In this document: one piece after another, positions 1-64,000 of the stretch | Layout: each line of letters opens with the position of its first letter | How positions within the stretch are numbered: the first letter of the stretch is position 1 | Assembly: GCA_029261355.1 (NCBI GenBank) | Contig: JAJDBM010000007.1 | Coordinates: 1 to 64,000 of the forward strand | Direction of reading: 5' to 3' | Length of the DNA stretch: 64,000 nt | DNA from: Nitrospirales bacterium | Lineage (GTDB): Bacteria; Nitrospirota; Nitrospiria; Nitrospirales; UBA8639 | The notes under the pieces: generated by a model | The model's input: the letters and a program-made list of their open reading frames with translations, nothing else | Databases searched by the model: none | Told to the model about the DNA's origin: nothing | Program-made: the position numbers and the translations under genes

Positions 1-1029
1 TATATGCCTGACGCGCTCCTCGGCCAGTCGATTGAAACGCTGATCCCTGACCGCTTCCGCCCTCAGCACCCCGGCCATCGCACCACCTTCTTTGCTGCGC
101 CCGAACCCCGCAGCATGGGTAGAGGGCGTGACCTCTATGGATTGCGCCACGATGGCTCTGAATTCCCTGTTGAAATTGGCCTCAATCCGCTGACCACCGA
201 CGACGGCTCCTTTGTCCTCGCCTCCGTCATCGATATCTCTGCTCGTAAGAAAGCCGAAGACGCATTGACTCAATATATTGAAAACCTTCGTCGGTCAAAT
301 ACGGAGCTTGAGCAGTTTGCATATGTTGCATCTCACGACCTCCAAGAACCATTAAGAAAAATTTGTAACTTCTCGGAGCTTTTGCAATCCCGTGCGAAAG
401 GGCTTCTCCCGCCAGACATAGAACAATACCTTATCCCAATCGTCAATGGAGCCATACGAATGCAAACACTCGTCCAGGACCTACTCTCCTTCTCAAAGAT
501 CAGTCGTGGAGAATTGATTGTCAAGACGGTGAACGTTCAAGAGATTGCTGAACTTGTGACAAGTACCCTGGATACCGTAATCACTGAATGCCAGGCCACG
601 ATCACAATTGGAACACTCCCCTCCATAAAAGTTAATCCAACCCAAATAGAACAACTCCTTCTAAACCTCATTGGAAATAGTCTAAAATATCGTGGCACAC
701 AACATCCTGTCATTGATATCTCAGCAACCAGGAACCAGGAGTATTGGGAGTTTGCCATTCGCGATAACGGAATAGGCCTTGACCCAATATATGCTAAGCA
801 GATTTTTGTGATTTTCCAACGACTCCATACAAAACAAGAGTTTGCGGGCACAGGCATAGGACTGGCCATTTGCCAAAAGATAGTGGAACATCATGGGGGG
901 GAAATCTGGGTCAAATCAACCCCTGGTGAAGGTTCAACTTTTTTCTTCACGATCCCACACACACCTCATCGAGAGCAGCGATTCCAAATCCAGCCACAAA
1001 CTCGGCAGAAGAAAACGCTGATACAATAA
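1..1029 (+). CDS. PAS-domain sensor histidine kinase, 5' end cut by window edge
   Basis: This is the C-terminal part of a sensor kinase; the frame is open to base 1, so the true start lies outside the window. Counting from the Met at base 4, residues 1-85 are the end of a PAS/PAC domain (DGSEFPVEIGL, then VIDISARKKAEDAL). A HisKA dimerisation domain follows, with phospho-acceptor His111 in ASHDLQEPLRK. The HATPase_c domain has an N box (NLIGNSLKYR), a G1 box (DNGIGLD) and a G2 box (GTGIGLAI). The H box is of the phytochrome-like type that usually partners Rcp1-type single-domain regulators, three of which lie downstream. No receiver domain is fused. Its input signal cannot be read from the fragment. 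Confidence 0.93.
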   Translation, partial: YMPDALLGQSIETLIPDRFRPQHPGHRTTFFAAPEPRSMGRGRDLYGLRHDGSEFPVEIGLNPLTTDDGSFVLASVIDISARKKAEDALTQYIENLRRSNTELEQFAYVASHDLQEPLRKICNFSELLQSRAKGLLPPDIEQYLIPIVNGAIRMQTLVQDLLSFSKISRGELIVKTVNVQEIAELVTSTLDTVITECQATITIGTLPSIKVNPTQIEQLLLNLIGNSLKYRGTQHPVIDISATRNQEYWEFAIRDNGIGLDPIYAKQIFVIFQRLHTKQEFAGTGIGLAICQKIVEHHGGEIWVKSTPGEGSTFFFTIPHTPHREQRFQIQPQTRQKKTLIQ

Positions 1030-1099
1030 GACCTTTCCGTTAGCCATGATGTGTAGCTGAACAGCTCAAAAACCTGACAAATGAGGGCGTCAAGCAGAT

Positions 1100-1963
1100 G
1101 TTCCTGGCCTATGTGGCATAAACTATTGGACAAAGTGCTTTCGTGTTCGATAGCCGGGTCAGTCGATCCACCACATTCGAGCCTTTACCCTCATCGGTCA
1201 TAATGACCAAGGCCAAGGGATCAGAATAACCGGCGTCAATTGGAATATCACGGCAGAAAAAATTTCCGAAGACGCCCTCACACACAGCACCGAGGAATTG
1301 CGCCAATCCAATGCTGAATTCGAAAAATTGCCTATGTAGCCGCAGATGATTTTTAAGAACCCTTACGATAACTCTGAATTACTCTGAACTTCTGAATCTG
1401 CGCATAAACCCCCTTGCCATCAAGTTTCTCACGCCTATAGTAGACAGCGCCCTACCCATGCAAACCTTCGTCCAAGACCTCCTGGCCTATTCACAAGTGG
1501 ACAGAGGCGAATTCAAGACCAAGACGACTGATCTCCAAAGACTCGTTCAACAGGTTACCGGAATCTTAGACCTGCTCGTCACTGAAACCCTAGCAACCGA
1601 GACAATAGGTCGCTCCCCACGACTCAGGACAACCCACCACAAATCGAACAAGTGCGCCAAAATCTCATTAGCCACACCTTAAAATATCGGAAGATCTGCT
1701 CACCTGAAATCGACATCCCGGCAACGGACAAAGGAAAAGAGTGGAAATATGCCATGGGAGATAACGGCATTGGGCTAGACGCACAATATGCCGCCCGGAC
1801 TTTTGTGATCTTTCAACGATTCCAGAGCAAAAAAGAATATTCTGGAATGGGAATTGGACTGACCATTTGAAAAGTAATTGTTGAATTGCATGGAGGAAAG
1901 AGATGGGTTGAATCAACCCTTGGCAAAGGCTCCATCTTTTTCTTCAGGCTACCACAACGTTAG
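1100..1963 (+). pseudogene. Decayed PAS-histidine kinase remnant
   Basis: A second kinase related to the preceding gene can be followed only across several frames. Near 1200-1320 there is a PAC-like end (ITGVNWNITAEKISEDAL) and the lead-in to an H box. A frameshift at about 1330 then gives AYVAADDF-stop-EPLR, which aligns with AYVASHDLQEPLR of the intact kinase: the acceptor His codon has become GAT (1345-1347) and the Gln codon a stop. The frame reopens at 1458 (QTFVQDLLAYSQVDRGEF), shifts again near 1650 and continues through an N-box relic (NLISHTLKYR) and DNGIGLD. It meets an internal TGA at 1868-1870, where the intact copy has Cys, and ends at TAG 1961. With the catalytic His gone and the frame broken at least twice, it cannot make a working kinase. 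Confidence 0.8.
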
Positions 1964-2080
1964 GATGCCTCTACCCCCTGTTATTTTCACGTGGGTGTCG
2001 GCACCCTTATGGCTTGAACTAGTTGACCTTTCTCCAGGTTATGTTAAGGTTTCATCTATTCCCCGTTCACGCTAAATTTT

Positions 2081-2086
2081 TATAAT
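2081..2086 (+). promoter_or_regulatory. Candidate -10 box upstream of the response-regulator cluster
   Basis: A perfect TATAAT lies 46 bp before the ATG of the first response regulator and after the kinase pseudogene. No convincing -35 hexamer is present at 16-18 bp. The following gene has a good ribosome site (AAGGAG) at about 2119. Confidence 0.4.
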
Positions 2087-2131
2087 CGACTTGTCAAAGT
2101 CACATTCTCTGAGTGCGTAAGGAGAGAAGTA

Positions 2132-2569
2132 ATGTCTAGTAAGTCAATTCACGTCCTCATGGTTGAGGACGATGCGGAAGATGTGATGCTCACGAAAGAA
2201 GCCCTTTCCTCATCGAAGGTTTCCCTTGACCTCCAAGTGGTAGAAGATGGAGCCCAGGCTATGGCCTACCTTCGACAAGAGCCACCATATGACAACGCGC
2301 CTCGACCGGACATGATTCTCCTCGACCTCAATCTTCCTAAAAAAAATGGCCGTGAAGTATTAAATGAGATGAGGGAAGATACGAACTTACGAGGCATCCC
2401 TGTCATCATCTTGACAACATCTGACCAGCAAGAAGATGTCTTGAAGACCTATGAGCTTGGCGCCAATTGTTATATCACCAAACCAGTCGGCCTCGAACAG
2501 TTTTCAAAAGTTGTCTCCTCCATCGACCATTTTTGGTTTTCCATTGTGAAACTGCCTCACTACGAGTAG
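2132..2569 (+). CDS. Rcp1-type single-domain response regulator (first of three)
   Basis: A 145-residue CheY-like receiver with no output domain. The acidic pocket is VEDDAED near residues 11-17, the phospho-acceptor Asp is residue 65 in ILLDLNLPKKNG, the switch Thr lies in ILTTSDQ and the Lys in YITKPVG. The end SIDHFWFSIVKLP is typical of the Rcp1 family, the partners of phytochrome-like kinases. AAGGAG precedes the ATG. The stop at 2567 is 4 bp from the next start, so the two genes are co-transcribed. The likely phosphate donors are the kinases at 1-1029 and 4040-5548; this is inferred from position. Confidence 0.92.
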   Translation: MSSKSIHVLMVEDDAEDVMLTKEALSSSKVSLDLQVVEDGAQAMAYLRQEPPYDNAPRPDMILLDLNLPKKNGREVLNEMREDTNLRGIPVIILTTSDQQEDVLKTYELGANCYITKPVGLEQFSKVVSSIDHFWFSIVKLPHYE

Positions 2570-2573
2570 CCAT

Positions 2574-3095
2574 ATGGTTTTACGTACACGAGAACTTGTC
2601 ATCATCGATGACGACGACGAGGATATATTGGTTTTACAGGAGAGTTTGGCCAACACAGGACTTGATTTTCATTTGACAATCATCCATAAGGGCTGTGAAG
2701 CAGTCAGGTACTTCGAACAACTCTCACACAACTCACTCGAACCCAACCCAGACCTCATTATCCTTGATCTCCAACTTCCCGACCTCAATGGAATTGATTT
2801 ACTTCGTACAATCCGCAATGATCCGGCTCTCATCAGAATTCCTATTATTGCCTATACCGGTCTAGATGATGGAAAACATATCGCGTCCTGTTACAAGGCT
2901 GGCATCAATTGTTGCATTAAAAAACCCACAACTATACAAGACGCAACAAATCTTGCAAATTCTATCAATGATTTTTGGTTCAAAACCCTCCGGCTCCCAA
3001 GCGATTACCAGCAGAGTCATTCAACCCACAATGGCACGAGTGAGCAGAATGTTGGACTACTCCCCAAGACCATGCCTCGAGGAGTCGTAAATTGA
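2574..3095 (+). CDS. Single-domain response regulator (second of three)
   Basis: A 173-residue receiver protein. IIDDDDED forms the acidic pocket, Asp65 in IILDLQLPDLNG is the acceptor, the switch Thr is in IAYTGLDD and the Lys in CIKKPTT. It keeps the Rcp1-like NDFWFKTLRLP end and adds about 35 polar residues without a recognisable domain. It is the most divergent of the three: the usual TTS after the fourth strand is YTG, and the loop after the Lys differs. It starts 4 bp after the previous stop, which indicates translational coupling. Confidence 0.88.
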   Translation: MVLRTRELVIIDDDDEDILVLQESLANTGLDFHLTIIHKGCEAVRYFEQLSHNSLEPNPDLIILDLQLPDLNGIDLLRTIRNDPALIRIPIIAYTGLDDGKHIASCYKAGINCCIKKPTTIQDATNLANSINDFWFKTLRLPSDYQQSHSTHNGTSEQNVGLLPKTMPRGVVN

Positions 3096-3165
3096 AAGCC
3101 TGAATGGAATGAGAGAGAATGCACGCATTGGACCTGCATCCACGACTCTCACCACTGGAATACTG

Positions 3166-3609
3166 ATGAAGGCTATGCCAATCACTGTGCTGCTGGTTGA
3201 AGACGATGAGGAAGATATATTCCTCATAAAAGATGCAATGGAAAAGTCGAAATTGACGGTCAACCTAGAAATTATCCATAATGGAGAAGACGCTCTACTC
3301 TACATTCGGCAAGAAGAACCCTTTGCACAGGCAAAGTTACCAGACCTCATTCTCCTTGATCTGAATATCCCTAAAAAAAATGCCTGGGCAGTCCTAAAAG
3401 AGATCAAGACAGACCCCTTACTCAGGTCATTCCCGGTCACGATCCTTACGACATCCAATCAAGATCCAGACATTCAGCGTGCCTATGACATGGGATGTAA
3501 TAGTTATGTCACGAAGCCTGTGGGCTTAAAAGAATTTCAGCGAGTCATCCAAACCATTGAAGCCTTTTGGTTTACCATCGTGAAATTGCCGTCTCGAACC
3601 AGTCGCTAA
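3166..3609 (+). CDS. Rcp1-type single-domain response regulator (third of three)
   Basis: A CheY-like receiver closely related to the one at 2132: VEDDEED pocket, acceptor Asp in ILLDLNIPKKNA, switch Thr in ILTTSNQ, Lys in YVTKPVG and the same FWFTIVKLP tail. The frame is open from 3109, but family alignment favours the Met at 3166 or 3175, because the receiver fold begins at ITVLLVEDD. The end of the gene is 78 bp from the KaiB-like gene. Three similar receivers in a row suggest local duplication followed by specialisation. Confidence 0.9.
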   Translation: MKAMPITVLLVEDDEEDIFLIKDAMEKSKLTVNLEIIHNGEDALLYIRQEEPFAQAKLPDLILLDLNIPKKNAWAVLKEIKTDPLLRSFPVTILTTSNQDPDIQRAYDMGCNSYVTKPVGLKEFQRVIQTIEAFWFTIVKLPSRTSR

Positions 3610-3687
3610 TACGTATGTCATCAACCGAGGTTCAATCACACAAAACTCATCTGCGAGATTCTTCGAGGAGTAAGGAAACAACCCACC

Positions 3688-3963
3688 ATGAAATCCGACC
3701 TCAAGCTCTACCTCCCTGGCCAGCCCCCTAAAAGCCACGTCGCGATAAAGACTCTTCATCAAATTCGCCATGAACAACTCCAACAGGAGTATGAGATAGC
3801 GATTATTGATGTCCTTGTAAATTCCCAGCTTGCTAAAGCTAAAAAATTCTTCGCCATACCAACGGTCATCAAAGAATTACCCCTTCCCATACGACGAGTG
3901 ATAGGCGACCCCTCAGAAAAAGAAAAAGTTCTCCTGGGCCTAGAGCTTTTTTCGTCCACATGA
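3688..3963 (+). CDS. kaiB: KaiB-like protein
   Basis: A 91-residue stand-alone KaiB-family protein. It aligns end to end with cyanobacterial KaiB as I recall it: LKLYLPGQPPKS at the start, EIAIIDVLVNSQLA in the middle, then AIPTV, KELPLPIRRVIGD and EKVLLGLEL. In cyanobacteria KaiB is a thioredoxin-like, fold-switching protein that binds KaiC and competes with the kinase SasA. Here the triple-Pro segment LPPPVRR is LPLPIRR, so one Pro is replaced. No kaiA or kaiC is present in the window, and the neighbours are Rcp1-type regulators and a hybrid kinase. A role as a signalling adaptor rather than a clock part is possible. The family call is firm, the function is not. Confidence 0.88.
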   Translation: MKSDLKLYLPGQPPKSHVAIKTLHQIRHEQLQQEYEIAIIDVLVNSQLAKAKKFFAIPTVIKELPLPIRRVIGDPSEKEKVLLGLELFSST

Positions 3964-3987
3964 CAACCATGACAACCATGACAACCA
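3961..3987 (+). repeat. Tandem 9-bp repeat, three copies
   Basis: TGACAACCA is repeated three times without change, starting on the stop codon of the KaiB-like gene. It lies in the 76-bp gap before the hybrid kinase. It could be a slippage-prone spacer or direct-repeat protein-binding sites. Confidence 0.85.
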
Positions 3988-4039
3988 ATTTTAGAGACAG
4001 TGCTGAGAAAAGTTCACAAGGAAGCGTTCGAGCATCGCC

Positions 4040-5548
4040 ATGACAAAACCTCTCTCACAATTCACCCTCAAGGAAGAGCAATTCCGCACACTCATCGAAC
4101 ATAACATTGATGGCATGGTGATCATTCGTCACGACCGTACCATTCAATTCGTGAACCCTGCCGCTTGCCGTTTTTTGGGACGTCAGGCTGATCAGCTACT
4201 CGGCGCTTCATTTGGATTTCCAGTTATTGCTGGACAGACGACGGAGATTGATCTCCATGGTCAAAATGGCTTGGTGACACCAGTTGAAATGCGTATGGTG
4301 ACGGTTGAGTGGGAGGGGCAAACCAATTACCTTGCCTGCCTGCGGGACCTGACTGAACGTCGTAAGTCTGAGGAAGAACGGAAACGTCTCGAAAATCAAA
4401 TGCAATATGCACAGAAGCTGGAAAGTCTTGGAGTATTGGCGGGCGGCATTGCCCATGATTTCAATAATTTATTGATGGCTATCGTCGCTCGAGCTGGATT
4501 AGGACTTCGGTCGGTCGGTCCAGAATCCCCAGCTCATCCGCACCTCAAGCATATTGAAAAATCTGGACTCCGTGGTGGCGAACTCGCCAACCAAATGTTG
4601 ACCTATGCTGGCAGGGGAAAGCCGACGATCCACTCGGTCAATGTTTCCCAATTGATTAAAGAAATGGCACACCTTCTCCGTGTATCAATATCCAAGCGCG
4701 CGGTATTAAGCTACGATCTCGCACAAACCCCTCCCCCCATCCAGGCTGACCCATCTCAACTGAGACAACTTGTCATGATCATGTTGACCAACTCGTCCGA
4801 AGCCATCGGGGAGCAAAGTGGCGCCATTACACTCTCAACCGGTTCAATTACAACAAATTTAGAGCATCTGAAAGACTGGTATGTGGCAGGTGATGTCCCA
4901 GTAGGTCTCGGTGTCTATATAGATGTTCGAGACACCGGACCAGGAATGGACGCGGACATCATTCCCAAAATATTTGACCCCTTCTTCACCACAAAATTTA
5001 CTGGACGTGGGTTAGGGTTGGCCGCTTTACTAGGTATCGTTCGAGCCCATGACGGAGCCGTTGTCGTCATGAGCCAGAAAGGTGAAGGCACACACGTTCG
5101 ACTCTTATTCCCCACCTCCGTCGACGAGAAATTAAACATTGCTCCCTTTCAACCTCTTGCCACTTCATGGAATCCCACTGGCACCGTGTTAGTCGTTGAT
5201 GACGAAGAAGACGTTAGAGTCGCCTCTCAACTTATACTTGAGGAAATTGGCTTTACCGTCATTGTCGCCTGTGATGGCCGTGAGGGGCTAGCACTCTATA
5301 CACAACATGCGGCCACGATCACACTGGTCTTACTGGACTTAACCATGCCACATATGAATGGAGAAGAATTATTTAATGCCATACGTCAACAAAACATGGA
5401 CGTACCCATAATGCTGTCGAGTGGGTATACAGAAGAAGATGCGTCAAAACGATTTGCAAGCGAAGGCGTTGCTGGATTCATTCAAAAACCATACCTCATT
5501 GACACGTTCATTGAAAAAATTCGGCAGGTCTTAGAAACTGAGAACTAA
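4040..5548 (+). CDS. PAS hybrid histidine kinase with C-terminal receiver
   Basis: A 502-residue soluble hybrid kinase. The domains in order are PAS (about 13-105), a short coil, HisKA with acceptor His139 in GGIAHDFNNLL (NtrB-like H box), HATPase_c (NSSEAIG, DTGPGMD, GRGLGLAA) and a receiver (about 378-502) with VVDDEEDVR, acceptor Asp in LVLLDLTMPHMNG and a Lys in FIQKPY. It has no membrane segment, so it senses a cytoplasmic cue. The fused receiver suggests a phosphorelay to the free receivers upstream. No phosphotransfer (HPt) protein is visible in the window. Confidence 0.93.
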   Translation: MTKPLSQFTLKEEQFRTLIEHNIDGMVIIRHDRTIQFVNPAACRFLGRQADQLLGASFGFPVIAGQTTEIDLHGQNGLVTPVEMRMVTVEWEGQTNYLACLRDLTERRKSEEERKRLENQMQYAQKLESLGVLAGGIAHDFNNLLMAIVARAGLGLRSVGPESPAHPHLKHIEKSGLRGGELANQMLTYAGRGKPTIHSVNVSQLIKEMAHLLRVSISKRAVLSYDLAQTPPPIQADPSQLRQLVMIMLTNSSEAIGEQSGAITLSTGSITTNLEHLKDWYVAGDVPVGLGVYIDVRDTGPGMDADIIPKIFDPFFTTKFTGRGLGLAALLGIVRAHDGAVVVMSQKGEGTHVRLLFPTSVDEKLNIAPFQPLATSWNPTGTVLVVDDEEDVRVASQLILEEIGFTVIVACDGREGLALYTQHAATITLVLLDLTMPHMNGEELFNAIRQQNMDVPIMLSSGYTEEDASKRFASEGVAGFIQKPYLIDTFIEKIRQVLETEN

Positions 5549-5691
5549 ATTCTGTTCTCTACGCTTGGACCTGCACATCGTCGCGCGTTCAAATTTTATT
5601 GCCACTTCGGTGAAGTAGGACCAGCAAGGAAGAGTAAAACGGACCGTGCGACAAGACTCTTCTAATTTCCCTTCACGCTTCACATTTTTTC

Positions 5692-6099
5692 TTATTGGGC
5701 ATACCGATACCCTCCGCTCATATGCCGTTCAAATGTTGTCGAAAGACCAAGATAATTTCGGTATAATGTCGACTTCATAATGCTGTCATTGTTCGGCGCC
5801 AGCTCACCAGCCTTTTGAAAATACTCAGCTGCCTCATCATATTCTTCAAGTTTGTGAAGAGTCAGGGCTAAATTATAATGCGCCTCAGGAAGTTGATTAT
5901 CAACGTGTATGGCTGCGAGAAAACGTTGCTTCGCCAATACCCATTCCCCATTATTGTAGGCCTCGATACCAGACAAATTCAGTTCGGATGCTTGAGGACT
6001 CACGATGGGTAAAACCGCAAGTGGACCAGTTAAGGCAACACATCCCTGCCCCAGAAAAATGAGAAACATGCCGAACCAGAATTTCCCAATACTCTTCAT
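5692..6099 (-). CDS. TPR-repeat lipoprotein
   Basis: A 135-residue exported protein. The N-terminus is a lipoprotein signal (FLIFLGQGC, lipobox Cys near residue 20). About 80 residues of tetratricopeptide repeats follow (GIEAYNNGEWVLAKQRFL; PEAHYNLALTLHKLEEYDEA). It resembles the lipoprotein at 48606-49082, sharing EAHYNLAL and the YFQKAGELAPN type of ending, so the two are likely paralogues. It is divergent from the oxidoreductase at 6209. A scaffold role in the envelope is probable; the partner is unknown. Confidence 0.8.
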   Translation of the reverse strand: MKSIGKFWFGMFLIFLGQGCVALTGPLAVLPIVSPQASELNLSGIEAYNNGEWVLAKQRFLAAIHVDNQLPEAHYNLALTLHKLEEYDEAAEYFQKAGELAPNNDSIMKSTLYRNYLGLSTTFERHMSGGYRYAQ

Positions 6100-6208
6100 T
6101 CTATTTCTTCCCCTTCTTCTCTTGTACTGTACTATTGCAGATGTTCATAAATCCGGGTAGGATGCCTAGCGGATAGGCTCTCGCATGACTTAGGACACGA
6201 ATACGCTC

Positions 6209-7600
6209 ATGAATCACGACATTATCATTATCGGTGGCGGTTCCGCTGGCTACGCGGCTGCCCGAGTAGCACGAGACGAAGGCGCCAATGTCGCCATCGT
6301 TGATCATGGGCCATTGGGAGGTCTGTGCATTCTTCGAGGCTGCATGCCCACGAAAACGATTCTACGCTCATCTGACATCATGTCTCTCATGAACCGTGCC
6401 GAAGAATTTGGCCTTGACCCAGTCGCTACCAAAGCCAATCTTTCGTCCATTATGGATCGAAAAGCGAAGCTCATTCAAGAATTCACAGATTATCGTATTG
6501 AATCGCTCCGCGATCCTCGCTTCACATTATATGAGGAGAGGGCTCAGTTCCTTTCACCAACAGAACTTCAAGCCGGACCACACCGATTGACAGCAAAAGC
6601 CTTCATCATCTCAACAGGATCAATTGTATCACGTGTGGCAATCCCCGGCCTTGAAGAAACTGGCTATATCACCAGTGATGAAGCACTTGAGCTCCGAACT
6701 CTTCCTCAATCAATGATCGTCTTAGGTGGAGGGGCTGTGGCTCTTGAATTCGCGCAATTCTATTCACGGCTGGGGAGTCAGGTGACCTTGCTTCAACGCA
6801 GTGCCCATATCATGTCCCAAGGTGATGAAGATCTCGCTCGTCCTGTTGAAGCACGCCTTCGAGAAGAAGGCATGACCGTCTTGACGTCTACAAATATTCA
6901 GCGTGTCAGCCAAACAAAAAGCCTCAAAACTGTCCACTATCTTCATGAAGGCAAAGAACAGAGCATATCGGCTGAAGTAATTCTTCAGGCACTTGGTCGA
7001 CAACCAAATATCGATGCACTGGATTTGAATAAAGTAAAGGTCTCAACCCATCGAGGAGCTATCACGGTTTCGGACGACATGCGAACATCAACTCCGCATA
7101 TCTTCGCAGTGGGTGATGTCAACGGTCTGCATGAAATTGTCCATATCGCAATCCAACAAGGGGAAATAGCCGGATGGAATGCGGTACATCCAGAAGCTTC
7201 CCCTCGCCTTCAAGACACACGGCTCAAAGCCCAAGTCGTCTTTACCGATCCACAAGTGGCAAACGTTGGATTGTCGGAACGGGAATGCCAACAGCAAGGG
7301 ATTAGCTATCTCGTCGCCTCTTACCCCTTTAGTGACCATGGGAAATCTCTATGTTTAGGGGAAACACACGGACATGTGAAGATTGTATGCGATCCCAAAA
7401 CCGGAGAGATCATTGGAGGCCATATCGTCGGCCCTGAAGCTTCCGAACTCATCCATGAACTGATTACCATCATGCATTTCCATGGCACCGTTCAGGACAT
7501 GCTCCTCATACCACACTACCATCCAACCCTTGCTGAGATCTTGACCTACCCTGCCGAAGAACTAGCGTCTAAACTTGAGTCACCGTCTTCTTCCCTGTAA
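6209..7600 (+). CDS. FAD-dependent pyridine nucleotide-disulfide oxidoreductase (mercuric reductase/dihydrolipoamide dehydrogenase type)
   Basis: 463 residues. The FAD site is IIIGGGSAGYAAARVA at the N-terminus, and the redox-active disulfide is in GLCILRGCMPTK. The NAD(P) site is VLGGGAVALEFAQ near residue 172, the second FAD motif is HIFAVGDVNG, and the dimerisation domain ends with HYHPTLAEILTYP, which supplies the catalytic His. The family passes electrons from NAD(P)H through FAD to a disulfide or similar acceptor. It lacks the MerA N-terminal metal domain and C-terminal Cys pair, so Hg(II) reduction is not supported. No 2-oxoacid dehydrogenase genes lie nearby, so lipoamide is not obviously the substrate either. 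Confidence 0.9.
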   Translation: MNHDIIIIGGGSAGYAAARVARDEGANVAIVDHGPLGGLCILRGCMPTKTILRSSDIMSLMNRAEEFGLDPVATKANLSSIMDRKAKLIQEFTDYRIESLRDPRFTLYEERAQFLSPTELQAGPHRLTAKAFIISTGSIVSRVAIPGLEETGYITSDEALELRTLPQSMIVLGGGAVALEFAQFYSRLGSQVTLLQRSAHIMSQGDEDLARPVEARLREEGMTVLTSTNIQRVSQTKSLKTVHYLHEGKEQSISAEVILQALGRQPNIDALDLNKVKVSTHRGAITVSDDMRTSTPHIFAVGDVNGLHEIVHIAIQQGEIAGWNAVHPEASPRLQDTRLKAQVVFTDPQVANVGLSERECQQQGISYLVASYPFSDHGKSLCLGETHGHVKIVCDPKTGEIIGGHIVGPEASELIHELITIMHFHGTVQDMLLIPHYHPTLAEILTYPAEELASKLESPSSSL

Positions 7601-7770
7601 AGACACATTTTATCTTCTGTAGACATCTTATAAACTACCTGGCCTCAGACCTTTCCCCGCGTACACATTTCTAAGTTTTCATGCTCAAAAGAATGCAATA
7701 AGATAAGGAACCATCCGCTTTATACATCACACCATCCTCGTGACTTCTTTACTTCGGAAATATTTTGCTC

Positions 7771-9351
7771 TCACATAGAATTCATGACAGGTAACCTCAC
7801 CGTAAACCTTGCTCCCCCTCCAGAACTTCCCTGTGCCATTATCGAACCTTGATGTAACTCAACAATCTTTTTACAAATAGCAAGTCCTGCTCCAGTCCCT
7901 TGATATTCTTTTCGACTATTCAATTGTTGAAACAGACCAAACATGCGATCCGTATATTGTTCATCGAACCCAATTCCGTTGTCCTCAACCACAATTTCCC
8001 AATACTGCATTTCTGATCCGGAAACTTCTTGGGCTTCTGATATTTTTTGGATTGGGTGGCCTAGAATCTTCACGATTGAGAGAACATCACTTTTTTGATA
8101 TTTCAAGGCATTGCTGAGTAAGTGATGAAATAACTGCCGCATTTGAATAGGATTTGCCTGAACTGTTGGCAACATTCCAACAGATATTGTTGTTTGGGTT
8201 GATTCAATCTCTCGCTCTAACTCGACAAGAATCTCTTCAACCAAATTACCAAGGTCGACAACCACACATTTCTGGTCAATCACCTTAATCTTCGAGTAAA
8301 TTAAGGCGTCTTTCACTAATTCTTGCATCCTGTTGGAGGATCGCTGAATACGACTGAGGTAGTCTTGGCCTTGTTCACCAAGAGCTTCACCATATTTTCC
8401 TTGGACCCGATCACTCAGCAGCTGAATTTTTCGTAAAGGCTCTTGCAAATCATGGGCTGCCACATTTGCAAACATCGTTAATTCTTGATTAGATTGCACC
8501 AACTGCTCAGTTTGTTGAACGAGCCTATGCTCGACTTGTTCACGTCGATCAATGTCTTCGAGAAGAACCTCCTTCGCCTGAAACAACGCGACTTCTTTGT
8601 AACGAAACACCTTAATCACTAGGATTACGACACCCAGCCCCAATATAGCGAGAACACTTATGAGAGCAACGGTGTCCTTTAAGGCACCCCATGTTCGAGC
8701 AATCGCATGATCCATAGGAAGAATGACTTCTAAGACTCCCCTCACATCTCCTACAGCCCAATCCTGTTTGGGAGAATCCTCATGTAGATTGTGACAATTC
8801 ACACAACTTGGTCTCATCACATCAGCCACGGCATAGCGTAACGACCAATGCCCTAACACGTCTGTAAAACGGTAAAAAGGTATTTCCGGATTCTTATTCA
8901 ATGTGACCCAGGCTTCTTTGCCAAACTCATCTTGCAATCCTCCTGTCGTCTGACGCCAAGGAAAGGGAAACTTACTATAGAGTCTGGTTTCGAGATCAGA
9001 TTGCGATTCGCCTAGTTTCTCCGCCAACAGAAGACTAAGGGTAGCAGGAAGAGGAATGGCCCCAGGCACATTCTGATAGTCATGAGTCACACGAATTCCA
9101 TGAGTTTGGGCGGCATTTACGACCTCGGATGTATACAACGTACGAAATGCTCGTAACGCATGAACCGATCGCGCCGCCCCTTCAATGGCATTCATTTTCG
9201 TCAATTGGTGAGAAAGATCCCAGAGATGTCCTACGATCACCACCAGACTCAATACGAACGCCAGCAAGAGAAACGGTATAATCTTTTCACTAAGCCATGA
9301 GATGGATTCAGAAAAGATCGCACTGCTCTTTTTTGGCCCGTCGTCAAACAA
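7771..9351 (-). CDS. Membrane sensor histidine kinase with DUF3365-type (CxxCH) periplasmic sensor
   Basis: 526 residues. A membrane helix (about 24-45) is followed by a periplasmic region of about 175 residues containing CVNCH (Cys183, Cys186, His187), a c-type haem attachment motif, in a context typical of DUF3365/Tll0287-like sensors. A second membrane helix (about 223-248) leads to a coiled coil, a HisKA domain (VAAHDLQEPLRK) and a HATPase_c domain (NALKYQ, DNGIGFD, GTGAGLAI). The start is TTG; the next Met lies after the first helix, so TTG is preferred. It probably senses a redox ligand or gas through haem. No regulator is adjacent; the Rcp1-type receivers at 2-3.6 kb fit its H-box class. 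Confidence 0.88.
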   Translation of the reverse strand: MFDDGPKKSSAIFSESISWLSEKIIPFLLLAFVLSLVVIVGHLWDLSHQLTKMNAIEGAARSVHALRAFRTLYTSEVVNAAQTHGIRVTHDYQNVPGAIPLPATLSLLLAEKLGESQSDLETRLYSKFPFPWRQTTGGLQDEFGKEAWVTLNKNPEIPFYRFTDVLGHWSLRYAVADVMRPSCVNCHNLHEDSPKQDWAVGDVRGVLEVILPMDHAIARTWGALKDTVALISVLAILGLGVVILVIKVFRYKEVALFQAKEVLLEDIDRREQVEHRLVQQTEQLVQSNQELTMFANVAAHDLQEPLRKIQLLSDRVQGKYGEALGEQGQDYLSRIQRSSNRMQELVKDALIYSKIKVIDQKCVVVDLGNLVEEILVELEREIESTQTTISVGMLPTVQANPIQMRQLFHHLLSNALKYQKSDVLSIVKILGHPIQKISEAQEVSGSEMQYWEIVVEDNGIGFDEQYTDRMFGLFQQLNSRKEYQGTGAGLAICKKIVELHQGSIMAQGSSGGGARFTVRLPVMNSM

Positions 9352-9925
9352 GTGGAGCCCTACCTATCAATGTGGGACGGAAAAATCCATTCAGTGTCAA
9401 CGATGCGAAGAAGACAATTTTCTGCAGACAGCAATTACTTAAATGGCTGAAAATCCTTGGGGGAACTTTTTCTTGAGTCGGTATGGAAAAGTAAAAGAAA
9501 GTTGAAAAGAAGAAGGTCTTACGCAGATTGAGTAAATTGCTGACTGTTCGTATAAAACAAGTCAAAGGAATTTCCCTCATACATCCTGAAGCAGTTGCGT
9601 GCAAAGGCCGAATTTCGTTCTTCATTACTTTGGTAATTCGTTATATGTTCCTCCAACTTTCAGGCCTTACTGCATTGCAGTCAATCCTGACCATTGAGAA
9701 AGCTCTAGTCACCCGACATAGACCATTAGTACTCGGGTTTAAGAGAATTTCGTCTCATTCTAGACAATACTTGAGGTGAATTTTTAACGAGATGAAAGCT
9801 CTCGAATATTCATGACAATCAAGACTTGGACGATTGGTTATTCACTCGGTTCAAACATACAATCTTGACAACCGGCATTGGCAGAAATTTTAACTTTCCA
9901 ATTGAAAAACTAACAGGAATCTTCG
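9352..9925. other. Long intergenic region between kinase and TVP38 gene
   Basis: A gap of 570 bp with no supported gene. A short plus-strand open frame (9528-9779) has neither a ribosome site nor recognisable sequence. The segment lies upstream of the kinase and downstream of the TVP38 gene, both on the minus strand, and probably contains the kinase promoter, which I cannot place. I found no strong inverted repeat. Confidence 0.4.
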
Positions 9926-10756
9926 TTAAACTGATGTATTGGACGGATCTTGTTCCTTCGAACCACACCAAGAACACTTGGTTGGTGCCTCAAATGAGAG
10001 AACCGGGGCAGGGCTAGATAAAGGTTCCTCATCAAATTCTGGTTTCTTGCCAAGAATTAATTGCACCCACTTTGCGGATTGATTCCGCATGATTAACTTT
10101 GGCAACACAAGAAATAGTCCAACCAACACAATTCCTAAGAGAAACACCATCCAATCTGCAGCCATCGTACTGCTGCCAAAGTAGACGAGGGCATATGTTG
10201 GAGGAATCATGCCAACGAATGTCGCCAAGGCAAAAGCTTTGAGGCTCATTTTGGTCAACCCAGCCCCATAACTCACAAGATCGAAGGAAAATAGTGGAAG
10301 GAGACGAGACACCAATACGAACCCAAAAAGATGATGATCCGAACATTTCTCACAGAAAACCACATCACTTTTCAGTAAGCGAGCGATGACCTCCCGGCCT
10401 AATGTCCGACCAATCAAGAAGCTCACGATCGCTCCGATCTCCGCACCGATTACCGCATAGACTGTTCCCATGAAGGGTCCAAATGCCACTCCAGCTGCAA
10501 GATCTAACGGAAGACTAGGGATCGGACTGACCACCACGGCTAAGGCCATGATGCCCACAAACACCACCGGAGCCATGACTCCAAACGTCTGAATAAAATC
10601 CACGAATTTGGCTGGCTGAAGATATCCTGTTATGTCATAGTGACTGATGACTCCATAGGCTATGGCTAAGATCATCGCCCACAAGGCTATCTTGCCCCAA
10701 GCCCCAAGATTGGCATCTTTCCTTTTTTCACGTGGCATTGCTGCTGGCTGCTTCAT
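9926..10756 (-). CDS. TVP38/TMEM64 (VTT-domain) membrane protein with CxxC tail
   Basis: An inner-membrane protein of about 276 residues. A polar N-terminus is followed by a hydrophobic helix (IALWAMILAIAYGVI). The VTT/SNARE-assoc core has the family motifs PIPSLPLDLAAGVAFGP and GAEIGAIVSFLIGRTLGRE. The segment LVSRLLPLFSFDLVSYGAGLT matches the conserved R-(L/I)-P-hydrophobic motif, and further membrane segments follow. The cytosolic C-terminus ends with KCSWCGSKEQD, a CxxC pair not usual for the family. The frame opens with GTG at 10762 and ATG at 10756; neither has a clear ribosome site. DedA/TVP38 proteins are linked to lipid or small-molecule transport. Confidence 0.87.
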   Translation of the reverse strand: MKQPAAMPREKRKDANLGAWGKIALWAMILAIAYGVISHYDITGYLQPAKFVDFIQTFGVMAPVVFVGIMALAVVVSPIPSLPLDLAAGVAFGPFMGTVYAVIGAEIGAIVSFLIGRTLGREVIARLLKSDVVFCEKCSDHHLFGFVLVSRLLPLFSFDLVSYGAGLTKMSLKAFALATFVGMIPPTYALVYFGSSTMAADWMVFLLGIVLVGLFLVLPKLIMRNQSAKWVQLILGKKPEFDEEPLSSPAPVLSFEAPTKCSWCGSKEQDPSNTSV

Positions 10757-10988
10757 ATTCACTGACTAATCATGCACTCATTTAACCAACATTGAGCACG
10801 GTCATATTCCAGGAACATAGGACAATTGACTGTATGTCGAAATCTGCTGTCCTGCAAGAGATAACCTATGAATATCTGACTATCAGGATTGCTGTAACAA
10901 CTTCCCACATGATGAGACTCTGTATCATGCGCTGAAATACTCACAGACACAAACTTTTGCATAGAATAACCAACAAGGAGTCTTTGAT

Positions 10989-11741
10989 ATGACGACTCAA
11001 CCCATGGAGCAGACAATGAGCAATTCATCCAGCACTTCAGTTGAACAGAGTTCAAGTCCAATTGGCAAAATTGTCCTCGCGCTCCTTCTCGCTATCGGCA
11101 TTGGAGCCTTTTTCTATTTTGACCTTGGACAGTATCTCTCTCTCGATTCGCTCAAGTCTAATCGTGACAAACTTCTCGCATATACCGAAAATAACTTCAC
11201 TCTGGCAGTCTCTCTTTTCATCCTCATCTATATTGTCCAGACGGCCTTCTCACTTCCAGGCGGCGCAATTCTAACTTTGGCTGGAGGTTTTCTTTTTGGA
11301 GCATTCCTGGGCACACTGATCGTGAATGTAGGCGCCACAACCGGTGCAACCTTGGCATTTTTGGCAGCCCGTTATCTCTTAAGGGATTGGGTGGAAAGTA
11401 AGTTTGGCGATCGACTGGGCCCAATACAATCTGGATTCGCACAAAATGCCTTTAGTTACCTCATGACCCTAAGACTCATCCCTGCCTTTCCATTCTTCTT
11501 AGTCAACCTTGTTTCAGGCCTGACTCGTGTCAACATAGGAACCTATATTGGTGCAACGGCGCTTGGAATCATTCCTGGCAGTTTCGTCTTTGCATTTGCC
11601 GGTCGACAACTCGGGACCATCAATTCATTATCTGAAATTGCCTCTCCTTCAGTCTTACTCGCATTTACATTCTTAGGTCTGCTTGCCATTATGCCTATCA
11701 TCTATCGAAAAATGACTGGCAAAAGTAGTCCTGGGGCCTAA
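10989..11741 (+). CDS. TVP38/TMEM64 family membrane protein
   Basis: 250 residues. A Ser-rich polar N-terminus of about 25 residues is followed by a helix (IVLALLLAIGIGAFFYF). The VTT core contains FSLPGGAILTLAGGFLFGAFLGT, with the small-residue turn typical of the family. After TTGATLAFLAARYLLRDWV comes LRLIPAFPFFLVNLVSGLTRV, the conserved R-L-I-P-x-F-P-F motif. AAGGAG at about 10976 sits 8 bp before the ATG. It is divergent from the other TVP38 gene and followed closely by an FAD disulfide oxidoreductase, a pairing common in bacteria. Confidence 0.92.
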   Translation: MTTQPMEQTMSNSSSTSVEQSSSPIGKIVLALLLAIGIGAFFYFDLGQYLSLDSLKSNRDKLLAYTENNFTLAVSLFILIYIVQTAFSLPGGAILTLAGGFLFGAFLGTLIVNVGATTGATLAFLAARYLLRDWVESKFGDRLGPIQSGFAQNAFSYLMTLRLIPAFPFFLVNLVSGLTRVNIGTYIGATALGIIPGSFVFAFAGRQLGTINSLSEIASPSVLLAFTFLGLLAIMPIIYRKMTGKSSPGA

Positions 11742-11803
11742 AGATAGCGTCTACAATATGAAAACAAACCCCATATTACCTATATTTTAATTTGAGGATA
11801 CAG

Positions 11804-13360
11804 ATGATTCAACCGACGCCCCTCCATCATGACGTTGAAATCCTACCAATGGATGAATTCAATCAAGAATTGGTGAACAATGTTCATCCACCTCAATGGA
11901 CAAACCCAACGCCCGATGGGAAATATAATCTCGTCGTCATTGGGGCCGGCACTGCCGGACTCATTACAGCCGCAGTTGCGGCAGCCCTCGGAGCCAAAGT
12001 GGCCTTAATCGAACGGCATCTGATGGGTGGTGATTGCCTCAATGTTGGATGTGTGCCTTCCAAGGGGATCATTCGTGCTGCTCGCGCCTGGGCTGAGGTA
12101 AACAATGCCAGTGAGTATGGACTCCATATATCTCCCGAACACGTGACACGAAACTTCGATGTGGCGATGGCTCGCATGAGAAAACTCCGAGCACGAATTA
12201 GTCACGTTGATTCAGCACATCGTTATAAAAAACTTGGAGTTGACATCTATATTGGTGAAGGGAAATTTACCAATGCATCTACAGTTGAAGTCGCTGGGCA
12301 AACACTCACATTCACGAAGGCAGTAATTTGTACAGGTGCCAGAGCCGCAGCACCACCCATTCAAGGTTTGGAAGATGCGGGATATTTAACGAATGAAACT
12401 ATTTTTTCTTTGACTACATTGCCTCCTCGTCTGGCCGTAATTGGTGCTGGGCCGATTGGCTGTGAAATGGCGCAATCTTTCGTCCGATTTGGTAGTCAAG
12501 TTTCTCTTTTCGAGCGAAGTGACCACATTCTTCCGCGCGAAGATGCTGATGCCGCAAAAGTTGTACAAGCACAAATGGCGAAAGAGGGCGTATCATTTAT
12601 CTTTAATTCCAATGTTCAGCGAGTTGAATCCAGAGGCACAGAAAAAGTTCTTCATTACGAAGAAGATGGACAGAGTCATGAACTCGTCGTTGATGAAATA
12701 TTAGTGGGAATCGGCCGAGCGCCAAATGTCGAAGGCTTAGGGTTGGATCTGGTTGGGGTCGAATTCGACCAACGAGCTGGAGTGAAGGTTAACGACAAAC
12801 TTCAAACTTCAAACCCCAAAATTTACGCCGCTGGAGACATTTGTTTCCCGTTTAAATTTACTCATACCGCCGATGCCATGGCACAAATTGTTATTCAAAA
12901 TGCCCTCTTTCCCCACCCGCTTGGATTTGGATATGCCAGTACTGATTCACTGATCATTCCATGGTGTACGTTTACCGAACCTGAGATTGCTCATGTGGGC
13001 CTCTACGAACACGACCCACAATCTAAAAATATCGAGATTGATACGTTTACATTTCCTCTTCATGAAGTTGATCGCGCCATTTTGGATGGGGAAGACGAAG
13101 GGTTTGCACGAGTGCATGTGAAGAAGGGAACTGATACAATCCTTGGAGCAACCATAGTGGCAGCTCATGCAGGAGATATGATCAGCGAATTTACTCTAGC
13201 CATGAAAGCTGGGGTGGGGCTGAGTACCATCACTGGAACCATACACCCTTACCCCACTCAAGCTGAAGTTATTAAAAAAGTTGCGAATGCCTGGAGAAAG
13301 ACAACATTCACTGATGGGAAAAAACAATTCCTGAAAAAACTCTTCGCATGGACCCGTTAA
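11804..13360 (+). CDS. Mercuric-reductase-like FAD/NAD(P) disulfide oxidoreductase
   Basis: About 518 residues. A leader of about 40 residues precedes the FAD site (VVIGAGTAGLITAAVAAALG); the redox disulfide is in GGDCLNVGCVPSKG. The NAD(P) site is VIGAGPIGCEMAQSF, the second FAD motif is KIYAAGDICFP, and the dimerisation domain ends with TIHPYPTQAEVIKKV. A GAGG at 11794 fits the ATG at 11804 better than the upstream in-frame TTG at 11792. No heavy-metal domain and no C-terminal Cys pair are seen, so real mercuric reductase activity is unlikely. The gene follows a TVP38 gene in the same direction; the natural substrate of this paired family is not established. Confidence 0.92.
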   Translation: MIQPTPLHHDVEILPMDEFNQELVNNVHPPQWTNPTPDGKYNLVVIGAGTAGLITAAVAAALGAKVALIERHLMGGDCLNVGCVPSKGIIRAARAWAEVNNASEYGLHISPEHVTRNFDVAMARMRKLRARISHVDSAHRYKKLGVDIYIGEGKFTNASTVEVAGQTLTFTKAVICTGARAAAPPIQGLEDAGYLTNETIFSLTTLPPRLAVIGAGPIGCEMAQSFVRFGSQVSLFERSDHILPREDADAAKVVQAQMAKEGVSFIFNSNVQRVESRGTEKVLHYEEDGQSHELVVDEILVGIGRAPNVEGLGLDLVGVEFDQRAGVKVNDKLQTSNPKIYAAGDICFPFKFTHTADAMAQIVIQNALFPHPLGFGYASTDSLIIPWCTFTEPEIAHVGLYEHDPQSKNIEIDTFTFPLHEVDRAILDGEDEGFARVHVKKGTDTILGATIVAAHAGDMISEFTLAMKAGVGLSTITGTIHPYPTQAEVIKKVANAWRKTTFTDGKKQFLKKLFAWTR

Positions 13361-13418
13361 TGCTTGCACTCAGATGATCATTGGCCAACAACAGGCATAC
13401 AGCACAAAGGACTTGAAG

Positions 13419-14198
13419 ATGCGTTTCTTCCCTTCCATTCAGAATATAATTTCAGGTCTTCTCTGGGCTGTGATAGTCGGCCTCCCCCTCCTTAGCCTCG
13501 CAAAAACCAAACCTGAGACCATACTAGAAGTTGGTAAGTTTTCGGCTGAACAGGCTGGGAGCAAGCTTCCTATCGGCTGGAAACCACTCACCTTTGAAAA
13601 CATCAAGGACCACACCCATTACGAGCTCGTCAAAGACAAGAAAAAGGTTGTTCTGAAGGCGTTGAGTGTATCGAGTGCTTCCGGGGTGACCAAAGAAATC
13701 TCCATTGACCCCAAAGAATTTCCAATCGTGCACTGGCGATGGAAAGCAGAGAACATCTTCAAGAAGGGCAATGTGAATTTAAAAGAAGGCGATGATTATC
13801 CAGCAAGAATTTACATCACCTTTGCCTATGACAGCGATCGAGTCGGGTTTTTTGAACAAACAAAATATGAGGTCGCGAAGTTACTCTACGGCCAATATCC
13901 TCCGTTAAATGCGATCACGTATATTTGGGGAAACACAAGTCCAGTCGGAACTGTTGTGCCTAATCCTTATACAGATCGAGTTCAAATGTTTGTCACACAA
14001 AGTGGGTCAAAAAAACTAGGACAATGGGTCACTGAAGAACAAAATATCTATGAAGACTACGTGCAGGCATTTGGGACCGAACCACCCAACATTTCTGGAG
14101 TCGCCATTATGACAGATTCGGATAATACCAAAGAATCAGCAATCGCGTATTTCGGGGATATTGTTTTCAAAAAGCGAAAAGCGAACACTAAGAAATAA
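13419..14198 (+). CDS. DUF3047-type exported protein
   Basis: About 259 residues. I chose the start at 13419 because AAGGA (13407-13411) has correct spacing and the product then opens with a signal peptide (RFFPSIQNII... PLLSLAKT). The frame itself is open from 13374. The mature part includes HWRWKAEN, GDDYPARIYITFAYD, AITYIWGN and a C-terminal IAYFGDIVFKKR. This pattern matches the DUF3047 family, a periplasmic beta-rich domain of unknown function. It follows the oxidoreductase by about 60 bp on the same strand and may belong to its operon. Confidence 0.75.
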   Translation: MRFFPSIQNIISGLLWAVIVGLPLLSLAKTKPETILEVGKFSAEQAGSKLPIGWKPLTFENIKDHTHYELVKDKKKVVLKALSVSSASGVTKEISIDPKEFPIVHWRWKAENIFKKGNVNLKEGDDYPARIYITFAYDSDRVGFFEQTKYEVAKLLYGQYPPLNAITYIWGNTSPVGTVVPNPYTDRVQMFVTQSGSKKLGQWVTEEQNIYEDYVQAFGTEPPNISGVAIMTDSDNTKESAIAYFGDIVFKKRKANTKK

Positions 14199-14273
14199 CC
14201 CATTCAGAACATTCAAGTGTGACAAGATTTCCTCACTCGGTCCTTCTTACTCATACCATTCTTCGCTTTTTTC

Positions 14274-14852
14274 TTAGCCATAATCAGGAGCATTCCCTGA
14301 CTTCCATTTAATGTTACATCCCGCACTCGGGAGCTGTGTTGCATTGACAGGCTGTCCGCTTAACATACGCTCAATGGCAGCTCGTAAATCCTTACCTGTA
14401 ACAGGCTTACCATTTCCTGGGCGACTGTCATCTAACTGTCCACGATAGACCAATCTTTGTGAGTGATCAAATAGAAAAAAGTCTGGCGTACAAGCTGCAG
14501 TAAAACGCTTTGCAACATCTTGGCTCTCGTCGTAACAAAGAGGAAAGACAAAACCAGACTCTTCCACCATATGCTTTAATGATTCAGGCGCATCATCTGG
14601 GTAGCTCTTGGCATCATTGCTACTAATTGCGATGATCTCAAGTTCTGCCAAATCGTAATCGTGACCAAGTTGCGCTAACTCGTCCCTCACATGCACGACA
14701 AATGGGCAATGCTGACAAATAAACATGATCAACACACCCTTCTTCTCAGCATAGATCTCAGGAGAAATCATCTTCCCAGACACGACTTCAGGTAACTCAA
14801 ACGTCGGGATGGTCGTTCCAAGCTCTAACATCGTTGAATTGGTTAAAGACAA
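14274..14852 (-). CDS. Thioredoxin-fold (AhpC/TSA-like) protein
   Basis: 192 residues with a thioredoxin fold. The active site is FICQHCPFV (Cys46, Cys49), followed by IIAISSNDAKSYPDDAPE and CTPDFFLFD with the cis-Pro, then LVYRGQLDDSRPGNG. This corresponds to the thioredoxin-family (ResA/AhpC-like) proteins with a CxxC of unusual QH composition. The start is TTG at 14852: a perfect AAGGAGG at 14860-14866 lies 7 bp before it, while the next Met is about 20 bp further in. It has no signal peptide, so it is a cytoplasmic thiol reductase or peroxidase-like protein. It lies downstream of the ECF sigma/anti-sigma pair on the same strand. Confidence 0.87.
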   Translation of the reverse strand: MSLTNSTMLELGTTIPTFELPEVVSGKMISPEIYAEKKGVLIMFICQHCPFVVHVRDELAQLGHDYDLAELEIIAISSNDAKSYPDDAPESLKHMVEESGFVFPLCYDESQDVAKRFTAACTPDFFLFDHSQRLVYRGQLDDSRPGNGKPVTGKDLRAAIERMLSGQPVNATQLPSAGCNIKWKSGNAPDYG

Positions 14853-14968
14853 ATTATGGCCTCCTTACGATAAAAATAGACTAGAAAAAAAGAATGGTGG
14901 GTGATCAGATGGAAAAAGTGCGCATCTCAAAGCCCAGCTCGAGATCAATCGATACATGCGCGACGAAG

Positions 14969-15247
14969 CTATCCCTTTTTCCAATGTTGAAATCGTCGAA
15001 GCAACTCTTCTCGAACATGCGGAGAAATAGGTTCAGGTGGAAGTTTCCCAAGAGTTTGAACAGTAGCCTTCATTTGTTCCAAATAATTCCTACAGTCCCG
15101 ACACATGCCCAAATGCATGTGGAACCGGATTCGATTCGACAAGGACATGGCCCCCTCAAGATACTCGGTAATGATTTCAGCCACGTCCTGGCAAGATAAC
15201 CGCCCAAGCAAGTAGGACATCAAGTGTTCTTTTAGATTTTTATCCAT
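14969..15247 (-). CDS. Zinc-binding anti-sigma factor
   Basis: 92 residues. The motif HLGMCRDC gives the H-x3-C-x2-C zinc-binding anti-sigma (ZAS) signature (His45, Cys49, Cys52). It starts 5 bp after the stop of the ECF sigma gene, so both are made together. Proteins of this type sequester the sigma factor and release it when the zinc site is oxidised. No membrane helix follows the zinc motif, so this is a soluble anti-sigma. Thiol or oxidative stress is the likely inducer, in keeping with the thioredoxin-like gene just downstream. Confidence 0.88.
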   Translation of the reverse strand: MDKNLKEHLMSYLLGRLSCQDVAEIITEYLEGAMSLSNRIRFHMHLGMCRDCRNYLEQMKATVQTLGKLPPEPISPHVREELLRRFQHWKKG

Positions 15248-15252
15248 AAGAA

Positions 15253-15942
15253 TTACCCTAAATCCCCTTTGACATATTGAGCCAAAGTCCGACGAACTCT
15301 TGAACGAGCTCGATGCAATAACACGCGTTGGTTGGTCTCTGTTACCTGTAAAATGTTACAGACCTCATCAGAACTGAGTCCCTCAAGATCTCGAAATGTA
15401 ATCACTTGCCGCTGTGTAGCAGGGAGCGCTTCAATAGCCTGCTCAATCTGTTCTCGACTTTCTTTTGATAATGCTAAACGTTCTGGAGTGCCATGGTCCC
15501 ACGCATGAGGAGGTTCAATCCAATGTCCGGCCTTCGAACCAGATTGAATAAATGAATCAAGATCAACACCTCCCCATTCATCATCATCTTCAGAACCGGT
15601 CTTTTCCGCAAAAGCCACATATCGACTTTCTCGTGTTCCTCGTGTCTTGGCGCGATTCGTCAAAATGGTAAAGAGCCAAGTCTTAAAGGACGAACGCCCC
15701 TCAAATCGTGACAACCCTTCAAACACGCCCATCCATGTCTCTTGCACAACTTCTTCTGCCACAGCTTGGCTCGGGACATAGGCCATCGCCACCCGTAATA
15801 GCGAGCCCGAGTAACGATCCACCGCCTCTGCAAAGGCTTGTTCATCCCCCTTACGCAAACCGTCCAGTAGTTCGGACTCATCACGGCCAGGCGGAATCAC
15901 CGGCAATGCAAGGGCTATAGTAAGCCATTCAAAAAAAAGCAT
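15253..15942 (-). CDS. ECF (extracytoplasmic function) RNA polymerase sigma factor
   Basis: 229 residues. Region 2 is visible as DEQAFAEAVDRYSGSLLRVAMAYV and AEEVVQETWMGVFEGL, ending in SSFKTWLFTILTNRAKTR. A linker of about 50 residues follows. Region 4 carries the helix-turn-helix LPATQRQVITFRDLEGLSSDEVCNILQVTETNQRVLLHRARSRVR. It heads a two-gene unit with the ZAS anti-sigma. The ATG at 15942 has only a weak ribosome site, and the first 20 hydrophobic residues (FFEWLTIALALPVIPP) are unusual, so the true start may lie slightly downstream. Confidence 0.92.
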   Translation of the reverse strand: MLFFEWLTIALALPVIPPGRDESELLDGLRKGDEQAFAEAVDRYSGSLLRVAMAYVPSQAVAEEVVQETWMGVFEGLSRFEGRSSFKTWLFTILTNRAKTRGTRESRYVAFAEKTGSEDDDEWGGVDLDSFIQSGSKAGHWIEPPHAWDHGTPERLALSKESREQIEQAIEALPATQRQVITFRDLEGLSSDEVCNILQVTETNQRVLLHRARSRVRRTLAQYVKGDLG

Positions 15943-16125
15943 ACTTCAATTCAACATCAGAATTGGTGACAACAAGGAAACACCGAATTATGGAGTGCCG
16001 ATGACATGGAATCAAGTGGAAAGTGATAATTGGAAAGCTGGGATTCAAAGACCATACGAACGACAGTTACTTCGCAGCTTGAAATAATCTACAAAAATAG
16101 CGTGAACCCTGAGACCGGAGGAATA

Positions 16126-16770
16126 TTACGAATCTTGATAGATTTGCGCAAGAATGGCCGTACGGGTCGTCGTCTTCGTCTTTTTCAAAAGATGTCGCAC
16201 ATGCTCTTTGACTGTATGTTCACTAATAGACAGGTTGTTCGCAATCTCCTTATTCGTCTGTCCATCCGCAATATGCGTGACGATTTCCACTTCTCGATCG
16301 GTAAGATGAAATCGCTCTTTGGCTTGAACAGGAATACCCCGACTTTCTCGACCAATTTTCTCCATAAGAATGAGAAAACGCGTATCCTGACTACCCTGAG
16401 GATCTGGCATGAGGAAACCACGAAGAAGAATAGGAACCTGCATACTTCCGGTCACTCTACGAAATTCAAGATATTCAGAATCTTGCAGCGTATCATGATC
16501 ATGCAGAGCGCGTTGAAGATCCACGCACATATCCATGACTTCCGAGGGGAAGATCTCCGTGGGCTCGCTCCCAAACCGGCCTCCAAGAATTTGACGACGC
16601 AAGACCTCTGCTTCAGGGTTCATATATAACACCTCCCCAGAAGCAGAAAATGACAGCACTCCAGGGACCGAACGACAATCGGCAATGGTGTCAATATATG
16701 ACATCAGAGGTGGTCCATTCCCTGCGTCAGGGTGATTCCCATGGGAGATTGTTTTTTTTGTGATAGCCAC
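16126..16770 (-). CDS. LuxR/GerE-type transcriptional regulator with PAS-like N-terminus
   Basis: About 214 residues. The C-terminal 65 residues form a GerE helix-turn-helix (LTDREVEIVTHIADGQTNKEIA, then SISEHTVKEHVRHLLKK). The N-terminal part (PGVLSFSASGEVLYMNPEAE) resembles a PAS core rather than a receiver, since no acceptor Asp pattern is seen. It may therefore sense a small molecule or redox state directly. The start is GTG at 16770; Met23 at 16704 is an alternative. Its targets are unknown. It is not in an obvious operon. Confidence 0.85.
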   Translation of the reverse strand: MAITKKTISHGNHPDAGNGPPLMSYIDTIADCRSVPGVLSFSASGEVLYMNPEAEVLRRQILGGRFGSEPTEIFPSEVMDMCVDLQRALHDHDTLQDSEYLEFRRVTGSMQVPILLRGFLMPDPQGSQDTRFLILMEKIGRESRGIPVQAKERFHLTDREVEIVTHIADGQTNKEIANNLSISEHTVKEHVRHLLKKTKTTTRTAILAQIYQDS

Positions 16771-17069
16771 TTGCCCTCAATTATAGAGTGACGCGAGATT
16801 CATACGTGGCAGGACACCAACGTACACGATGTTCAACAATTGAATCTTGAATTCGTACATACAAAGGCATAATTCAATTATATTTTCCCCATCGTCTATT
16901 CTCGGTATTCCCTCCTCAAGACTTAACCGCAGGGACCTATCCCAACTGTGCCTTATACATCTATTCCATGCCCCTCACACTCCACTTGATCATCGCCCAT
17001 TCCTAAAACATGGCCATTGACTCATCCATTTTCACCTCCCCTAGCATACATGAGAACGTGGCAGCTGCC

Positions 17070-17090
17070 TTATCCACAGGGTTATCCCCA
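17070..17090 (+). promoter_or_regulatory. Paired DnaA boxes upstream of dnaE
   Basis: TTATCCACA at 17070-17078 is a perfect DnaA box. TTATCCCCA at 17082-17090 is a one-mismatch copy, 12 bp on in the same orientation. They lie about 45 bp upstream of the proposed -10, so DnaA could control dnaE. Two boxes without a DNA-unwinding element or dnaA/dnaN neighbours do not make an origin. Confidence 0.5.
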
Positions 17091-17133
17091 CAGAAAAATT
17101 TGTAATCTTTCTCTCCTTTTCAATCACAAGAAA

Positions 17134-17142
17134 TGATACAAT
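17134..17142 (+). promoter_or_regulatory. Candidate extended -10 promoter of dnaE
   Basis: TGATACAAT is an extended -10 (TGn plus TACAAT, 5 of 6 to consensus). The -35 region is poor, as is usual with extended -10 promoters. It would give a leader of about 58 nt before the GTG start. Confidence 0.4.
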
Positions 17143-17206
17143 TTGACCTACTCCTATCTCTCCAAGAAACCCTAGTGAAATTAACTTTAACCTGAGGAAT
17201 TTTTGA

Positions 17207-20200
17207 GTGGCCTCTCAATTTGTTCATCTCCATTTACATACGCAATACAGCCTCCTAGACGGCGCAAACCAACTTGACCCATTGTTCAAACAAGTCAGTG
17301 AATTTGGGATGCCCGCTGTCGCCATGACTGATCATGGCAATATGTTTGGGGCCATCGATTTTTATCAAAAAGGCCAAAATTATGGGGTGAAGCCAATTAT
17401 TGGCTGTGAAGCCTACATGGCCCCAGGAAGCCGTCGGCAAAAGCGAGACGGACATCTTGCCCATAATGATTACTACCACTTAATCCTGCTCGCAACGAAC
17501 TTGACTGGGTATCAAAACCTTATGAAGCTGTCGAGCAAAGCCTACCTTGAAGGCTTCTACTACAAACCCAGGATGGATAAAGAATTACTTGCAGAACACC
17601 ATGAGGGTCTCATCGCACTCTCAGGGTGCTTGAGTGGGGAAATCCCTTACTTAATCGGCCAACAAAATATGGATGAAGCCCTTCGGGTGGCTGATGAATA
17701 CCGATCAATTTTTGGAAAAGATCACTACTATTTAGAGATTCAAGCCAACGGCCTAGACCAACAACGCATTGCCAATAAAGGACTCGTTGAGATTCATAAA
17801 AAATTAGGTATCCCCTTAGTCGGCACAAATGATTGCCATTACCTGAATAAACGCGATGCCAGACCACATGAAATTATGCTGTGCCTCCAGACTGGAAAAA
17901 CGCTCAAAGACCCATCGCGAATGAAATTTGATACCGATCAACTCTATGTCAAATCTGCTGATGAGATGTTGGCTGATTTTTCTGAACTGCCCTCATCAAT
18001 ACTCAATACCTGTCAAGTTGCAGAGCAATGCGACCTCAAACTTTCATTTGGAAACACCTACCTTCCCCATTACCCAGTCCCAAATGGTGAGACTCGTGAA
18101 AGCTACCTCAAGAAGCTCACGGAAGATGGCCTTGCAGCACGCCTGCGTGAACGACCAACAGGCATACCTAGTGAGCGGTATGAATTACGGGTCAAAGCTG
18201 AGCTCGAAATCCTCATCTCCATGGGTTATGCCGGATATTTTTTGGTGGTCTGGGACATCATTAACTTTGCTCGCTCTCGAGGGATTCCTGTTGGACCTGG
18301 ACGCGGATCAGCCGCGGGAAGTCTCGTCGCCTATGCCCTTCGCATCACCGATCTGGATCCGCTGTCCTACAATCTTCTATTTGAACGATTTTTAAACCCG
18401 GAACGCGTATCCATGCCTGACATCGACATGGACTTTTGCATGGATCGTCGTGGCGAAGTCATCAATTATGTCATTGAAAAATATGGAGAAGAGCACGTTT
18501 GCCAAATCATCACATTTGGAACCTTAGGTGCCAAGGCCGCTATTCGAGATGTTGGACGGGTCATGGATATCCCCTATGCCGAAGTCGATCGGGTCGCCAA
18601 ACTTGTCCCGACCCAACTCAACATCACATTACAAGATGCGCTCACACAAGAACCTCGCCTAGAAGAACTGGTTGAGAACGACCCTAGAATGCAAGACCTC
18701 ATGGAGACGGCCCAGGCGTTGGAAGGTCTCGCCCGCCATGCCTCCACACATGCAGCCGGTGTCGTCATTTCACAAAAGCCATTAATGGAACATGTGCCGC
18801 TGTATAAAACCAGTAAAGATGAAATCGTGACGCAATATACGATGACCGATGTGGAAAAAGTTGGTCTGGTGAAGTTTGATTTTCTTGGCCTCAAAACACT
18901 CACCATGATTAACCGTGCCGTCATACTCGTCAACGCTGGAAAGCCAGAAGGTACTGAACTGGACATCAATCATATTTCGCTCACTGATACGCAAACCTAT
19001 TCGCTGCTCGCCACAGGCAGAACTACGGGTATTTTTCAACTTGAAAGTTCTGGCATGCGTAATCTCCTCGTCAAAATTAAACCTGAAACTTTTGAAGATC
19101 TCATCGCAATTTTAGCGTTATACCGACCAGGTCCACTTGAGAGTGGCATGGTCGACGACTTCATTCAACGAAAACGAGATCCATCAAAAACGGTATATGA
19201 CCCTCCACAACTTGAATCAATCTTGAAAGAGACCTATGGAGTTATTGTCTACCAAGAGCAGGTCATGGCAGTCGCCAACCAACTTGCGGGCTTTAGTCTT
19301 GGCCAAGCCGATCTTCTTCGAAGAGCCATGGGAAAGAAAAAGCATGAAGAAATGGCCAAACAGAAAACCTTGTTTATCGAAGGGGCCAAACACAAAAAAA
19401 TTCCTGAGAAAAAAGCGGAAAAACTATTTGATCAAATGGCATTCTTTGCCGGTTATGGATTTAATAAATCTCACTCAGCCGCCTATGCGTTAGTCACCTA
19501 TCAAACGGCTTACCTCAAAACCCATCATTCTACGGAATTCATGGCAGCCCTTCTCTCAACTGAAATGGGCAACACGGATAAAATGGTCGGCTATTTTACT
19601 GAATGCCGAGAGCGTGGACTAAACATACTGCCTCCTGATGTCAATCAAAGCGACAAAGATTTTTCAGTCGTCTCTGAGGGGATACGATTTGGATTGGCTG
19701 CCATTAAGAACGTCGGGGAAGGAGCGGTAGAAAGTATACTCGAAACGAGGGAAGAGAACGGACCATTTCGATCATTCTATGATTTCTGCTCTCAAATTGA
19801 TTTGCAAAAAGTCAATAAACGGGTATTTGAGGGACTGATTAAAGTTGGCTCATTCGATTCCATGAACATCGCACGATCCCAGCTCATGTCTATTTTAGAA
19901 AAAGCCCTTGAGGAAGCCAATGCCGTACAGCGTCGAAAACGCCATGGTCAGACAAGCCTGTTTGAAGCCATGGAGGAAGAATCAGCAGCAACCTCGACCA
20001 CAGCGCTGGAATTCCCTCTCCCAAATATTAGTGAATGGTCTCAACCGCAGCTCCTCACATATGAACGAGAGTTAACGGGATTCTATATAACCGCCCATCC
20101 TCTCAATCGCCATGCGACCGCGATGAAACAATTCTCAACCAGCACCACTGCCACGCTCACGGACGTTCGCGAAGGAAAAGATGTGCGATTATGTGGGGTT

Positions 20201-20677
20201 GTCTCTTCGGTGAAGAATCATACGACCAAACGAGGAGACCCCATGGCCTATGTCCAACTTGAAGACCTTCACGGAACCGTTGAAATTATTGTGTTCCCAG
20301 AACTCTACAAATCCAGCGGGGAACACCTAATACCAGAGTCCATCATTCAAATCACCGGCACCATCGATCAAATGGATAGTGGCACACGAATTAAGGCAAC
20401 AGCCGTCCAAACTTTAGAGGATTTACTGTCACGTAAAATTAAGTTCCTTACAGTAAATGTTGAGGAAGCGGTGACAAAAAAAGAAAGCCTCGCTCAACTC
20501 CAAGACGTGTTCCACCAACACCCAGGTCCCGTTTCGGTGGTCTTTCGCTTCTCACTCTTAAATCAGCTTCAGGTGGAAACTTCACAATTCCCAGAACTAG
20601 GTGTATTACCTAATGCAGAATTTTTAGAAGAAGTTGAACTCATCCTTGGAAAATCCACGGTCACTCTCCATGAATAA
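17207..20677 (+). CDS. dnaE: DNA polymerase III subunit alpha
   Basis: 1156 residues, the usual DnaE length: the replicative polymerase that extends both strands. The N-terminal PHP domain begins HLHLHTQYSLLDG and continues with AMTDHGNMFGA. The polymerase core has GPGRGSAAGSLVAY and the catalytic PDIDMDFC. The helix-hairpin-helix and OB regions follow (VREGKDVRLCGVVSSVKNHTTKRG). The start is GTG, with GAGGA at 17193-17197. There is no intein or proofreading exonuclease insert. It is followed by accA, an order seen in many bacteria. Confidence 0.98.
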   Translation: MASQFVHLHLHTQYSLLDGANQLDPLFKQVSEFGMPAVAMTDHGNMFGAIDFYQKGQNYGVKPIIGCEAYMAPGSRRQKRDGHLAHNDYYHLILLATNLTGYQNLMKLSSKAYLEGFYYKPRMDKELLAEHHEGLIALSGCLSGEIPYLIGQQNMDEALRVADEYRSIFGKDHYYLEIQANGLDQQRIANKGLVEIHKKLGIPLVGTNDCHYLNKRDARPHEIMLCLQTGKTLKDPSRMKFDTDQLYVKSADEMLADFSELPSSILNTCQVAEQCDLKLSFGNTYLPHYPVPNGETRESYLKKLTEDGLAARLRERPTGIPSERYELRVKAELEILISMGYAGYFLVVWDIINFARSRGIPVGPGRGSAAGSLVAYALRITDLDPLSYNLLFERFLNPERVSMPDIDMDFCMDRRGEVINYVIEKYGEEHVCQIITFGTLGAKAAIRDVGRVMDIPYAEVDRVAKLVPTQLNITLQDALTQEPRLEELVENDPRMQDLMETAQALEGLARHASTHAAGVVISQKPLMEHVPLYKTSKDEIVTQYTMTDVEKVGLVKFDFLGLKTLTMINRAVILVNAGKPEGTELDINHISLTDTQTYSLLATGRTTGIFQLESSGMRNLLVKIKPETFEDLIAILALYRPGPLESGMVDDFIQRKRDPSKTVYDPPQLESILKETYGVIVYQEQVMAVANQLAGFSLGQADLLRRAMGKKKHEEMAKQKTLFIEGAKHKKIPEKKAEKLFDQMAFFAGYGFNKSHSAAYALVTYQTAYLKTHHSTEFMAALLSTEMGNTDKMVGYFTECRERGLNILPPDVNQSDKDFSVVSEGIRFGLAAIKNVGEGAVESILETREENGPFRSFYDFCSQIDLQKVNKRVFEGLIKVGSFDSMNIARSQLMSILEKALEEANAVQRRKRHGQTSLFEAMEEESAATSTTALEFPLPNISEWSQPQLLTYERELTGFYITAHPLNRHATAMKQFSTSTTATLTDVREGKDVRLCGVVSSVKNHTTKRGDPMAYVQLEDLHGTVEIIVFPELYKSSGEHLIPESIIQITGTIDQMDSGTRIKATAVQTLEDLLSRKIKFLTVNVEEAVTKKESLAQLQDVFHQHPGPVSVVFRFSLLNQLQVETSQFPELGVLPNAEFLEEVELILGKSTVTLHE

Positions 20678-21016
20678 ATACATACCGCTATTGAATAATC
20701 TTTCAATTTTCAGAATACTGTTTCTTGATAACTGTTCGAATCAGACACCAAGAACAGAAGAGAGAAATTCAACACGTATATTTCAGATCTTTCATGATTC
20801 GGTGGCTTCAACATGAGGACTCTTCGCCTTTCCTGCGATACATGCTATCGTGAGGCACAAACAGGTTCTTACTGCCCACTTGAAACAGGCACAACACCGT
20901 GCTCAATCTACAAGTTTCAAGTAATTAGGAGAACGGATATTGGATTATGACGCGATGAATCCAAGAGTACCGCCAGACACCATTGATCAACATTCCCATA
21001 TGAGACGGAGAACTTT
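20678..21016. other. Intergenic region between dnaE and accA
   Basis: 339 bp. The only notable structure is the nested hairpin at 20878-20922, listed separately. I see no coding potential. Confidence 0.5.
20878..20922 (+). promoter_or_regulatory. Nested inverted repeat in the accA leader region
   Basis: ACTTGAAAC (20878-20886) pairs perfectly with GTTTCAAGT (20914-20922). Inside lies a second short hairpin, GCAC-aacacc-GTGC (20889-20902). The element is about 95 bp upstream of the accA start and has no T-run after it, so it looks like an operator or leader structure rather than a terminator. Confidence 0.4.
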
Positions 21017-22000
21017 GTGAAGGAATACCTTGACTTCGAAAAACCTATACGTGAGCTTGAAGAACGAATAACTCGCCTGCAAAAAGCCGGGTCAAAAAAG
21101 CAGTCGGTACAAGACCAGATTGAAAAACAGACTATACGGCTAAATGATCTTGAGATTGAGATCTACGGAAACCTCACGCCTTGGCAACGAAGCCAAATAG
21201 CCAGGCACCCGCAGCGACCTTCGATCAGTAACTATCTTGAACTCATCACTCAGAATTTCTTGGAACTACACGGTGACCGGTTATTTGGTGATGACCGAGC
21301 CATCATTGGCGGCTTCACTCAGATCAACGAGCAACCCGTCATGGTCATCGGACAAGAAAAAGGAAAAACACTGAAAGAGCGAATGCAACGGAATTTTGGC
21401 ATGCCAAATCCAGAAGGCTATCGTAAAGCCCTTCGGCTCATGAAAATGGCTGAAAAATTTAAGCGCCCAATAATCACATTCATTGACACCCCAGGAGCTT
21501 ATCCAGGCCTTGAGGCAGAGCAACGAGGACAAGCTGAAGCCATAGCTCGCAACCTATTAACCATGGCTCGTCTCCGCGTACCAATCATTGCCATTATTAC
21601 CGGAGAAGGAGGAAGTGGAGGAGCTCTCGCGTTAGGCGTCGCTGATAGAGTCTTAATACTAGAACATTCGATTTATTCTGTGATTTCTCCAGAAGGCTGT
21701 GCGGCCATCTTATGGGATGATGCCACCAAAGCCGCTCAAGCCGCCTCTGCACTCAAACTGACCGCCCCTGAGCTTATCAAAATTGGGGTCGTCGATGAAG
21801 TCATCTCTGAGCCATTAGGCGGAGCACATCGTGACGTCGAAGCCACAGCCCTACATCTACAACAAACCATCCAGACCCAACTTCGTCAAATCTCAGCATT
21901 ACCCGTTGAGACATTGCTCAGAGAGCGTGACGAAAAATTTCGACGAATGGGAGCTATTCGCCAAGCTCACAATTCCAGTCACGAAAAGGCCTCCACGTAA
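21017..22000 (+). CDS. accA: Acetyl-CoA carboxylase carboxyltransferase subunit alpha
   Basis: 327 residues, normal for AccA. With AccD it moves carboxyl from carboxybiotin to acetyl-CoA, giving malonyl-CoA for fatty acid synthesis. Typical segments are FEKPIRELEERI at the start, LHGDRLFGDDRAIIGG, FGMPNPEGYRKALRLMKMAEKF, TFIDTPGAYPG and GEGGSGGALALGVADRV. The last of these forms an oxyanion-hole region, and PEGCAAILWDDATKA follows. The start is GTG with GGAG 6 bp upstream. accD and the biotin subunits are not in the window. Confidence 0.98.
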   Translation: MKEYLDFEKPIRELEERITRLQKAGSKKQSVQDQIEKQTIRLNDLEIEIYGNLTPWQRSQIARHPQRPSISNYLELITQNFLELHGDRLFGDDRAIIGGFTQINEQPVMVIGQEKGKTLKERMQRNFGMPNPEGYRKALRLMKMAEKFKRPIITFIDTPGAYPGLEAEQRGQAEAIARNLLTMARLRVPIIAIITGEGGSGGALALGVADRVLILEHSIYSVISPEGCAAILWDDATKAAQAASALKLTAPELIKIGVVDEVISEPLGGAHRDVEATALHLQQTIQTQLRQISALPVETLLRERDEKFRRMGAIRQAHNSSHEKAST

Positions 22001-22145
22001 CGGCCCTCTTCCATCTACAAACTTGATTCGCTCCAAAATTTAGAATAACTCGCATCTCATCAACCAAAATAATTGGCAGCATACTATTATACGTATGCGA
22101 TCCCTCACTTGGGGTGATGTTGAGGAATAAAAAAAGAGAACGAGG

Positions 22146-22424
22146 TTACGGATTATGCCAGCGAGCGCCCTCTAGCTCTGGATTAAACTGGTGGGTGAGT
22201 TTGAGCGTATCACCATCTTTAATCTTCGATTCCAATGTTGAAATCCTCATATTAATGGTAATCATCACCTGATTGGAGTCGATAAATGATTGGAAGGGAT
22301 CAAATTTATCAGCATGAGCTTGGAATAAATCTCGAATGGCTATCGGTTCTAGCACTTCACATTCAAATTCTGGCTCTTCGACTGCATCTTGAAGAGTTTG
22401 ACCATACACCAAAACTTTAATCAT
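22146..22424 (-). CDS. Small beta-grasp (MoaD/ThiS-like) protein
   Basis: 92 residues. The pattern IKVLVYGQTLQDAVEEPEFECEVLE, IRDLFQAH, VMITINMRISTLESKIKDGDTLKL resembles the ubiquitin-like beta-grasp fold of MoaD/ThiS proteins, including the late IKDGDTL turn. The C-terminus lacks the Gly-Gly needed for sulfur transfer, so classical sulfur-carrier activity is unlikely. GAGAGGA precedes the ATG. It lies downstream of the dehydrogenase gene on the same strand (70 bp gap) and may be co-transcribed. The fold call is tentative. Confidence 0.55.
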   Translation of the reverse strand: MIKVLVYGQTLQDAVEEPEFECEVLEPIAIRDLFQAHADKFDPFQSFIDSNQVMITINMRISTLESKIKDGDTLKLTHQFNPELEGARWHNP

Positions 22425-22494
22425 ACAATCCTCTCAAAAATATCAACATGCCGCTTGCGATATTTAAACACGAATCTCCCAACGGAAACAAATA

Positions 22495-25296
22495 TTAGTC
22501 GCTACCTTCATTCATGAGTTCAGCCACATGCTTGACCTCGACTGCCCCCTTCAAACCATTTTTCAATTGAATCATACAGGCTGGACAACTGGTGACAACC
22601 ATCTCTGCTCCGGTATCGAGAATTGCTCTTCGCTTTCGCTCAAAGATGAGTTGTGACGTCTCATAGTCCTTAACAACATAGGTTCCCGCTCCGCCAGCAC
22701 ATCGATCAGCATCTTGCATTTCCACGAATTCGACACCGGGTAGATTGGATATTATCTCCCGTGGTGCCTTTGAGACACCTGCCGCACGCAAATGGCAAGA
22801 AGAATGATAGGTAACTTTTCGAGTACGCTCACCTGATGATACAGGAGAATATGAACCCTCCGCCCTGACAGGTCTCTCGCCCTTGGCCATCTCAGAAATA
22901 TGTCTCACCCGTGAGGCCAACTGTCTCGCAAGAGATTCTTCAGGCTCTCCTTTAAATAGGCGAGGGTAGTCTTTCAAGCTAAGCGTGCAAGAGGCACAAC
23001 CAGTCACCACCGTCTCATAGGAGGAAAAATTGGCTAACGTTTCACGAGCTCCTTTTTTGACTAATTCTCGATGTCCATAGGTCTCAATTGGGGTGCCAGA
23101 GCAACGCTGAACAGGTAAGGCTGGCTCAATGCCTTGTTTGCGTAGTGCACCAATCACCGAATCTCCAACGCCATCGTCAAAGTAATTCGCGGCGCAGCCA
23201 TGAAAATACGCAACCTTATTGTCTTTCGTTTCCGATTTTTGACATAACTCAGGATAACGTTCTCGCAACGTCTGTCGCGCTAACTGAGGAAGAACAAGAT
23301 CCCTGGTGATTTTAGCATTAGGAGCAACCAAACGAAGCATGGGACGAGTCACGCGTTCAAGTAGGCCTCGAGGCAATGGGCGATCCCAGAGCTTTTGGGT
23401 CATGGCTGCGATCTTGAGCAATGGTTCAAAAATCCAGGGACGTGCATGAAGGGCAAAAATCCAACCCATAAATTGATTCGGATGTTCCGCGCGACGTTGC
23501 AAGATCAGTTCAGATACATCGACATCTGCTGGGCACACTGTCCGACAAGACTTACAATTCAAACAGGCCTCGACCACACGCTTTGAATCCAAATAGCTAT
23601 AATCCTTGGCCGTGACAATTTCAAACCAACCTCGTGAACTCATGTCTTCAGATTGAAAGACGTCGTAAACGGGACAGACGGCGTTGCACTTGGCGCATGT
23701 GGCACAGGGCTTGGCCAAACGCTCAAAATCAATATGTTCAGTAAATGATTCCTGACTAATTTTGACACCTGGGTTCATGACACCATGAGGATCAAGCATG
23801 CGCTTGACTTCAACAAACACCTGATAGAGTTCATCTCCAAACATGGGACGAACCATTTCAGCTCGAATACGACCATCGCCATGCTCTCCACAAATCGATC
23901 CTCCGAATGTTTCCAAAACTACCTGATGAACGTCACGATGCGCCTTGACCATCCCTTGAAAATCATGTGAATCATTCAGATCCAACAATGGTAGGATATG
24001 AGCGTTGCCATCACCGATATGTCCAAAAACCGCCACGACAATATTTTGTTCTCCAAAAAATCCTTCCAAGTATCGAATTAATTCTGCAGTTCGTTCAGCA
24101 GGAACCACCACATCGTCAACAAAGTTGATGGGTTTTTTTCGTTGATCATAGCGGTAGAGAATGGGATACAATGCTTTTCGAGATTTCCATAGCTCCTTTT
24201 GCTGTTCACCATCAAAAGCCACCACCGGGTCGGCCGAAAGACGATAGCCACGACAGAGACCTAATAACCGATCACTTCTCCCAGGGTCTTCTCCCTGATC
24301 AAATTCGATAAGTAAGGTCGCAGCTGAATCATCTGGAATGCCGTAGGTGTCTCGACCAATCAGGTTCAACGTATTGGCATCCATGACTTCTAGCGCACTT
24401 GGCATGAGTGTTAAGAGGTCTGGTACCGCCTCTCCCATTTCCTCTAAGTACCGAAAATGAATGAGTGCCGACGCCGTTGACTTTGGCCGATCGACTAATC
24501 GAATCGTGGCTTCACTGAAAATCCCCAACGTACCTTCACTTCCAATAAACAGCTTTGGTAAATCCCACTCTCCTCGTCGCACGCCGTCGATCAAATCAAA
24601 CAGATTGTATCCTGAGCTATTCTTGCTAACATGAGGGCGCTTGGATTCAATTAAGGCTTCATGTGTAATAACTAAATCACACAGTGAGTGAAGATCTGGA
24701 TGATCAGCAAATATCTTCGACAAAGCCTGATCGCCAATCTGATACGATTTCGCACTCAGCCACCCGCCCTTAGGTAAACGAACTCGAAGAGCCTGTACAT
24801 TATCTTTGACCGACCCATACCGTAAGGTATGCGGCCCAGAAGAATTGTTGGCCAACATGCCTCCGAGCTTACACATCTCTCCGCTCGAGGGATCCGGGCC
24901 GAACATTAACTCGTGGCGCAACAGTTGTTTATTCAATTCAGCGAGTACAATACCCGGTTGGACTCGTGCCCACTTTTCAGTAGGATTTACCTCGAGAATT
25001 TGGTTCATCCGTGAGACGTCAAGAATAATGCCTGTTCCGATAGCGGACCCAGTAAGATTTGTTCCAGCCGCTCTAGCAGTCAGGGGAATACCGTGCCTGA
25101 CTGCATAATCAACGATGAAGTCAATCTCTTCCTCAGATTCAGGCAGGACAACTACTTTCGGGGAGAGTCTGTAAATGCTGGCATCGACGGCATAGGCTTT
25201 AAGAGTAGAAACATCACTCTTGACTTTGTGCTCACCAAGTGCGTTCTGAAGGTCTTGTATGAGGGAACTTTTTTTAGTGGGTAAAATAAGCGACAT
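22495..25296 (-). CDS. FAD-linked oxidase fused to Fe-S reductase (YdiJ / D-lactate dehydrogenase type)
   Basis: 933 residues. Residues 1-500 form a GlcD-like flavin part: PLTARAAGTNLTGSAIGTGI binds FAD, and GHIGDGNAHILPLLD and GSICGEHGDGR give the FAD-oxidase C-terminal motifs. Two 4Fe-4S ferredoxin motifs follow (CATCAKCNAVCPVY; CLNCKSCRTVCP). The C-terminal third has two CCG-type cysteine-rich repeats (HGCAANYFDDG with QRCSGTP; SSCHLRAAG with DRCAGGAG), as in GlcF and heterodisulfide reductase. The family oxidises D-2-hydroxyacids (lactate, 2-hydroxyglutarate) and passes electrons to quinone. The exact substrate is not readable. Confidence 0.93.
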   Translation of the reverse strand: MSLILPTKKSSLIQDLQNALGEHKVKSDVSTLKAYAVDASIYRLSPKVVVLPESEEEIDFIVDYAVRHGIPLTARAAGTNLTGSAIGTGIILDVSRMNQILEVNPTEKWARVQPGIVLAELNKQLLRHELMFGPDPSSGEMCKLGGMLANNSSGPHTLRYGSVKDNVQALRVRLPKGGWLSAKSYQIGDQALSKIFADHPDLHSLCDLVITHEALIESKRPHVSKNSSGYNLFDLIDGVRRGEWDLPKLFIGSEGTLGIFSEATIRLVDRPKSTASALIHFRYLEEMGEAVPDLLTLMPSALEVMDANTLNLIGRDTYGIPDDSAATLLIEFDQGEDPGRSDRLLGLCRGYRLSADPVVAFDGEQQKELWKSRKALYPILYRYDQRKKPINFVDDVVVPAERTAELIRYLEGFFGEQNIVVAVFGHIGDGNAHILPLLDLNDSHDFQGMVKAHRDVHQVVLETFGGSICGEHGDGRIRAEMVRPMFGDELYQVFVEVKRMLDPHGVMNPGVKISQESFTEHIDFERLAKPCATCAKCNAVCPVYDVFQSEDMSSRGWFEIVTAKDYSYLDSKRVVEACLNCKSCRTVCPADVDVSELILQRRAEHPNQFMGWIFALHARPWIFEPLLKIAAMTQKLWDRPLPRGLLERVTRPMLRLVAPNAKITRDLVLPQLARQTLRERYPELCQKSETKDNKVAYFHGCAANYFDDGVGDSVIGALRKQGIEPALPVQRCSGTPIETYGHRELVKKGARETLANFSSYETVVTGCASCTLSLKDYPRLFKGEPEESLARQLASRVRHISEMAKGERPVRAEGSYSPVSSGERTRKVTYHSSCHLRAAGVSKAPREIISNLPGVEFVEMQDADRCAGGAGTYVVKDYETSQLIFERKRRAILDTGAEMVVTSCPACMIQLKNGLKGAVEVKHVAELMNEGSD

Positions 25297-25495
25297 GTGC
25301 AGAGCCTAAGGGAGGAAACATGTTGGCTTTCACTGAACCGCAAAGGGTAGGACCGTCTTCTACTGTATCACGGGCATGCTAGTAACTTTCTTCTTCCCAG
25401 CAGGTTAAGAAATGAGGCTTGATGATTCACGACGGGAATCAAGAGGACGACAACAGAAAAAATAATAACCATATTGTCACCTAAAGGGAGGAGTA

Positions 25496-26284
25496 TCAGG
25501 TAGGAAGATCCACACATCCTTCTTCAGAAGAATCACCAGTGGGTAACTCTCCCTCAAATGGAAGGGCCAAGGTATTTTGTAAGCCCAGCTCTTGAATTTC
25601 TTTGAGAGGCGGAAGGTCACGAAGATCACGAAGTCCAAATCGTTGCAGAAATTGTTTACTTGTTCCATAGAGAATGGGGCGTCCTGGCACATCCTGACGT
25701 CCAACGATTCGTACGAGCTTTTGATCAAGTAATGTCCTGAGTACCCCAGACGTTTCCACTCCCCGCATTTTTTCAATATCAAGACGAGTAATGGGCTGCT
25801 TGTAACTCACAATAGCCAAGGTCTCAAGCGCGGAGCGAGAGAGTTTAGATGATGCTTTCGCTTTAGTCAGACGACGAATATAAGTCCCGCAATCTGGACG
25901 AGTGGACAGGAGAAAACCACCGGCAACCTCTGACAACAGTAACCCTCGACCGTCCTGTGCATATTCAGCTTGCAGAACCTGCAAAATCTCAGTGATTTTA
26001 GACTTTGGAGTGCCTCCAAGCACCTGCACTAACTTATCACTAGAAATCGGTTCCTGAGAAACGAACAACACAGCTTCAATAATACTTTTAATTTCTAATT
26101 CATTGATCTCTGGGCTCTCATCAACCTCACGACGTTGCTCTTCTTCCTTCAATGCGCCAAGTGAAGGACCATCCGAAATGGAAAGTTGCTGCTCAGAAAC
26201 TATTTCCTCTTCAAGCTCTTGCTTCAGGTCCTGTTCAAGATCTGACTCTACAGCATTTCCATTACGTAGCTCATTAACCGTCAT
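25496..26284 (-). CDS. scpB: Segregation and condensation protein B
   Basis: 262 residues. The winged-helix core is clear: ELEIKSIIEAVLFVSQEPISSDKLVQVL, then SRSALETLAIVSYKQPITRLDIEKMRGV, and GRQDVPGRPILYGTSKQFLQRFGL. ScpB dimers bind ScpA and the SMC ATPase in chromosome condensation. It has an acidic N-terminal extension of about 55 residues and an acidic tail of about 30, both of low complexity. GGAGG lies 7 bp before the ATG. It sits 90 bp downstream of scpA on the same strand. Confidence 0.95.
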   Translation of the reverse strand: MTVNELRNGNAVESDLEQDLKQELEEEIVSEQQLSISDGPSLGALKEEEQRREVDESPEINELEIKSIIEAVLFVSQEPISSDKLVQVLGGTPKSKITEILQVLQAEYAQDGRGLLLSEVAGGFLLSTRPDCGTYIRRLTKAKASSKLSRSALETLAIVSYKQPITRLDIEKMRGVETSGVLRTLLDQKLVRIVGRQDVPGRPILYGTSKQFLQRFGLRDLRDLPPLKEIQELGLQNTLALPFEGELPTGDSSEEGCVDLPT

Positions 26285-26373
26285 TCGTGGCCTCCAAATG
26301 GTGGTTGGTCCTTAGCTTCGTCATATTCACGAACCCCTTACCCACAGAATCTCTCCATTTCAGACCACGGGGA

Positions 26374-27156
26374 TTACGAATCCCCTGGCAAAAACTTCCT
26401 CGTCACCCGTATTGGGCCAAAAATATCACCTTGGTAAAGTCGCACTAAATTCATCCGCACAAGTTCGAGCAAAGCCAGAAATGTCACAATAATCTGAGGG
26501 CGGGAATCAACTCGGTCAAATAAGGCATCAAATGTCACAGAGGATTCAATCTCCAAACGTTCCAATATTCTATGAATATTATCTTGAATAGAAAGTGCTT
26601 CCTTGGTCACATCCATTACGGTTTGATTGGGTGTGGCACGATCTAGCACTTGCTGTAACGCGCCGACCAAATCGAATAAACTCAGGTCATCCGTCTGAAT
26701 TTCCTCGTCAAGTGAGTCCTCTTTTGCAGACTCCACCATTGGCCTGGCCTCTCGAACAAAGGCTTCCTGCCAGACTTTTTCCTGACTCGAAAGACGGAGT
26801 GCCGCATCCTTGAATTGCTCATACTCAACCAATTGACGAACTAGTTCAGCTCGAGGATCCTCGCCTTCAGCTTCCTCTTCCGCCGCAGCTTCCTCTTTGG
26901 GTAGTAATAGCCGAGATTTTATCTGAAGCAAAGTCGCAGCCATCACCAGAAACTCTCCAGCAAACGAGAGATTCAAGTTTTTCATGAAGTTGAGATATTC
27001 GAGGTATTGCTGTGTGATGAGAGCGATAGGAATATCGTAGATATTGATTTCTTGCTTACGAATCAGATGAAGCAGCAGGTCCAGAGGGCCATTAAACGAA
27101 TCGAGCTGAACGTTATATCCCTCTTCCAACGAATCATCAATTTGAAGGCTATCCAT
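26374..27156 (-). CDS. scpA: Segregation and condensation protein A (kleisin)
   Basis: About 260 residues. The kleisin N-terminus is YNVQLDSFNGPLDLLLHLIRKQEINIYDIPIALITQQYLEYL. The central part has FLVMAATLLQIKSRLLLP followed by an acidic stretch. The C-terminal winged helix includes VTFLALLELVRMNLVRLYQ. ScpA bridges the SMC heads together with ScpB. The frame is open from a TTG at 27162, but the ATG at 27156 is the probable start. No smc gene is present in the window. Confidence 0.95.
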   Translation of the reverse strand: MDSLQIDDSLEEGYNVQLDSFNGPLDLLLHLIRKQEINIYDIPIALITQQYLEYLNFMKNLNLSFAGEFLVMAATLLQIKSRLLLPKEEAAAEEEAEGEDPRAELVRQLVEYEQFKDAALRLSSQEKVWQEAFVREARPMVESAKEDSLDEEIQTDDLSLFDLVGALQQVLDRATPNQTVMDVTKEALSIQDNIHRILERLEIESSVTFDALFDRVDSRPQIIVTFLALLELVRMNLVRLYQGDIFGPIRVTRKFLPGDS

Positions 27157-27263
27157 AGGCAAATATTCGACTCACCCCTGACAATTTTCTTCCAATAATC
27201 TAGATATACCATCTTTTGTGGGCTCCATCAATCCCTCATCTATATATAGTGGAAAATACGCAT

Positions 27264-28400
27264 TTACGATGAAGATTCTCGCCATTTTCTCACCCCCCAG
27301 GTGACAAAACAGAGGAACCCAGCAAAGGCAAGTCCTATGGTTAATACTTTACTTACAGGAATATCCGTATCTACGTCCGTGTATTGTCCCTCAAGAACAG
27401 TGTCGGAAAAGTCAGGAGGAATGGAAAAATTCGTACGCGAGAAGGCTTGATCCTTGGGAAATTGTGCATGGGCAAAATCAGCCACTCCCTGAAAGGTAGC
27501 ATCTTGGAAGTTTGCACTTTGCCGAAATATTGAAAATCGAAAAAAAACTTCGCGAACAAAATGCGCATCAACAAACAGTAACGGACCATCAAATTGAGCA
27601 CCAGAGAACCCAGTCCCCATTACAAACCTAGCTTTTTCAAAATTGGCTTTCCGCGTGAATGCCACTTCAAGAAATTCAGCAATCCCTCGAAAATGACTTC
27701 CCGTGAAACTGACATCTTGCTTGAATTGTGCCTTATGAAAGCGAGAATGTGTGCCAAACTCTACTCCATCAAATATCGCCCGACCATCGAATTGGGTACG
27801 AATAAAAAACCCTTCATACGCAATAACGGAACGTGAAAAATCAACCGATTTCAAAAACACCGATTGCGTAAAATCCATCGATTGTTGAAACGTCGTCTCG
27901 GTCATCAACACATCCTCGTTGAAGAAGATCACATCATTCCGCAAGTTGGTTGCCCAGTTACCTTGCACGTCCACATGATAAAGAGAGAGTGATCCAAGAA
28001 TCATGCGCCCGTTTTGAGTTTTTCGCGCGTCTAAAATACGACCCGCAACCGGCGATGACTCAGAAATTTCATTCAAGGAGAGGACTGGCAATTGATCAAA
28101 CATCAAATCACCAATAACTGTCACGCCTTCAAGGTCTACATCCCGACCTTCCTGGAGTGCTCGAAAAACCTCAACAGCGTCAATGGCATGATTCGTACGC
28201 TCATCAGATGTGCAAGAGCCAATAAGATGTCGACGAAATATCTCCTGATCGCTCAAAGAGGATGACTGCATCTCACAGCCATAGGCCGAATCCTCAACGC
28301 CAATGCCCCCTACCAACAGACTCCCTAGACACAAGGTCCACCCAACGCGAAAACTAAGACACATCATCCACCTACTGAGCCACGCCGCGATACTATTCAT
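27264..28400 (-). CDS. Exported pentapeptide-repeat-like protein with C-terminal membrane anchor
   Basis: About 378 residues from the Met at 28400; an in-frame GTG lies at 28445. The N-terminus is a long signal-like helix (FRVGWTLCLGSLLVGGIG). A repeat region of about 200 residues shows five-residue spacing of Phe and Ala (AIFDGVEFGTHSRFHKAQFKQDVSFTG is cut here into AIFDGVEF, SRFHKAQF, VSFTGSHF, AEFLEVAF, ANFEKARF). This is the right-handed beta-helix pattern of the pentapeptide family. A membrane helix (LTIGLAFAGFLCFVTWGV) and a basic tail end the protein. It is probably periplasmic and anchored at its C-terminus. The role is unknown. Confidence 0.78.
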   Translation of the reverse strand: MNSIAAWLSRWMMCLSFRVGWTLCLGSLLVGGIGVEDSAYGCEMQSSSLSDQEIFRRHLIGSCTSDERTNHAIDAVEVFRALQEGRDVDLEGVTVIGDLMFDQLPVLSLNEISESSPVAGRILDARKTQNGRMILGSLSLYHVDVQGNWATNLRNDVIFFNEDVLMTETTFQQSMDFTQSVFLKSVDFSRSVIAYEGFFIRTQFDGRAIFDGVEFGTHSRFHKAQFKQDVSFTGSHFRGIAEFLEVAFTRKANFEKARFVMGTGFSGAQFDGPLLFVDAHFVREVFFRFSIFRQSANFQDATFQGVADFAHAQFPKDQAFSRTNFSIPPDFSDTVLEGQYTDVDTDIPVSKVLTIGLAFAGFLCFVTWGVRKWRESSS

Positions 28401-28644
28401 CGTCATTGATCGTTCATGAAAAATGTTGAAAAAATAGAAATTCACGAACCTTTTGGAAGAACTGCCTCACATGCTAATAGACCAAATACGAGTTACACAC
28501 CAGGTAGAGCATCCTTAAGGATAAGGAAATGCATCCAAAAGCAGGCCTTACTCAAAGAGGGCCCCTAAGAAACTGAGACACCAATAGGACGAAGGTGTTG
28601 CGGATCCGATCTACACACGACTTTCCTCTGGCTCAAAATGTGTC

Positions 28645-28668
28645 GTGCTAGAATTTTCAGTCCAGCAC
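28645..28668 (-). terminator. Hairpin downstream of the peroxiredoxin gene
   Basis: GTGCTAGA and TCCAGCAC form an 8-bp stem with one mismatch around an 8-base loop, 13 bp beyond the peroxiredoxin stop. There is no U-tract, so termination is only possible, not proven. Confidence 0.3.
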
Positions 28669-28680
28669 AGTGTCCCTACA

Positions 28681-29448
28681 TCACGTTTGGGGAGGTTCAG
28701 GAGATGACTGAGTCACAGGCGGCTGAGGTTCTACTTTGGGAGCAGGCGCTGGCTTTGGAATAGACGAAGGCGCAGGCATTGATTCTGAAGCCTTTGGAGC
28801 GTTGACATCCTTCAGCATCAGATAGAAATCTTTATGTTCTAAATCTGATTGGCTTTGCCTCACTTCAATATCTTTCACTGTCTTTGGAGGAGGGACAACA
28901 ACCTTCTCCCCGTCCTGCCAATTCACAGGTGTGGCACACGAAAAATGCTCGGTTGTTTGCAATGCGGTCACAAGACGCAGTATTTCCTCGACATTTCGTC
29001 CGACATTCAAAGGATAATAGACAAGCGCCCGAATGATTCGCTTTGGATCAATGATAAAGACAGCACGAACAGTCGCGGTAGAATCTGCCCCAGGATGGAT
29101 CATGCCGTAGCGATGAGACACCTGCATACTCACATCAGAAATCAGAGGGAACGGTATAACAACTCCCATCTTGTCTTTCATATTTTGAAGCCAGGCGAGA
29201 TGAGAATGAATACTATCAACACTCAGGCCAATCAGCTTTATCCGACGGGCGACAAATCGCTCATGCTGACGAGCAAATTCCATGATTTCCGTCGTACAAA
29301 CAGGTGTAAAATCTGCAGGATGAGAAAAGAGAATGACCCAATCTTGTTCTTGCCAAACGCTAAAATTAAAGTCTGGGATATGCGTGGTCATCGCTTTAAA
29401 ATCTGGAGCATGATCACCAATTCGAGGCAAACCCGTCACGTCTGACAT
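28681..29448 (-). CDS. 1-Cys peroxiredoxin (Prx6-like) with Pro-rich tail
   Basis: 255 residues. The peroxidatic site is HPADFTPVCTTE (Cys51), with Arg in AVFIIDPKRIIRALVYYPLNVGRN of the Prx6 class. The dimer-forming C-terminal domain has PVNWQDGEKVVVPPP. A further Cys (EHFSCATP) lies in the position region of the second domain, so a disulfide partner is possible. The last 45 residues are Pro/Ala/Ser-rich with no motif, an extension not normal for Prx6. AGGAGGG precedes the ATG. The enzyme reduces H2O2 and organic peroxides with an external thiol. Confidence 0.92.
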   Translation of the reverse strand: MSDVTGLPRIGDHAPDFKAMTTHIPDFNFSVWQEQDWVILFSHPADFTPVCTTEIMEFARQHERFVARRIKLIGLSVDSIHSHLAWLQNMKDKMGVVIPFPLISDVSMQVSHRYGMIHPGADSTATVRAVFIIDPKRIIRALVYYPLNVGRNVEEILRLVTALQTTEHFSCATPVNWQDGEKVVVPPPKTVKDIEVRQSQSDLEHKDFYLMLKDVNAPKASESMPAPSSIPKPAPAPKVEPQPPVTQSSPEPPQT

Positions 29449-29521
29449 GAACCCTCCTATATCGTTACGTTGTCACTTTTTAATGAAAAAACCGATCGGA
29501 GATAATCTCACCCCTACGCTC

Positions 29522-30484
29522 TTACCACCGAGAAATATCTTCGTCATCATCCTCAAGCCCAGAATCTGAATCTCGGAAAAACTTTTCCGTACCAAGCTCC
29601 TCGGAAAGGTCCTCAGTAAGATCAACATCATCGCTATCTTCCCCAATACCTCGGGGAAACGCATCATCCACAAACTCGTCAGCGAGGTCATCAGTTAATT
29701 CTTCGATGTCCTCATCCTGTTCTTCGCCAACCTCTACCGTGAGATCCTCACCATCGAAGTCAGAATCACCATCAGACTCAGAATCATGAGCAGTAGCGGC
29801 CAAAGCTCTGGCAATAATTTCTTCAGGAGTAAAAACCTTCGCCTCCTGAGTGCCTGAGGCCGCGACATATCGCTCATTACTCTGCTCCACAGTTTTCGTT
29901 ATACTTTTTTTAGGAACGACTTTTTTTTCAGCTTTCTTCTTCACCGGTGTTTTGGGAGTCACAACCTTCACTTGGCTTGTCACCTTTGCTACTGCTTTCT
30001 TAGCCTTTGGCACAACTTTTTTCGCAATGGTCCGCTTGGTAGGTTTTGCCTTGGAAATCACAACTTTTTTCACCTTCACAATTTTCTTGGCAACTTTTTG
30101 CACAGCAGCCTTTTTCACAACAACTTTTTTCAGGGCAATTTTTTTGGCGATAGCTTTCTTGGGGGCAGTCGTTCTAGGGGAATTCTTGGCCGTACCTTTG
30201 GAGGTACTCTTTTTGACACTTGCCAAAGGCTTCACAGCCTTAGCTGGGGTGGAAGGTTTCCCTCTCTTCACAACTTTCTTAACAAGCTTTGGACTTGACT
30301 TCACCACTGCCTTGCTTTTCGCCTTAGGCTTTGGTGTTGGCTTAGCCACTACTTTAGTCTTAACCTTTTTCTTCGTATTGGCTGCCGGCTTGGATTTTTT
30401 TACTGATTTCACCGATACTTTTAACTTGGCCTTGGCTGTAGACTGAGGCTTGGCTTTCGATTTAGGCTTGGCCTTCGTTGCCAT
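29522..30484 (-). CDS. Histone-H1-like Lys/Ala/Pro-rich protein with acidic C-terminal half
   Basis: 320 residues in two halves. Residues 1 to about 200 are Lys, Ala, Pro, Val and Thr in short repeats (KAKPKSKAK, KKVVVKKAAVQKVAKK, VPKAKKAVAKV), like eukaryotic H1 tails, chlamydial Hc1/Hc2 or AlgP. From about 215 there is a short ordered segment (KVFTPEEIIARALAAT) and then about 85 residues dominated by Asp and Glu. Basic tails of this kind bind DNA; the acidic part could bind its own tail, other proteins or cations. AGGAGGG 7 bp upstream supports the ATG at 30484. It has no signal peptide, so it is cytoplasmic or nucleoid-associated. Confidence 0.82.
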   Translation of the reverse strand: MATKAKPKSKAKPQSTAKAKLKVSVKSVKKSKPAANTKKKVKTKVVAKPTPKPKAKSKAVVKSSPKLVKKVVKRGKPSTPAKAVKPLASVKKSTSKGTAKNSPRTTAPKKAIAKKIALKKVVVKKAAVQKVAKKIVKVKKVVISKAKPTKRTIAKKVVPKAKKAVAKVTSQVKVVTPKTPVKKKAEKKVVPKKSITKTVEQSNERYVAASGTQEAKVFTPEEIIARALAATAHDSESDGDSDFDGEDLTVEVGEEQDEDIEELTDDLADEFVDDAFPRGIGEDSDDVDLTEDLSEELGTEKFFRDSDSGLEDDDEDISRW

Positions 30485-30939
30485 TCTCGAACCCTCCTAG
30501 TGTATGTGAGCGTATCGTCACCCGCCGTCAGACGGTTACCCTCTGGTATGTTGGTCCATCTAACATGGACTGCATACCTGTTTCAAGAAAAGAATGTCAA
30601 AACTAAAAAAAGGCTGTCTCCCGCTACCAAGAATATGACTCGATTGTTACAATGGCAAGTCTGACACAAACAGTGGCCACTCACCGTGTTCCCAACTCAC
30701 AAGACAATCATAAAATCACAACGTCCATCTCGCTTAGGTCTCTCTATACTTCAAGATACATTTACTCGCTATAACCACCGAAACTCCATTCCCTATAAAA
30801 CCAAAATGACCATGCTTCTAGATTCCTTACTATTGACAAATAAAAAAACTCACACTTAAAGCATTACTTTAAGTATGTAGCAGAAATTGCCAACATATGA
30901 CTGGCAGAATATCATGAAATCATTGCCTCTTCACCTACC
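30485..30939. other. Intergenic region between H1-like and MFS genes
   Basis: 455 bp between divergent genes. The MFS-side half is A+T-rich and carries the promoter and palindrome listed at 30833-30874. No gene is supported. Confidence 0.55.
30833..30874 (+). promoter_or_regulatory. Candidate promoter and overlapping operator for the MFS gene
   Basis: A perfect -35 (TTGACA, 30833-30838) is followed 17 bp later by TTAAAG, a weak -10. That -10 lies in the left arm of a perfect inverted repeat ACTTAAAG-CATTA-CTTTAAGT (30854-30874). A protein bound to the repeat would block the promoter. The MFS start lies 66 bp downstream. Confidence 0.45.
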
Positions 30940-32319
30940 ATGAATCCCACTCAAATCACCCAAGCTCCAACTCGCACCAGATGGAGAATACTTGGACTCC
31001 TGCTACTGATCAGCATCGTCACCTATATCGATCGCGTCAATATCTCTGTGACCGCACGACATATGATGCCGGCTCTTGGGCTCACAGACCTGCAGATGGG
31101 GCAAATTTTTTCTGCCTTTGTATTTGGATATGCCCTCTTTCAAATTCCTGGTGGCTGGCTAGGCGATCGCTGGGGAGCCAGACGGGTACTCACGTTCGCG
31201 GTTATTTGGTGGTCAATCTTTACGGCTCTCACCGCACTGGCCCCAACCCTTCCACTCGTCAATCTTGTGGGGATCATGGGCTCCTTGATGGTCGTCCGCT
31301 TCTTAATTGGAGTTGGAGAATCAGCCGCCCTCCCCAACTTCAACCGAGCTGTCGCCAATTGGCATCCCCCCAACGAACGAGGCCTCGGCATCGGAATCAC
31401 CATCGGAGGAATAGGAATAGGATCGGCCCTCACTCCGCCGGTGACAGCATGGATTATGGTCAATTATGGATGGCAAATGGCGTTCTATTCTGCTGGAGCC
31501 CTTGGAATTGCCATAGCCCTTCTTTGGTATTGGTATGCAACAGACCTCCCTCAACAACACCGACACGTCAATTCAGCAGAAGCCGCCCTTATTGAAGAAA
31601 CAACAGGCCAACTCCAAGAAGACCACCCCTCACTTCCCTCACACCATTTAAAGGGGAAAGATAGAGATGAAAGGGGATTCAAAAAAGACCCCCTCAAGGT
31701 TCCTTGGAAGTCTATCTTTCACACACCAACAGTCTGGTGGCTTGTCCTCAGTTACACCTGCCTTGGCTATGTTGCCTATGTCTACATGTCCTGGTTCTAT
31801 CTCTATCTCGTTAACGTGCGTGGATTTGGAGTGCTCAGGGGAGCCTTCTTTGCTTCGGCACCATTTCTAGCAATGGCGGTCTTTTGTCCAGTTGGAGGAT
31901 GGGTCACGGACAAACTCACCCAAACTCGAGGATTAAACTTTGGAAGAGCAAGTGTCGGGGGATCAGGAATGATCTTAGCTGCACTATCAATTATTATTGG
32001 AGCAAATGTGGAGGCTCCGTTCCTCGCAATTGGCATGCTCTCCCTAGGCGCCGGATGGCTCTACTTCACAGTAGGTGCCTTTTGGTCCTCTACGACAGAC
32101 CTCTCCAAACCCCATGCGGGCACTCTTTCCGGACTCATGAATACGGGGGCCAATCTTGGTGGCACTCTCTCCCCTACTCTCACGCCTTGGCTTGCTGATC
32201 AATTTGGATGGTCTGTGGCTCTGGGAACTGCGGCTCTTGTGGCATTTCTAGGGGGATTTTTTTGGCTGATGATTCGACCAGGAGATGGACTACGACAAGG
32301 AGAACATGACAAAGAATAG
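30940..32319 (+). CDS. Major facilitator superfamily transporter (anion:cation symporter type)
   Basis: 459 residues with 12 predicted membrane helices and a central charged loop of about 45 residues. The A motif is GGWLGDRWGARRV between helices 2 and 3, preceded by YIDRVNISVTARHM, a hallmark of the ACS family (glucarate, galactonate, phthalate and related organic anions). Helix 5 carries GIGITIGGIGIGSALTPPV. The substrate is probably an organic acid. The gene is alone on its strand up to the EthD gene, with the proposed operator just upstream. Confidence 0.9.
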   Translation: MNPTQITQAPTRTRWRILGLLLLISIVTYIDRVNISVTARHMMPALGLTDLQMGQIFSAFVFGYALFQIPGGWLGDRWGARRVLTFAVIWWSIFTALTALAPTLPLVNLVGIMGSLMVVRFLIGVGESAALPNFNRAVANWHPPNERGLGIGITIGGIGIGSALTPPVTAWIMVNYGWQMAFYSAGALGIAIALLWYWYATDLPQQHRHVNSAEAALIEETTGQLQEDHPSLPSHHLKGKDRDERGFKKDPLKVPWKSIFHTPTVWWLVLSYTCLGYVAYVYMSWFYLYLVNVRGFGVLRGAFFASAPFLAMAVFCPVGGWVTDKLTQTRGLNFGRASVGGSGMILAALSIIIGANVEAPFLAIGMLSLGAGWLYFTVGAFWSSTTDLSKPHAGTLSGLMNTGANLGGTLSPTLTPWLADQFGWSVALGTAALVAFLGGFFWLMIRPGDGLRQGEHDKE

Positions 32320-32478
32320 AAACGATTATAGAGTTGCTTGCAGATGAAAGGAACTCGAGAAACTTTAGCCTTATGACCTAATCATGAAACTCAAGAACAT
32401 CTCGCCCTAGACTCGCCCCTGGTTCTCTTGTATCTTCAAAAAAGACGTTACCTCCCTAAACATTCAAGGAGAAACACC

Positions 32479-32793
32479 ATGATTCGAGTATCAGTGTTAT
32501 ACCTACGAAATGAAGGCAAGACCTTCGATATTGACTATTATTCAAAAAAGCATATGGCATTAGTCCATGAGAAAATGGATGGACTTGGGTTGAAAAGTGT
32601 CGAAGTCGATCGAGGGTTGACCGACCTCAGCCATAGCGAATCTCCGTTTTTCGCCATTGGCCATTTACTGTTTGAAAGCCTTGAAGCCTTTACGGCAGCC
32701 TTCGAAGTAGCAGGGACTGATTTGCTGGCTGACATGCCCAACTACACGAATGTCGATCCCATTGTGCAAATTAGCGAAATCATGCCAACCTGA
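32479..32793 (+). CDS. EthD-family small protein
   Basis: 104 residues from the Met at 32479, chosen because AAGGAG precedes it. RVSVLYLRNEGKTFDIDYYSKKHMALVHEKMDGLGL and the ending ADMPNYTNVDPIVQISEI match the EthD ferredoxin-like fold (dimeric alpha-beta barrel). EthD proteins are found with ring- and ether-degrading enzymes, but many are free-standing with no known role. No degradative genes are next to it. Confidence 0.88.
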   Translation: MIRVSVLYLRNEGKTFDIDYYSKKHMALVHEKMDGLGLKSVEVDRGLTDLSHSESPFFAIGHLLFESLEAFTAAFEVAGTDLLADMPNYTNVDPIVQISEIMPT

Positions 32794-32920
32794 GTGAATG
32801 AGGCTGTTGAATGTTTTATTACCACGGCAACAAGGGCGGGAACACCACTGAGTGATTTTTTCAACATTCGCTGAATGGACTTGATGATCGGAACCGTCGC
32901 TTGGTACATTCACCTTCATT

Positions 32921-33454
32921 GTGTCAGACTCATCATCACCAAAATTCCAGAAAAAAAACCCAAAAGCAATAATCTCTACTAGTCTAGGGAATATTGAGCT
33001 TCGCTTTCTTCCAGACATTGCGCCACGGCATGTCGAAAACTTCATCAATCTGACTAAGATAAAGTTTTACGATGGAACAAGCTTTCATCGCGTCGTTCCC
33101 GGGTTTATCATTCAAGGCGGTGATCCATTAAGCAAAGAACCTGATCGTGCACTTCATGGCACGGGGAGCCCTGGGTACAGCATTCCCCCAGAAACGAGCG
33201 ATTATCCCCATCGAAGGGGAAGCCTTGCCATGGCCAAGGTCCCAAGAAATGAAGACCGGACTCGTGACATTTCAGATAATGGGTCGCAGTTTTTTATTTG
33301 CGTGGAAGACTCAGGTAGCCTCGACCGGATGTACACGGTTTTTGGGAAGGTATTTCGTGGAATGGATGTCGTTGACCAAATTGTCGCTGCTCCCCGAGAT
33401 GATCGGGATAACCCGCTTGATCCTATCCTCATGACAGTGACGGTAGAAGAATAA
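32921..33454 (+). CDS. Peptidyl-prolyl cis-trans isomerase, cyclophilin type
   Basis: 177 residues. The cyclophilin core is visible: IISTSLGNIELRFLPDIAPRHVENFINL, FYDGTSFHRVVPGFIIQGGDP with the catalytic Arg, GSLAMA, GSQFFICVED and YTVFGKVFRGMDVVDQI. It speeds cis-trans isomerisation of Xaa-Pro bonds in folding proteins. It has no signal peptide, so it is cytoplasmic. The start is GTG at 32921, with no good ribosome site. Confidence 0.95.
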   Translation: MSDSSSPKFQKKNPKAIISTSLGNIELRFLPDIAPRHVENFINLTKIKFYDGTSFHRVVPGFIIQGGDPLSKEPDRALHGTGSPGYSIPPETSDYPHRRGSLAMAKVPRNEDRTRDISDNGSQFFICVEDSGSLDRMYTVFGKVFRGMDVVDQIVAAPRDDRDNPLDPILMTVTVEE

Positions 33455-33459
33455 AAGTA

Positions 33460-33660
33460 CGTCGCTCGTCCCTCGTGAATCGTATTTCGTTAAATTAAAC
33501 TGCACAAATTACGAGTTACGGCAAATCCAAAGACTTTCGCGTTGAGCCAATATACTGAAACAGGAAAATGGCCCACGAGAACCGAGAGAAGAGTCGAGGT
33601 CCTCGCTCGTATTTATTCAAAAGAGGCTTTCGGTTTATGAGATATGAGTCACGAGCGACG
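33460..33660. repeat. Inverted repeat between cyclophilin and MEMO genes
   Basis: CGTCGCTCGT at 33460-33469 and its exact complement ACGAGCGACG at 33651-33660 flank 181 bp of non-coding DNA. A further CCTCGCTCGT lies at 33601-33610. The flanks also resemble each other loosely (TCGTGAATCG against CGAGATTCGG). It lies between convergent genes, and could be a bidirectional terminator or a dispersed intergenic repeat. Confidence 0.5.
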
Positions 33661-33673
33661 AGATTCGGTTTTT

Positions 33674-34924
33674 TTAAAAGAAAGCGATGCTCGCGTAGGT
33701 GACAGTTGAATTAAACTGATCAGTTATGCCACGATCATACCGTAAAACCTCAGCTTTTTCCGCTTCAATTAACTTCATCAGCAAAAACAAGGTCGAAAAT
33801 CCCAGGATATGACGCTTATCTCCTTCTTCTAGGATAAACTGCGCAAACTCCTCCGGCTTCATTTCCTCTACTTTCTTGAGCATTTCCAGGTCGGTTTGCA
33901 TACAACGGTGAAATGAAAAATCCGTTGGAGGCTTATTATCTCCGTACCTCAAGCCGATATGCGCCAGACTCGCACTTCCAATAACACAGACTTCCTGACC
34001 AATCGCGGCTATGGAAGCTTTGAGGGCCACTAAGAAGGCATCAATTTGTTCAAAGAGCGGCTTCAATTCAGCATCTGCGAGGGTTTCAACAGGGAAAGAA
34101 CAGAGGACCGGAATAATGGTAATCGGCCGCTGGCTTCCAATCGTGTGCTGAAGAAAGGGAAGTTGAAATTCAACACTATGCTCTTGCTCATGACGAATAT
34201 CTTGCTCAAAGAACTGCGCTCCCCCATTGGCACGAAAATGCTCAAGGATCGGCTTATTCACCGGCAACACACCTAATGGCGTTTCAAAGTCCTTATCGGT
34301 CACAGCTATTCCATGTTCCAATTCAGAATGACACGTGCCAACAATGATGAAGACATCCGGTGTTTGAGCTTCCTTCAGTTCTTTATACGCCCATGCGTAG
34401 ATGGCCCCTGCTTCTTTTGGTTCATAGTTTGGCGCCAAAATCGCTTTAATCTTTTTCCCTTGATTATCCGAAGGTTTCTTTTCTGGCCCTTCTTTGGAAT
34501 CAAAGAATCCGCCTAGCTGCTCTCGCAAGGTATCGGCCTCATCTTCGTAGCTTTTCCCTGCAAACATCGCTTTCCTCACGGGTGTATTCCGGTATGCCGC
34601 CGTCGCAGCCTCTTGAGCTTGATCACACCGTTCACCTTCAAGAAAGAGCTTATCATCAAGGTCTGATACCAATTGGCTGAGTTTATCAGGCATGAGAAAT
34701 TCGCCATACTTCTTTAGATACTCGGCACCAAGTTGCTCAATAGAATGATCACCATCAAAAAACTGGAAAAGAAAGAAGAAATTTAACGGAATAACAAGCT
34801 TCTCAGACGACAACCTCGATGGATCCCACAAAAGAATATATTGCTCTTCGCCCTCTTTGAGTGGGGAATATTGCAAGTTTCGTAACGAGGGGAAATTTTT
34901 CGGATCTTTAATTGAACTCGTCAT
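33674..34924 (-). CDS. MEMO1-family protein (AmmeMemoRadiSam system protein B type)
   Basis: About 416 residues. The N-terminal 140 residues are an extra domain (QYILLWDPSRLSSEKLVIPLNFFFLFQFFDG) and the C-terminal part is the MEMO fold. Family motifs include FIIVGTCHSELEHGIAVTDKDFETPLG, HEQEHSVEFQLPFLQH and VIGSASLAHIG. In MEMO1 the metal is held by three His and a Cys. The first His, normally in the APH motif, is Asn here (ILAPNYEPKEAG), while the His in GTCHS and SLAHIG remain. Metal binding may therefore be changed. Several Met residues could be the start; 34924 gives the best conserved start, but the ribosome site (AAGGAG) is 12 bp away. Confidence 0.85.
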   Translation of the reverse strand: MTSSIKDPKNFPSLRNLQYSPLKEGEEQYILLWDPSRLSSEKLVIPLNFFFLFQFFDGDHSIEQLGAEYLKKYGEFLMPDKLSQLVSDLDDKLFLEGERCDQAQEAATAAYRNTPVRKAMFAGKSYEDEADTLREQLGGFFDSKEGPEKKPSDNQGKKIKAILAPNYEPKEAGAIYAWAYKELKEAQTPDVFIIVGTCHSELEHGIAVTDKDFETPLGVLPVNKPILEHFRANGGAQFFEQDIRHEQEHSVEFQLPFLQHTIGSQRPITIIPVLCSFPVETLADAELKPLFEQIDAFLVALKASIAAIGQEVCVIGSASLAHIGLRYGDNKPPTDFSFHRCMQTDLEMLKKVEEMKPEEFAQFILEEGDKRHILGFSTLFLLMKLIEAEKAEVLRYDRGITDQFNSTVTYASIAFF

Positions 34925-35020
34925 GGGGTATTCATGCTCCTTCTCTATTGCACCGTCCATATGATACCAACAGGATAAAAGACACAACCGACCTGAGGAT
35001 TATACGAGGCCAACCAACGG

Positions 35021-35308
35021 GGCAGCAACTACAAACAGGGGGAAATAAGAAAGTAAGAAAAAATGGCTAAGGAGAATGAGAGAATCAAGTAGGAGTCCAC
35101 TTACGTTTCACGTCTTAACTTAGCTATGTAAATAACACCAGACCTGGTGCTCATTTTGTATGAGGGCCGCAACTACAAACAGCAGATAATGAGGACGGAA
35201 GGAGGAATGGCTAAGAAAAACGAGAAACTCAAATAGGAGTCCACCTACGTTTCCCTTCGTAACTTAGCTATGTAAATGACACCAGACCTGGTGCTCATTT
35301 TGTATGGG
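35021..35308. repeat. 144-bp tandem duplication covering the 3' end of oppF
   Basis: Positions 35021-35164 and 35165-35308 are imperfect direct copies offset by exactly 144 bp, checked at both ends (GCAACTACAAACAG and AACTTAGCTATGTAAAT). The right copy contains the last codons of the ATP-binding protein gene ([11 protein letters not shown]). The left copy keeps the same codons, with His changed to Tyr, as an untranslated remnant. Differences between copies show the duplication is not recent. Confidence 0.85.
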
Positions 35309-36268
35309 ACCAATGTGAATCAATGGAGGTTCATTGGTTTTGCAAATATCCATCACTTGTGGACAGCGTGTATGAAACCGACAACCGACTGGGGGATTGA
35401 GCGGAGACGGAACATCACCTTCTAAGACAATCCGATCACCTTGCTTTGAAGGGTCAGGTATGGGATTAGCAGATAAGAGCGCCTGGGTATAGGGATGTTG
35501 TGCATCTTCAAACAAGGTCTCAGTTGGAGCAACCTCAGCCAATTTCCCGAGATACATCACCGCAATCCGTTGAGCAAGATATTCCACGACATTCAGATCA
35601 TGCGTGATGAATAAGTAGGCTAATTGAAACTCCTCTTGAAGATCTTTCAACAAGTTAATGATCTGGGCTTGGATCGAGACATCCAATGCCGAGACCGCCT
35701 CATCACACACAATAAACTTAGGCCTCAACGCCAAAGCTCTGGCAATCCCCACACGTTGCCGCTGCCCTCCAGAAAATTCATGAGGATATCGTGAATGATG
35801 CTCAGGACGTAACCCAACACGAATCAGTAATTGCTCCACCTGATCTTGGAGATCACTGCCTTTGGCTAATCGATGAATCTTCAGGGGCTCCCCGACAATC
35901 GAGCCAACCGTCATCCTCGGGTTTAATGAACTATAGGGATCTTGAAAAATGATCTGCATATGACGACGCGCTGCTCGTAACTCTTTCGCGCCTAGATGAA
36001 AGATATTATTTCCTTCAAATATGGCCTCACCAGCGGTTGGCTCCATCAGACGAAGAATGGTTCGTCCGACCGTCGTCTTCCCACACCCTGACTCTCCCAC
36101 CAACCCCAGGGTTTCGCTATGTTGAATGGTCAGGCTCACATCATCGACAGCCTTCACCCAGGCAGACGTTCTTGAAAAGACTCCACTTCGTACTGGGAAG
36201 TATTTTTTAAGCCCGTTCACTCGAAGGAGCGGTTGTCCATTCTGCGTATGCTCAGAGATTGCCGTCAT
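35264..36268 (-). CDS. oppF: Oligopeptide/dipeptide ABC transporter ATP-binding protein (OppF type)
   Basis: About 334 residues from the ATG at 36268; an in-frame TTG lies at 36292. Walker A is [11 protein letters not shown], the Q loop is [13 protein letters not shown], the signature is [17 protein letters not shown] and Walker B is [12 protein letters not shown]. The C-terminal OppD/F extension is present, with [15 protein letters not shown], a Cys cluster reported to hold an Fe-S centre in some family members. It forms the ATPase with OppD. It is the last gene of the operon; its 3' end is duplicated downstream. Confidence 0.93.
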
Positions 36269-36335
36269 CTTAGTCTTACCCCAAGGGTCCAAGCAGAACT
36301 GTTCATGGTTAACGTTTGCTTATTCACGATGCCTC

Positions 36336-37301
36336 TCAACTATGCAGCCAACATGACGTCTCATGACCATCACCAATTTGAATAAGAGGAGGGGGCTGCT
36401 CTGCACAATGCGCCAACACATCCAGACAGCGTGAGGAAAAATGACATCCGGTTGGATATTGCAACGGCGATGGCACAGTCCCCTTAATCGACTCAAGTCG
36501 CTTCCCTCGTTCACCAGGTCGAGGAAGAGAATTGAGTAGGGCCTTAGTATAGGGATGAGAAGGGTTTTTAAATAATTGTTCAACATTCGCCCGCTCAGCA
36601 ATCTTGCTGGCATACATGACAATCACATCGCGCGAGAATTGTGCAACGACGCCTAAATTATGCGTGATGAGCAAAATGGCCATACCCATTTCATCTTGAA
36701 GACTTTTCAAAAGATCAAGAATTTGTGCCTGGATCGTCACATCCAGGGCAGTCGTCGGTTCATCTGCAATAAGGAGGTCTGGCTTACAGGCCAAGGCCAT
36801 CGCAATCATGACACGTTGCTTCATGCCGCCAGACATTTCATGTGGATATTGATCAATACGACGTTCTGGAGAAGGAATACGGACCTTGTCAAGAAGCCTG
36901 AGGACTTCCTCTCGAATCTCGCGTTTAGAAAGATCCGTATGAATTTGAAGAGACTCTCCAATCTGATCACCAATGGTAAAGACAGGGTTCAGAGAAGTCA
37001 TCGGCTCTTGGAAAATCATCCCAATCGACTTCCCTCGTATCTTTCGCATTTCTCCTTCTGGTAGATCGAGTAAATTCTGTCCCCGAAAGAGAATTTTGCC
37101 TCCAACAATCCGTCCGGGCTTATCGACCAACCGCATCACGGAAAAGGCCGTCACTGACTTTCCACATCCAGATTCTCCGACGAGCGCAAGCGTCTCGCCA
37201 GGTTGAATAGAAAGGCTCACATCCTCCACGGCCCGAATCTCACCTTTATCGGTGAAAAATGAAGTGGAAAGATTCTGTATTTCTAAAAGAGGTTGAGACA
37301 T
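36336..37301 (-). CDS. oppD: Oligopeptide/dipeptide ABC transporter ATP-binding protein (OppD type)
   Basis: 321 residues. Walker A is [11 protein letters not shown], the Q loop is [14 protein letters not shown], the signature is [17 protein letters not shown] and Walker B is [12 protein letters not shown], the classic OppD form. It ends with the [15 protein letters not shown] cluster. It starts 9 bp after the permease stop, so translation is coupled. It pairs with the OppF-type subunit to power the permease. Confidence 0.95.
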
Positions 37302-37309
37302 GCAGCGCT

Positions 37310-38290
37310 CTAACGACTTCGAAGTTTCGGATTTAAGGCCTCACGAAGACCTTCCCCAACTAGATTAAACGCGAGCACAACCACAAAAATTGCAAAGCCG
37401 GGAATAAAGAACAGCCAAGGCGCATCAAAAATAAAACCTTTGCCATCAGACAAAATATTACCCCATGTTGCATAAGGCGGCTGTACGCCAAACCCTAAAA
37501 AACTGAGCGCCGACTCCGTCAAAATAGCACCGGCCACACCGATAGTAGCCGACACCAAAACTGGAGCAATCGCATTCGGCACCATATGTCTAAAAATGAT
37601 TCTTCTCTCAGGGATGCCTAACGCCTGCGCTGCTATGACAAAATCTTGTTCGCGCAATGAAAGAAACTCAGCTCTGACAAATCGTGCAGTCCCCATCCAA
37701 CTGGTCAACCCAATCACAATCATGATGTTGTAAATACTTGGAGGTAATAATGCCACAACGGTTAAAATAAGAAAAAACGTCGGGAAGCAAAGCATGACAT
37801 CGGTAAAGCGCATGATCAGTGTATCAACAGTCATGAATCCCAGTTTCATTTTTCCGTAAAATCCAGATAGCCCTCCTAGAAGAATCCCGATGAATACCGA
37901 AATCCCGACGGCGATGAACCCAATTGATAGGGAAACAAATGCGCCTTGCAACATACGAGCAAACACATCGCGGCCCAATTCATCCGTTCCAAATACGTAC
38001 ACCCCGAATGTGGGTTGAATGTCTAAAGCTACGACTTCATCGGATGGAAACGACAGTGGAGGGGAAAATTTATCGGGTAATCGAACAATTTCGGTATCAA
38101 ACACAATCACCCACTCCGTCAAAACCTTTCCTGCCATAGCCGCAACAAACAGACAAGCCAAAATCACACAGCCTGCGACAGCTATTCGGTCTTTTTGGAA
38201 AATGCGGACAAATTCTTCCCAGGGTGTTTCATGCGGAAGAAGTGGCTCTTCATGCATTTCCTGGGCTGTATCGATTGTCTGATTATTCAT
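37310..38290 (-). CDS. oppC: Peptide ABC transporter permease (OppC type)
   Basis: 326 residues, with the long N-terminus and six membrane helices of OppC/DppC. GTDELGRDVFARMLQGAFVSL is the family hallmark, and EAA-loop residues are in AAQALGIPERRIIFRHMVPNAIAPVLV. The periplasmic loop ends with ESALSFLGFGVQPPYATWGNIL. It makes the channel with OppB. Confidence 0.95.
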   Translation of the reverse strand: MNNQTIDTAQEMHEEPLLPHETPWEEFVRIFQKDRIAVAGCVILACLFVAAMAGKVLTEWVIVFDTEIVRLPDKFSPPLSFPSDEVVALDIQPTFGVYVFGTDELGRDVFARMLQGAFVSLSIGFIAVGISVFIGILLGGLSGFYGKMKLGFMTVDTLIMRFTDVMLCFPTFFLILTVVALLPPSIYNIMIVIGLTSWMGTARFVRAEFLSLREQDFVIAAQALGIPERRIIFRHMVPNAIAPVLVSATIGVAGAILTESALSFLGFGVQPPYATWGNILSDGKGFIFDAPWLFFIPGFAIFVVVLAFNLVGEGLREALNPKLRSR

Positions 38291-38328
38291 CCTAAATCAT
38301 AACTTCGGATTGTTGAGGTATCCCATGT

Positions 38329-39291
38329 TCACTGAAGTCGAATTCTAGGATCAACAACGGCATAGAGAATGTCTGATAGGAGCGTCCCTGCTAGCGTCAG
38401 GACGGCAGCAATAAAATTGATCGTCAAAATAACCGGAAAGTCTCTGGCGAGAATCGCTTCATAGCCCAGTCGGCCCAAGCCAGGCCATGCAAAAATTTGC
38501 TCAAAAATAACTGATCCCCCAATAAGCCCAGGAAGAAGCAGCCCGAACATGGTGACGAAGGGGAGTAATCCATTTCGCAACGCATGTCTGTAAATCACCG
38601 TATCTTCCTCCAACCCTTTCGCACGAGCCGTTCGGACATAATCCTGGCCTATGACTTCTAACATTTGTGAACGGACGTATCGAGAGAGAACCGCGACACC
38701 CAAGATAGCCGACATCAAGGAGGGAATCACTAAATGCCAGATACGATCCATCAGACGAAAAACTGGTTGAGCACCTTCGATCCCAAAGGTTTTCATCCCG
38801 ATGACCGGAACTCCAAATACCTCGACAACCCACAACACCATAATATAGGACAAGAAGAACCCTGGAAGAGAGATCAGAGCATAGGCGACAAATGTACTTG
38901 ACCGATCATAGACCGAACCTCGTCGTATAGCTGAATGGATACCCGTCGGAAAAGCAAAAGTCCACACAAGTAGGGTGGCACAGATAAAAAGAGGAAGTGA
39001 GTTTAAAAATCGTCCCCATATTTTTGGTAACACCGGCTGGTTATCCTTAAACGACTTAAGCTCCCCAGAGTAGAGGTCTTTGACCCAATATACATACTGA
39101 AGATAGAGCGGATCATCTAAGTGAAAGGCGGCTCGAATTCGAGCGATGTCTTCAGGTTTCATTCTTGGATTTGCAGGGTCAACCTGACTAGGCTCTCCTG
39201 GGGCAAGGTGAATCACGGAATGAGCCATAATCGAGACAATCACGAGCAACAAAATCCGTTGAAGCACATTTCGTGTAATAAAAGCGAGCAT
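38329..39291 (-). CDS. oppB: Peptide ABC transporter permease (OppB type)
   Basis: About 320 residues from the ATG at 39291; an in-frame TTG is at 39309. The first helix (RNVLQRILLLVIVSIMAHSVIHLAPGEP) and the loop DPLYLQYVYWVKDL are typical of OppB/DppB. The EAA loop is TARAKGLEEDTVIYRHALRNGLLP, and the end is VDPRIRLQ. It forms the inner-membrane channel with OppC and lies 38 bp upstream of oppC. Confidence 0.95.
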   Translation of the reverse strand: MLAFITRNVLQRILLLVIVSIMAHSVIHLAPGEPSQVDPANPRMKPEDIARIRAAFHLDDPLYLQYVYWVKDLYSGELKSFKDNQPVLPKIWGRFLNSLPLFICATLLVWTFAFPTGIHSAIRRGSVYDRSSTFVAYALISLPGFFLSYIMVLWVVEVFGVPVIGMKTFGIEGAQPVFRLMDRIWHLVIPSLMSAILGVAVLSRYVRSQMLEVIGQDYVRTARAKGLEEDTVIYRHALRNGLLPFVTMFGLLLPGLIGGSVIFEQIFAWPGLGRLGYEAILARDFPVILTINFIAAVLTLAGTLLSDILYAVVDPRIRLQ

Positions 39292-39369
39292 ACTATTCAC
39301 TAAAACCAATCAGTACCATGGTGAAACAGAGTCATGAAGGTCACAATCATGGAACCTTTCACGTTTCAA

Positions 39370-41502
39370 CTAAAAATTTGGAGTAAATTCCAATTTCCTC
39401 CAACGATGAAAGTAGAATAACTCATCACCCGTTTTAGTTGGATAAATTTTCCCATAGGTCTCGTTCCCTTCTTCATCACTGTCAACCAGTACAATTTTCT
39501 TATCGAGCACGCGAGTACTCAGCGGTGAATACAAAAATGTGTACGGCTGATCTTCTGCAATGAGCGCATGTAATTGATGGGCCAATTCACGTTGCCGCGC
39601 ACGATTATATTCTTGTCGAATCCGTACAATAAGATCATCTGCCCGTGGATTGTGATATCCCACAAAGTTGAGTTGCTGCGGTCCGGCCTGACTGGAATGC
39701 CAGATCTGATATAAGTCTGGATCAATGTTCATGCTCCACCCCAACACTACAGCATCAAACTCTCCGGTATTCACAAAATCTTTCAGGAAAATCGCCCATT
39801 CAAAATACTGCGTATTGCACTTAACGCCGATGTTCTTCCATGCATTCTGAGCGATCGTCATCACATTTTTCCGAATCGGATTGCCACTATTCGTGATGAG
39901 ATTAAATTCAAAAATTTTCCCTTCTTTTTCTAGCCACCCATCAGCATTTCTCTGCCATCCCATCTCTTCAAAAAGAGCTAAAGCTGCATCAGGGTCGTAG
40001 GGAAGCGGAGTAATAGAATGGTCATACCACTCAGTATTTTGAGGGTACGGGCCAGTGATACGCTCACCCTCTCCATATAACAAATATTTCAAAAAATCAT
40101 CGATATTAATTGCCATACCCAAGGCTTGCCGAATCTTGGCATCCGCAAATAAAGGCTTGCGGTTATTATATCCTATATAGGTAAAACCAAATCCTAAGCT
40201 CGAAAAGGATTGATAGGCTGGATTATCTTTATATCGGGCCACTTGGTGAGGTTGAGCCCCATAATAGTCAACAGCACCAGCCAGGAACTCCATTTCTTGA
40301 GTTAAGAGATCTGGGATAATACGCATATAATATTCTCGATATTGAGCAGGGCCTTCCCAATACTCATCAAATCGTTGAAGATGGATAAATTCATCCCCTT
40401 GCCATTCAACAAATTGAAAGCGACCAGCGCCTATCGGATGTCGATTAAATTCACTGTCTCGCATCCCAAAATTTTTCTTCGCCTCAGTCGAGAGTTCACG
40501 TTCCATCATCTCTAGGTTCATGGCTTGTTGATTGAGGAGATGTTCGGGCAAAATGTGCATCATCCACGCATTGATTGCTGGCGAGTAGAGCCTTTTATAT
40601 GTGACTTTCACCGTATGCGAATCCACGATTTCAACCACCTTAATCGGTTCAAAATCAGATGTCCGCGGGGATAAATTCTTAGGGTCCATAATCGCTTCAT
40701 AGGTAAACTTCACATCTCCTGCATCAAACTCATGTCCATCATGAAAAGTCACACCTTTCCTAAGATCAAAGACAATTTGTGGATTATGCTCGGTCACAGG
40801 AAGCAGTTCAGGGTATTGAGCCTTCAGTTGTGATTGAATTTCTAGTGAGACCTCAGACGGAATAGAGATATACGGCTCATGAGAAAAATGATCCACATAG
40901 TGTTTACCAATGATAGGGGTCAAACGTGTGAACAAATCTTGGTCCACATGATCTAGGGTAAACTCGACTCGCTCAGGAACATTAATCGCCACCTCTACGG
41001 TTTCAATAGTAGGTTTTTCGTTGTTATCTTGTATTGATACGGAAACAACTGTCTCATGTCGATGAGCAGGCAACAGTCGTAGGGAAGTCAGGTGTGAACC
41101 GAGCTCAGAGAAAGACGTTTGCGTGAGACCTTGTTGAATTCTTCGTAATAGCTCAGCTCCAGAGACGACCACCCCATCCGGAAATCGACTCTTGAGGTTG
41201 ACAAGCAGATACGCCTTCTCGGTAATCTCCCAATCCGTGGCAAGCCGGCCACGTAAGCTCAAATCTTCATCTAAATCCAACAACCCTTCAAATACATGAC
41301 TCACAATAGCCGAACTGGCTCCATCGGCATTTAAAATTGGATTTAAGATTTTGGCATCTCCAATGGATCCTTCAATATAGGTGACAAGTCTATTGGGGTT
41401 TCCCGAAGCTTGATTCTCGTATGTGGGAACCCAAAAGTAAGATTGGAGAAGGACTATGGTAAGGACGATAGGGATGATGAGGAGCAACCGTTTAATCGTC
41501 AT
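39370..41502 (-). CDS. oppA: Peptide-binding protein of ABC transporter (SBP family 5)
   Basis: About 710 residues, large for OppA (often about 540), because of an extra domain near residues 120-215. The N-terminus is a signal or anchor helix (RLLLIIPIVLTIVLLQSYF) with no lipobox Cys, so it may stay tethered by the uncleaved helix. Family 5 motifs include VFEGLLDLDEDL, VTFHDGHEFDAGDVKFTYEAI, HPIGAGRFQFVEW, IRQALGMAINIDDFL and the Trp-rich WSMNIDPDLYQIWHSSQ. It delivers peptides or other ligands to the permease. Start at the ATG 41502 (TTG at 41508). Confidence 0.92.
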   Translation of the reverse strand: MTIKRLLLIIPIVLTIVLLQSYFWVPTYENQASGNPNRLVTYIEGSIGDAKILNPILNADGASSAIVSHVFEGLLDLDEDLSLRGRLATDWEITEKAYLLVNLKSRFPDGVVVSGAELLRRIQQGLTQTSFSELGSHLTSLRLLPAHRHETVVSVSIQDNNEKPTIETVEVAINVPERVEFTLDHVDQDLFTRLTPIIGKHYVDHFSHEPYISIPSEVSLEIQSQLKAQYPELLPVTEHNPQIVFDLRKGVTFHDGHEFDAGDVKFTYEAIMDPKNLSPRTSDFEPIKVVEIVDSHTVKVTYKRLYSPAINAWMMHILPEHLLNQQAMNLEMMERELSTEAKKNFGMRDSEFNRHPIGAGRFQFVEWQGDEFIHLQRFDEYWEGPAQYREYYMRIIPDLLTQEMEFLAGAVDYYGAQPHQVARYKDNPAYQSFSSLGFGFTYIGYNNRKPLFADAKIRQALGMAINIDDFLKYLLYGEGERITGPYPQNTEWYDHSITPLPYDPDAALALFEEMGWQRNADGWLEKEGKIFEFNLITNSGNPIRKNVMTIAQNAWKNIGVKCNTQYFEWAIFLKDFVNTGEFDAVVLGWSMNIDPDLYQIWHSSQAGPQQLNFVGYHNPRADDLIVRIRQEYNRARQRELAHQLHALIAEDQPYTFLYSPLSTRVLDKKIVLVDSDEEGNETYGKIYPTKTGDELFYFHRWRKLEFTPNF

Positions 41503-42297
41503 AGACAAGAGGACAAGGAATTAAACAAAAATTCACCTAGACCCTAATAGTTAATGTAACAGGAAGTGCTGAAAGTGCGCCACTTACAAGCCCAAAAGGC
41601 TCACACTCACAAGCCTATTGGTCAATGACCATCATCATGATTTGATCAATATAAACTCAACTTAGGAAGTACAGCCATCCGAGGCGACTTGCCATTTTAT
41701 CTTCCAATTCATCTTTCATGAAGTCATCCCTGACAAGCATCGACCGCTGCTCACATGCCAAGGAGTCTAACGACACAATTGACCAGGTGACTCAAGGATT
41801 CTAGGAACAGCGATTTGTGGAAACAAGATGAAACACACATCCCTCTCATTCAATCCATCTAGGCAAAGCCCAATTGCACCCACCTAATAGTGCAACAATT
41901 CACCACTGCTACAATCTATGGAATACAAGGAGGCGACCAATTTTCACATCTGACCACAGTCACTCGTCAGACTCAGAACTATATATGTTTCAGAAAAATA
42001 CGCATATTATCAATAACCTATTGAACCGCTTATTGCGGATAGGCTAAGATGTCGCCTCATTTCCTAAAAGTATTTGCTTAAATAAAAGAACGGACTATCC
42101 AAACATCTATTTTCCAGCAAGAGGTGGACCCAAGAATCTACATGTAGAACATTCCTTCAACGACACTTTCCCAAGTGACCTATCTTCATAATTTCTCCGC
42201 ACTTATACGTTATTCGACTTGTCCCCAATAGACATCCTTCTTATGAGGGCCATCGCGCCCTGCACTCGACACCTTTAATTTGGAGGGTAGACTTGGC
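41503..42297. other. Long non-coding region between oppA and a hybrid kinase
   Basis: About 795 bp between divergent genes, with no supported gene or tRNA. It is A+T-rich towards the kinase. It contains a small perfect palindrome GGTCAATGACC (41620-41630) and a bulged hairpin (42017-42043, listed separately). Promoters for both flanking genes must lie here but cannot be pinned down. Confidence 0.55.
42017..42043 (+). promoter_or_regulatory. Bulged hairpin upstream of the hybrid kinase gene
   Basis: CCTAT (42017-42021) pairs with ATAGG (42039-42043). Inside, CCGC (42026-42029) pairs with GCGG (42035-42038), with four unpaired bases on the left arm. It lies about 255 bp before the kinase start. 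Operator or leader structure are both possible. Confidence 0.3.
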
Positions 42298-44235
42298 ATG
42301 AATAACCATCGAGATCCATTTACCATTTTAGTGGTGGATGACAATCCTGGCCTCATCACCCTTATTCAAAAATATCTCCATCGAGAAGGATTTACTACTG
42401 TAGTTGTCCAGAGTGGTACTGAAGCCTTGACCTGGCTTTCAAGCCATCATGCAGACCTCATGCTTCTCGACCTACAACTCTCAGACATCAATGGCGATGA
42501 CCTTGTTCAGGCACTTGAACAGCAACATCGTCTACCACCCTTTATCGTCGTCACCGGACATGGTGATGAACGCCTCGCTGTCAAGATGATGAAATATGGA
42601 GCACGTGACTATGTCATAAAAGATGATATGTTGCTTGAACTCCTCCCCTCGATTGTCATCCATACTTACGAACAACTCAAAAGAGAACAACGACTGTTAC
42701 AAGCTGAAGAAGAATTGAACGATGAGCGAGAGCGACTCTCAATTACCCTTGCATCAATTGCCGAAGGAGTCGTGACCACAGACATTCATGGATGTGTCAC
42801 CTCCATGAATGCCGTCGCTGAAACACAGACAGGCTGGCAGCAAACGGACGCAATCGGTCACCTTGTAGAAAAAGTCGTGTACCTCGTAAATGAAAATGAA
42901 CTGACCTCTCGAGAAGATCCAGTCAAAGGTGTCCTTGATTCAGGCGAAACGCTGAATCCGATCAAACATCTACTCTTGATTTCTCGTGAAGGGATCGAAC
43001 GAGCTGTTGTCACAAGTGCGGCACCTATTCAACGACAAGATAAAACGACTCTTGGGGCAGTTCTTGTCCTTCGTGATATGACGGATCGCATTCGAGCCGA
43101 CCAAGAACTCGTGAAAGCCAATAAGCTTGAATCTCTTGGTATTTTAGCTGGAGGCATTGCCCATGACTTCAATAATTTATTAACGGGTATTCTGGGAAAC
43201 ATTTCTCTCTCAAAAATTTCACTCAACCCTCAGACTGAGGCCTTTAATTTTCTCGAGGAAGCTGAAAAGGCCTCTCTGCGCGCCAAAAGCCTCACCCAAC
43301 AGCTGCTTACGTTTGCACAGGGTGGAGCACCGATCAAAAATCCAATGGCCCTTGAACCTATGCTGACAGAGTCGGCCACTTTTGCTTTACGAGGAACCAA
43401 AAGCCGATGTCAATTCCATTTCCCCTCAGACTTGTGGAGCGTTGAAGCAGACAAAGGACAATTGAGTCATGTGATTCATAATTTAGTCATCAATGCCCAT
43501 CAAGCCATGGCCAGAGGTGGGACCGTTACGCTCAGGGGAGAAAACATTGTCATTCGCACGACTGAGACTGAATGCAAAGTTGCCTTACCAAAAGGAAGTT
43601 ATGTCAAAATTATTATTGAAGACCATGGAATTGGCATTCCAACCGAATACCTCACTCAAATATTTGATCCATATTTCACCACAAAACAATCTGGCAGTGG
43701 CCTCGGCTTATCCACCGCCTATTCAGTGACAAAAAACCATGGCGGAACAATGACCGTCACGTCTGAGCTAGGCAAAGGGACGCAAATGCATCTCTACCTG
43801 CCAGCATCGACAACACCACCGATGATCCGTGACGAATCATATCCCACCTCTATCATGGGTGAGGGAAAAGTGCTGGTCATGGACGATGAAGATTCAGTAC
43901 GAATGCTGCTAGAAGAGATGCTGGAATACCTCGGCTATGAAGTCGAGAGTGTACCTGATGGTGACAATGCCATTACCCTCTACAAACAAGCCCAAGCCAT
44001 GCAACAAGGATATTCTGCTGTGATTTTAGACTTGACAATACCTGGAGGATTAGGAGGAAAAGATACGCTACAACAACTTCGTCAAATTGACCCTGATGTC
44101 AGAGCGATCGTCGCCAGTGGATATTCCAATGATCCACTCTTATCTCAATATACCGCATTTGGATTTCTTGGAATGGTGGCCAAACCATTCCAATTAGGCG
44201 AACTCAGTGAAGTGCTCCATCGAGTGACCATATGA
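42298..44235 (+). CDS. Hybrid histidine kinase: receiver-PAS-HisKA-HATPase-receiver
   Basis: About 645 residues, with receivers at both ends. The N-terminal receiver has VVDDNPGL, acceptor Asp in LMLLDLQLSDING, and Lys in VIKDD. A coil and PAS domain follow (SIAEGVVTTDIHGCVTSMN), then HisKA with acceptor His in GGIAHDFNNLLTG, HATPase_c (NLVINAHQAM, DHGIGIPTEY, GSGLGLST) and a C-terminal receiver with VMDDEDSVR, Asp in AVILDLTIPGGLGG and Lys in VAKPF. GGAGGG at 42282-42287 favours the ATG at 42298 over an upstream in-frame TTG. The layout allows an internal phosphorelay. It is alone on its strand. Confidence 0.94.
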   Translation: MNNHRDPFTILVVDDNPGLITLIQKYLHREGFTTVVVQSGTEALTWLSSHHADLMLLDLQLSDINGDDLVQALEQQHRLPPFIVVTGHGDERLAVKMMKYGARDYVIKDDMLLELLPSIVIHTYEQLKREQRLLQAEEELNDERERLSITLASIAEGVVTTDIHGCVTSMNAVAETQTGWQQTDAIGHLVEKVVYLVNENELTSREDPVKGVLDSGETLNPIKHLLLISREGIERAVVTSAAPIQRQDKTTLGAVLVLRDMTDRIRADQELVKANKLESLGILAGGIAHDFNNLLTGILGNISLSKISLNPQTEAFNFLEEAEKASLRAKSLTQQLLTFAQGGAPIKNPMALEPMLTESATFALRGTKSRCQFHFPSDLWSVEADKGQLSHVIHNLVINAHQAMARGGTVTLRGENIVIRTTETECKVALPKGSYVKIIIEDHGIGIPTEYLTQIFDPYFTTKQSGSGLGLSTAYSVTKNHGGTMTVTSELGKGTQMHLYLPASTTPPMIRDESYPTSIMGEGKVLVMDDEDSVRMLLEEMLEYLGYEVESVPDGDNAITLYKQAQAMQQGYSAVILDLTIPGGLGGKDTLQQLRQIDPDVRAIVASGYSNDPLLSQYTAFGFLGMVAKPFQLGELSEVLHRVTI

Positions 44236-44325
44236 ATGTCCCCAAGTCGTCACAAAAAGAGGGATGGGTGACATGCCTGGTGATGTAGTGGTCTCAATCA
44301 GCAGGTCTGAGTTGAACAGAGGATA

Positions 44326-44631
44326 TTATAATTCAACCTTGATATCTGAACCATCCAGCGTCACGGCATAAGCCTTTACACAAACATCAGGATTATTGGC
44401 ACAGGCCCCGGTTCTCACATTATATTCCCATCCATGCCATGGACATGTCACGACATCTCCCTCCAAATCCCCTTCACCTAACGGACCACCACGATGAATA
44501 CAGGTATTATCAATCACAAAGTAGTTCCCATCCACATTGAAAACCGCTAAGTTTTTATCGTCAACTTCTGCTACGATCCCGCTTCCAGGGGAAACATCTT
44601 CTGTCTTTGCGACAACAATAAGCTCTCCCAT
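44326..44631 (-). CDS. Rieske-type [2Fe-2S] ferredoxin
   Basis: 101 residues. The two ligand boxes are TCIHRG (Cys44, His46) and CPWHGWEY (Cys63, His66), spaced as in Rieske ferredoxins and small subunits of nitrite reductase. AAAGGTG precedes the ATG. It carries electrons to a partner oxygenase or reductase, none of which is visible here. It lies 50 bp downstream of the Mrp-type ATPase on the same strand and may share its transcript. Confidence 0.95.
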   Translation of the reverse strand: MGELIVVAKTEDVSPGSGIVAEVDDKNLAVFNVDGNYFVIDNTCIHRGGPLGEGDLEGDVVTCPWHGWEYNVRTGACANNPDVCVKAYAVTLDGSDIKVEL

Positions 44632-44680
44632 TTTTCACCTTTCCTCGTAAACAACCAATGCTAGATATAATGTACAGACG

Positions 44681-45577
44681 TTAACTCCCAGCTAACGGCT
44701 TTTTAATTTTCTGCAATAAACTGGATAGAGACGGCCCGTCACCTTGACCATCAGATGATTGTGTCATCTGCTCAACTAAGGATTTCGCAATCTGTTTAAA
44801 TGTTTCAGCTTGCGGAGACGACGGATCAGCCACGACGATTGGGGTTCCGGCATCTCCCCCTTCACGAATCGCTGGATCAAGAGGGATACGTCCCAGGAAT
44901 GGAACTTTAAACTTTGCTGCAGCCCTTTCCCCACCACCATGTGAAAAAATTTCACTCCGTTCACCACAATGCCCGCAGACATAAAAGCTCATGTTCTCAA
45001 GTACGCCTAAAATAGGAACATTCACTTTTTGAAACATCACAATGCCCTTACGTACATCTTGCAGCGCGACTTCCTGAGGAGTGGTCACGGTAATCGCCCC
45101 GGTTAAAGGGACAAGTTGAGCCAGTGTCAACTGGACATCTCCTGTCCCAGGGGGAAGGTCGATCAGTAAGTAGTCCAGTTCTCCCCACACGACATCTCGA
45201 AAAAATTGCTGGATAGCCGAATGAACCATCGGTCCACGCCACACGACAGGGGTCTCCTCTGGGACAAAAAATCCCATTGACATCACTTGGACTCCATGGC
45301 CGACAGCTGGAATAATTTTATTCTCATCCTTGACCGGAGCTTCTTTCACACCCATCATGGTGGGAATATTTGGACCATATATATCTGCATCCATTAACCC
45401 AACTTTTGCGCCAGTCAATGCCAAGGCAACAGATAAATTGACCGTGACCGTTGACTTGCCAACGCCTCCCTTTCCACTACTGACTGCAATGACATGCTTG
45501 ACCCCAGGAATCAAATTATCCTTAGAGGCACTTGACTCAGTCGTTTGATTAGCTTGCTGAGGATTGTCCTCTGCCAT
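44681..45577 (-). CDS. Mrp/NBP35-family iron-sulfur cluster carrier ATPase
   Basis: 298 residues. The deviant Walker [13 protein letters not shown] lies near residues 33-44. The Mrp hallmarks follow: [60 protein letters not shown], then VCGHCGE, whose CxxC holds a bridging Fe-S cluster between two subunits. The family loads clusters onto apo-proteins. A Rieske protein follows directly, a fitting client, although this is only inferred from position. There is no N-terminal MIP18 domain. Confidence 0.95.
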
Positions 45578-45661
45578 AAAATCACACTCCCTTTATAATT
45601 GATCAAAATCAAAGTTCTACGGCCTGTCCTTCATCTGTATGACAGGAATATGCGGAACGTC

Positions 45662-45865
45662 TTATCCGAGTTGAGTCGCAAACTTCTTTCGAGATCGCCC
45701 CAAAAGAGGCTCATGATGCGATTCGCGATTCGCGGAAATAACGGGATCAAGAATTTCCCCACATGTGATACAACGCCACCCTGAAAACTTCATCGCACCA
45801 GCTTCATCGGCCACATCCTCAAATCTATCACTCACCATCACTCCCTTACAGCGTGGGCATTCCAT
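45662..45865 (-). CDS. Small zinc-ribbon protein (paralogue of 61305-61607)
   Basis: 67 residues with Cys3, Cys6, Cys32 and Cys35 in two CxxC pairs (CPRC and CITC). The pattern CxRCxGxxV ... W-RCxxCGExxDPxI is shared with the protein at 61305, including the DPVI/DPLI end and the Arg-rich tail. AGGAG lies 7 bp before the ATG. It starts upstream of the Mrp-type gene on the same strand (gap 84 bp). The function is unknown; a zinc-dependent nucleic acid or protein contact is possible. Confidence 0.7.
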   Translation of the reverse strand: MECPRCKGVMVSDRFEDVADEAGAMKFSGWRCITCGEILDPVISANRESHHEPLLGRSRKKFATQLG

Positions 45866-46093
45866 ATCTTACTCCTAACAAAGGTTGAATCAAATATATA
45901 AGCCTCTCACGACATTGTGAGAGTAATAAATAATAAGAACGATTCTGATTCTGGCATTATGATAAATGATGACAACTCAACTACCCGGCAATCCGACTGC
46001 ACCAATAAGTAGCGACACGAAACATGGTTCTCTCAAAACTTCTCACGACAATGCCAAAAACAAAATAGTTACCAAAAGTAAACGCAGTGAGTG

Positions 46094-47500
46094 CTATAAT
46101 GAAACATCCTTGCTCTTATTGTCAATTTCATATTGCTTCATTTTCCGCCAAAGAGTGGAGCGACCAATTCCCAACTTTTTGGCCGCCTCCGTACACCGCC
46201 ATCCAGTCTGAGAGAGAGCTTGGAAAATAGCCTCCCGTTCGAGACTCTTCAGATTATCAGCTGACCGCCCATCACCATGCAAAAGACTATACCGCTGGAT
46301 TTCAATTGGAAGATGATCAAAGCGAATAACAGCCCCATCGCAACAGACGAAGGCATGTTCAATGATATTCTGAAGTTCACGTATGTTTCCTGGATACTCA
46401 TATAAGAGTAAGGCTTCAAGACATTCTGCTGAAAGCTGTTGAACGGCCTTATTCATCTTATCGTTAAACTTCCCAATACAATGATGGACTAATAAGGGCA
46501 GGTCCTCCATTCTCTTTCGCAATGGGGGTAAATCAATTGGTAACACTCGAATCCGATAAAATAGGTCCTCACGAAATGTCCCCATCTTCACGGCCACGGA
46601 CAGATCCTGCTTCGTGGCCCCTATTATTCGAACATCCACTTTTTGTAGCTCACCGGAACCCACTCGTTCAAACTCGCCTTTTTCAAGAATTCGTAATACC
46701 TTTACCTGAGTAGTGAGACTGATATTTGCCACCTCATCCAAGAAAATCGTTCCGTGATTCGCACGCTCTACCTGTCCGATTTTGTCAGCATGGGCTCCCA
46801 GGAAAGCCCCTTTGACATGACCAAACAAGGCATCTTCCAACACCTGCTCTTCTGAGGTTGAGCAATCAATCACCACAAAAGGGGCCGATTTCCTCAGGCT
46901 ATTGGCATGTAAGGCATAGGCGATCAATTCCTTACCAGTCCCACTTTCACCGGTAATTAACGTCGATGTATCGGAGGCAGCTATTGCGGGGAGCTTGGTA
47001 AAAATTTCTCGCATCCCTCGACATTCACCCACCATATTGTCAAAATTTACTTGATCAGCCAGTCGATGCTTCAGCTCACTCACCTCGACCAGCTTTGCAG
47101 ACAATTGCCGGGAAGATGAAATATCTCGAATGACCTCAACCAACCCAATAAGTTGTCCGTCCTGATCTTTCAAGAAATCTGTATTAATACTGACAGGAAT
47201 AATCTGGCCATCTTGCCGACGTATAGATGTTTCCAAATGAGAAACCCGCTCACCTCGTATGGCACGCTCAAGGACGCAGTCGTTGGTGTCGCAGATCGTA
47301 CTCTGAACCAAAACATCACAGACAAAGAACTGGCTCGGCAATTCTCCCGTAAACCCAAGAAGGGTGCGCATCGCTCGATTGAGAAATGTGACGCGCTTCT
47401 CCAAATCAATCGTCATCACCCCATCGCTGATACAATCAAGGATAATTTCCGCATCACGAAAGTGAGATAATGAAATAAGAGGAAGATCCATTGAGGACAT
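46094..47500 (-). CDS. PAS-AAA+-Fis enhancer-binding regulator with GAFLGA loop
   Basis: About 468 residues. The N-terminal PAS (CISDGVMTIDLEKRVTFLNRA) carries several Cys (FFVCDVLVQSTICDTNDCVLE), a pattern seen in other PAS-linked regulators. The AAA+ domain has Walker A GESGTGKE, Walker B TIFLDEVA and the Arg finger in FREDLFYRIRVLPIDLPPLRKR. The loop that normally reads GAFTGA to touch sigma-54 is GAFLGA here. The Fis-type helix-turn-helix is WRCTEAAKKLGIGRSTLWRKMKQ. AAGG and spacing favour the ATG at 47500 over the one at 47515. It would activate promoters in response to a redox or ligand signal. Confidence 0.92.
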   Translation of the reverse strand: MSSMDLPLISLSHFRDAEIILDCISDGVMTIDLEKRVTFLNRAMRTLLGFTGELPSQFFVCDVLVQSTICDTNDCVLERAIRGERVSHLETSIRRQDGQIIPVSINTDFLKDQDGQLIGLVEVIRDISSSRQLSAKLVEVSELKHRLADQVNFDNMVGECRGMREIFTKLPAIAASDTSTLITGESGTGKELIAYALHANSLRKSAPFVVIDCSTSEEQVLEDALFGHVKGAFLGAHADKIGQVERANHGTIFLDEVANISLTTQVKVLRILEKGEFERVGSGELQKVDVRIIGATKQDLSVAVKMGTFREDLFYRIRVLPIDLPPLRKRMEDLPLLVHHCIGKFNDKMNKAVQQLSAECLEALLLYEYPGNIRELQNIIEHAFVCCDGAVIRFDHLPIEIQRYSLLHGDGRSADNLKSLEREAIFQALSQTGWRCTEAAKKLGIGRSTLWRKMKQYEIDNKSKDVSL

Positions 47501-47790
47501 CACATACCTTAACATTGATAAATTAACGGATGAATTCTCTCGTCTCCAGAGTCGGATATCATACGTTAGCCACGAGTCCTCAGCAAGACTACTCGAGTGG
47601 ATCTCTACATGTCTCCACTGGTCTCATTCCCCAGACTCTTGCAATCCCATCACGACCACCCTACTATGAAGACCAATGAGGCTATTCGTCAGGAACACGA
47701 CCATCTCACGCGCCTCGAAGCACCAGACATAATCCCAATACTCTCGGACAACCTTAGTCACCTCATGACTTCTTTAGCCATAGGACAATA

Positions 47791-48609
47791 ATGTTCTTTC
47801 AGCAATTCGCCTCAATTCCCTATCCAGAAATTGATCCAATTTTTTTTGAACTTGGGCCGCTAGCCTTCCGTTGGTATGGGCTTATGTACCTTCTCGGCCT
47901 TGGAGCTGCGTACCTCCTTATTAAATCACGGTCATCCCACCAACAGTCTCCACTTTCATCTGAACAAGTCTCCGATCTCATCGTCTTCGCCGCATTTGGT
48001 GTATTTCTTGGAGGACGCCTGGGATATATCCTCTTTTACAATCTTCCATTTTACTTAGAACACCCATTGAAGATTTTTGCAGTGTGGGAAGGAGGCATGT
48101 CTTTTCACGGAGGCTTGATCGGCACCTGTGTCGCCCTCTGGCTCTTTTGCCGCCGTCGTGGATTTGCAGTTTATACCATTGCAGACCTTGCTGCCGGGGC
48201 CGTGCCTCTTGGATTGGGATTTGGAAGGATAGGAAACTTTATTAATGGAGAATTATACGGAAGAGCCACAGATGTCTCGTGGTGTATGGTTTTCCCTCAA
48301 GGTGGGCAAATATGCCGGCATCCGTCTCAACTGTATGAAGCCCTGCTCGAAGGACTAGCTCTGTTTCTTGTGCTGACATTCATTAATCGACGACAACCAC
48401 CACCCGGAACTATCTTATGGAGCTTCTTAATCGGTTACGGCCTTGCTCGATTTTTTATCGAGCAATTTCGTCAGCCAGATAGTCACATAGGGTTTCTCCT
48501 CGGCTCATTGACGATGGGACAGCTCCTATGCCTACCCATGATTATCATCGGAAGCGTGATGTTAATCAGAGGATTCAGGACAAGTCACCCCTCTCACACG
48601 AAGCCTTAA
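47791..48609 (+). CDS. lgt: Prolipoprotein diacylglyceryl transferase
   Basis: 272 residues with seven membrane helices. The Lgt signature GRIGNFINGELYGR is present, as are FHGGLIG and the N-terminal FRWYGLMYLLGLGAAYLL. It moves the diacylglyceryl group from phosphatidylglycerol to the lipobox Cys, the first step for lipoproteins such as those at 5692 and 48606. Its end overlaps the end of the convergent lipoprotein gene by 4 bp. Confidence 0.97.
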   Translation: MFFQQFASIPYPEIDPIFFELGPLAFRWYGLMYLLGLGAAYLLIKSRSSHQQSPLSSEQVSDLIVFAAFGVFLGGRLGYILFYNLPFYLEHPLKIFAVWEGGMSFHGGLIGTCVALWLFCRRRGFAVYTIADLAAGAVPLGLGFGRIGNFINGELYGRATDVSWCMVFPQGGQICRHPSQLYEALLEGLALFLVLTFINRRQPPPGTILWSFLIGYGLARFFIEQFRQPDSHIGFLLGSLTMGQLLCLPMIIIGSVMLIRGFRTSHPSHTKP

Positions 48610-49082
48610 CTTCCGGCCCCCCCAAGACCTGATCCTCCAAGACCGCCGCCGCCGCCGATACCTGGCAAGACTGGCGAACTCGTGTTCTCTCTTGGTTTAT
48701 CCGGCACATTCCCATATCGACGTAACGGAGGAGAATTCCAAATAGTCTTGTGACCAGGGGCAAGATTCGCTGCCTTAATATAATGCTGATTAGCTTCCGA
48801 GGAATCTCCAAGTTCCTCTAAAGCGAGTGCCAAATTATAATGGGCTTCGGCCAATTCAGGCTGAACTTTTACCGCCTCTTCATACAGAACTTTCGCAGCT
48901 CCCCATCGACCCTCTGCAAATCGATCATTGCCGGTTTGTATGAGGGAAAGCGCTGAGGGATGCGTTCCGCTTGGCGGAGACAATGTTTTCTGAGGAATAA
49001 CATCAGGCTGACTTGAACACCCCACTAAAAAAGACAGCAGACAGACCTTCAGTATCACAGATCCGAGTAATTTCTCGTTCAT
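48606..49082 (-). CDS. TPR-repeat lipoprotein with Gly-rich tail
   Basis: About 158 residues from the Met at 49082. The frame is open further upstream, but this start puts a lipoprotein signal first (KVCLLSFLVGCSSQ, lipobox Cys near residue 22). Tetratricopeptide repeats follow (AKVLYEEAVKVQPELAEAHYNLALALEELGDSSEA). The last 20 residues are almost only Gly with Leu and Ser. It is a paralogue of the lipoprotein at 5692. The 5' part of the open frame overlaps the end of the addA-type gene. Confidence 0.8.
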   Translation of the reverse strand: MNEKLLGSVILKVCLLSFLVGCSSQPDVIPQKTLSPPSGTHPSALSLIQTGNDRFAEGRWGAAKVLYEEAVKVQPELAEAHYNLALALEELGDSSEANQHYIKAANLAPGHKTIWNSPPLRRYGNVPDKPRENTSSPVLPGIGGGGGLGGSGLGGAGS

Positions 49083-49108
49083 ATTCTTTCCCTTCTTCAT
49101 GATAATCG

Positions 49109-52100
49109 TCAGACAGCAATCGATTTCCCCAGACGTAAAAAGATGAGTTCGCATCGAATTTCATCTAAATGAAGACAATGCTGGGCTGCCTGTTTATAGA
49201 TCTCAACCTGCTCTTGATAGATGGTCTTACGGGCTGGAAGGTCATCTTCAAGAACACGATCTGTCTTGTAATCTGCCAACCATACCTCTCCGTCAAGGCG
49301 ATAAACTAAGTCAATTACACCTTCCATCACACTTGAAAAACCATTTATAGCTTGACGATTGTTCTGCATGCAATCCCAGGGAATGCTAAACGGAACCTCA
49401 CGGCCTAAGATCGTCGAACGCTGAAGCATTTCATACGTAGATGAAGCAAGAAAGGTTTCCAATATTGCAGCCAGCTCGCTGTGTATCACATCTTTTTTAT
49501 CGAAATGCTCAGGTGGAACACCCCAATCACAGATATTAGCAATGCAGGACTCGAGATGGTCTCGTGAATCAGCAAAATTCCATCTCTGTAGAACGCGGTG
49601 CGACAAAACACCAATAAGGGCTCCAAGCCCAGGAATTCGTGAAACACCATTGGAACTACGCCCAACAAGATGAGTCGGGTTTTCCCGAGAAGTTGGCGTA
49701 CGATGCGTTGATGTGGCATTCATTATTTGCCATGTCTGAGCCCGGGATTTCCATCCATCCAACCAGGGTCTGAGATCAGATGAATCGCTCAACGTATGTT
49801 CCGTCCGCAGGACAGCCGTAGACCGTTTCGGTAGTGGAGAGACAAGCGTTTGCGAACATGACGCGGCTCCTATGGTGATCGTCGCTCTATCTGGGTTTCC
49901 AATATCGTCTCCCCCCACATGTCGAAATAGATCCAGAAAGGCCCCAGATGCTAAGCGCGCAGGTGAGCCTCCTGAAATGATCAACCGCTCTTGTGCGCGA
50001 GTCATGGCCACATAGAGGAGACGGCGACGTTCGGCCTCTTCTTTAGCACGTGTTTTTTCCTTTACTAACACCGCGCTCAAGGTCGAACAATTACCGATCG
50101 ACACTCCCACCACTCCTGTCGCCCAATCAGCTGAAACCGACACGTCTTCAGACTTCGTTTGTGCACCATGGTGAAAGCCAGGCAACACGACCACGGGAAA
50201 TTCGAGCCCCTTAGCCTTATGAATGGTTAAAATACGCACAGCATCAAGTGATTCTTCCGCAAGGGCACGTTCAGTCTCGCTGGGTTGCTGTTCTAAGCGT
50301 TGCCCAAGAAGCTCTACAAATCCTGAGAGAGAAAAAGAGGAACGATCAGAATACTCTAACGCAATCATCCGAATTTTCATGAGATTAGCTGCAGCCTGCT
50401 CTCCGTGCACTGATGCCGCGGCAAGTTCGATCACAGGGCAACAGGCATAGATTCGATCAATCAACTCAAACAAGGAAAACCGAAAGGCCTCTACGTGCAA
50501 ATCGGTAAGACGTTCATATAATCGTTGAAGACCATCCTTTTTAATATTTTTCCATCCGTCTAGCCGTTCCCCTTCACGACAATCCAAAGCCTCACATTGC
50601 CGAACCTCATACACTTCTCGATCGGTCAGACCTCCTAAAGACGAACGAAGCACCCCAAGCAATGCTACAGGATCTTGGGGATTTTCAATGACGCGTAACA
50701 CATTGACCACATCAATCACTTCTTGCCGACGATAAAAATGCTTCTCCCCATCTGATACATAGGGAACACCATGTCGCTGTAAGGCCTCAATATAGACCTG
50801 AGCATGCGTCAGCTTTCTAAAAAGCAGTCCGATATGACCAGGCCGAAGCGGACGGCTTTCACCTCCAGCAATCGTCAATGCTTCATGTACAAGCAATTCC
50901 TCTTTGATCCATCGTGCAAGCTGTTCGGCTTCAATCCGTGTCAAGGAAGCGCTATCCAAACCCTTAGTCCCCTCACCTTCGACTCCAAGCAGACGAACTT
51001 CGACTCCAGATTGTTGAAGGCCACCCTGGCGATTTGGACGAACTTGTAATGGGATATTGCCTGGCTGAATATGTTGCTCAGCCTGAAATAATTGATTAAA
51101 AACCTCATTCACCACATTAAGGACTTCACCATGGCTACGAAAATTCGTCACCAACTCATAGACAACGCCACCAGAATCTCTAATTTTTTCAACCACACGA
51201 TCAAATGCTTCGAGATCGGCCCCACGAAACGTGTAAATCGATTGCTTGGGGTCGCCAACAATAAAGAGCTTGCCCGGAGCTAACGTCACATCCTTCCAAT
51301 CATAGGCGCGACATCCGGAATCCTCACACAACAATAAAACAATTTCGTACTGAATGGGGTCGGTATCCTGAAATTCATCGACCAACACGGCTCGATGCTC
51401 TAGCTTAAGACGTTCTCGCACTTCAGGATGTTCACGAAGGAGAGACCGAGCTTTCGTGAGTAATCCTTGAAACGTCACCCACCCATCTCGCGTGAACCTA
51501 TCCTGAACTTTAGTCAAAAAGGGGGAAAGAATGTGCAGCAGGCCTCGAATTCGTTGGTGATCAACCGTGAAAATCGTTTGTGCGACTCGAATCAACCCAC
51601 GTGCTTCTTGAAAATGACTCTCATTCCATCCTTTTGGCATCTTTCCTATATTGGCGAATAATACCTCTCTTTCATCGACAGGCAACGTAAAGACTTCTTC
51701 AAGACCATCATCTAGCATATGAGAAAACACTGTTCCAGCCATGAACAGCGCCTCTTCAATTTTCCTTCTTTTGGGGCGATCATATAGATCAAGCAAGGTC
51801 ATCACGTGATTCCACTTCCCAGAAAACCACTCCTGTAATCCACCAGAAAGCGTTGTCGCTTCGGTCTCTTGAATCAATGGCTCTAACGGCTGAGCATCCA
51901 GACACAGATCAAAGGCCAATCGGCGAACCTGTCCCAACCGCACATGGGAAAGAACATTTTTCCACTGATCGTGCTGCTTTCCATGTTCGTTCAATTCATC
52001 ATCAATCCATAATTCCCATTGTTGATGGAAGTATTCTTCCAAACGCGATCCATCATCTTCTTGGAAGTTGGGAGACAAACCGCTTTCCAGTGGATGGAGC

Positions 52101-52525
52101 CGAAGAAGATGTGCAGCAAAACTATGTAACGTCCCAATTTGTGATTTTCCCAGATCATCAAGAGCGGCTTGGGCTCTTCGCTGTACTTGACTAATGGACA
52201 GTCGATAGCGCTCTTGAATGTCAGCCATTCGTGAATGATGAACGAACTCACCAAGCATCGAATGGGGGTCACATTCAAGTAATGACACTAACTGTTCTTG
52301 TAAGCGCATTTTCATTTCTGCTGCCGCTTTGTTGGTAAACGTTAAGGCGACAATGTGTGTAATGGCGATCGGATCTGGCTCCCGCATCAACATGGCGAGC
52401 AAACGATTCACTAACAAGGTCGTCTTGCCAGTTCCTGCTCCAGCAATGACAACCACATTCTGCTCAAAATTGGTTTCAGCTAAATGACGGACATGCGCAT
52501 CTGGGATAGTCGAGGATTCAATCAT
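49109..52525 (-). CDS. addA: UvrD-type helicase-nuclease, AddA/RecB-like
   Basis: 1138 residues. Superfamily I helicase motifs: VVIAGAGTGKTTLLVNRLL (Walker A), VDEFQDTDPIQYE (motif II), FIVGDPKQSIYTFRGAD (motif III), VRILTIHKAKGLEFPVVVLPG (motif V) and LLYVAMTRAQERLII (motif VI). The C-terminal PD-(D/E)xK nuclease shows EGVIDLVYRLDGEVWLADYKTD. It would unwind and process double-strand breaks with its partner at 52518. The two frames overlap by 8 bp. Confidence 0.92.
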   Translation of the reverse strand: MIESSTIPDAHVRHLAETNFEQNVVVIAGAGTGKTTLLVNRLLAMLMREPDPIAITHIVALTFTNKAAAEMKMRLQEQLVSLLECDPHSMLGEFVHHSRMADIQERYRLSISQVQRRAQAALDDLGKSQIGTLHSFAAHLLRLHPLESGLSPNFQEDDGSRLEEYFHQQWELWIDDELNEHGKQHDQWKNVLSHVRLGQVRRLAFDLCLDAQPLEPLIQETEATTLSGGLQEWFSGKWNHVMTLLDLYDRPKRRKIEEALFMAGTVFSHMLDDGLEEVFTLPVDEREVLFANIGKMPKGWNESHFQEARGLIRVAQTIFTVDHQRIRGLLHILSPFLTKVQDRFTRDGWVTFQGLLTKARSLLREHPEVRERLKLEHRAVLVDEFQDTDPIQYEIVLLLCEDSGCRAYDWKDVTLAPGKLFIVGDPKQSIYTFRGADLEAFDRVVEKIRDSGGVVYELVTNFRSHGEVLNVVNEVFNQLFQAEQHIQPGNIPLQVRPNRQGGLQQSGVEVRLLGVEGEGTKGLDSASLTRIEAEQLARWIKEELLVHEALTIAGGESRPLRPGHIGLLFRKLTHAQVYIEALQRHGVPYVSDGEKHFYRRQEVIDVVNVLRVIENPQDPVALLGVLRSSLGGLTDREVYEVRQCEALDCREGERLDGWKNIKKDGLQRLYERLTDLHVEAFRFSLFELIDRIYACCPVIELAAASVHGEQAAANLMKIRMIALEYSDRSSFSLSGFVELLGQRLEQQPSETERALAEESLDAVRILTIHKAKGLEFPVVVLPGFHHGAQTKSEDVSVSADWATGVVGVSIGNCSTLSAVLVKEKTRAKEEAERRRLLYVAMTRAQERLIISGGSPARLASGAFLDLFRHVGGDDIGNPDRATITIGAASCSQTLVSPLPKRSTAVLRTEHTLSDSSDLRPWLDGWKSRAQTWQIMNATSTHRTPTSRENPTHLVGRSSNGVSRIPGLGALIGVLSHRVLQRWNFADSRDHLESCIANICDWGVPPEHFDKKDVIHSELAAILETFLASSTYEMLQRSTILGREVPFSIPWDCMQNNRQAINGFSSVMEGVIDLVYRLDGEVWLADYKTDRVLEDDLPARKTIYQEQVEIYKQAAQHCLHLDEIRCELIFLRLGKSIAV

Positions 52526-55500
52526 TCGGTACCTGCCTTCGCATAGCTCTGAGTTGCTTGGCCGGCAGGGACCGATATGATCGACTCATCGTTGGTTCAT
52601 GAAAACGACGACATGCTGACTCCAAAGAACATGACTCACAGTATTGACCAGGAAGAATATAATGTTGTCCGTTCTTCATTCCCAGCAACAAATCACCCAT
52701 CGTCTTGCGCAATTGCTGTCCAGCTGATGCTTCCCATGTCGCACGTGTAAACACTGAGCGGCGAACCATGTCACTACGATGAGGGGCCAAGTACACGAAC
52801 TCAACACGTTCAGGATATAAAGGATTGTGTACATCTCCCTCTTCAGTCTGAACACGAAACTCAGACATCAAAGAATACACCGGAGGTTGAAGAAAGGTCC
52901 CCCTGATACCTGAAACAAGTAAATCGCGTTCTTCGCTCTTCATCTTGGCACTCATCTTGAGTTTATAATCTATGATGCGAAAATCACCGGTCTCACGATT
53001 ACCATCCACCCGATCAAGACGACCATAGATTTTGACGTCTGAAAAGACTCCCGGTAATTCCATCTGCCCTGTTGCATCCACCTCCACCGCTACGGGTCGA
53101 AATCCAGACCGAAGATATTCTTCACGACTCGCTTCAATCTCAGCAATGACTAACGTCTTCACCTTGTCCCGAAGAAGGTCCCATAGCACTCGATACCCGA
53201 TCGCGTGTTCATACATATATTCGGCACAGGCGTCATCCAGCGTCGAAGCAATCATTGACTCAAGGCCTTGAGACGTGATCTGACCCTGCGGCCAACCAAC
53301 ATGTATAAGCCGAATATAGACTTGATGCAGAACAGCATGACAAAGCATGCCAACAACAGAAGGCGACAGTTCATCAGTCATCTGGTTCCGTGCAGTAGGA
53401 ATACCCAAGACATGCGAGGCATAATATTGAAAGGGACATCGTGCATAGCCTTCTAACGCGGTAGGCGAAATACCCTTCGAGATCAGACTCTGCCAATACG
53501 AATCCAGTGATCCGAGGATACCGTCACATTCCCCAAGTTCTCGGGTATCTCGCTCAAGACATTCCAGCGCATTCCAGCCCTGTTGAAATATTGAGGACTC
53601 TCGACCAAGATGTTCCAGAAGAATTGAAGGATTCATTCCTCTGAGAATTAATTTTAAGCCAAACTCTTCTCCTGTGAGTAAACTGTCTCGAAAGAGAGAA
53701 TCATCAAGCCGATCAGAAAACCGTCTCGGCAACGAGAACACAGGAGCCACGTCCGCTTGCATAGACTCTCGATTGAACTCTCGAAGAAACGACGACGGCG
53801 CCAACAGACGTCCAGTCTCTTCAGCTCGTTGATAGGACAGATACAGTCGATCCTTTGCGGCCTGTCGTATGAGGCTGAACAGGAGCTGTTCTTCGTCATA
53901 GCCTGAAAGTTTTTCGTCAATTTTATACCCCAAGGTTTCAGCCAAAACCCGTCGATGGATATCACGTAAAAAGGCATCCTCGCGAATAAACCGTGGAAAA
54001 ACTTTTTCATTGAGACCCAACACAAATAAGGCTCGAAAGGGCAACCCACGAGCAGTCATGGCATCGAGCACACGGATCCCTCGATGCGGACCTGGCTCAA
54101 GCGGCAGCGATACTTCCTCAACCAAATTCCGAAGAAGATCCATCCATTCGTCCCAGGTCATCGTATCGTGCAGGACATACAGCTGTTTTAGCAGGGAACA
54201 CAAACTTTGAATGCCTTCGGCAATCACCATCTCATGTGAAGAACCCGGGTCAATCTGCAAAGAAGTCTGCTCGTCATGGGCTTCTTCAGTCTCAAGCCCT
54301 GGCACGAGGAGATAGGATCGAATGAGCGAGAGAAACGCTTCGGACAATTGCTCAATGCAGCCCGAAGTTGGGAGCGCGCGACAATCGGCCATCAATGCAT
54401 GAATACATCGGTCGAATAACTGCATGGACTCAGCTGAGACCTGTTGTCGAGCTGACTTTCTGTGTCCCCTTCCCCAGCCTGACGACGCCTCATGATCTGA
54501 ATGCAATAGAACTGATAATCGACCCCATTGCTCCTCTCCACGTGTGATGCCAAATTGATGAACACGTTTCTCCCACAAGTCAGGCTGGACTAAATCAGGT
54601 CGATCGGTCAATCGATCCATTCGAAAATATGGGGATTTCAGAACATCAAAAATATCCTTGCGAGAAAACCGATTCGAGACAAGCCCGCCAAGTTGAAGCA
54701 ATACTTTGATGACAGGCTCATGAATCATGGGCATCACGGCCGACGAAGTAAAAGGTATTCGGTGTTGATCGAATGCTCGACGAACCCATGGCTGATAGGG
54801 TTCAAGAACACGTGCGACAACTCCAATCTCGTCAAAATTATATCCATGCAGTTCAACCAAATTCCCAATCTCTTTACAGACGATAGTCAGTTCATCTTCA
54901 ACACCCACTGCATTCATCATCTTTATAGATGGTTGATGAGTCATGGAAGAAGAATATTCAGTTTCACCAGACGAAACGACCGGTTGCTTCACGGCAAGAC
55001 CCGATGACAGATATCGATCATGAAACCGTTGCGCAAAGGCAAAAGCGGGGTCATCAATCAACGGGACATAGGCGGTGACAGCTATCTTCTGAGTCACAGC
55101 ATCAAACAATGACAGCTGAACTTGAGATAAATCGTAAAATCCGTAGTAGCACACATGACTGAGTCGAGCTAAATAATGTGAGTCCATCACCCACGGAATG
55201 ACCATCTGGGCAAGATCTTCAGCATTCCCAATCTGAAGCATCTTCATCTCTTCTTGCATACGGACCTGGAGAGACAACAAGGTACGTAAACTACCTTGAG
55301 GATCTTCGCCAAAGACTCCCTCATCTAGGCCCAGCAACACAGCGGTCGGATCAATCATGGCTTCATTGAGATCACGAATCGTGGCCCACAGGGCCGCACA
55401 GAGACCTGGAGATTCTCGAAGTCGGCTCAAGCTCTTAAAAGCGGGAATGTCACGACCCAAAATTTCTCGAAGAAGTTGCCGACAGACCAGATCAGACACG

Positions 55501-55772
55501 AGTTCACATGAAAGAGACGATTCTTGCCCAACAGTGTGAACCTGTTCGTCATACAAACGAAGAGCCAGTTGATGAAACGTGAGGAAATGCACATCAAAAA
55601 GTGCCAACCCATGATCCACACAAAGGAGCCATTGTGCGCGCTGACGAAGTATCTCTGAAGGAACGACAATCGCGAGAGGAGTAAAAGGGTCAGCAGATTT
55701 CAGCTCTTGAATCTCTTTCACAAGAGACGACTCTAAAACAGGCTGAAATGGCCCGGAGACAAGGTGGAACAT
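52518..55772 (-). CDS. addB: AddB/RecB-family nuclease with Fe-S cysteine cluster
   Basis: 1084 residues. The N-terminal half is helicase-like but degenerate. The C-terminal nuclease has YGRLDRVDGNRETGDFRIIDYKLK (PD-(D/E)xK). Four Cys follow the AddB/Cas4 pattern: one in GYARCPFQYYASHVL and three in YCESCSLESACRRF (C-x2-C-x5-C), fit for a 4Fe-4S cluster that clamps the nuclease. With the downstream gene it makes an AddAB-type break-processing enzyme. I see no separate RecD-like gene. Confidence 0.9.
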   Translation of the reverse strand: MFHLVSGPFQPVLESSLVKEIQELKSADPFTPLAIVVPSEILRQRAQWLLCVDHGLALFDVHFLTFHQLALRLYDEQVHTVGQESSLSCELVSDLVCRQLLREILGRDIPAFKSLSRLRESPGLCAALWATIRDLNEAMIDPTAVLLGLDEGVFGEDPQGSLRTLLSLQVRMQEEMKMLQIGNAEDLAQMVIPWVMDSHYLARLSHVCYYGFYDLSQVQLSLFDAVTQKIAVTAYVPLIDDPAFAFAQRFHDRYLSSGLAVKQPVVSSGETEYSSSMTHQPSIKMMNAVGVEDELTIVCKEIGNLVELHGYNFDEIGVVARVLEPYQPWVRRAFDQHRIPFTSSAVMPMIHEPVIKVLLQLGGLVSNRFSRKDIFDVLKSPYFRMDRLTDRPDLVQPDLWEKRVHQFGITRGEEQWGRLSVLLHSDHEASSGWGRGHRKSARQQVSAESMQLFDRCIHALMADCRALPTSGCIEQLSEAFLSLIRSYLLVPGLETEEAHDEQTSLQIDPGSSHEMVIAEGIQSLCSLLKQLYVLHDTMTWDEWMDLLRNLVEEVSLPLEPGPHRGIRVLDAMTARGLPFRALFVLGLNEKVFPRFIREDAFLRDIHRRVLAETLGYKIDEKLSGYDEEQLLFSLIRQAAKDRLYLSYQRAEETGRLLAPSSFLREFNRESMQADVAPVFSLPRRFSDRLDDSLFRDSLLTGEEFGLKLILRGMNPSILLEHLGRESSIFQQGWNALECLERDTRELGECDGILGSLDSYWQSLISKGISPTALEGYARCPFQYYASHVLGIPTARNQMTDELSPSVVGMLCHAVLHQVYIRLIHVGWPQGQITSQGLESMIASTLDDACAEYMYEHAIGYRVLWDLLRDKVKTLVIAEIEASREEYLRSGFRPVAVEVDATGQMELPGVFSDVKIYGRLDRVDGNRETGDFRIIDYKLKMSAKMKSEERDLLVSGIRGTFLQPPVYSLMSEFRVQTEEGDVHNPLYPERVEFVYLAPHRSDMVRRSVFTRATWEASAGQQLRKTMGDLLLGMKNGQHYILPGQYCESCSLESACRRFHEPTMSRSYRSLPAKQLRAMRRQVPND

Positions 55773-55978
55773 GTGTAATCAATGGAAAAGTTAGAAGATT
55801 AGAAGAAGAGATAATACTGGGAAGCAGGGTATTTGGAAAGGAGAATTTTGAATGGTATACCCTGAGGTGCAAGGACAAAAAGAAAAAGCCTCAGATATCA
55901 GTTCAGTTTACGAGACGGTGCGTAGGTGAAGGAGAGTGCCAATAATACTTAAACCTTAAATATGAACAACAAAATCAA

Positions 55979-56176
55979 TTAACCAGTCTCCGGCCCAACC
56001 AGTTCTCCATTACAATCATTGCAAATCCAGGCGCCATCATTATACTTCATGGGATCACCGCAAAAGGAACATTCAGGAGCAGGTCCCGTCTCAATAACAG
56101 GAAGAATGGGGATTTCAAAGTCATCATCATCTTCATCCATCCCAAATGGTCGAGTACCTTCGGTATGTGTATCCAT
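55979..56176 (-). CDS. Small acidic zinc-ribbon protein
   Basis: 65 residues. An acidic front (GMDEDDDDFEIPI) is followed by CSFCGDPMKYNDGAWICNDCNG, with Cys36, Cys39, Cys52 and Cys55 as a compact zinc ribbon. It starts 3 bp after the thioredoxin-like gene stops, so the two are translated together. It is a different family from the ribbons at 45662 and 61305. A metal or redox partner role with the thioredoxin is possible. Confidence 0.65.
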   Translation of the reverse strand: MDTHTEGTRPFGMDEDDDDFEIPILPVIETGPAPECSFCGDPMKYNDGAWICNDCNGELVGPETG

Positions 56177-56179
56177 AGG

Positions 56180-56449
56180 CTATGATGTTTCTTTCGGTTT
56201 CATTTTAGCTGCTAACGCTTTCTCTGCCGCTTGTCGAGTAGGAACGCCAATAAACGTCAGCTTCCCGTTAATGATGGTCGCTGGCGTGGCACGAATGGAA
56301 TGTCGATTCGCTAATTCTTGACCATTTTCTGTCCCTACATCAATTTCTCGATAGGTAAAGCTATATTTAACTTTCATGCCTTTCCACAGTGTTTTTGCCG
56401 AGGGGCATGCTCCACATGATTTTGATACGAGTAATGTAACGTTGGCCAT
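56180..56449 (-). CDS. Small thioredoxin/glutaredoxin-like protein
   Basis: 89 residues. The redox site is SKSCGACPSAK (Cys12, Cys15) at the start of helix 1, with the cis-Pro in RATPATIINGKLTFIGVP. It is short, like the thiol reductases of the archaeal-type thioredoxin or NrdH group. AGGAGGA lies upstream of the ATG. It is the first gene of a pair with the zinc-ribbon protein at 55979. Electron donor and target are unknown. Confidence 0.88.
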   Translation of the reverse strand: MANVTLLVSKSCGACPSAKTLWKGMKVKYSFTYREIDVGTENGQELANRHSIRATPATIINGKLTFIGVPTRQAAEKALAAKMKPKETS

Positions 56450-56515
56450 AAAAATACGTCCTCCTCAGAATGCTAATGAATAGCTCATGTTAGCACTAGA
56501 GAAAAAGTGGCCGCA

Positions 56516-56546
56516 AGGAGGAGGAACACTTTGCCATGCTCCTCCT
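56516..56546 (-). terminator. Candidate terminator after the SET-domain gene
   Basis: AGGAGGAG (56516-56523) pairs with CTCCTCCT (56539-56546) around a 15-base loop, just beyond the stop of the SET gene. Read on the minus strand, a TTTTT run follows about 10 bp after the stem. The stem is perfect; the gap before the T-run makes this a weak terminator. Confidence 0.4.
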
Positions 56547-56558
56547 CTCGGCTCTACA

Positions 56559-57113
56559 TCAAAAGCCTGAGGCCTTACTCTTAGAATGATCATGAAGATC
56601 ATCTGCACGTAATGGCCTTTGAGAATTGGACATATTCGAAAGGGAACCAACCTTCTGCCTCACATCTAATGTCAGCAAGTAAGGCGCGACAAACCCCTTA
56701 TATTCTTTCTTTCGTTCGCTTGGCAAGTCTTTCCATCCAGTAATTTTCCCTCTACACCCCTCAGCACCACACATGCACATTTCTGGAAAATGATCAATAC
56801 TATAATTCCTCATCGCATAATCAAATGTAGCTTCTTCATTCACACTGATGTCCTTCATAGCCACAAAATCATGAGCTCCGGTTGCATTGACCTTTATGCC
56901 GCAATTTGGCTCGCAGCAATGATTGACCTTACTGATTAATCCATCGTGCAGAACATGTGTATGTTCAGCTATCTGGGATGCATGAGAGTGATTGGCAGGC
57001 AGGAACTCCTTAATCACACCGACCATAACGATATCACCAACTTTAAAGGCTTTGGTCGCATAAATACCTTCTCCTTTTTGAGAAGTCCCTCTCAATTCAT
57101 ATCCAATTGACAT
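56559..57113 (-). CDS. SET-domain protein (putative lysine methyltransferase)
   Basis: 184 residues. The SET core is present: GEGIYATKAFKVGDIV at the N-terminus, SKVNHCCEPNCGI (Asn64, His65 of the S-adenosylmethionine-binding motif), then NEEATFDYAM with the catalytic-region Tyr99. A post-SET-like cluster CMCGAEGCRG follows (Cys113, Cys115, Cys120), which with Cys71 could hold zinc. SET proteins methylate lysines; bacterial examples are few and include a chlamydial enzyme that acts on histone-like proteins. AAGGAG lies 7 bp before the ATG. The last 40 residues are polar. The substrate is unknown; the Lys-rich protein at 29522 is a candidate. Confidence 0.88.
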   Translation of the reverse strand: MSIGYELRGTSQKGEGIYATKAFKVGDIVMVGVIKEFLPANHSHASQIAEHTHVLHDGLISKVNHCCEPNCGIKVNATGAHDFVAMKDISVNEEATFDYAMRNYSIDHFPEMCMCGAEGCRGKITGWKDLPSERKKEYKGFVAPYLLTLDVRQKVGSLSNMSNSQRPLRADDLHDHSKSKASGF

Positions 57114-57199
57114 CTAGCACTCCTTAAAACCTAATAGTGTGTTTTTTATCTATCCACCATGAACAAACAACGGATCTCACCCTACCTTAGGCTGTAGAG

Positions 57200-57219
57200 A
57201 TGACCAGAAAACCGGTCAT
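57200..57219. repeat. Short hairpin after the GH15 gene
   Basis: ATGACC (57200-57205) pairs with GGTCAT (57214-57219). It is 40 bp beyond the GH15 stop, and no T-run follows on the minus strand. It could mark the transcript end. Confidence 0.3.
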
Positions 57220-57259
57220 GCATGCACGCACAACCACTTCACAATAAAACGATAGCTCC

Positions 57260-59221
57260 TTATGCATTCAGTATCTGCACCTTTTCGGTGTACCGCAGAA
57301 CAGTCCACACAAAAGCGGAATGGCTCCACGTCAAAGGCGATACGCAAAGCGGTGAACCATTGACAGGGTGGACCTGTTCGGCAAGTACACCGGAAGGAAG
57401 AGCATTTTTCCCACACCATTCAAAATATGGAAGAGTGGCTTGAAGCTGCTGCGGAGTCTCAGCTTGATCGATAAAATATTCTGCGAGCCACAGGGTCGAA
57501 ATAAACCATGGATTTCCAGGAATGTCATTGGGGCTATCCTCTGCACGCTGATAGACGTCACCCTGGTATCTGGCGCACCCTTCAACAGCAGTATTCAACC
57601 AGAGCTGATTGCGTACAGCATTGGCAGTTTCAAGCATACACAAATCGTTCGGATCAAAAACCCCAAGAGTGGCCAAACTTAAAAGACTGACATCAATGAC
57701 TTCATCGAGTTGATATCCTTCTTCTGTTCGGGAGCCTGAACGGGCAAATCGCTTCAGCCCGTCATGGTAAAGGTGAAGACGAATCCCTCTCGTCATTTCC
57801 TCAGCCACCAAGTCATACTTGCTTGCGAGAGAAACATCATGAAAGAGTTTTGCAAAATTCGCAGCGGCCCGGAGTCCAGCGATCACCGATGCCACAGTAT
57901 AGGCATGGAGAGCATACCGTTCTTCCCATAAATCATAGGAAGGCAACGGTAGCAATGTCTTAGGATCACGATAGCTAACTAAAAAGTCCGCTGATTTTTT
58001 AATAAGGGAATTGTAGAGTGGTCGAATAAACTCGACGTCCTTCAAACTCTGGTAATGTAGCCAAAGCGCCCATAGAGTCAACGCGGTTGAATCTTCTTGG
58101 ATGGGAAGGACCTCTTTACCATCGACTAACCATGAATGCCAATTACTGGCCAGGGATCCATCCGGATTATAATGCTGGAACAAATACCCTTCCTCGGATA
58201 ACACGCGGGCGCAATAGTCAAAATATTTCATACACACGTGCGAATACCCTGCCTTAGCTAAAGCAGCGGCAACAAAAGCACCATCCCGTCCCCACATATA
58301 CGAATACGTATCTTTTCCAAAACGAACAATATCCGAATCATTCGCGGCTATAATCGCGCCATGATTATCAATTTGTGTCCGTAAGACAAGTAGGCTTCGG
58401 TGAAAAATATCAGTCACGGATTTGGGAAGATCCCGGAGTGGGAGTGAGTCTTTAGGCACCCAAGTTTTCCAGTATTTAGACGAGCGCTTGAGTAGTTCCT
58501 CCGGCATAATGCGATGGACTTCCAAATTGAGCTTGGTGACTTCTGAGTAAGTCGTACCCGCTACAATCCAATAATAGGCAATTGTGGTTCCTTGAGGAGG
58601 CAATTCCATCCAAATACCTATGGTTGAATGAGGTGAACCCCATGCAGAGGCCTCCCCGCTCAGTTCTCCGTTCTCTAGCTCTTTCAGTATCGCCAAACTG
58701 CCTGAAGTCTCTCTTTTTCCGCAGGCAAAATGAGTCACACCCCATTGATCATGCGCCCAACAACTAATCAGAAAATATCGGTGCATTTTATAATGAATGA
58801 TCGAACAGCTCCGTGGATCAAAATAGGCCGTACCTCCAATGTCATTCCCATACAGAAAAAAATCATGGCTAAAAAAGAGCCGAACCTGTCTGGCCTCAGA
58901 CTTAAGATTGCGTACCTCAATTTTCTTGACGTAGATATTCAAATCGAAATCCACCACATCCGAGCATCGGAGTTCCAATCCTAATGCCGAATTCTTGAGA
59001 AAGACCTCTGTGACAAGACTCTTATTCTCATACCGTAAATCTTTCTCCCATTCCGGCCCCATCCATGAATACAGTCCATCCACCCACACACCAAAGAGGA
59101 AAGGATGTCCACTAGAATGATTCTCCTGCCCGATAAACGGAAAGTAGATGTCTCGGATTTGATAATCCGAATCGAAATTTATTAGGAAAGCCCCGTTACT
59201 GACGGGGATATCTCTAGGCAT
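57260..59221 (-). CDS. Glycoside hydrolase family 15 (glucoamylase/trehalase-like)
   Basis: 653 residues. The N-terminal 250 residues are a beta-sandwich (FLINFDSDYQIRDIYFPFIGQENH). The C-terminal (alpha/alpha)6 barrel has the GH15 signatures TYSYMWGRDGAFVAAALAKAGY, PIQEDSTALTLWALW, PSYDLWEERYALHAYT and ALPSGVLAEQVHP, with general acid and base Glu residues in the LWEER and LAEQ segments. It has no signal peptide, so it acts in the cytoplasm on an alpha-glucan or trehalose. AAAGGA precedes the ATG. A glycosyltransferase at the right edge suggests glucan or trehalose turnover. A palindromic operator-like motif lies 122 bp upstream. Confidence 0.9.
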   Translation of the reverse strand: MPRDIPVSNGAFLINFDSDYQIRDIYFPFIGQENHSSGHPFLFGVWVDGLYSWMGPEWEKDLRYENKSLVTEVFLKNSALGLELRCSDVVDFDLNIYVKKIEVRNLKSEARQVRLFFSHDFFLYGNDIGGTAYFDPRSCSIIHYKMHRYFLISCWAHDQWGVTHFACGKRETSGSLAILKELENGELSGEASAWGSPHSTIGIWMELPPQGTTIAYYWIVAGTTYSEVTKLNLEVHRIMPEELLKRSSKYWKTWVPKDSLPLRDLPKSVTDIFHRSLLVLRTQIDNHGAIIAANDSDIVRFGKDTYSYMWGRDGAFVAAALAKAGYSHVCMKYFDYCARVLSEEGYLFQHYNPDGSLASNWHSWLVDGKEVLPIQEDSTALTLWALWLHYQSLKDVEFIRPLYNSLIKKSADFLVSYRDPKTLLPLPSYDLWEERYALHAYTVASVIAGLRAAANFAKLFHDVSLASKYDLVAEEMTRGIRLHLYHDGLKRFARSGSRTEEGYQLDEVIDVSLLSLATLGVFDPNDLCMLETANAVRNQLWLNTAVEGCARYQGDVYQRAEDSPNDIPGNPWFISTLWLAEYFIDQAETPQQLQATLPYFEWCGKNALPSGVLAEQVHPVNGSPLCVSPLTWSHSAFVWTVLRYTEKVQILNA

Positions 59222-59778
59222 AGGGTCCTTTCATCAAACTCCTTATTGATTAAGAATTGACACCACACGTCTTCGTAGACAAGAAGAGAGTAGACATCAT
59301 GAGGCCAATTTTATAATTCTAAACCTCCGAACCAACCAAGTCTGAGCAATATTGCTCAAGCTGGAAAAACGGACCAGGCAATCGGCTGCCCTGGCTTCCC
59401 TCACCAAGATCAGCAGCAATAGGAAAACCTAGAAGACTGTTCAAGATCAGTAATCGTCACGAGAAGGTGCCTAGGACACGGAAGAACCAAGTCTTTGTAG
59501 CTCCAACCCGATAACCTCGTTGAAACAATGAGAGATCTTTACCAAGTATCTCTATTGCCAGCGTCCTAGTGAGTCAGATGTTTCGATTCTGTAAGGAGAA
59601 ATTTTAGCTAGGACACGGTAGAGTTATGGTGATCGTGCACATGAAGTCATTTCTTAGATCATAGTTCATAACCGTAGGAAACATGGTCACGACAGTTGTC
59701 CCAGTTAACGAAAAGGATTGGAAGATTTGAACGAATTCAACGGAACCTGAGGAAACCAGACTAACATTGGACAGGCCC
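59222..59778. other. Intergenic region with repeats between GH15 and Crp/Fnr genes
   Basis: About 557 bp without a supported gene. It contains the perfect 16-bp palindrome at 59343. An 11-bp direct repeat CTAGGACACGG is found at 59471-59481 and 59608-59618. A tract near 59375-59395 (CAGGCAATCGGCTGCC) is similar to one after the second palindrome (near 61908). This region looks like duplicated regulatory DNA. Confidence 0.5.
59343..59358. promoter_or_regulatory. 16-bp palindrome TGAGCAATATTGCTCA, site 1
   Basis: A perfect self-complementary 16-mer, 122 bp upstream of the GH15 gene and downstream of the first Crp/Fnr gene. Its length and two-fold symmetry suit a dimeric Crp/Fnr regulator, although the half site is not the classical TTGAT. 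Two near copies lie at 61871 and 62440. Confidence 0.55.
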
Positions 59779-60432
59779 TTAGTCGTGAAGCACGACATTG
59801 AGGAGGGAACGGTGCACGTGTAATCCGTCGTTGTACTCAATGAATCCCAGCTTGCGGAATTTTCTCATGAAGAAACCGACGCGGGAGCGCGTGGTGCCAA
59901 TCATCTCGGCCAGCCGTTCCTGACTGATCTTCGCAATAACTGGCTCCGGCTCGCCTTCTTTCCCAAACTGTGCCAGTAACAATAGCACCCGTGCGAGCCG
60001 CTTCTCGGCAGAATTAAAGAGTTGATCAACTAAGTCTTCCTGTATGCGTTTGTTGCGAACAAGAAGATATTCAAGAAACAACGACGAGAAGGTGGGTTCG
60101 TCTCGGAGGACCAGGAGCATCGCCTGTTTATCAATACGGACGATCTTCGCCACACCAAGCGTGGTCGCGGCCTCTAGGCGCGTAGCCTGACCAGTCAGGC
60201 AGGCTTCACCAAAAAACGCCGTGGCCTCCAAATTCGCCACGATGGCCTCTTTTCCCTGTTGAGATAATACGGTGAGCGAGACTGTCCCAGCCTGAATATA
60301 ATACACAGCATCCGCCGCATCCCCTTGTAAAAAAAGAATATGATCCTTTCGACACGACAAGATAGTTTTGCCCTTTCCGACTTGTGTCAGAAAAGTTTTG
60401 GAATTGAATGATGGGGGTCGCTTGGAGGACAT
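59779..60432 (-). CDS. Crp/Fnr-family transcriptional regulator (paralogue 1)
   Basis: 217 residues. A cyclic-nucleotide-type beta-roll (DHILFLQGDAADAVYYIQAGTVSLTVLSQQGKEAIV) is followed by the dimer helix. The winged helix (ISQERLAEMIGTTRSRVGFFMRKFRKLGFIEY) ends HVHRSLLNVVLHD. It lacks the N-terminal Cys cluster of FNR, so it is not an Fe-S oxygen sensor of that kind, and its cAMP residues are not obvious. It is about two-thirds identical by eye to the gene at 62543. The receiver protein at 60465 ends 33 bp upstream on the same strand. Confidence 0.92.
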   Translation of the reverse strand: MSSKRPPSFNSKTFLTQVGKGKTILSCRKDHILFLQGDAADAVYYIQAGTVSLTVLSQQGKEAIVANLEATAFFGEACLTGQATRLEAATTLGVAKIVRIDKQAMLLVLRDEPTFSSLFLEYLLVRNKRIQEDLVDQLFNSAEKRLARVLLLLAQFGKEGEPEPVIAKISQERLAEMIGTTRSRVGFFMRKFRKLGFIEYNDGLHVHRSLLNVVLHD

Positions 60433-60464
60433 GACTCGTCGTAAAGATGAATTGGATTGTGGCT

Positions 60465-60878
60465 TTACAAGACGGCAACGTCGGATCGGACATCACCTGA
60501 TCGTAAAACATTGTTCCCACTGAAGAGTTCAGTCAGAATTGCGTGGAAATCCTCGCAGTCAAAGGGTTTGTACAGACAGGCCCGCGCTCCGGCCTCGATC
60601 GCCTCGGCCGCCACCAGACCATCGGTCTGGCCTGTGATCATCACGACCGGTAATGAATAATACTCTTGGATGTGCCCTAAAACCGTCAGACCGTTTACTC
60701 CAGGCATCATATAATCGAGCAAAACGGCGTCATAGTGTGTTTGTGTGAGCTTGGTCATCGCTACCTCACCATTCTCCGCAATGTCGCTCGAATATCCATA
60801 CGTTTCCAAAAGAATGTGGAGCAAAGTGCGCAAACTGGCGTCATCATCGACGACGAGGAGGTGTTTTTTGGCCATCAT
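60465..60878 (-). CDS. Single-domain response regulator
   Basis: 137 residues, receiver only. VVDDDASLR is the acidic pocket, the acceptor Asp is in AVLLDYMMPGVNG, the switch Thr in VMITGQTDG and the Lys in LYKPFD. It lies upstream of the Crp/Fnr gene on the same strand, 33 bp apart, so phosphorylation could link to that regulator. It has no kinase beside it. It is a typical CheY-like receiver, not of the Rcp1 type. Confidence 0.93.
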   Translation of the reverse strand: MMAKKHLLVVDDDASLRTLLHILLETYGYSSDIAENGEVAMTKLTQTHYDAVLLDYMMPGVNGLTVLGHIQEYYSLPVVMITGQTDGLVAAEAIEAGARACLYKPFDCEDFHAILTELFSGNNVLRSGDVRSDVAVL

Positions 60879-61025
60879 CCTGATGCAATCTCCTTATAGG
60901 TCGTTTCCAAAACCTTTAGTGTTCTCATTTAGCGTGGGACCATTCTTTATCGACTTGATGCCGAGGATTCGACAAGGCCGTCCAGGACGATTGGACGTTC
61001 ACCATAATGCCCAACTCCTCGCCAG

Positions 61026-61229
61026 TCAGAGAGACGACCTCCACTCGCCTTGACCTAAAGAATAAACTCGACCCTCTTCAATCAATCTTTTTCGGTCCTC
61101 GCTAATTTGTTTGCAGAGTTGAAGGTTTTCCTGTTGCATATTTCTAACCTCACGAACAAGCTGTCTGTTTTTTTTGCGGATATCAATAAGCTCTTGTTCC
61201 AGCTGGTCGACATATAACAGAGTGGTCAT
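61026..61229 (-). CDS. Small coiled-coil protein
   Basis: 67 residues from the Met at 61229, fixed by a strong AAGGAGGAG 5 bp upstream; the open frame extends further up but without a ribosome site. The middle 45 residues are a charged heptad pattern (LEQELIDIRKKNRQLVREV, MQQENLQLCKQISEDRKRL), a probable coiled coil. It has no signal peptide or Cys pair. The function is unknown; the position between two regulators suggests a partner role. Confidence 0.55.
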   Translation of the reverse strand: MTTLLYVDQLEQELIDIRKKNRQLVREVRNMQQENLQLCKQISEDRKRLIEEGRVYSLGQGEWRSSL

Positions 61230-61304
61230 GATAGCTCCTCCTTGAGCATACACCTCTATTGGAGAAAAATACCTCCAACACAATTGAGGTTCGGCTGTGC
61301 CTCC

Positions 61305-61607
61305 CTATCTCCCCGTTGGTGAAGATATCAGGGGAACTGGGAATCGCTGTCGGGGACTCCCTGTGAAAACTAACTCAGGATTCGAAGTTCGATGTTGAAG
61401 AATCAGGGGATCAATAAGTTCTCCACACTGGAAACACCGAAGGGCCCAAAACCCATTTTCATCATTGCTGTCAAGTATATCCATGCAAAATACTCGAACA
61501 AGCAACCCCTGACATCTGAGACATGAGGAAGACGAATCAAGAACATGTGAATAAACGGAATTAGACCAGGTACAAACTTTGTTCTTTTGGTTAGTAGTAC
61601 TTCTCAT
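61305..61607 (-). CDS. Small zinc-ribbon protein (paralogue of 45662-45865)
   Basis: 100 residues. A polar N-terminus of about 27 residues precedes the ribbon: SCLRCQGLLVRVFCMDIL and WALRCFQCGELIDPLIL (Cys29, Cys32, Cys58, Cys61), matching the protein at 45662 in spacing and in the CGExxDPxI end. A perfect AAGGAGG lies 5 bp before the ATG. A palindromic operator-like motif lies about 265 bp upstream. The function is unknown. Confidence 0.7.
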   Translation of the reverse strand: MRSTTNQKNKVCTWSNSVYSHVLDSSSSCLRCQGLLVRVFCMDILDSNDENGFWALRCFQCGELIDPLILQHRTSNPELVFTGSPRQRFPVPLISSPTGR

Positions 61608-61870
61608 TGTGCCTCCTTACTGATTAGGATTACCTGAGGGAGCTGCGTCACTTATGCAAATCAATTGAGGTTCCATGATTCAGACCCTATGAACGTGTTC
61701 AGTAGAGATCTCACGTTTAATATATTCATTTCCATTTGGGTTGATCAGCATGTATCCATTTCTCTTTACCGTGAGAGATCTCGTGATTGCTTCGAGTTCG
61801 ACTCGATCGATATTTATCATGTCCTATATACAAATAATTGGTCATTATGGCTGAAAGACAGCTAGTCGTC

Positions 61871-61886
61871 TGATCAATATTGCTCA
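61871..61886. promoter_or_regulatory. Palindrome-like TGATCAATATTGCTCA, site 2
   Basis: One base away from site 1. It shares about 28 bp with site 3 (CAGC, two variable bases, GTCGTCTG, then the motif) and shares a downstream tract with site 1. It lies upstream of the zinc-ribbon gene at 61607. Confidence 0.5.
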
Positions 61887-62085
61887 GATTGGAAGAGTTA
61901 ATTTGACAGGTAATTGACTGCCACCGCGAGAAACTGTCAATTAAAAATTTATTGCCGGTTTCATGGATTGAAAAGCGCAACCGCACGGTGCCAGTCATGC
62001 CGAACCTGGAAAGAAATTTTTGGTTTCAAAATTATTGATGCACGATTCAGATTCGCTTGTTGCTAGGGAGCACCTTCTTCCTTAA

Positions 62086-62104
62086 ATAACGGGTGAGCCG
62101 TTAT
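62086..62104 (-). terminator. Hairpin after the small zinc-ribbon gene
   Basis: ATAACGG (62086-62092) and CCGTTAT (62098-62104) form a perfect 7-bp stem with a 5-base loop. It lies 65 bp past the stop of the 62169-62354 gene, and TTTAAGG follows on the minus strand. It is a plausible weak terminator. Confidence 0.4.
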
Positions 62105-62168
62105 AGTGATTGAATGGTATAGTCGGGTCCCATTTTATTAAGCAGGTTTAGAGAAAGTAAGTAGGGAA

Positions 62169-62354
62169 TCAGATCCAGGGATAGTCTCCCAGTCCCTTCA
62201 CATTTGCCGATGGTTGAACGCAAGTCCGGCACAGGTATGGTCCAAAATTATTTACTGTAAAGAACGTTGCTAGATGGGTCGAGCCACACCGACAGCAACA
62301 GACCAGATCTATCTGGGTAGGATTTTTATAGGAACGGGCGACTCGGCAAGTCAT
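62169..62354 (-). CDS. Small four-Cys protein (putative zinc ribbon)
   Basis: 61 residues. CCCRCGS (Cys19-21, Cys23) and LCRTC (Cys42, Cys45) can form a zinc ribbon; no other feature is seen. GAGG lies 8 bp before the ATG, which supports translation. It sits just downstream of palindromic site 3 on the minus strand, between the second Crp/Fnr gene and the hairpin. I do not recognise the family. Confidence 0.45.
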   Translation of the reverse strand: MTCRVARSYKNPTQIDLVCCCRCGSTHLATFFTVNNFGPYLCRTCVQPSANVKGLGDYPWI

Positions 62355-62439
62355 ACGATCAACCTCGGTCTTACTCAGGGGATAGAGGGCAGGAGCTTTA
62401 GCCTATCAGTTCAGTATAGAAGGATGGCAGCATGTCGTC

Positions 62440-62455
62440 TGGTCAATATTGCTCA
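62440..62455. promoter_or_regulatory. Palindrome-like TGGTCAATATTGCTCA, site 3
   Basis: Two bases from site 1 and one from site 2. It lies 85 bp upstream of the small zinc-ribbon gene and downstream of the second Crp/Fnr gene. Confidence 0.5.
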
Positions 62456-62542
62456 ACACTGAGAAAAGAAATGGTGGCGCGATAAGAAGCGAACCTATAT
62501 GGCCGAACACCATTCACCTACACGAGGAAAAGGATGGAGAAC

Positions 62543-63193
62543 CTAGTCGTGGAGAACGACATTGAGGAGAGAGCTGTGCACGTACAACCCATTGTGCGAA
62601 TCGCCATCATATTCAATGAAGCCCAGTTTACGAAACTTATTCATGAAGAAACTGACGCGGGAGCGTGTGGTGCCGATCATCTCTGCGAGCGTTTCCTGAC
62701 TAATCCTCTCAAGGACGGGCTCCGGCGCTCCTTCTTTCCCAAAATGAGCCATTAACAGCAACACTCGCGCAAGCCGCTTTTCTGCAGAATTAAAGAGTTG
62801 ATCAACCAAGTCCTCTTGAATACGCATGTTACGGGACAGAAGATATGTCATAAACAGCGATGAAAGGGTGGGTTCGTCACGTAGCGCCTCGATCATCATC
62901 TGTTTGTCAATGCGGAAGAGCGTACAGTCTTCCATGGCAATCGCCGATGCCAGCCATACCCGTTGCCCGCCGAGGCATTCTTCTCCGAAAAATCCGGTCT
63001 GTTCCACAACGGCGATAATGGCTTCTTTGCCTTGTTTGGAGACCACAGAAAGCTTGACCTGTCCCTTCTGGATATAATATACGGCATCTGCCGTGTCTCC
63101 TTGAGAAAAGATAATTTGCTTCTGAAGGAAGGACAGACAGCTTTTGCCTTTGCCAACTTGAGTGAGAAATGTCTGCGGATTAAATGGCTTCAT
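62543..63193 (-). CDS. Crp/Fnr-family transcriptional regulator (paralogue 2)
   Basis: 216 residues, close to the regulator at 59779. The beta-roll (QIIFSQGDTADAVYYIQKGQVKLSVVSKQGKEAII), the strongly conserved stretch VDQLFNSAEKRLARVLLLMAHFGKEG and the helix-turn-helix (ISQETLAEMIGTTRSRVSFFMNKFRKLGFIEYDGD) all match. The DNA-contacting TTRSRV is the same in both, so both should bind the same sequence. It has no FNR-type Cys cluster. Confidence 0.92.
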   Translation of the reverse strand: MKPFNPQTFLTQVGKGKSCLSFLQKQIIFSQGDTADAVYYIQKGQVKLSVVSKQGKEAIIAVVEQTGFFGEECLGGQRVWLASAIAMEDCTLFRIDKQMMIEALRDEPTLSSLFMTYLLSRNMRIQEDLVDQLFNSAEKRLARVLLLMAHFGKEGAPEPVLERISQETLAEMIGTTRSRVSFFMNKFRKLGFIEYDGDSHNGLYVHSSLLNVVLHD

Positions 63194-63362
63194 AGGATTT
63201 GATCTCTGACAGTGTCTCAGATGAGAGCCTTAGGGGAGGCTGTAAAAATGGACTCGGATGCAGGGGGGGTATACACACTGGGTCCAACCAATGACGTGCT
63301 CAGGCTTGCACAATCGCCGCTAATTAACAACCCCTCCACTGAGGAAGGAAATAGAGCTCGGT

Positions 63363-63578
63363 TCAGATAGGGAGAACCGAATCGATAGAAAGACGCTCAA
63401 AGGATACTCCTTGTTCTGATAACTGACGGCGTAAGGCAATTTCCAACGCATGCGTTTCAAAACCATAACGTGTTGAACATGTCGCGAGTTGAAGAATATC
63501 GTTGGCATGTAGGGACCCCTTAGCAAAGGGCTCAGACAACCACATCAAGCGATTTGCGACAGAACCGTCTTTTGACAT
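63363..63578 (-). CDS. Hypothetical small protein overlapping the glycosyltransferase end
   Basis: 71 residues, not recognised. AAGGG lies before the ATG, and the frame overlaps the last 34 bp of the glycosyltransferase gene, a common arrangement in operons. The sequence is mixed and globular-looking with a single Cys. It could also be a chance frame. Confidence 0.35.
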   Translation of the reverse strand: MSKDGSVANRLMWLSEPFAKGSLHANDILQLATCSTRYGFETHALEIALRRQLSEQGVSFERLSIDSVLPI

Positions 63579-64000
63579 AACGTCCCTTCATCCACAATTC
63601 GCTGATACAGGGCTGAATATTTCCTGGCCATACTAGCGATTGAGAAATGCTCTTTCACGTGACTTCGGCATTCCCCAGGATCAATAAGATGGATGGCTTT
63701 CACGGCCTCAGCCATGCGATCAATTGAATCCACGATGAAACCCGTTTTCCCATGACAGACGATTTCCGGCACCGCGCCCTTGCGAAAAGCCACGACCGGA
63801 GTACCACAGGCCATGGATTCAAGTAAGACCAGCCCAAAGGGTTCGCCCCACTGAATAGGAAAGAGAGTTGCCCGTGCATGCTGGTACCACAGCTTTTTCT
63901 GGGCACTATTCACTTCTCCGATATAGATGATCTGTTTATCCGAATCCAGGATGGGTTTCATGACGGTGTCATAATAATCCTCGCCGGCAAAGGATTGGCC
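63545..64000 (-). CDS. Glycosyltransferase group 1 (GT4-like), 5' end cut by window edge
   Basis: The C-terminal 150 or so residues of a GT-B glycosyltransferase; the frame is open to the window edge (it reads GEDYYDTVMKPIL). The nucleotide-sugar site is seen in IIYIGEVNSAQKKLWYQHARATLFPIQWGEPFGLVLLESMACGTPVVAFRKGAVPEIV, where the acidic E-x7-E motif is EPFGLVLLE. The protein transfers a sugar from an NDP-sugar; the acceptor is unknown. It lies near a GH15 enzyme, which suggests glucan or trehalose metabolism. Confidence 0.9.
   Translation of the reverse strand, partial: GQSFAGEDYYDTVMKPILDSDKQIIYIGEVNSAQKKLWYQHARATLFPIQWGEPFGLVLLESMACGTPVVAFRKGAVPEIVCHGKTGFIVDSIDRMAEAVKAIHLIDPGECRSHVKEHFSIASMARKYSALYQRIVDEGTLCQKTVLSQIA

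Follow-up and report, generated by a model that had tools for sequence, protein, structure and literature searches.

Bacterial SET proteins are routinely annotated as protein-lysine methyltransferases, and the gene at positions 56559-57113 raises the question of what such a protein methylates. It is located in the window, namely the whole 64,000-nucleotide stretch of DNA analysed here (C7, one of the 74 contigs that make up a 4.6 Mb genome), which also carries a lysine-rich, H1-like open reading frame (ORF). The first-pass annotation had described the gene product, hereafter the window SET, as a SET-domain methyltransferase and had named the H1-like protein as its possible substrate. A precedent of another kind is the SET enzyme BurB, which methylates the sulfur of free methionine and for which structures with methionine and with S-methylmethionine (SMM) plus SAM have been described (PMC12542666; discovery in PMC7496086). 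Is the substrate of the window SET the H1-like protein, another protein, or a small molecule?

The SET gene and its locus

The features of the gene and its immediate surroundings are as follows.

56559..57113, minus strand: SET-domain protein; ORF with ATG start, 184 aa, coordinates including the stop
57120..57125, minus strand: AAGGAG, RBS-like, 6 nt 5' of the SET ATG, read from the sequence
56510..56552, minus strand: hairpin directly after the SET stop, followed by CACUUUUUC (T-rich); terminator-like, MFE -28.9 kcal/mol, z -3.06
56180..56449, minus strand: thioredoxin/glutaredoxin-like protein, 89 aa, downstream neighbour, from Pfam and NCBIfam searches
57260..59221, minus strand: GH15-type glucoamylase-like protein, upstream neighbour; a homologue lies upstream of SET in locus L004 too
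59779..60432, minus strand: Crp/FNR-type regulator; in 3/3 Nitrospirales orthologue loci a homologue is located upstream of SET

The ORF matches the Pfam SET family with 33.8 bits (cut-off 22.4; E 4.7e-8); all 17 members of its clade match this Pfam family and no other. Over the first 150 codons, comparison with five orthologues gave a pN of 0.11-0.18 and a pS of 0.66-0.80. Since pN is far below pS across the orthologues, the protein is conserved and a chance frame is ruled out. The motifs named earlier are intact, with NHCCEPNC at residues 64-71, TFDYAM at 96-101 and CxC-x4-C at C113, C115, and C120. The exact ORF, the Pfam match above the cut-off and conservation at the protein level thus agree with the prediction of a SET-domain methyltransferase. 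NCBIfam provided no name for the protein. With regard to a phage origin, PHROG gave no match, and the 77 SET loci found on viral contigs, 24-42% identical, include none that belongs to the window SET clade. An Rfam scan of the window revealed neither a SAM riboswitch nor any other RNA element.

The strong hairpin after the SET stop and the T-rich stretch that follows suggest a single-gene transcript; this hairpin is absent from the list of the consensus scan. Outside Nitrospirales, SET is the only gene family that recurs across 16 clade loci, and five further stretches (three from additional genomes, two being longer pieces of genomes covered before) agree. Nitrospirales loci share the Crp/FNR-type gene and a few others. 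No partner resembling burI, burD, or burE was seen beside SET in the 16 loci or in the five further stretches, where neighbours were called from clustering and from the first residues of each ORF rather than from a domain search of every neighbour. An operon logic for the SET clade was rejected, as no neighbour is common to the whole clade. Likewise, no DMSP operon was found in the window's genome from the clade loci and a decarboxylase search. Two group III PLP decarboxylases are encoded there, with 29% identity; both are also present in sister genomes lacking the SET gene, and no SMM decarboxylase-like partner was found. S-methyl_trans (PF02574) occurs in the genome only inside one long frame, which is probably MetH. 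It was also observed that two large adjoining genes at 49109-55772 of the window form an AddAB/RecBCD-type helicase-nuclease-like pair.

The H1-like protein and its distribution

The proposed substrate corresponds to one further feature.

29522..30484, minus strand: Lys-rich H1-like ORF, 320 aa, separated from SET by about 26 kb

The lysine-rich protein noted in the first pass is real as a frame. Residues 1-205 contain 67 Lys, while the remaining 115 residues (206-320) are acidic, with 43 Asp and Glu. Pfam gave no match to this ORF. Homologues were found in 29 of the 48 genomes of the family, some matching over the acidic part alone.

The distribution of the two genes opposes the proposed link. 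Among the four SET-clade genomes in the family (n = 48), three carry the H1-like gene (Fisher p = 1.0). For G182, G190, and G248-G254, which carry the SET but do not belong to the family, no H1-like match was obtained. Overall, a match was present in 3 of the 13 distinct SET carriers tested, a set excluding L009, L012, L014, G319, G553, G577, and the Streptomyces plasmids; the query sequence has low complexity, weak homologues may be missed, and MAGs as small as 1.1 and 1.8 Mb are among the SET carriers. In the other direction, 26 of the 29 family genomes with the H1-like gene are without a window-type SET. When any SET gene was considered (26 of the 48 family genomes), both genes were present in 14 genomes, SET only in 12, the H1-like gene only in 15, and neither in 7 (p 0.38). 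The co-occurrence across genomes that had been proposed as a check therefore fails both ways. The finding named beforehand as refuting the link, a SET gene in many genomes that have no H1-like gene, was made in 10 of the 13 carriers. With SET carriers mostly lacking the H1-like gene and the reverse, the substrate link is not supported. On this gene distribution the H1-like protein was rejected as a substrate. The chlamydial precedent invoked for it holds in part: according to PMC3980110, cpnSET methylates Hc1 and Go1-SET acts on MC1-alpha, whereas the same source reports that NUE of C. trachomatis did not methylate Hc1.

Structural and profile comparison

The AF2 model of the window SET has a pLDDT of 84.8. 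When aligned by VIA-align, its best solved match was BurB in complex with SMM and SAM (Z 13.6, 128 aligned residues, rmsd 3.7). ASH1L, with Z 12.9, is level with BurB under the criterion of VIA-align itself, and the rmsd was larger for BurB than for the histone methyltransferase (2.0). Foldseek placed BurB first for the same model, with E 3.3e-9. A profile of the 17 clade members, built without BurB, also ranked BurB first (5.5e-11, 45.4 bits), matching positions 8-136, with histone methyltransferases next at 42.4 bits and matched only within positions 45-128. A second profile that included BurB homologues was not counted as evidence. In a single-sequence search of the PDB, three chains of protein-lysine methyltransferases (KMTs) scored above BurB, 44.7 vs 42.1 bits, over about 68 residues only. 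There, the Set1/MLL and ASH1L chains cover the C-terminal half, whereas BurB covers residues 12-133. Judged from the model and these matches, the nearest solved structure is BurB, by a small margin over the KMTs.

The second SET protein of the same genome, L001 (G000:C58:151617-151910; L001:1435-1872), behaved differently. Its control profile of 20 sequences ranked MLL first with 87.4 bits over the full length, and BurB was not among the best 60 of 139 matches. Its model (pLDDT 63.5) matched EZH2, MLL, and SET8, with no BurB among the 50 matches listed, and its NCBIfam match, to a model of a Legionella effector, stayed below the cut-off.

Phylogeny

In a tree of 54 rows, the KMT-like rows, including L001, split from the BurB-side rows, including the window SET, with support of 98/97, while the core grouping itself reached 90/72. 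These rows comprise 47 of the 94 aligned rows together with seven plasmid proteins; near-duplicates and long-branch rows such as L044, L048, L074, and L094 were omitted. BurB was represented in the trees by a fragment of 117 residues. When the window clade was constrained to the KMT side, the log-likelihood fell by 15.8 units, and the AU test did not reject this placement (p-AU 0.099). An earlier tree of 90 of the 94 rows, obtained under a simpler model, displayed the same division with weak support, 74/93.

Motifs and key residues

The motifs of the window SET relevant to the comparison with BurB are listed below.

56970..56984, minus strand: HASQI, residues 44-48, H-x-x-Q strand as in BurB HTLQI, from the alignment
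56901..56924, minus strand: NHCCEPNC, SAM-binding NH motif; H65 aligns with BurB His93
56811..56828, minus strand: TFDYAM; Y99 aligns with BurB Tyr124
56802..56810, minus strand: RNY, residues 102-104, in 17/17 clade members
56754..56777, minus strand: post-SET cysteines
56721..56744, minus strand: ITGWKDLP tail, residues 124-131, compared with BurB ITGAKELP

The motif alignment comprised 101 rows: 25 core, 16 other BurB-side, and 60 KMT-like, with L044 and L094 counted among the last although the 90-row tree put both on the BurB side. The core group, which was picked from the tree, consists of the window clade, BurB and its homologues, L017, and the Deinococcus, Tabrizicola, and Mesorhizobium proteins. 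Gln at the position of window residue 47 is present in all 25 core rows, in 5 of the 16 other BurB-side rows and in a single KMT-like row (1/60), which is L044. At the position of His44, the core rows have His in 24 of 25 cases, whereas 56 of 60 KMT-like rows have Tyr, Phe, or Trp; the KMT-like paralogue L001, with AIVEV, is an exception without an aromatic residue there. In SET KMTs, the aromatic residues of the Y/F-x-F strand line the lysine channel. This aromatic motif is missing in the window SET, where HASQI is found instead. The TG of the tail occurs in 22/25 core, 7/16 other BurB-side and 0/60 KMT-like rows.

Regarding the SAM contacts of BurB, His72 and His93 correspond to H44 and H65, while K13, E15, and M114 stand where BurB has Arg42, Ala44, and His138, the alignment of Arg133 being uncertain. 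The active-site tyrosine is kept as Y99; KMTs have it too, so it is not specific to the BurB type. The pair after DYA is RN in the clade (MRNY, 17/17) and TE in BurB and its nearest relatives, TE not being known as a defining feature of the BurB type. The stretch from G32 to N64, which contains the SET-I part, spans 32 residues in the window SET and 29-32 across the core, against a KMT-like median of 42; of the 60 KMT-like rows, 7 are also short and one more is a fragment. As a BurB hallmark the short SET-I stretch is weakened: some planctomycete KMT-like SETs are as short, and it is therefore no proof of kinship with BurB.

Spread of the clade and setting of its relatives

The clade is scattered, with a patchy spread. 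It was found in 3 of 245 genomes of the Nitrospirota sample (E below 1e-60), in 4 of 48 in the window's family and in 5 of 369 from Gammaproteobacteria (E below 1e-70). Streptomyces plasmids also carry clade SETs, 59-61% identical; one of these adjoins a transposase and another gave a match split in two, where the annotated gene is shorter.

The settings of more distant relatives are varied. Those in Eleftheria, Sphingomonas, and Tabrizicola are of a metabolite-operon type and speak for a small-molecule substrate, while others, and the signalling genes around the Sphingomonas SET, give a less clear picture. In Eleftheria, a SET 72% identical to BurB is accompanied by an aminotransferase, an aldehyde dehydrogenase, and a PKS. 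On a Sphingomonas paeninsulae plasmid (NZ_CP032828.1, L219:7869-9607), a BurB-like SET (45% to the BurB fragment) overlaps a PLP decarboxylase gene and is surrounded by STAS, ATP-binding, and response-regulator genes. On the Tabrizicola piscis plasmid NZ_CP034331.1 (L221:1124-6128), a BurB-side SET 36% identical to the window SET lies in a five-gene run with a GHMP kinase, a PLP enzyme, a DMT transporter, and an alanine-racemase-like gene, which looks like an amino-acid-type pathway. On plasmid p7 of Rhizobium bangladeshense (L218:7917-8786), which is phage-like, a BurB-like SET (50% to the BurB fragment) adjoins a SAM decarboxylase gene. Signalling genes are located near SET in the Deinococcus and Sphingomonas relatives, and no metabolite-type partner was seen for the Mesorhizobium relative within the annotated stretch.

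Several further arrangements were observed. Fischerella sp. PCC 9431 (L016) encodes 54 residues that share 70% identity with positions 97-150 of the window SET, possibly a broken copy of the gene. Another Nitrospirota genome carries three to four tandem SET-like ORFs (L092, L096, L097) at about 59.4-61.4 kb of G217:C11, and in the window's own genus two tandem SETs (L132, L136) lie downstream of a flippase-like membrane protein at about 33.7-34.7 kb of G265:C19.

Proposed function and alternatives

In its sequence, its motifs and the fold of its model, the window SET is related to BurB; it stands as a single gene and does not co-occur with the H1-like gene. Because it is closer to the free-methionine-methylating BurB, its substrate is probably a small molecule and not the H1-like protein. 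On balance, we favour a stand-alone BurB-type methyltransferase of a small amino-acid-like metabolite. In this enzyme, the methyl group of SAM would be passed to the metabolite within a closed pocket. For BurB it was proposed that the sulfur of methionine is brought near the SAM methyl in a sealed pocket with no general base, and the variant Y124A was almost inactive while Y124F kept over 60% of its activity (PMC12542666). By analogy with the BurB proposal, the active site would be shaped by Tyr99 and SAM would be kept in place by His65 and His44, with methyl transfer proceeding without a general base. The first candidate acceptor would be free methionine, giving S-methylmethionine, followed by a related amino acid or thioether. 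Methionine itself is a guess. With RN in place of TE and other SAM contacts of BurB changed, the substrate need not be methionine, and from these residues a different one is quite possible.

It should be considered whether a protein other than the H1-like one is methylated instead. Such a protein-lysine methyltransferase would account for the close structure and sequence matches to ASH1L, MLL, and SETD2 and for the intact SET motifs and post-SET cysteines, and the AU test leaves a KMT-side placement open. The Pfam SET score above the curated cut-off fits as well, but BurB homologues also pass. RefSeq labels BurB-side relatives 'protein-lysine N-methyltransferase', a label that is doubtful for the BurB homologue of Eleftheria. 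HASQI, as in BurB, nevertheless replaces the Y/F-x-F strand, the G32-N64 stretch is shorter than in most KMT-like rows, and in the N-terminal half the clade profile covers BurB and not the KMTs. We therefore regard this explanation as rather unlikely. Methylation of the H1-like protein, which would draw on the presence of both genes in the window and on the cpnSET-Hc1 case (PMC3980110), is highly improbable: the two genes lie far apart, most carriers of either lack the other, and L001, from the same genome, resembles the KMTs more closely.

Within the favoured small-molecule reading, the narrowest version is a true BurB equivalent, producing S-methylmethionine toward DMSP or as an end product. 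It shares the support from structure, profile, tree, and motifs, but RN replaces TE and no SMM decarboxylase-like partner was seen, so that we consider it unlikely. A broader form is given a better, though still less than even, chance: a separate, horizontally spread stand-alone clade, comprising members from Nitrospirota, Gammaproteobacteria, Streptomyces plasmids, and others, would methylate a metabolite other than that of BurB or make S-methylmethionine outside a DMSP operon. In that case, the SET fold in bacteria would serve broadly for methylating small molecules, and protein modification would not be its chief role. The best reading of the data as a whole is thus a putative new clade of BurB-like small-molecule SET methyltransferases.

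The kind of enzyme, a SET small-molecule methyltransferase, is already known from BurB. A 2026 review still describes BurB as reported exclusively from Burkholderia thailandensis (PMC13360808); PMC7496086 counts a distant counterpart in S. mobaraensis (35%), a gene treated as mmtN in PMC9135737. No paper on BurB-like SETs in Nitrospirota was found in the open-licence literature, and neither the clade, its spread nor its single-gene setting was found in the literature searched there. If the BurB side is a family of metabolite methyltransferases, many protein-lysine annotations would be wrong, and searches for bacterial makers of S-methylmethionine and DMSP would miss a branch. Chromatin methylation inferred from bacterial SET genes would then need gene-by-gene checking.

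Comparison with known systems

BurB of Burkholderia thailandensis (PDB 9L4T, 9L4V) has in common with the window SET the SET fold, the shortened SET-I stretch, the H-x-x-Q strand, the H-C-x-P-N motif, the DYA tyrosine, the post-SET cysteines, and the TG-x-K-x-L tail, at an identity of about 28-31%. The window SET has three residues more around the GAHDF loop and, unlike BurB, is a single gene without a bur-type operon; gene linkage of this kind characterises the bur cluster, not the enzyme itself. ASH1L, MLL, and SETD2 share the SET core and post-SET cysteines, but the clade profile matches them only over its C-terminal half. Bacterial KMT-like SETs have a Y/F-x-F strand and a longer G-to-N stretch, whereas the window SET has H-x-x-Q and a shorter one. 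L001 resembles the window SET in its SET domain and post-SET CxC-x4-C; it differs in lying on the other side of the tree, in being MLL-like over its full length and in being common in the family, and it would be the likelier protein methyltransferase. Finally, cpnSET and Go1-SET are small prokaryotic SET proteins like the window SET; they are reported to methylate chromatin proteins, whereas the window SET is without a link to one.

Follow-up and report, generated by a model that had tools for sequence, protein, structure and literature searches.

Three palindromes beside two Crp/Fnr genes as predicted class II operators of a compact activated regulon in a Nitrospirales bacterium

A 64-kb stretch of DNA from a Nitrospirales bacterium (64,000 nucleotides, here called the window) carries a set of near-identical palindromes next to two genes for Crp/Fnr-type regulators, which raises the question of whether these palindromes are operators of a local regulon and which protein would read them. 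An exact pattern search finds three near-identical copies at 59343 (TGAGCAATATTGCTCA), 61871 (TGATCAATATTGCTCA), and 62440 (TGGTCAATATTGCTCA), exactly the sequences and positions of the original prediction. Its remark that no others were noticed also holds in the window, where no fourth copy of TGNNCAATATTGCTCA occurs with up to two mismatches. All three are intergenic and read TGAGCAATATTG(AC/AT/CT)CA-GAC on the minus strand; toward the downstream gene, the form is TGAGCAATATTGNNCA followed by GAC at each of the sites, designated P1, P2, and P3. Operator P1 (59343 to 59358, minus strand) is the perfect palindrome TGAGCAATATTGCTCA, P2 (61871 to 61886, minus strand) reads TGAGCAATATTGATCA, and P3 (62440 to 62455, minus strand) reads TGAGCAATATTGACCA, each continuing into GAC. 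As had been claimed, they lie upstream of a GH15 gene, a zinc-ribbon gene, and a Cys-protein gene, all on the minus strand, with gaps from site to gene start of 121 nt, about 263 to 271 nt, and about 85 to 93 nt, respectively.

The presumed target of P3 is a Cys-rich small protein of 61 residues (62169 to 62354), whose homologues in other Nitrospirota likewise have a site upstream, at 79 to 131 nt in close cases. P2 presumably serves a zinc-ribbon-like protein of 100 residues with a CxxC...CxxC pattern (61305 to 61607), beyond which lie a coiled-coil-like ORF of 67 residues (61026 to 61229) with no homologue in the fetched loci of relatives, a stand-alone response-regulator receiver domain (60465 to 60878), and the Crp/Fnr regulator gene crp1 (59779 to 60432), with which the presumed P2 operon ends. 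The receiver-domain gene adjoins crp1 here and a regulator gene in loci L028 and L104, and several genomes show such a link between a receiver-only response regulator and crp1-like genes. The first gene 3′ of P1 is of the GH15 glucoamylase type (57260 to 59221) and is followed by a SET-domain-type gene (56559 to 57113); all of these genes are on the minus strand. NCBIfam and Pfam offered no name for the small Cys, zinc-ribbon, and coil proteins, and Rfam gave no match between 56000 and 64000. Just outside the window (contig C7:67738-67962, L124) lies the gene of another zinc-ribbon paralogue, with 45% identity over 49 residues and no site of this motif upstream.

The full motif, TGAGCAATNTTGANCA-GAC with a fixed -10 element, extends beyond the 16-mer and is more clearly directional. 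When spacing was computed for a non-redundant set of 69 sites, drawn from relatives and from the window, a -10 element (scored as A2 plus T6) was found +29.5 nt from the operator centre in 44, compared to 0 to 12 of the 69 sites at the other downstream offsets tested. All three window sites match five of the six -10 bases at this spacing, with TAGAAT for P1 (59316 to 59321), CATAAT for P2 (61844 to 61849), and TATACT for P3 (62413 to 62418), all on the minus strand. Given an operator centred at -41.5, this element occupies positions -12 to -7. Enrichment was also seen for G at -33 (60/69 sites), A at -32 (38/69), and C at -31 (42/69), which correspond to the GAC of TTGACA at a spacer length of 17 nt. 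Since GAC is conserved on one side only, it is best read as a degenerate -35 that does not belong to the palindrome. Because TGAGCAAT and TTG..CA had been fixed in choosing the 69 sites, the evidence comes from the remaining columns only. The arrangement of a class II Crp/Fnr-type promoter, i.e., an operator at about -41.5, a fixed -10, and a weak -35, is found in 44 of the 69 sites and at the three window sites, the transcription starts being predicted. A generic promoter scan returned nothing above chance and missed P1 to P3 because their -35 is degenerate, and in an unfocused enumeration of spaced dyads the signal was swamped by conserved coding sequence. Many operators are also preceded by a weak T/C-rich stretch (TTTTCC) at -58 to -53, perhaps an UP-like element.

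To score operator, GAC, and -10 together, we trained a promoter matrix on a non-redundant set of 31 sites, all taken from other genomes. In the window, it gave 37.7 bits for P2, 37.6 bits for P3, and 35.2 bits for P1; the next-best score in the 64 kb was 14.2 bits, for the P1 palindrome read on the opposite strand, and the maxima in six shuffled windows were 9 to 14 bits. Full-matrix scoring covered the 64-kb window, and genome-wide counts were obtained from pattern searches and fetched stretches. With up to one mismatch, TGNNCAATATTGNNCA occurs at 25 places in the 4.6-Mb genome (reversed control, 5), 6 of them exact, and three of these 6 exact copies of the relaxed 16-mer are the window sites. 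Inspection of the 3 extra exact copies and about 10 one-mismatch copies, out of the 25 in total, placed almost all inside ORFs and revealed no convincing class II -10 together with GAC. As for possible scatter of the motif through coding DNA, stray coding copies are thus few and, among those inspected, devoid of promoter parts. Weaker matches elsewhere in this genome were discounted as additional regulon members, since most lie inside ORFs and a matching -10 is missing.

The second regulator gene, crp2, lies at 62543 to 63193 on the minus strand, and the matrix scan gave no high score for this motif in its upstream region. Crp1 and Crp2 are 70% identical, belong to the Crp/Fnr superfamily with PF00027 (cNMP-binding) and PF13545 (HTH_Crp_2) domains above the cutoffs in both, and have IGTTRSRV in common, which bears out the claim of two Crp/Fnr genes with the same TTRSRV segment. 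The recognition helix GTTRSR.SFFMNKF is nearly invariant in the subfamily; Crp2 carries its typical form, GTTRSRVSFFMNKF, from which the Crp1 helix differs at two positions. No invariant cysteine was found among 22 subfamily members, and the residues that form the ligand site in CRP are conserved only in part. Neither protein reaches the NCBIfam CRP equivalog (50 to 56 bits against a cutoff of 266), and the operator is also not TGTGA-N6-TCACA; both are far below the cutoffs of the FNR, FixK, and NtcA equivalog models. In a phylogenetic tree, crp1 and crp2 belong to different supported groups, and each has a counterpart from the related genome G191 close by, so the pair probably predates this genome.

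Like Escherichia coli CRP, the two proteins have a Crp fold made up of cNMP-binding and HTH domains, and their predicted operators resemble those of CRP in being 16-bp palindromes with two 5-bp arms, a 6-bp centre, and a -41.5 position. However, the half-site here is TGAGC with a conserved AATNTT centre instead of the TGTGA-N6 of CRP, the helix residues are R-S-R-V-S-F where CRP has R-E-T-V-G-R, and the surroundings of the Arg-Ser pair that binds the CRP ligand vary in this subfamily. FNR, DNR, and NnrR belong to the same superfamily, have palindromic operators, and commonly act at class II promoters, but the present operator is not TTGAT-N4-ATCAA, an invariant cysteine for an Fe-S cluster is missing, and the recognition helix does not carry the E..SR of FNR. 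The best solved-structure matches by sequence are of the mycobacterial CRP (Rv3676) and GlxR type (3h3u and 3d0s); such regulators recognize TGTGA-type sites and have GASRETV in the helix, whereas Crp1 and Crp2 have GTTRSRV.

Searching GTDB genomes for relatives of crp2 yielded 79 loci (784 kb) from Nitrospirota, Acidobacteriota, Rokubacteria, Alphaproteobacteria, and a few metagenome-assembled genomes labelled otherwise. In these regulator loci, TGNNCAATNTTGNNCA occurs 79 times with both strands counted, compared to at most 2 occurrences for each of 179 permuted palindromes. Sites of at least 24 bits are present in 27/34 loci from Nitrospirota, 9/19 from Acidobacteriota, 7/19 from alphaproteobacteria, and 1/3 from Rokubacteria, the groups being taken from record titles, and none was found in the reversed sequence of the same loci. 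At this threshold, 12/19 alphaproteobacterial regulator loci have no site, and high-scoring sites near the regulator are absent from plasmid loci L140, L142, and L143. On conjugative plasmids of Bradyrhizobium japonicum (L139 and L140), the regulator gene sits among stress-type genes, with high-scoring sites in L139 and none in L140. An unselected test used 198 Nitrospirota genomes, in which the consensus site and the regulator were sought separately. Consensus sites were detected in 14 of 19 genomes with the regulator versus 8 of 179 without it (Fisher p 3e-12, or 2e-11 without this genome, values that serve as a guide only because the cells are not independent of kinship), and 26 of the 35 consensus sites lie within 10 kb of a regulator gene. 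Five of the 19 regulator genomes contain no exact consensus site; looser variants are present in relatives. The regulator is patchily distributed even within the family of this genome.

Promoter and gene also stay together in relatives. The site lies 271 nt from the zinc-ribbon gene here and 270 nt from its homologue in L028, where the order of zinc ribbon, receiver domain, and crp1 is kept, and alignment of the zinc-ribbon leaders reveals a preserved operator, CAGAC, and -10 in otherwise drifting sequence. Site distances for Cys-protein homologues are 93, 92, 84, and 79 nt, and the SET homologue in L028, L033, and L035 has its own site at 206 nt with no intervening GH15 gene. In L104, the receiver-domain gene precedes a crp1-like gene. 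Among 84 candidate first genes after sites at other loci (ORFs called mechanically, many without a Pfam match), Pfam identified ferritin-like, Crp itself, YflT, CsbD, BON, YtxH, PsiE, AI-2E transporter, outer-membrane barrel, SET, and other families. On plasmids, annotated genes near the regulator encode trehalose-6-phosphate synthase, DUF1003, GH15, CsbD, Ku, and PRC-barrel proteins, among others. This gene set is of the general-stress type, and the regulon may have a role in stress. Some promoters seem to have been copied, given that in L105 three promoters before different genes share 78 to 97% identity over 40 nt upstream and that the spacers of P2 and P3 show 61% identity, a value at the 99th percentile for pairs taken from different loci. 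L105 holds five sites of the same promoter type (positions 4000 to 15100, genome G159).

Taken as a whole, the three palindromes are very probably operators of class II promoters bound by a dimer of Crp1, Crp2, or both, forming a compact, self-contained, activated regulon. The original prediction of a local regulon is well supported by three promoter-positioned sites, with none among the other copies examined, and by a motif that tracks the Crp/Fnr subfamily across phyla. From this arrangement we infer direct binding, activation rather than repression, and the operon structure; the binding protein may be Crp1, Crp2, or both. A dimer of one or both adjoining Crp/Fnr proteins would bind P1 to P3 on the minus strand at -41.5, where the downstream end of the operator would merge with a weak -35 (CAGAC, in which the GAC of TTGACA survives) that is followed, after a 17-nt spacer, by a near-consensus -10. 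RNA polymerase alone would bind such promoters poorly and would be recruited by the dimer. P3 would then drive the 61-residue Cys protein, P2 an operon of zinc ribbon, small coil, receiver domain, and crp1, and P1 the GH15 gene plus SET. With crp1 in the P2 operon, the regulator would amplify its own response, a putative positive feedback.

The same sites could instead serve this Crp/Fnr subfamily for repression, the protein covering the -35 until a signal relieves it. The downstream end of the operator does overlap the -35 position, and binding at -41.5 above a degenerate -35 is in principle compatible with repression. Yet the -10 stands at the exact class II activating distance in 44 of the 69 sites, the -35 is degenerate as expected for activator-dependent promoters, and a repressor would be expected to tolerate more varied positions, all of which makes repression unlikely. 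It is less probable still that the sites belong to another transcription factor, whether a different Crp/Fnr paralogue or an unrelated protein, with crp1 and crp2 adjacent by coincidence. Although the genome does encode several further Crp/Fnr-type proteins, at 24 to 30% identity, the presence of the motif follows this subfamily across the 198 genomes, its sites cluster beside the regulator, and it is enriched at regulator relatives in several phyla.

That the palindromes are non-regulatory repeat copies, such as the ends of small mobile elements or a duplicated spacer, has a negligible probability. The P2/P3 similarity does extend beyond the 16-mer, and the upstream flanks in L105 indicate that sites do get copied, but at most sites the flanks show no relation despite the conserved operator, GAC, and -10, and homologous gene pairs keep their site distance. 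Along with the preferred reading of P1 to P3 as activating operators, a broader scenario can be tentatively proposed, although we consider it somewhat less than an even chance: a portable regulon, in which the Crp/Fnr subfamily moves between phyla with its own operator, partly on plasmids, and gains targets by copying a ready-made class II promoter before nearby stress or envelope genes, so that the promoter is conserved and the targets change.

In the literature searched, which covered only a minority of subscription papers and regulon databases, no relevant paper contained the operator motif. A paper on comammox Nitrospira states that the role of the Fnr-type protein there had yet to be determined (PMC5596200), and earlier Nitrospira work borrowed FNR-family matrices from other bacteria, as for targets in an anammox reactor that were predicted with such an NnrR matrix (PMC8510549). 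The present analysis provides a sharply defined candidate operator and an initial list of targets for a Crp/Fnr subfamily found across Nitrospirota, Acidobacteriota, Rokubacteria, and Alphaproteobacteria, and the regulator's own matrix makes its regulon directly readable in genomes and in transcriptome data that already exist. Genome G191 of the same family contains a parallel island (L104:5300-14400), in which about 8 kb hold two regulators and seven high-scoring sites of this promoter type.
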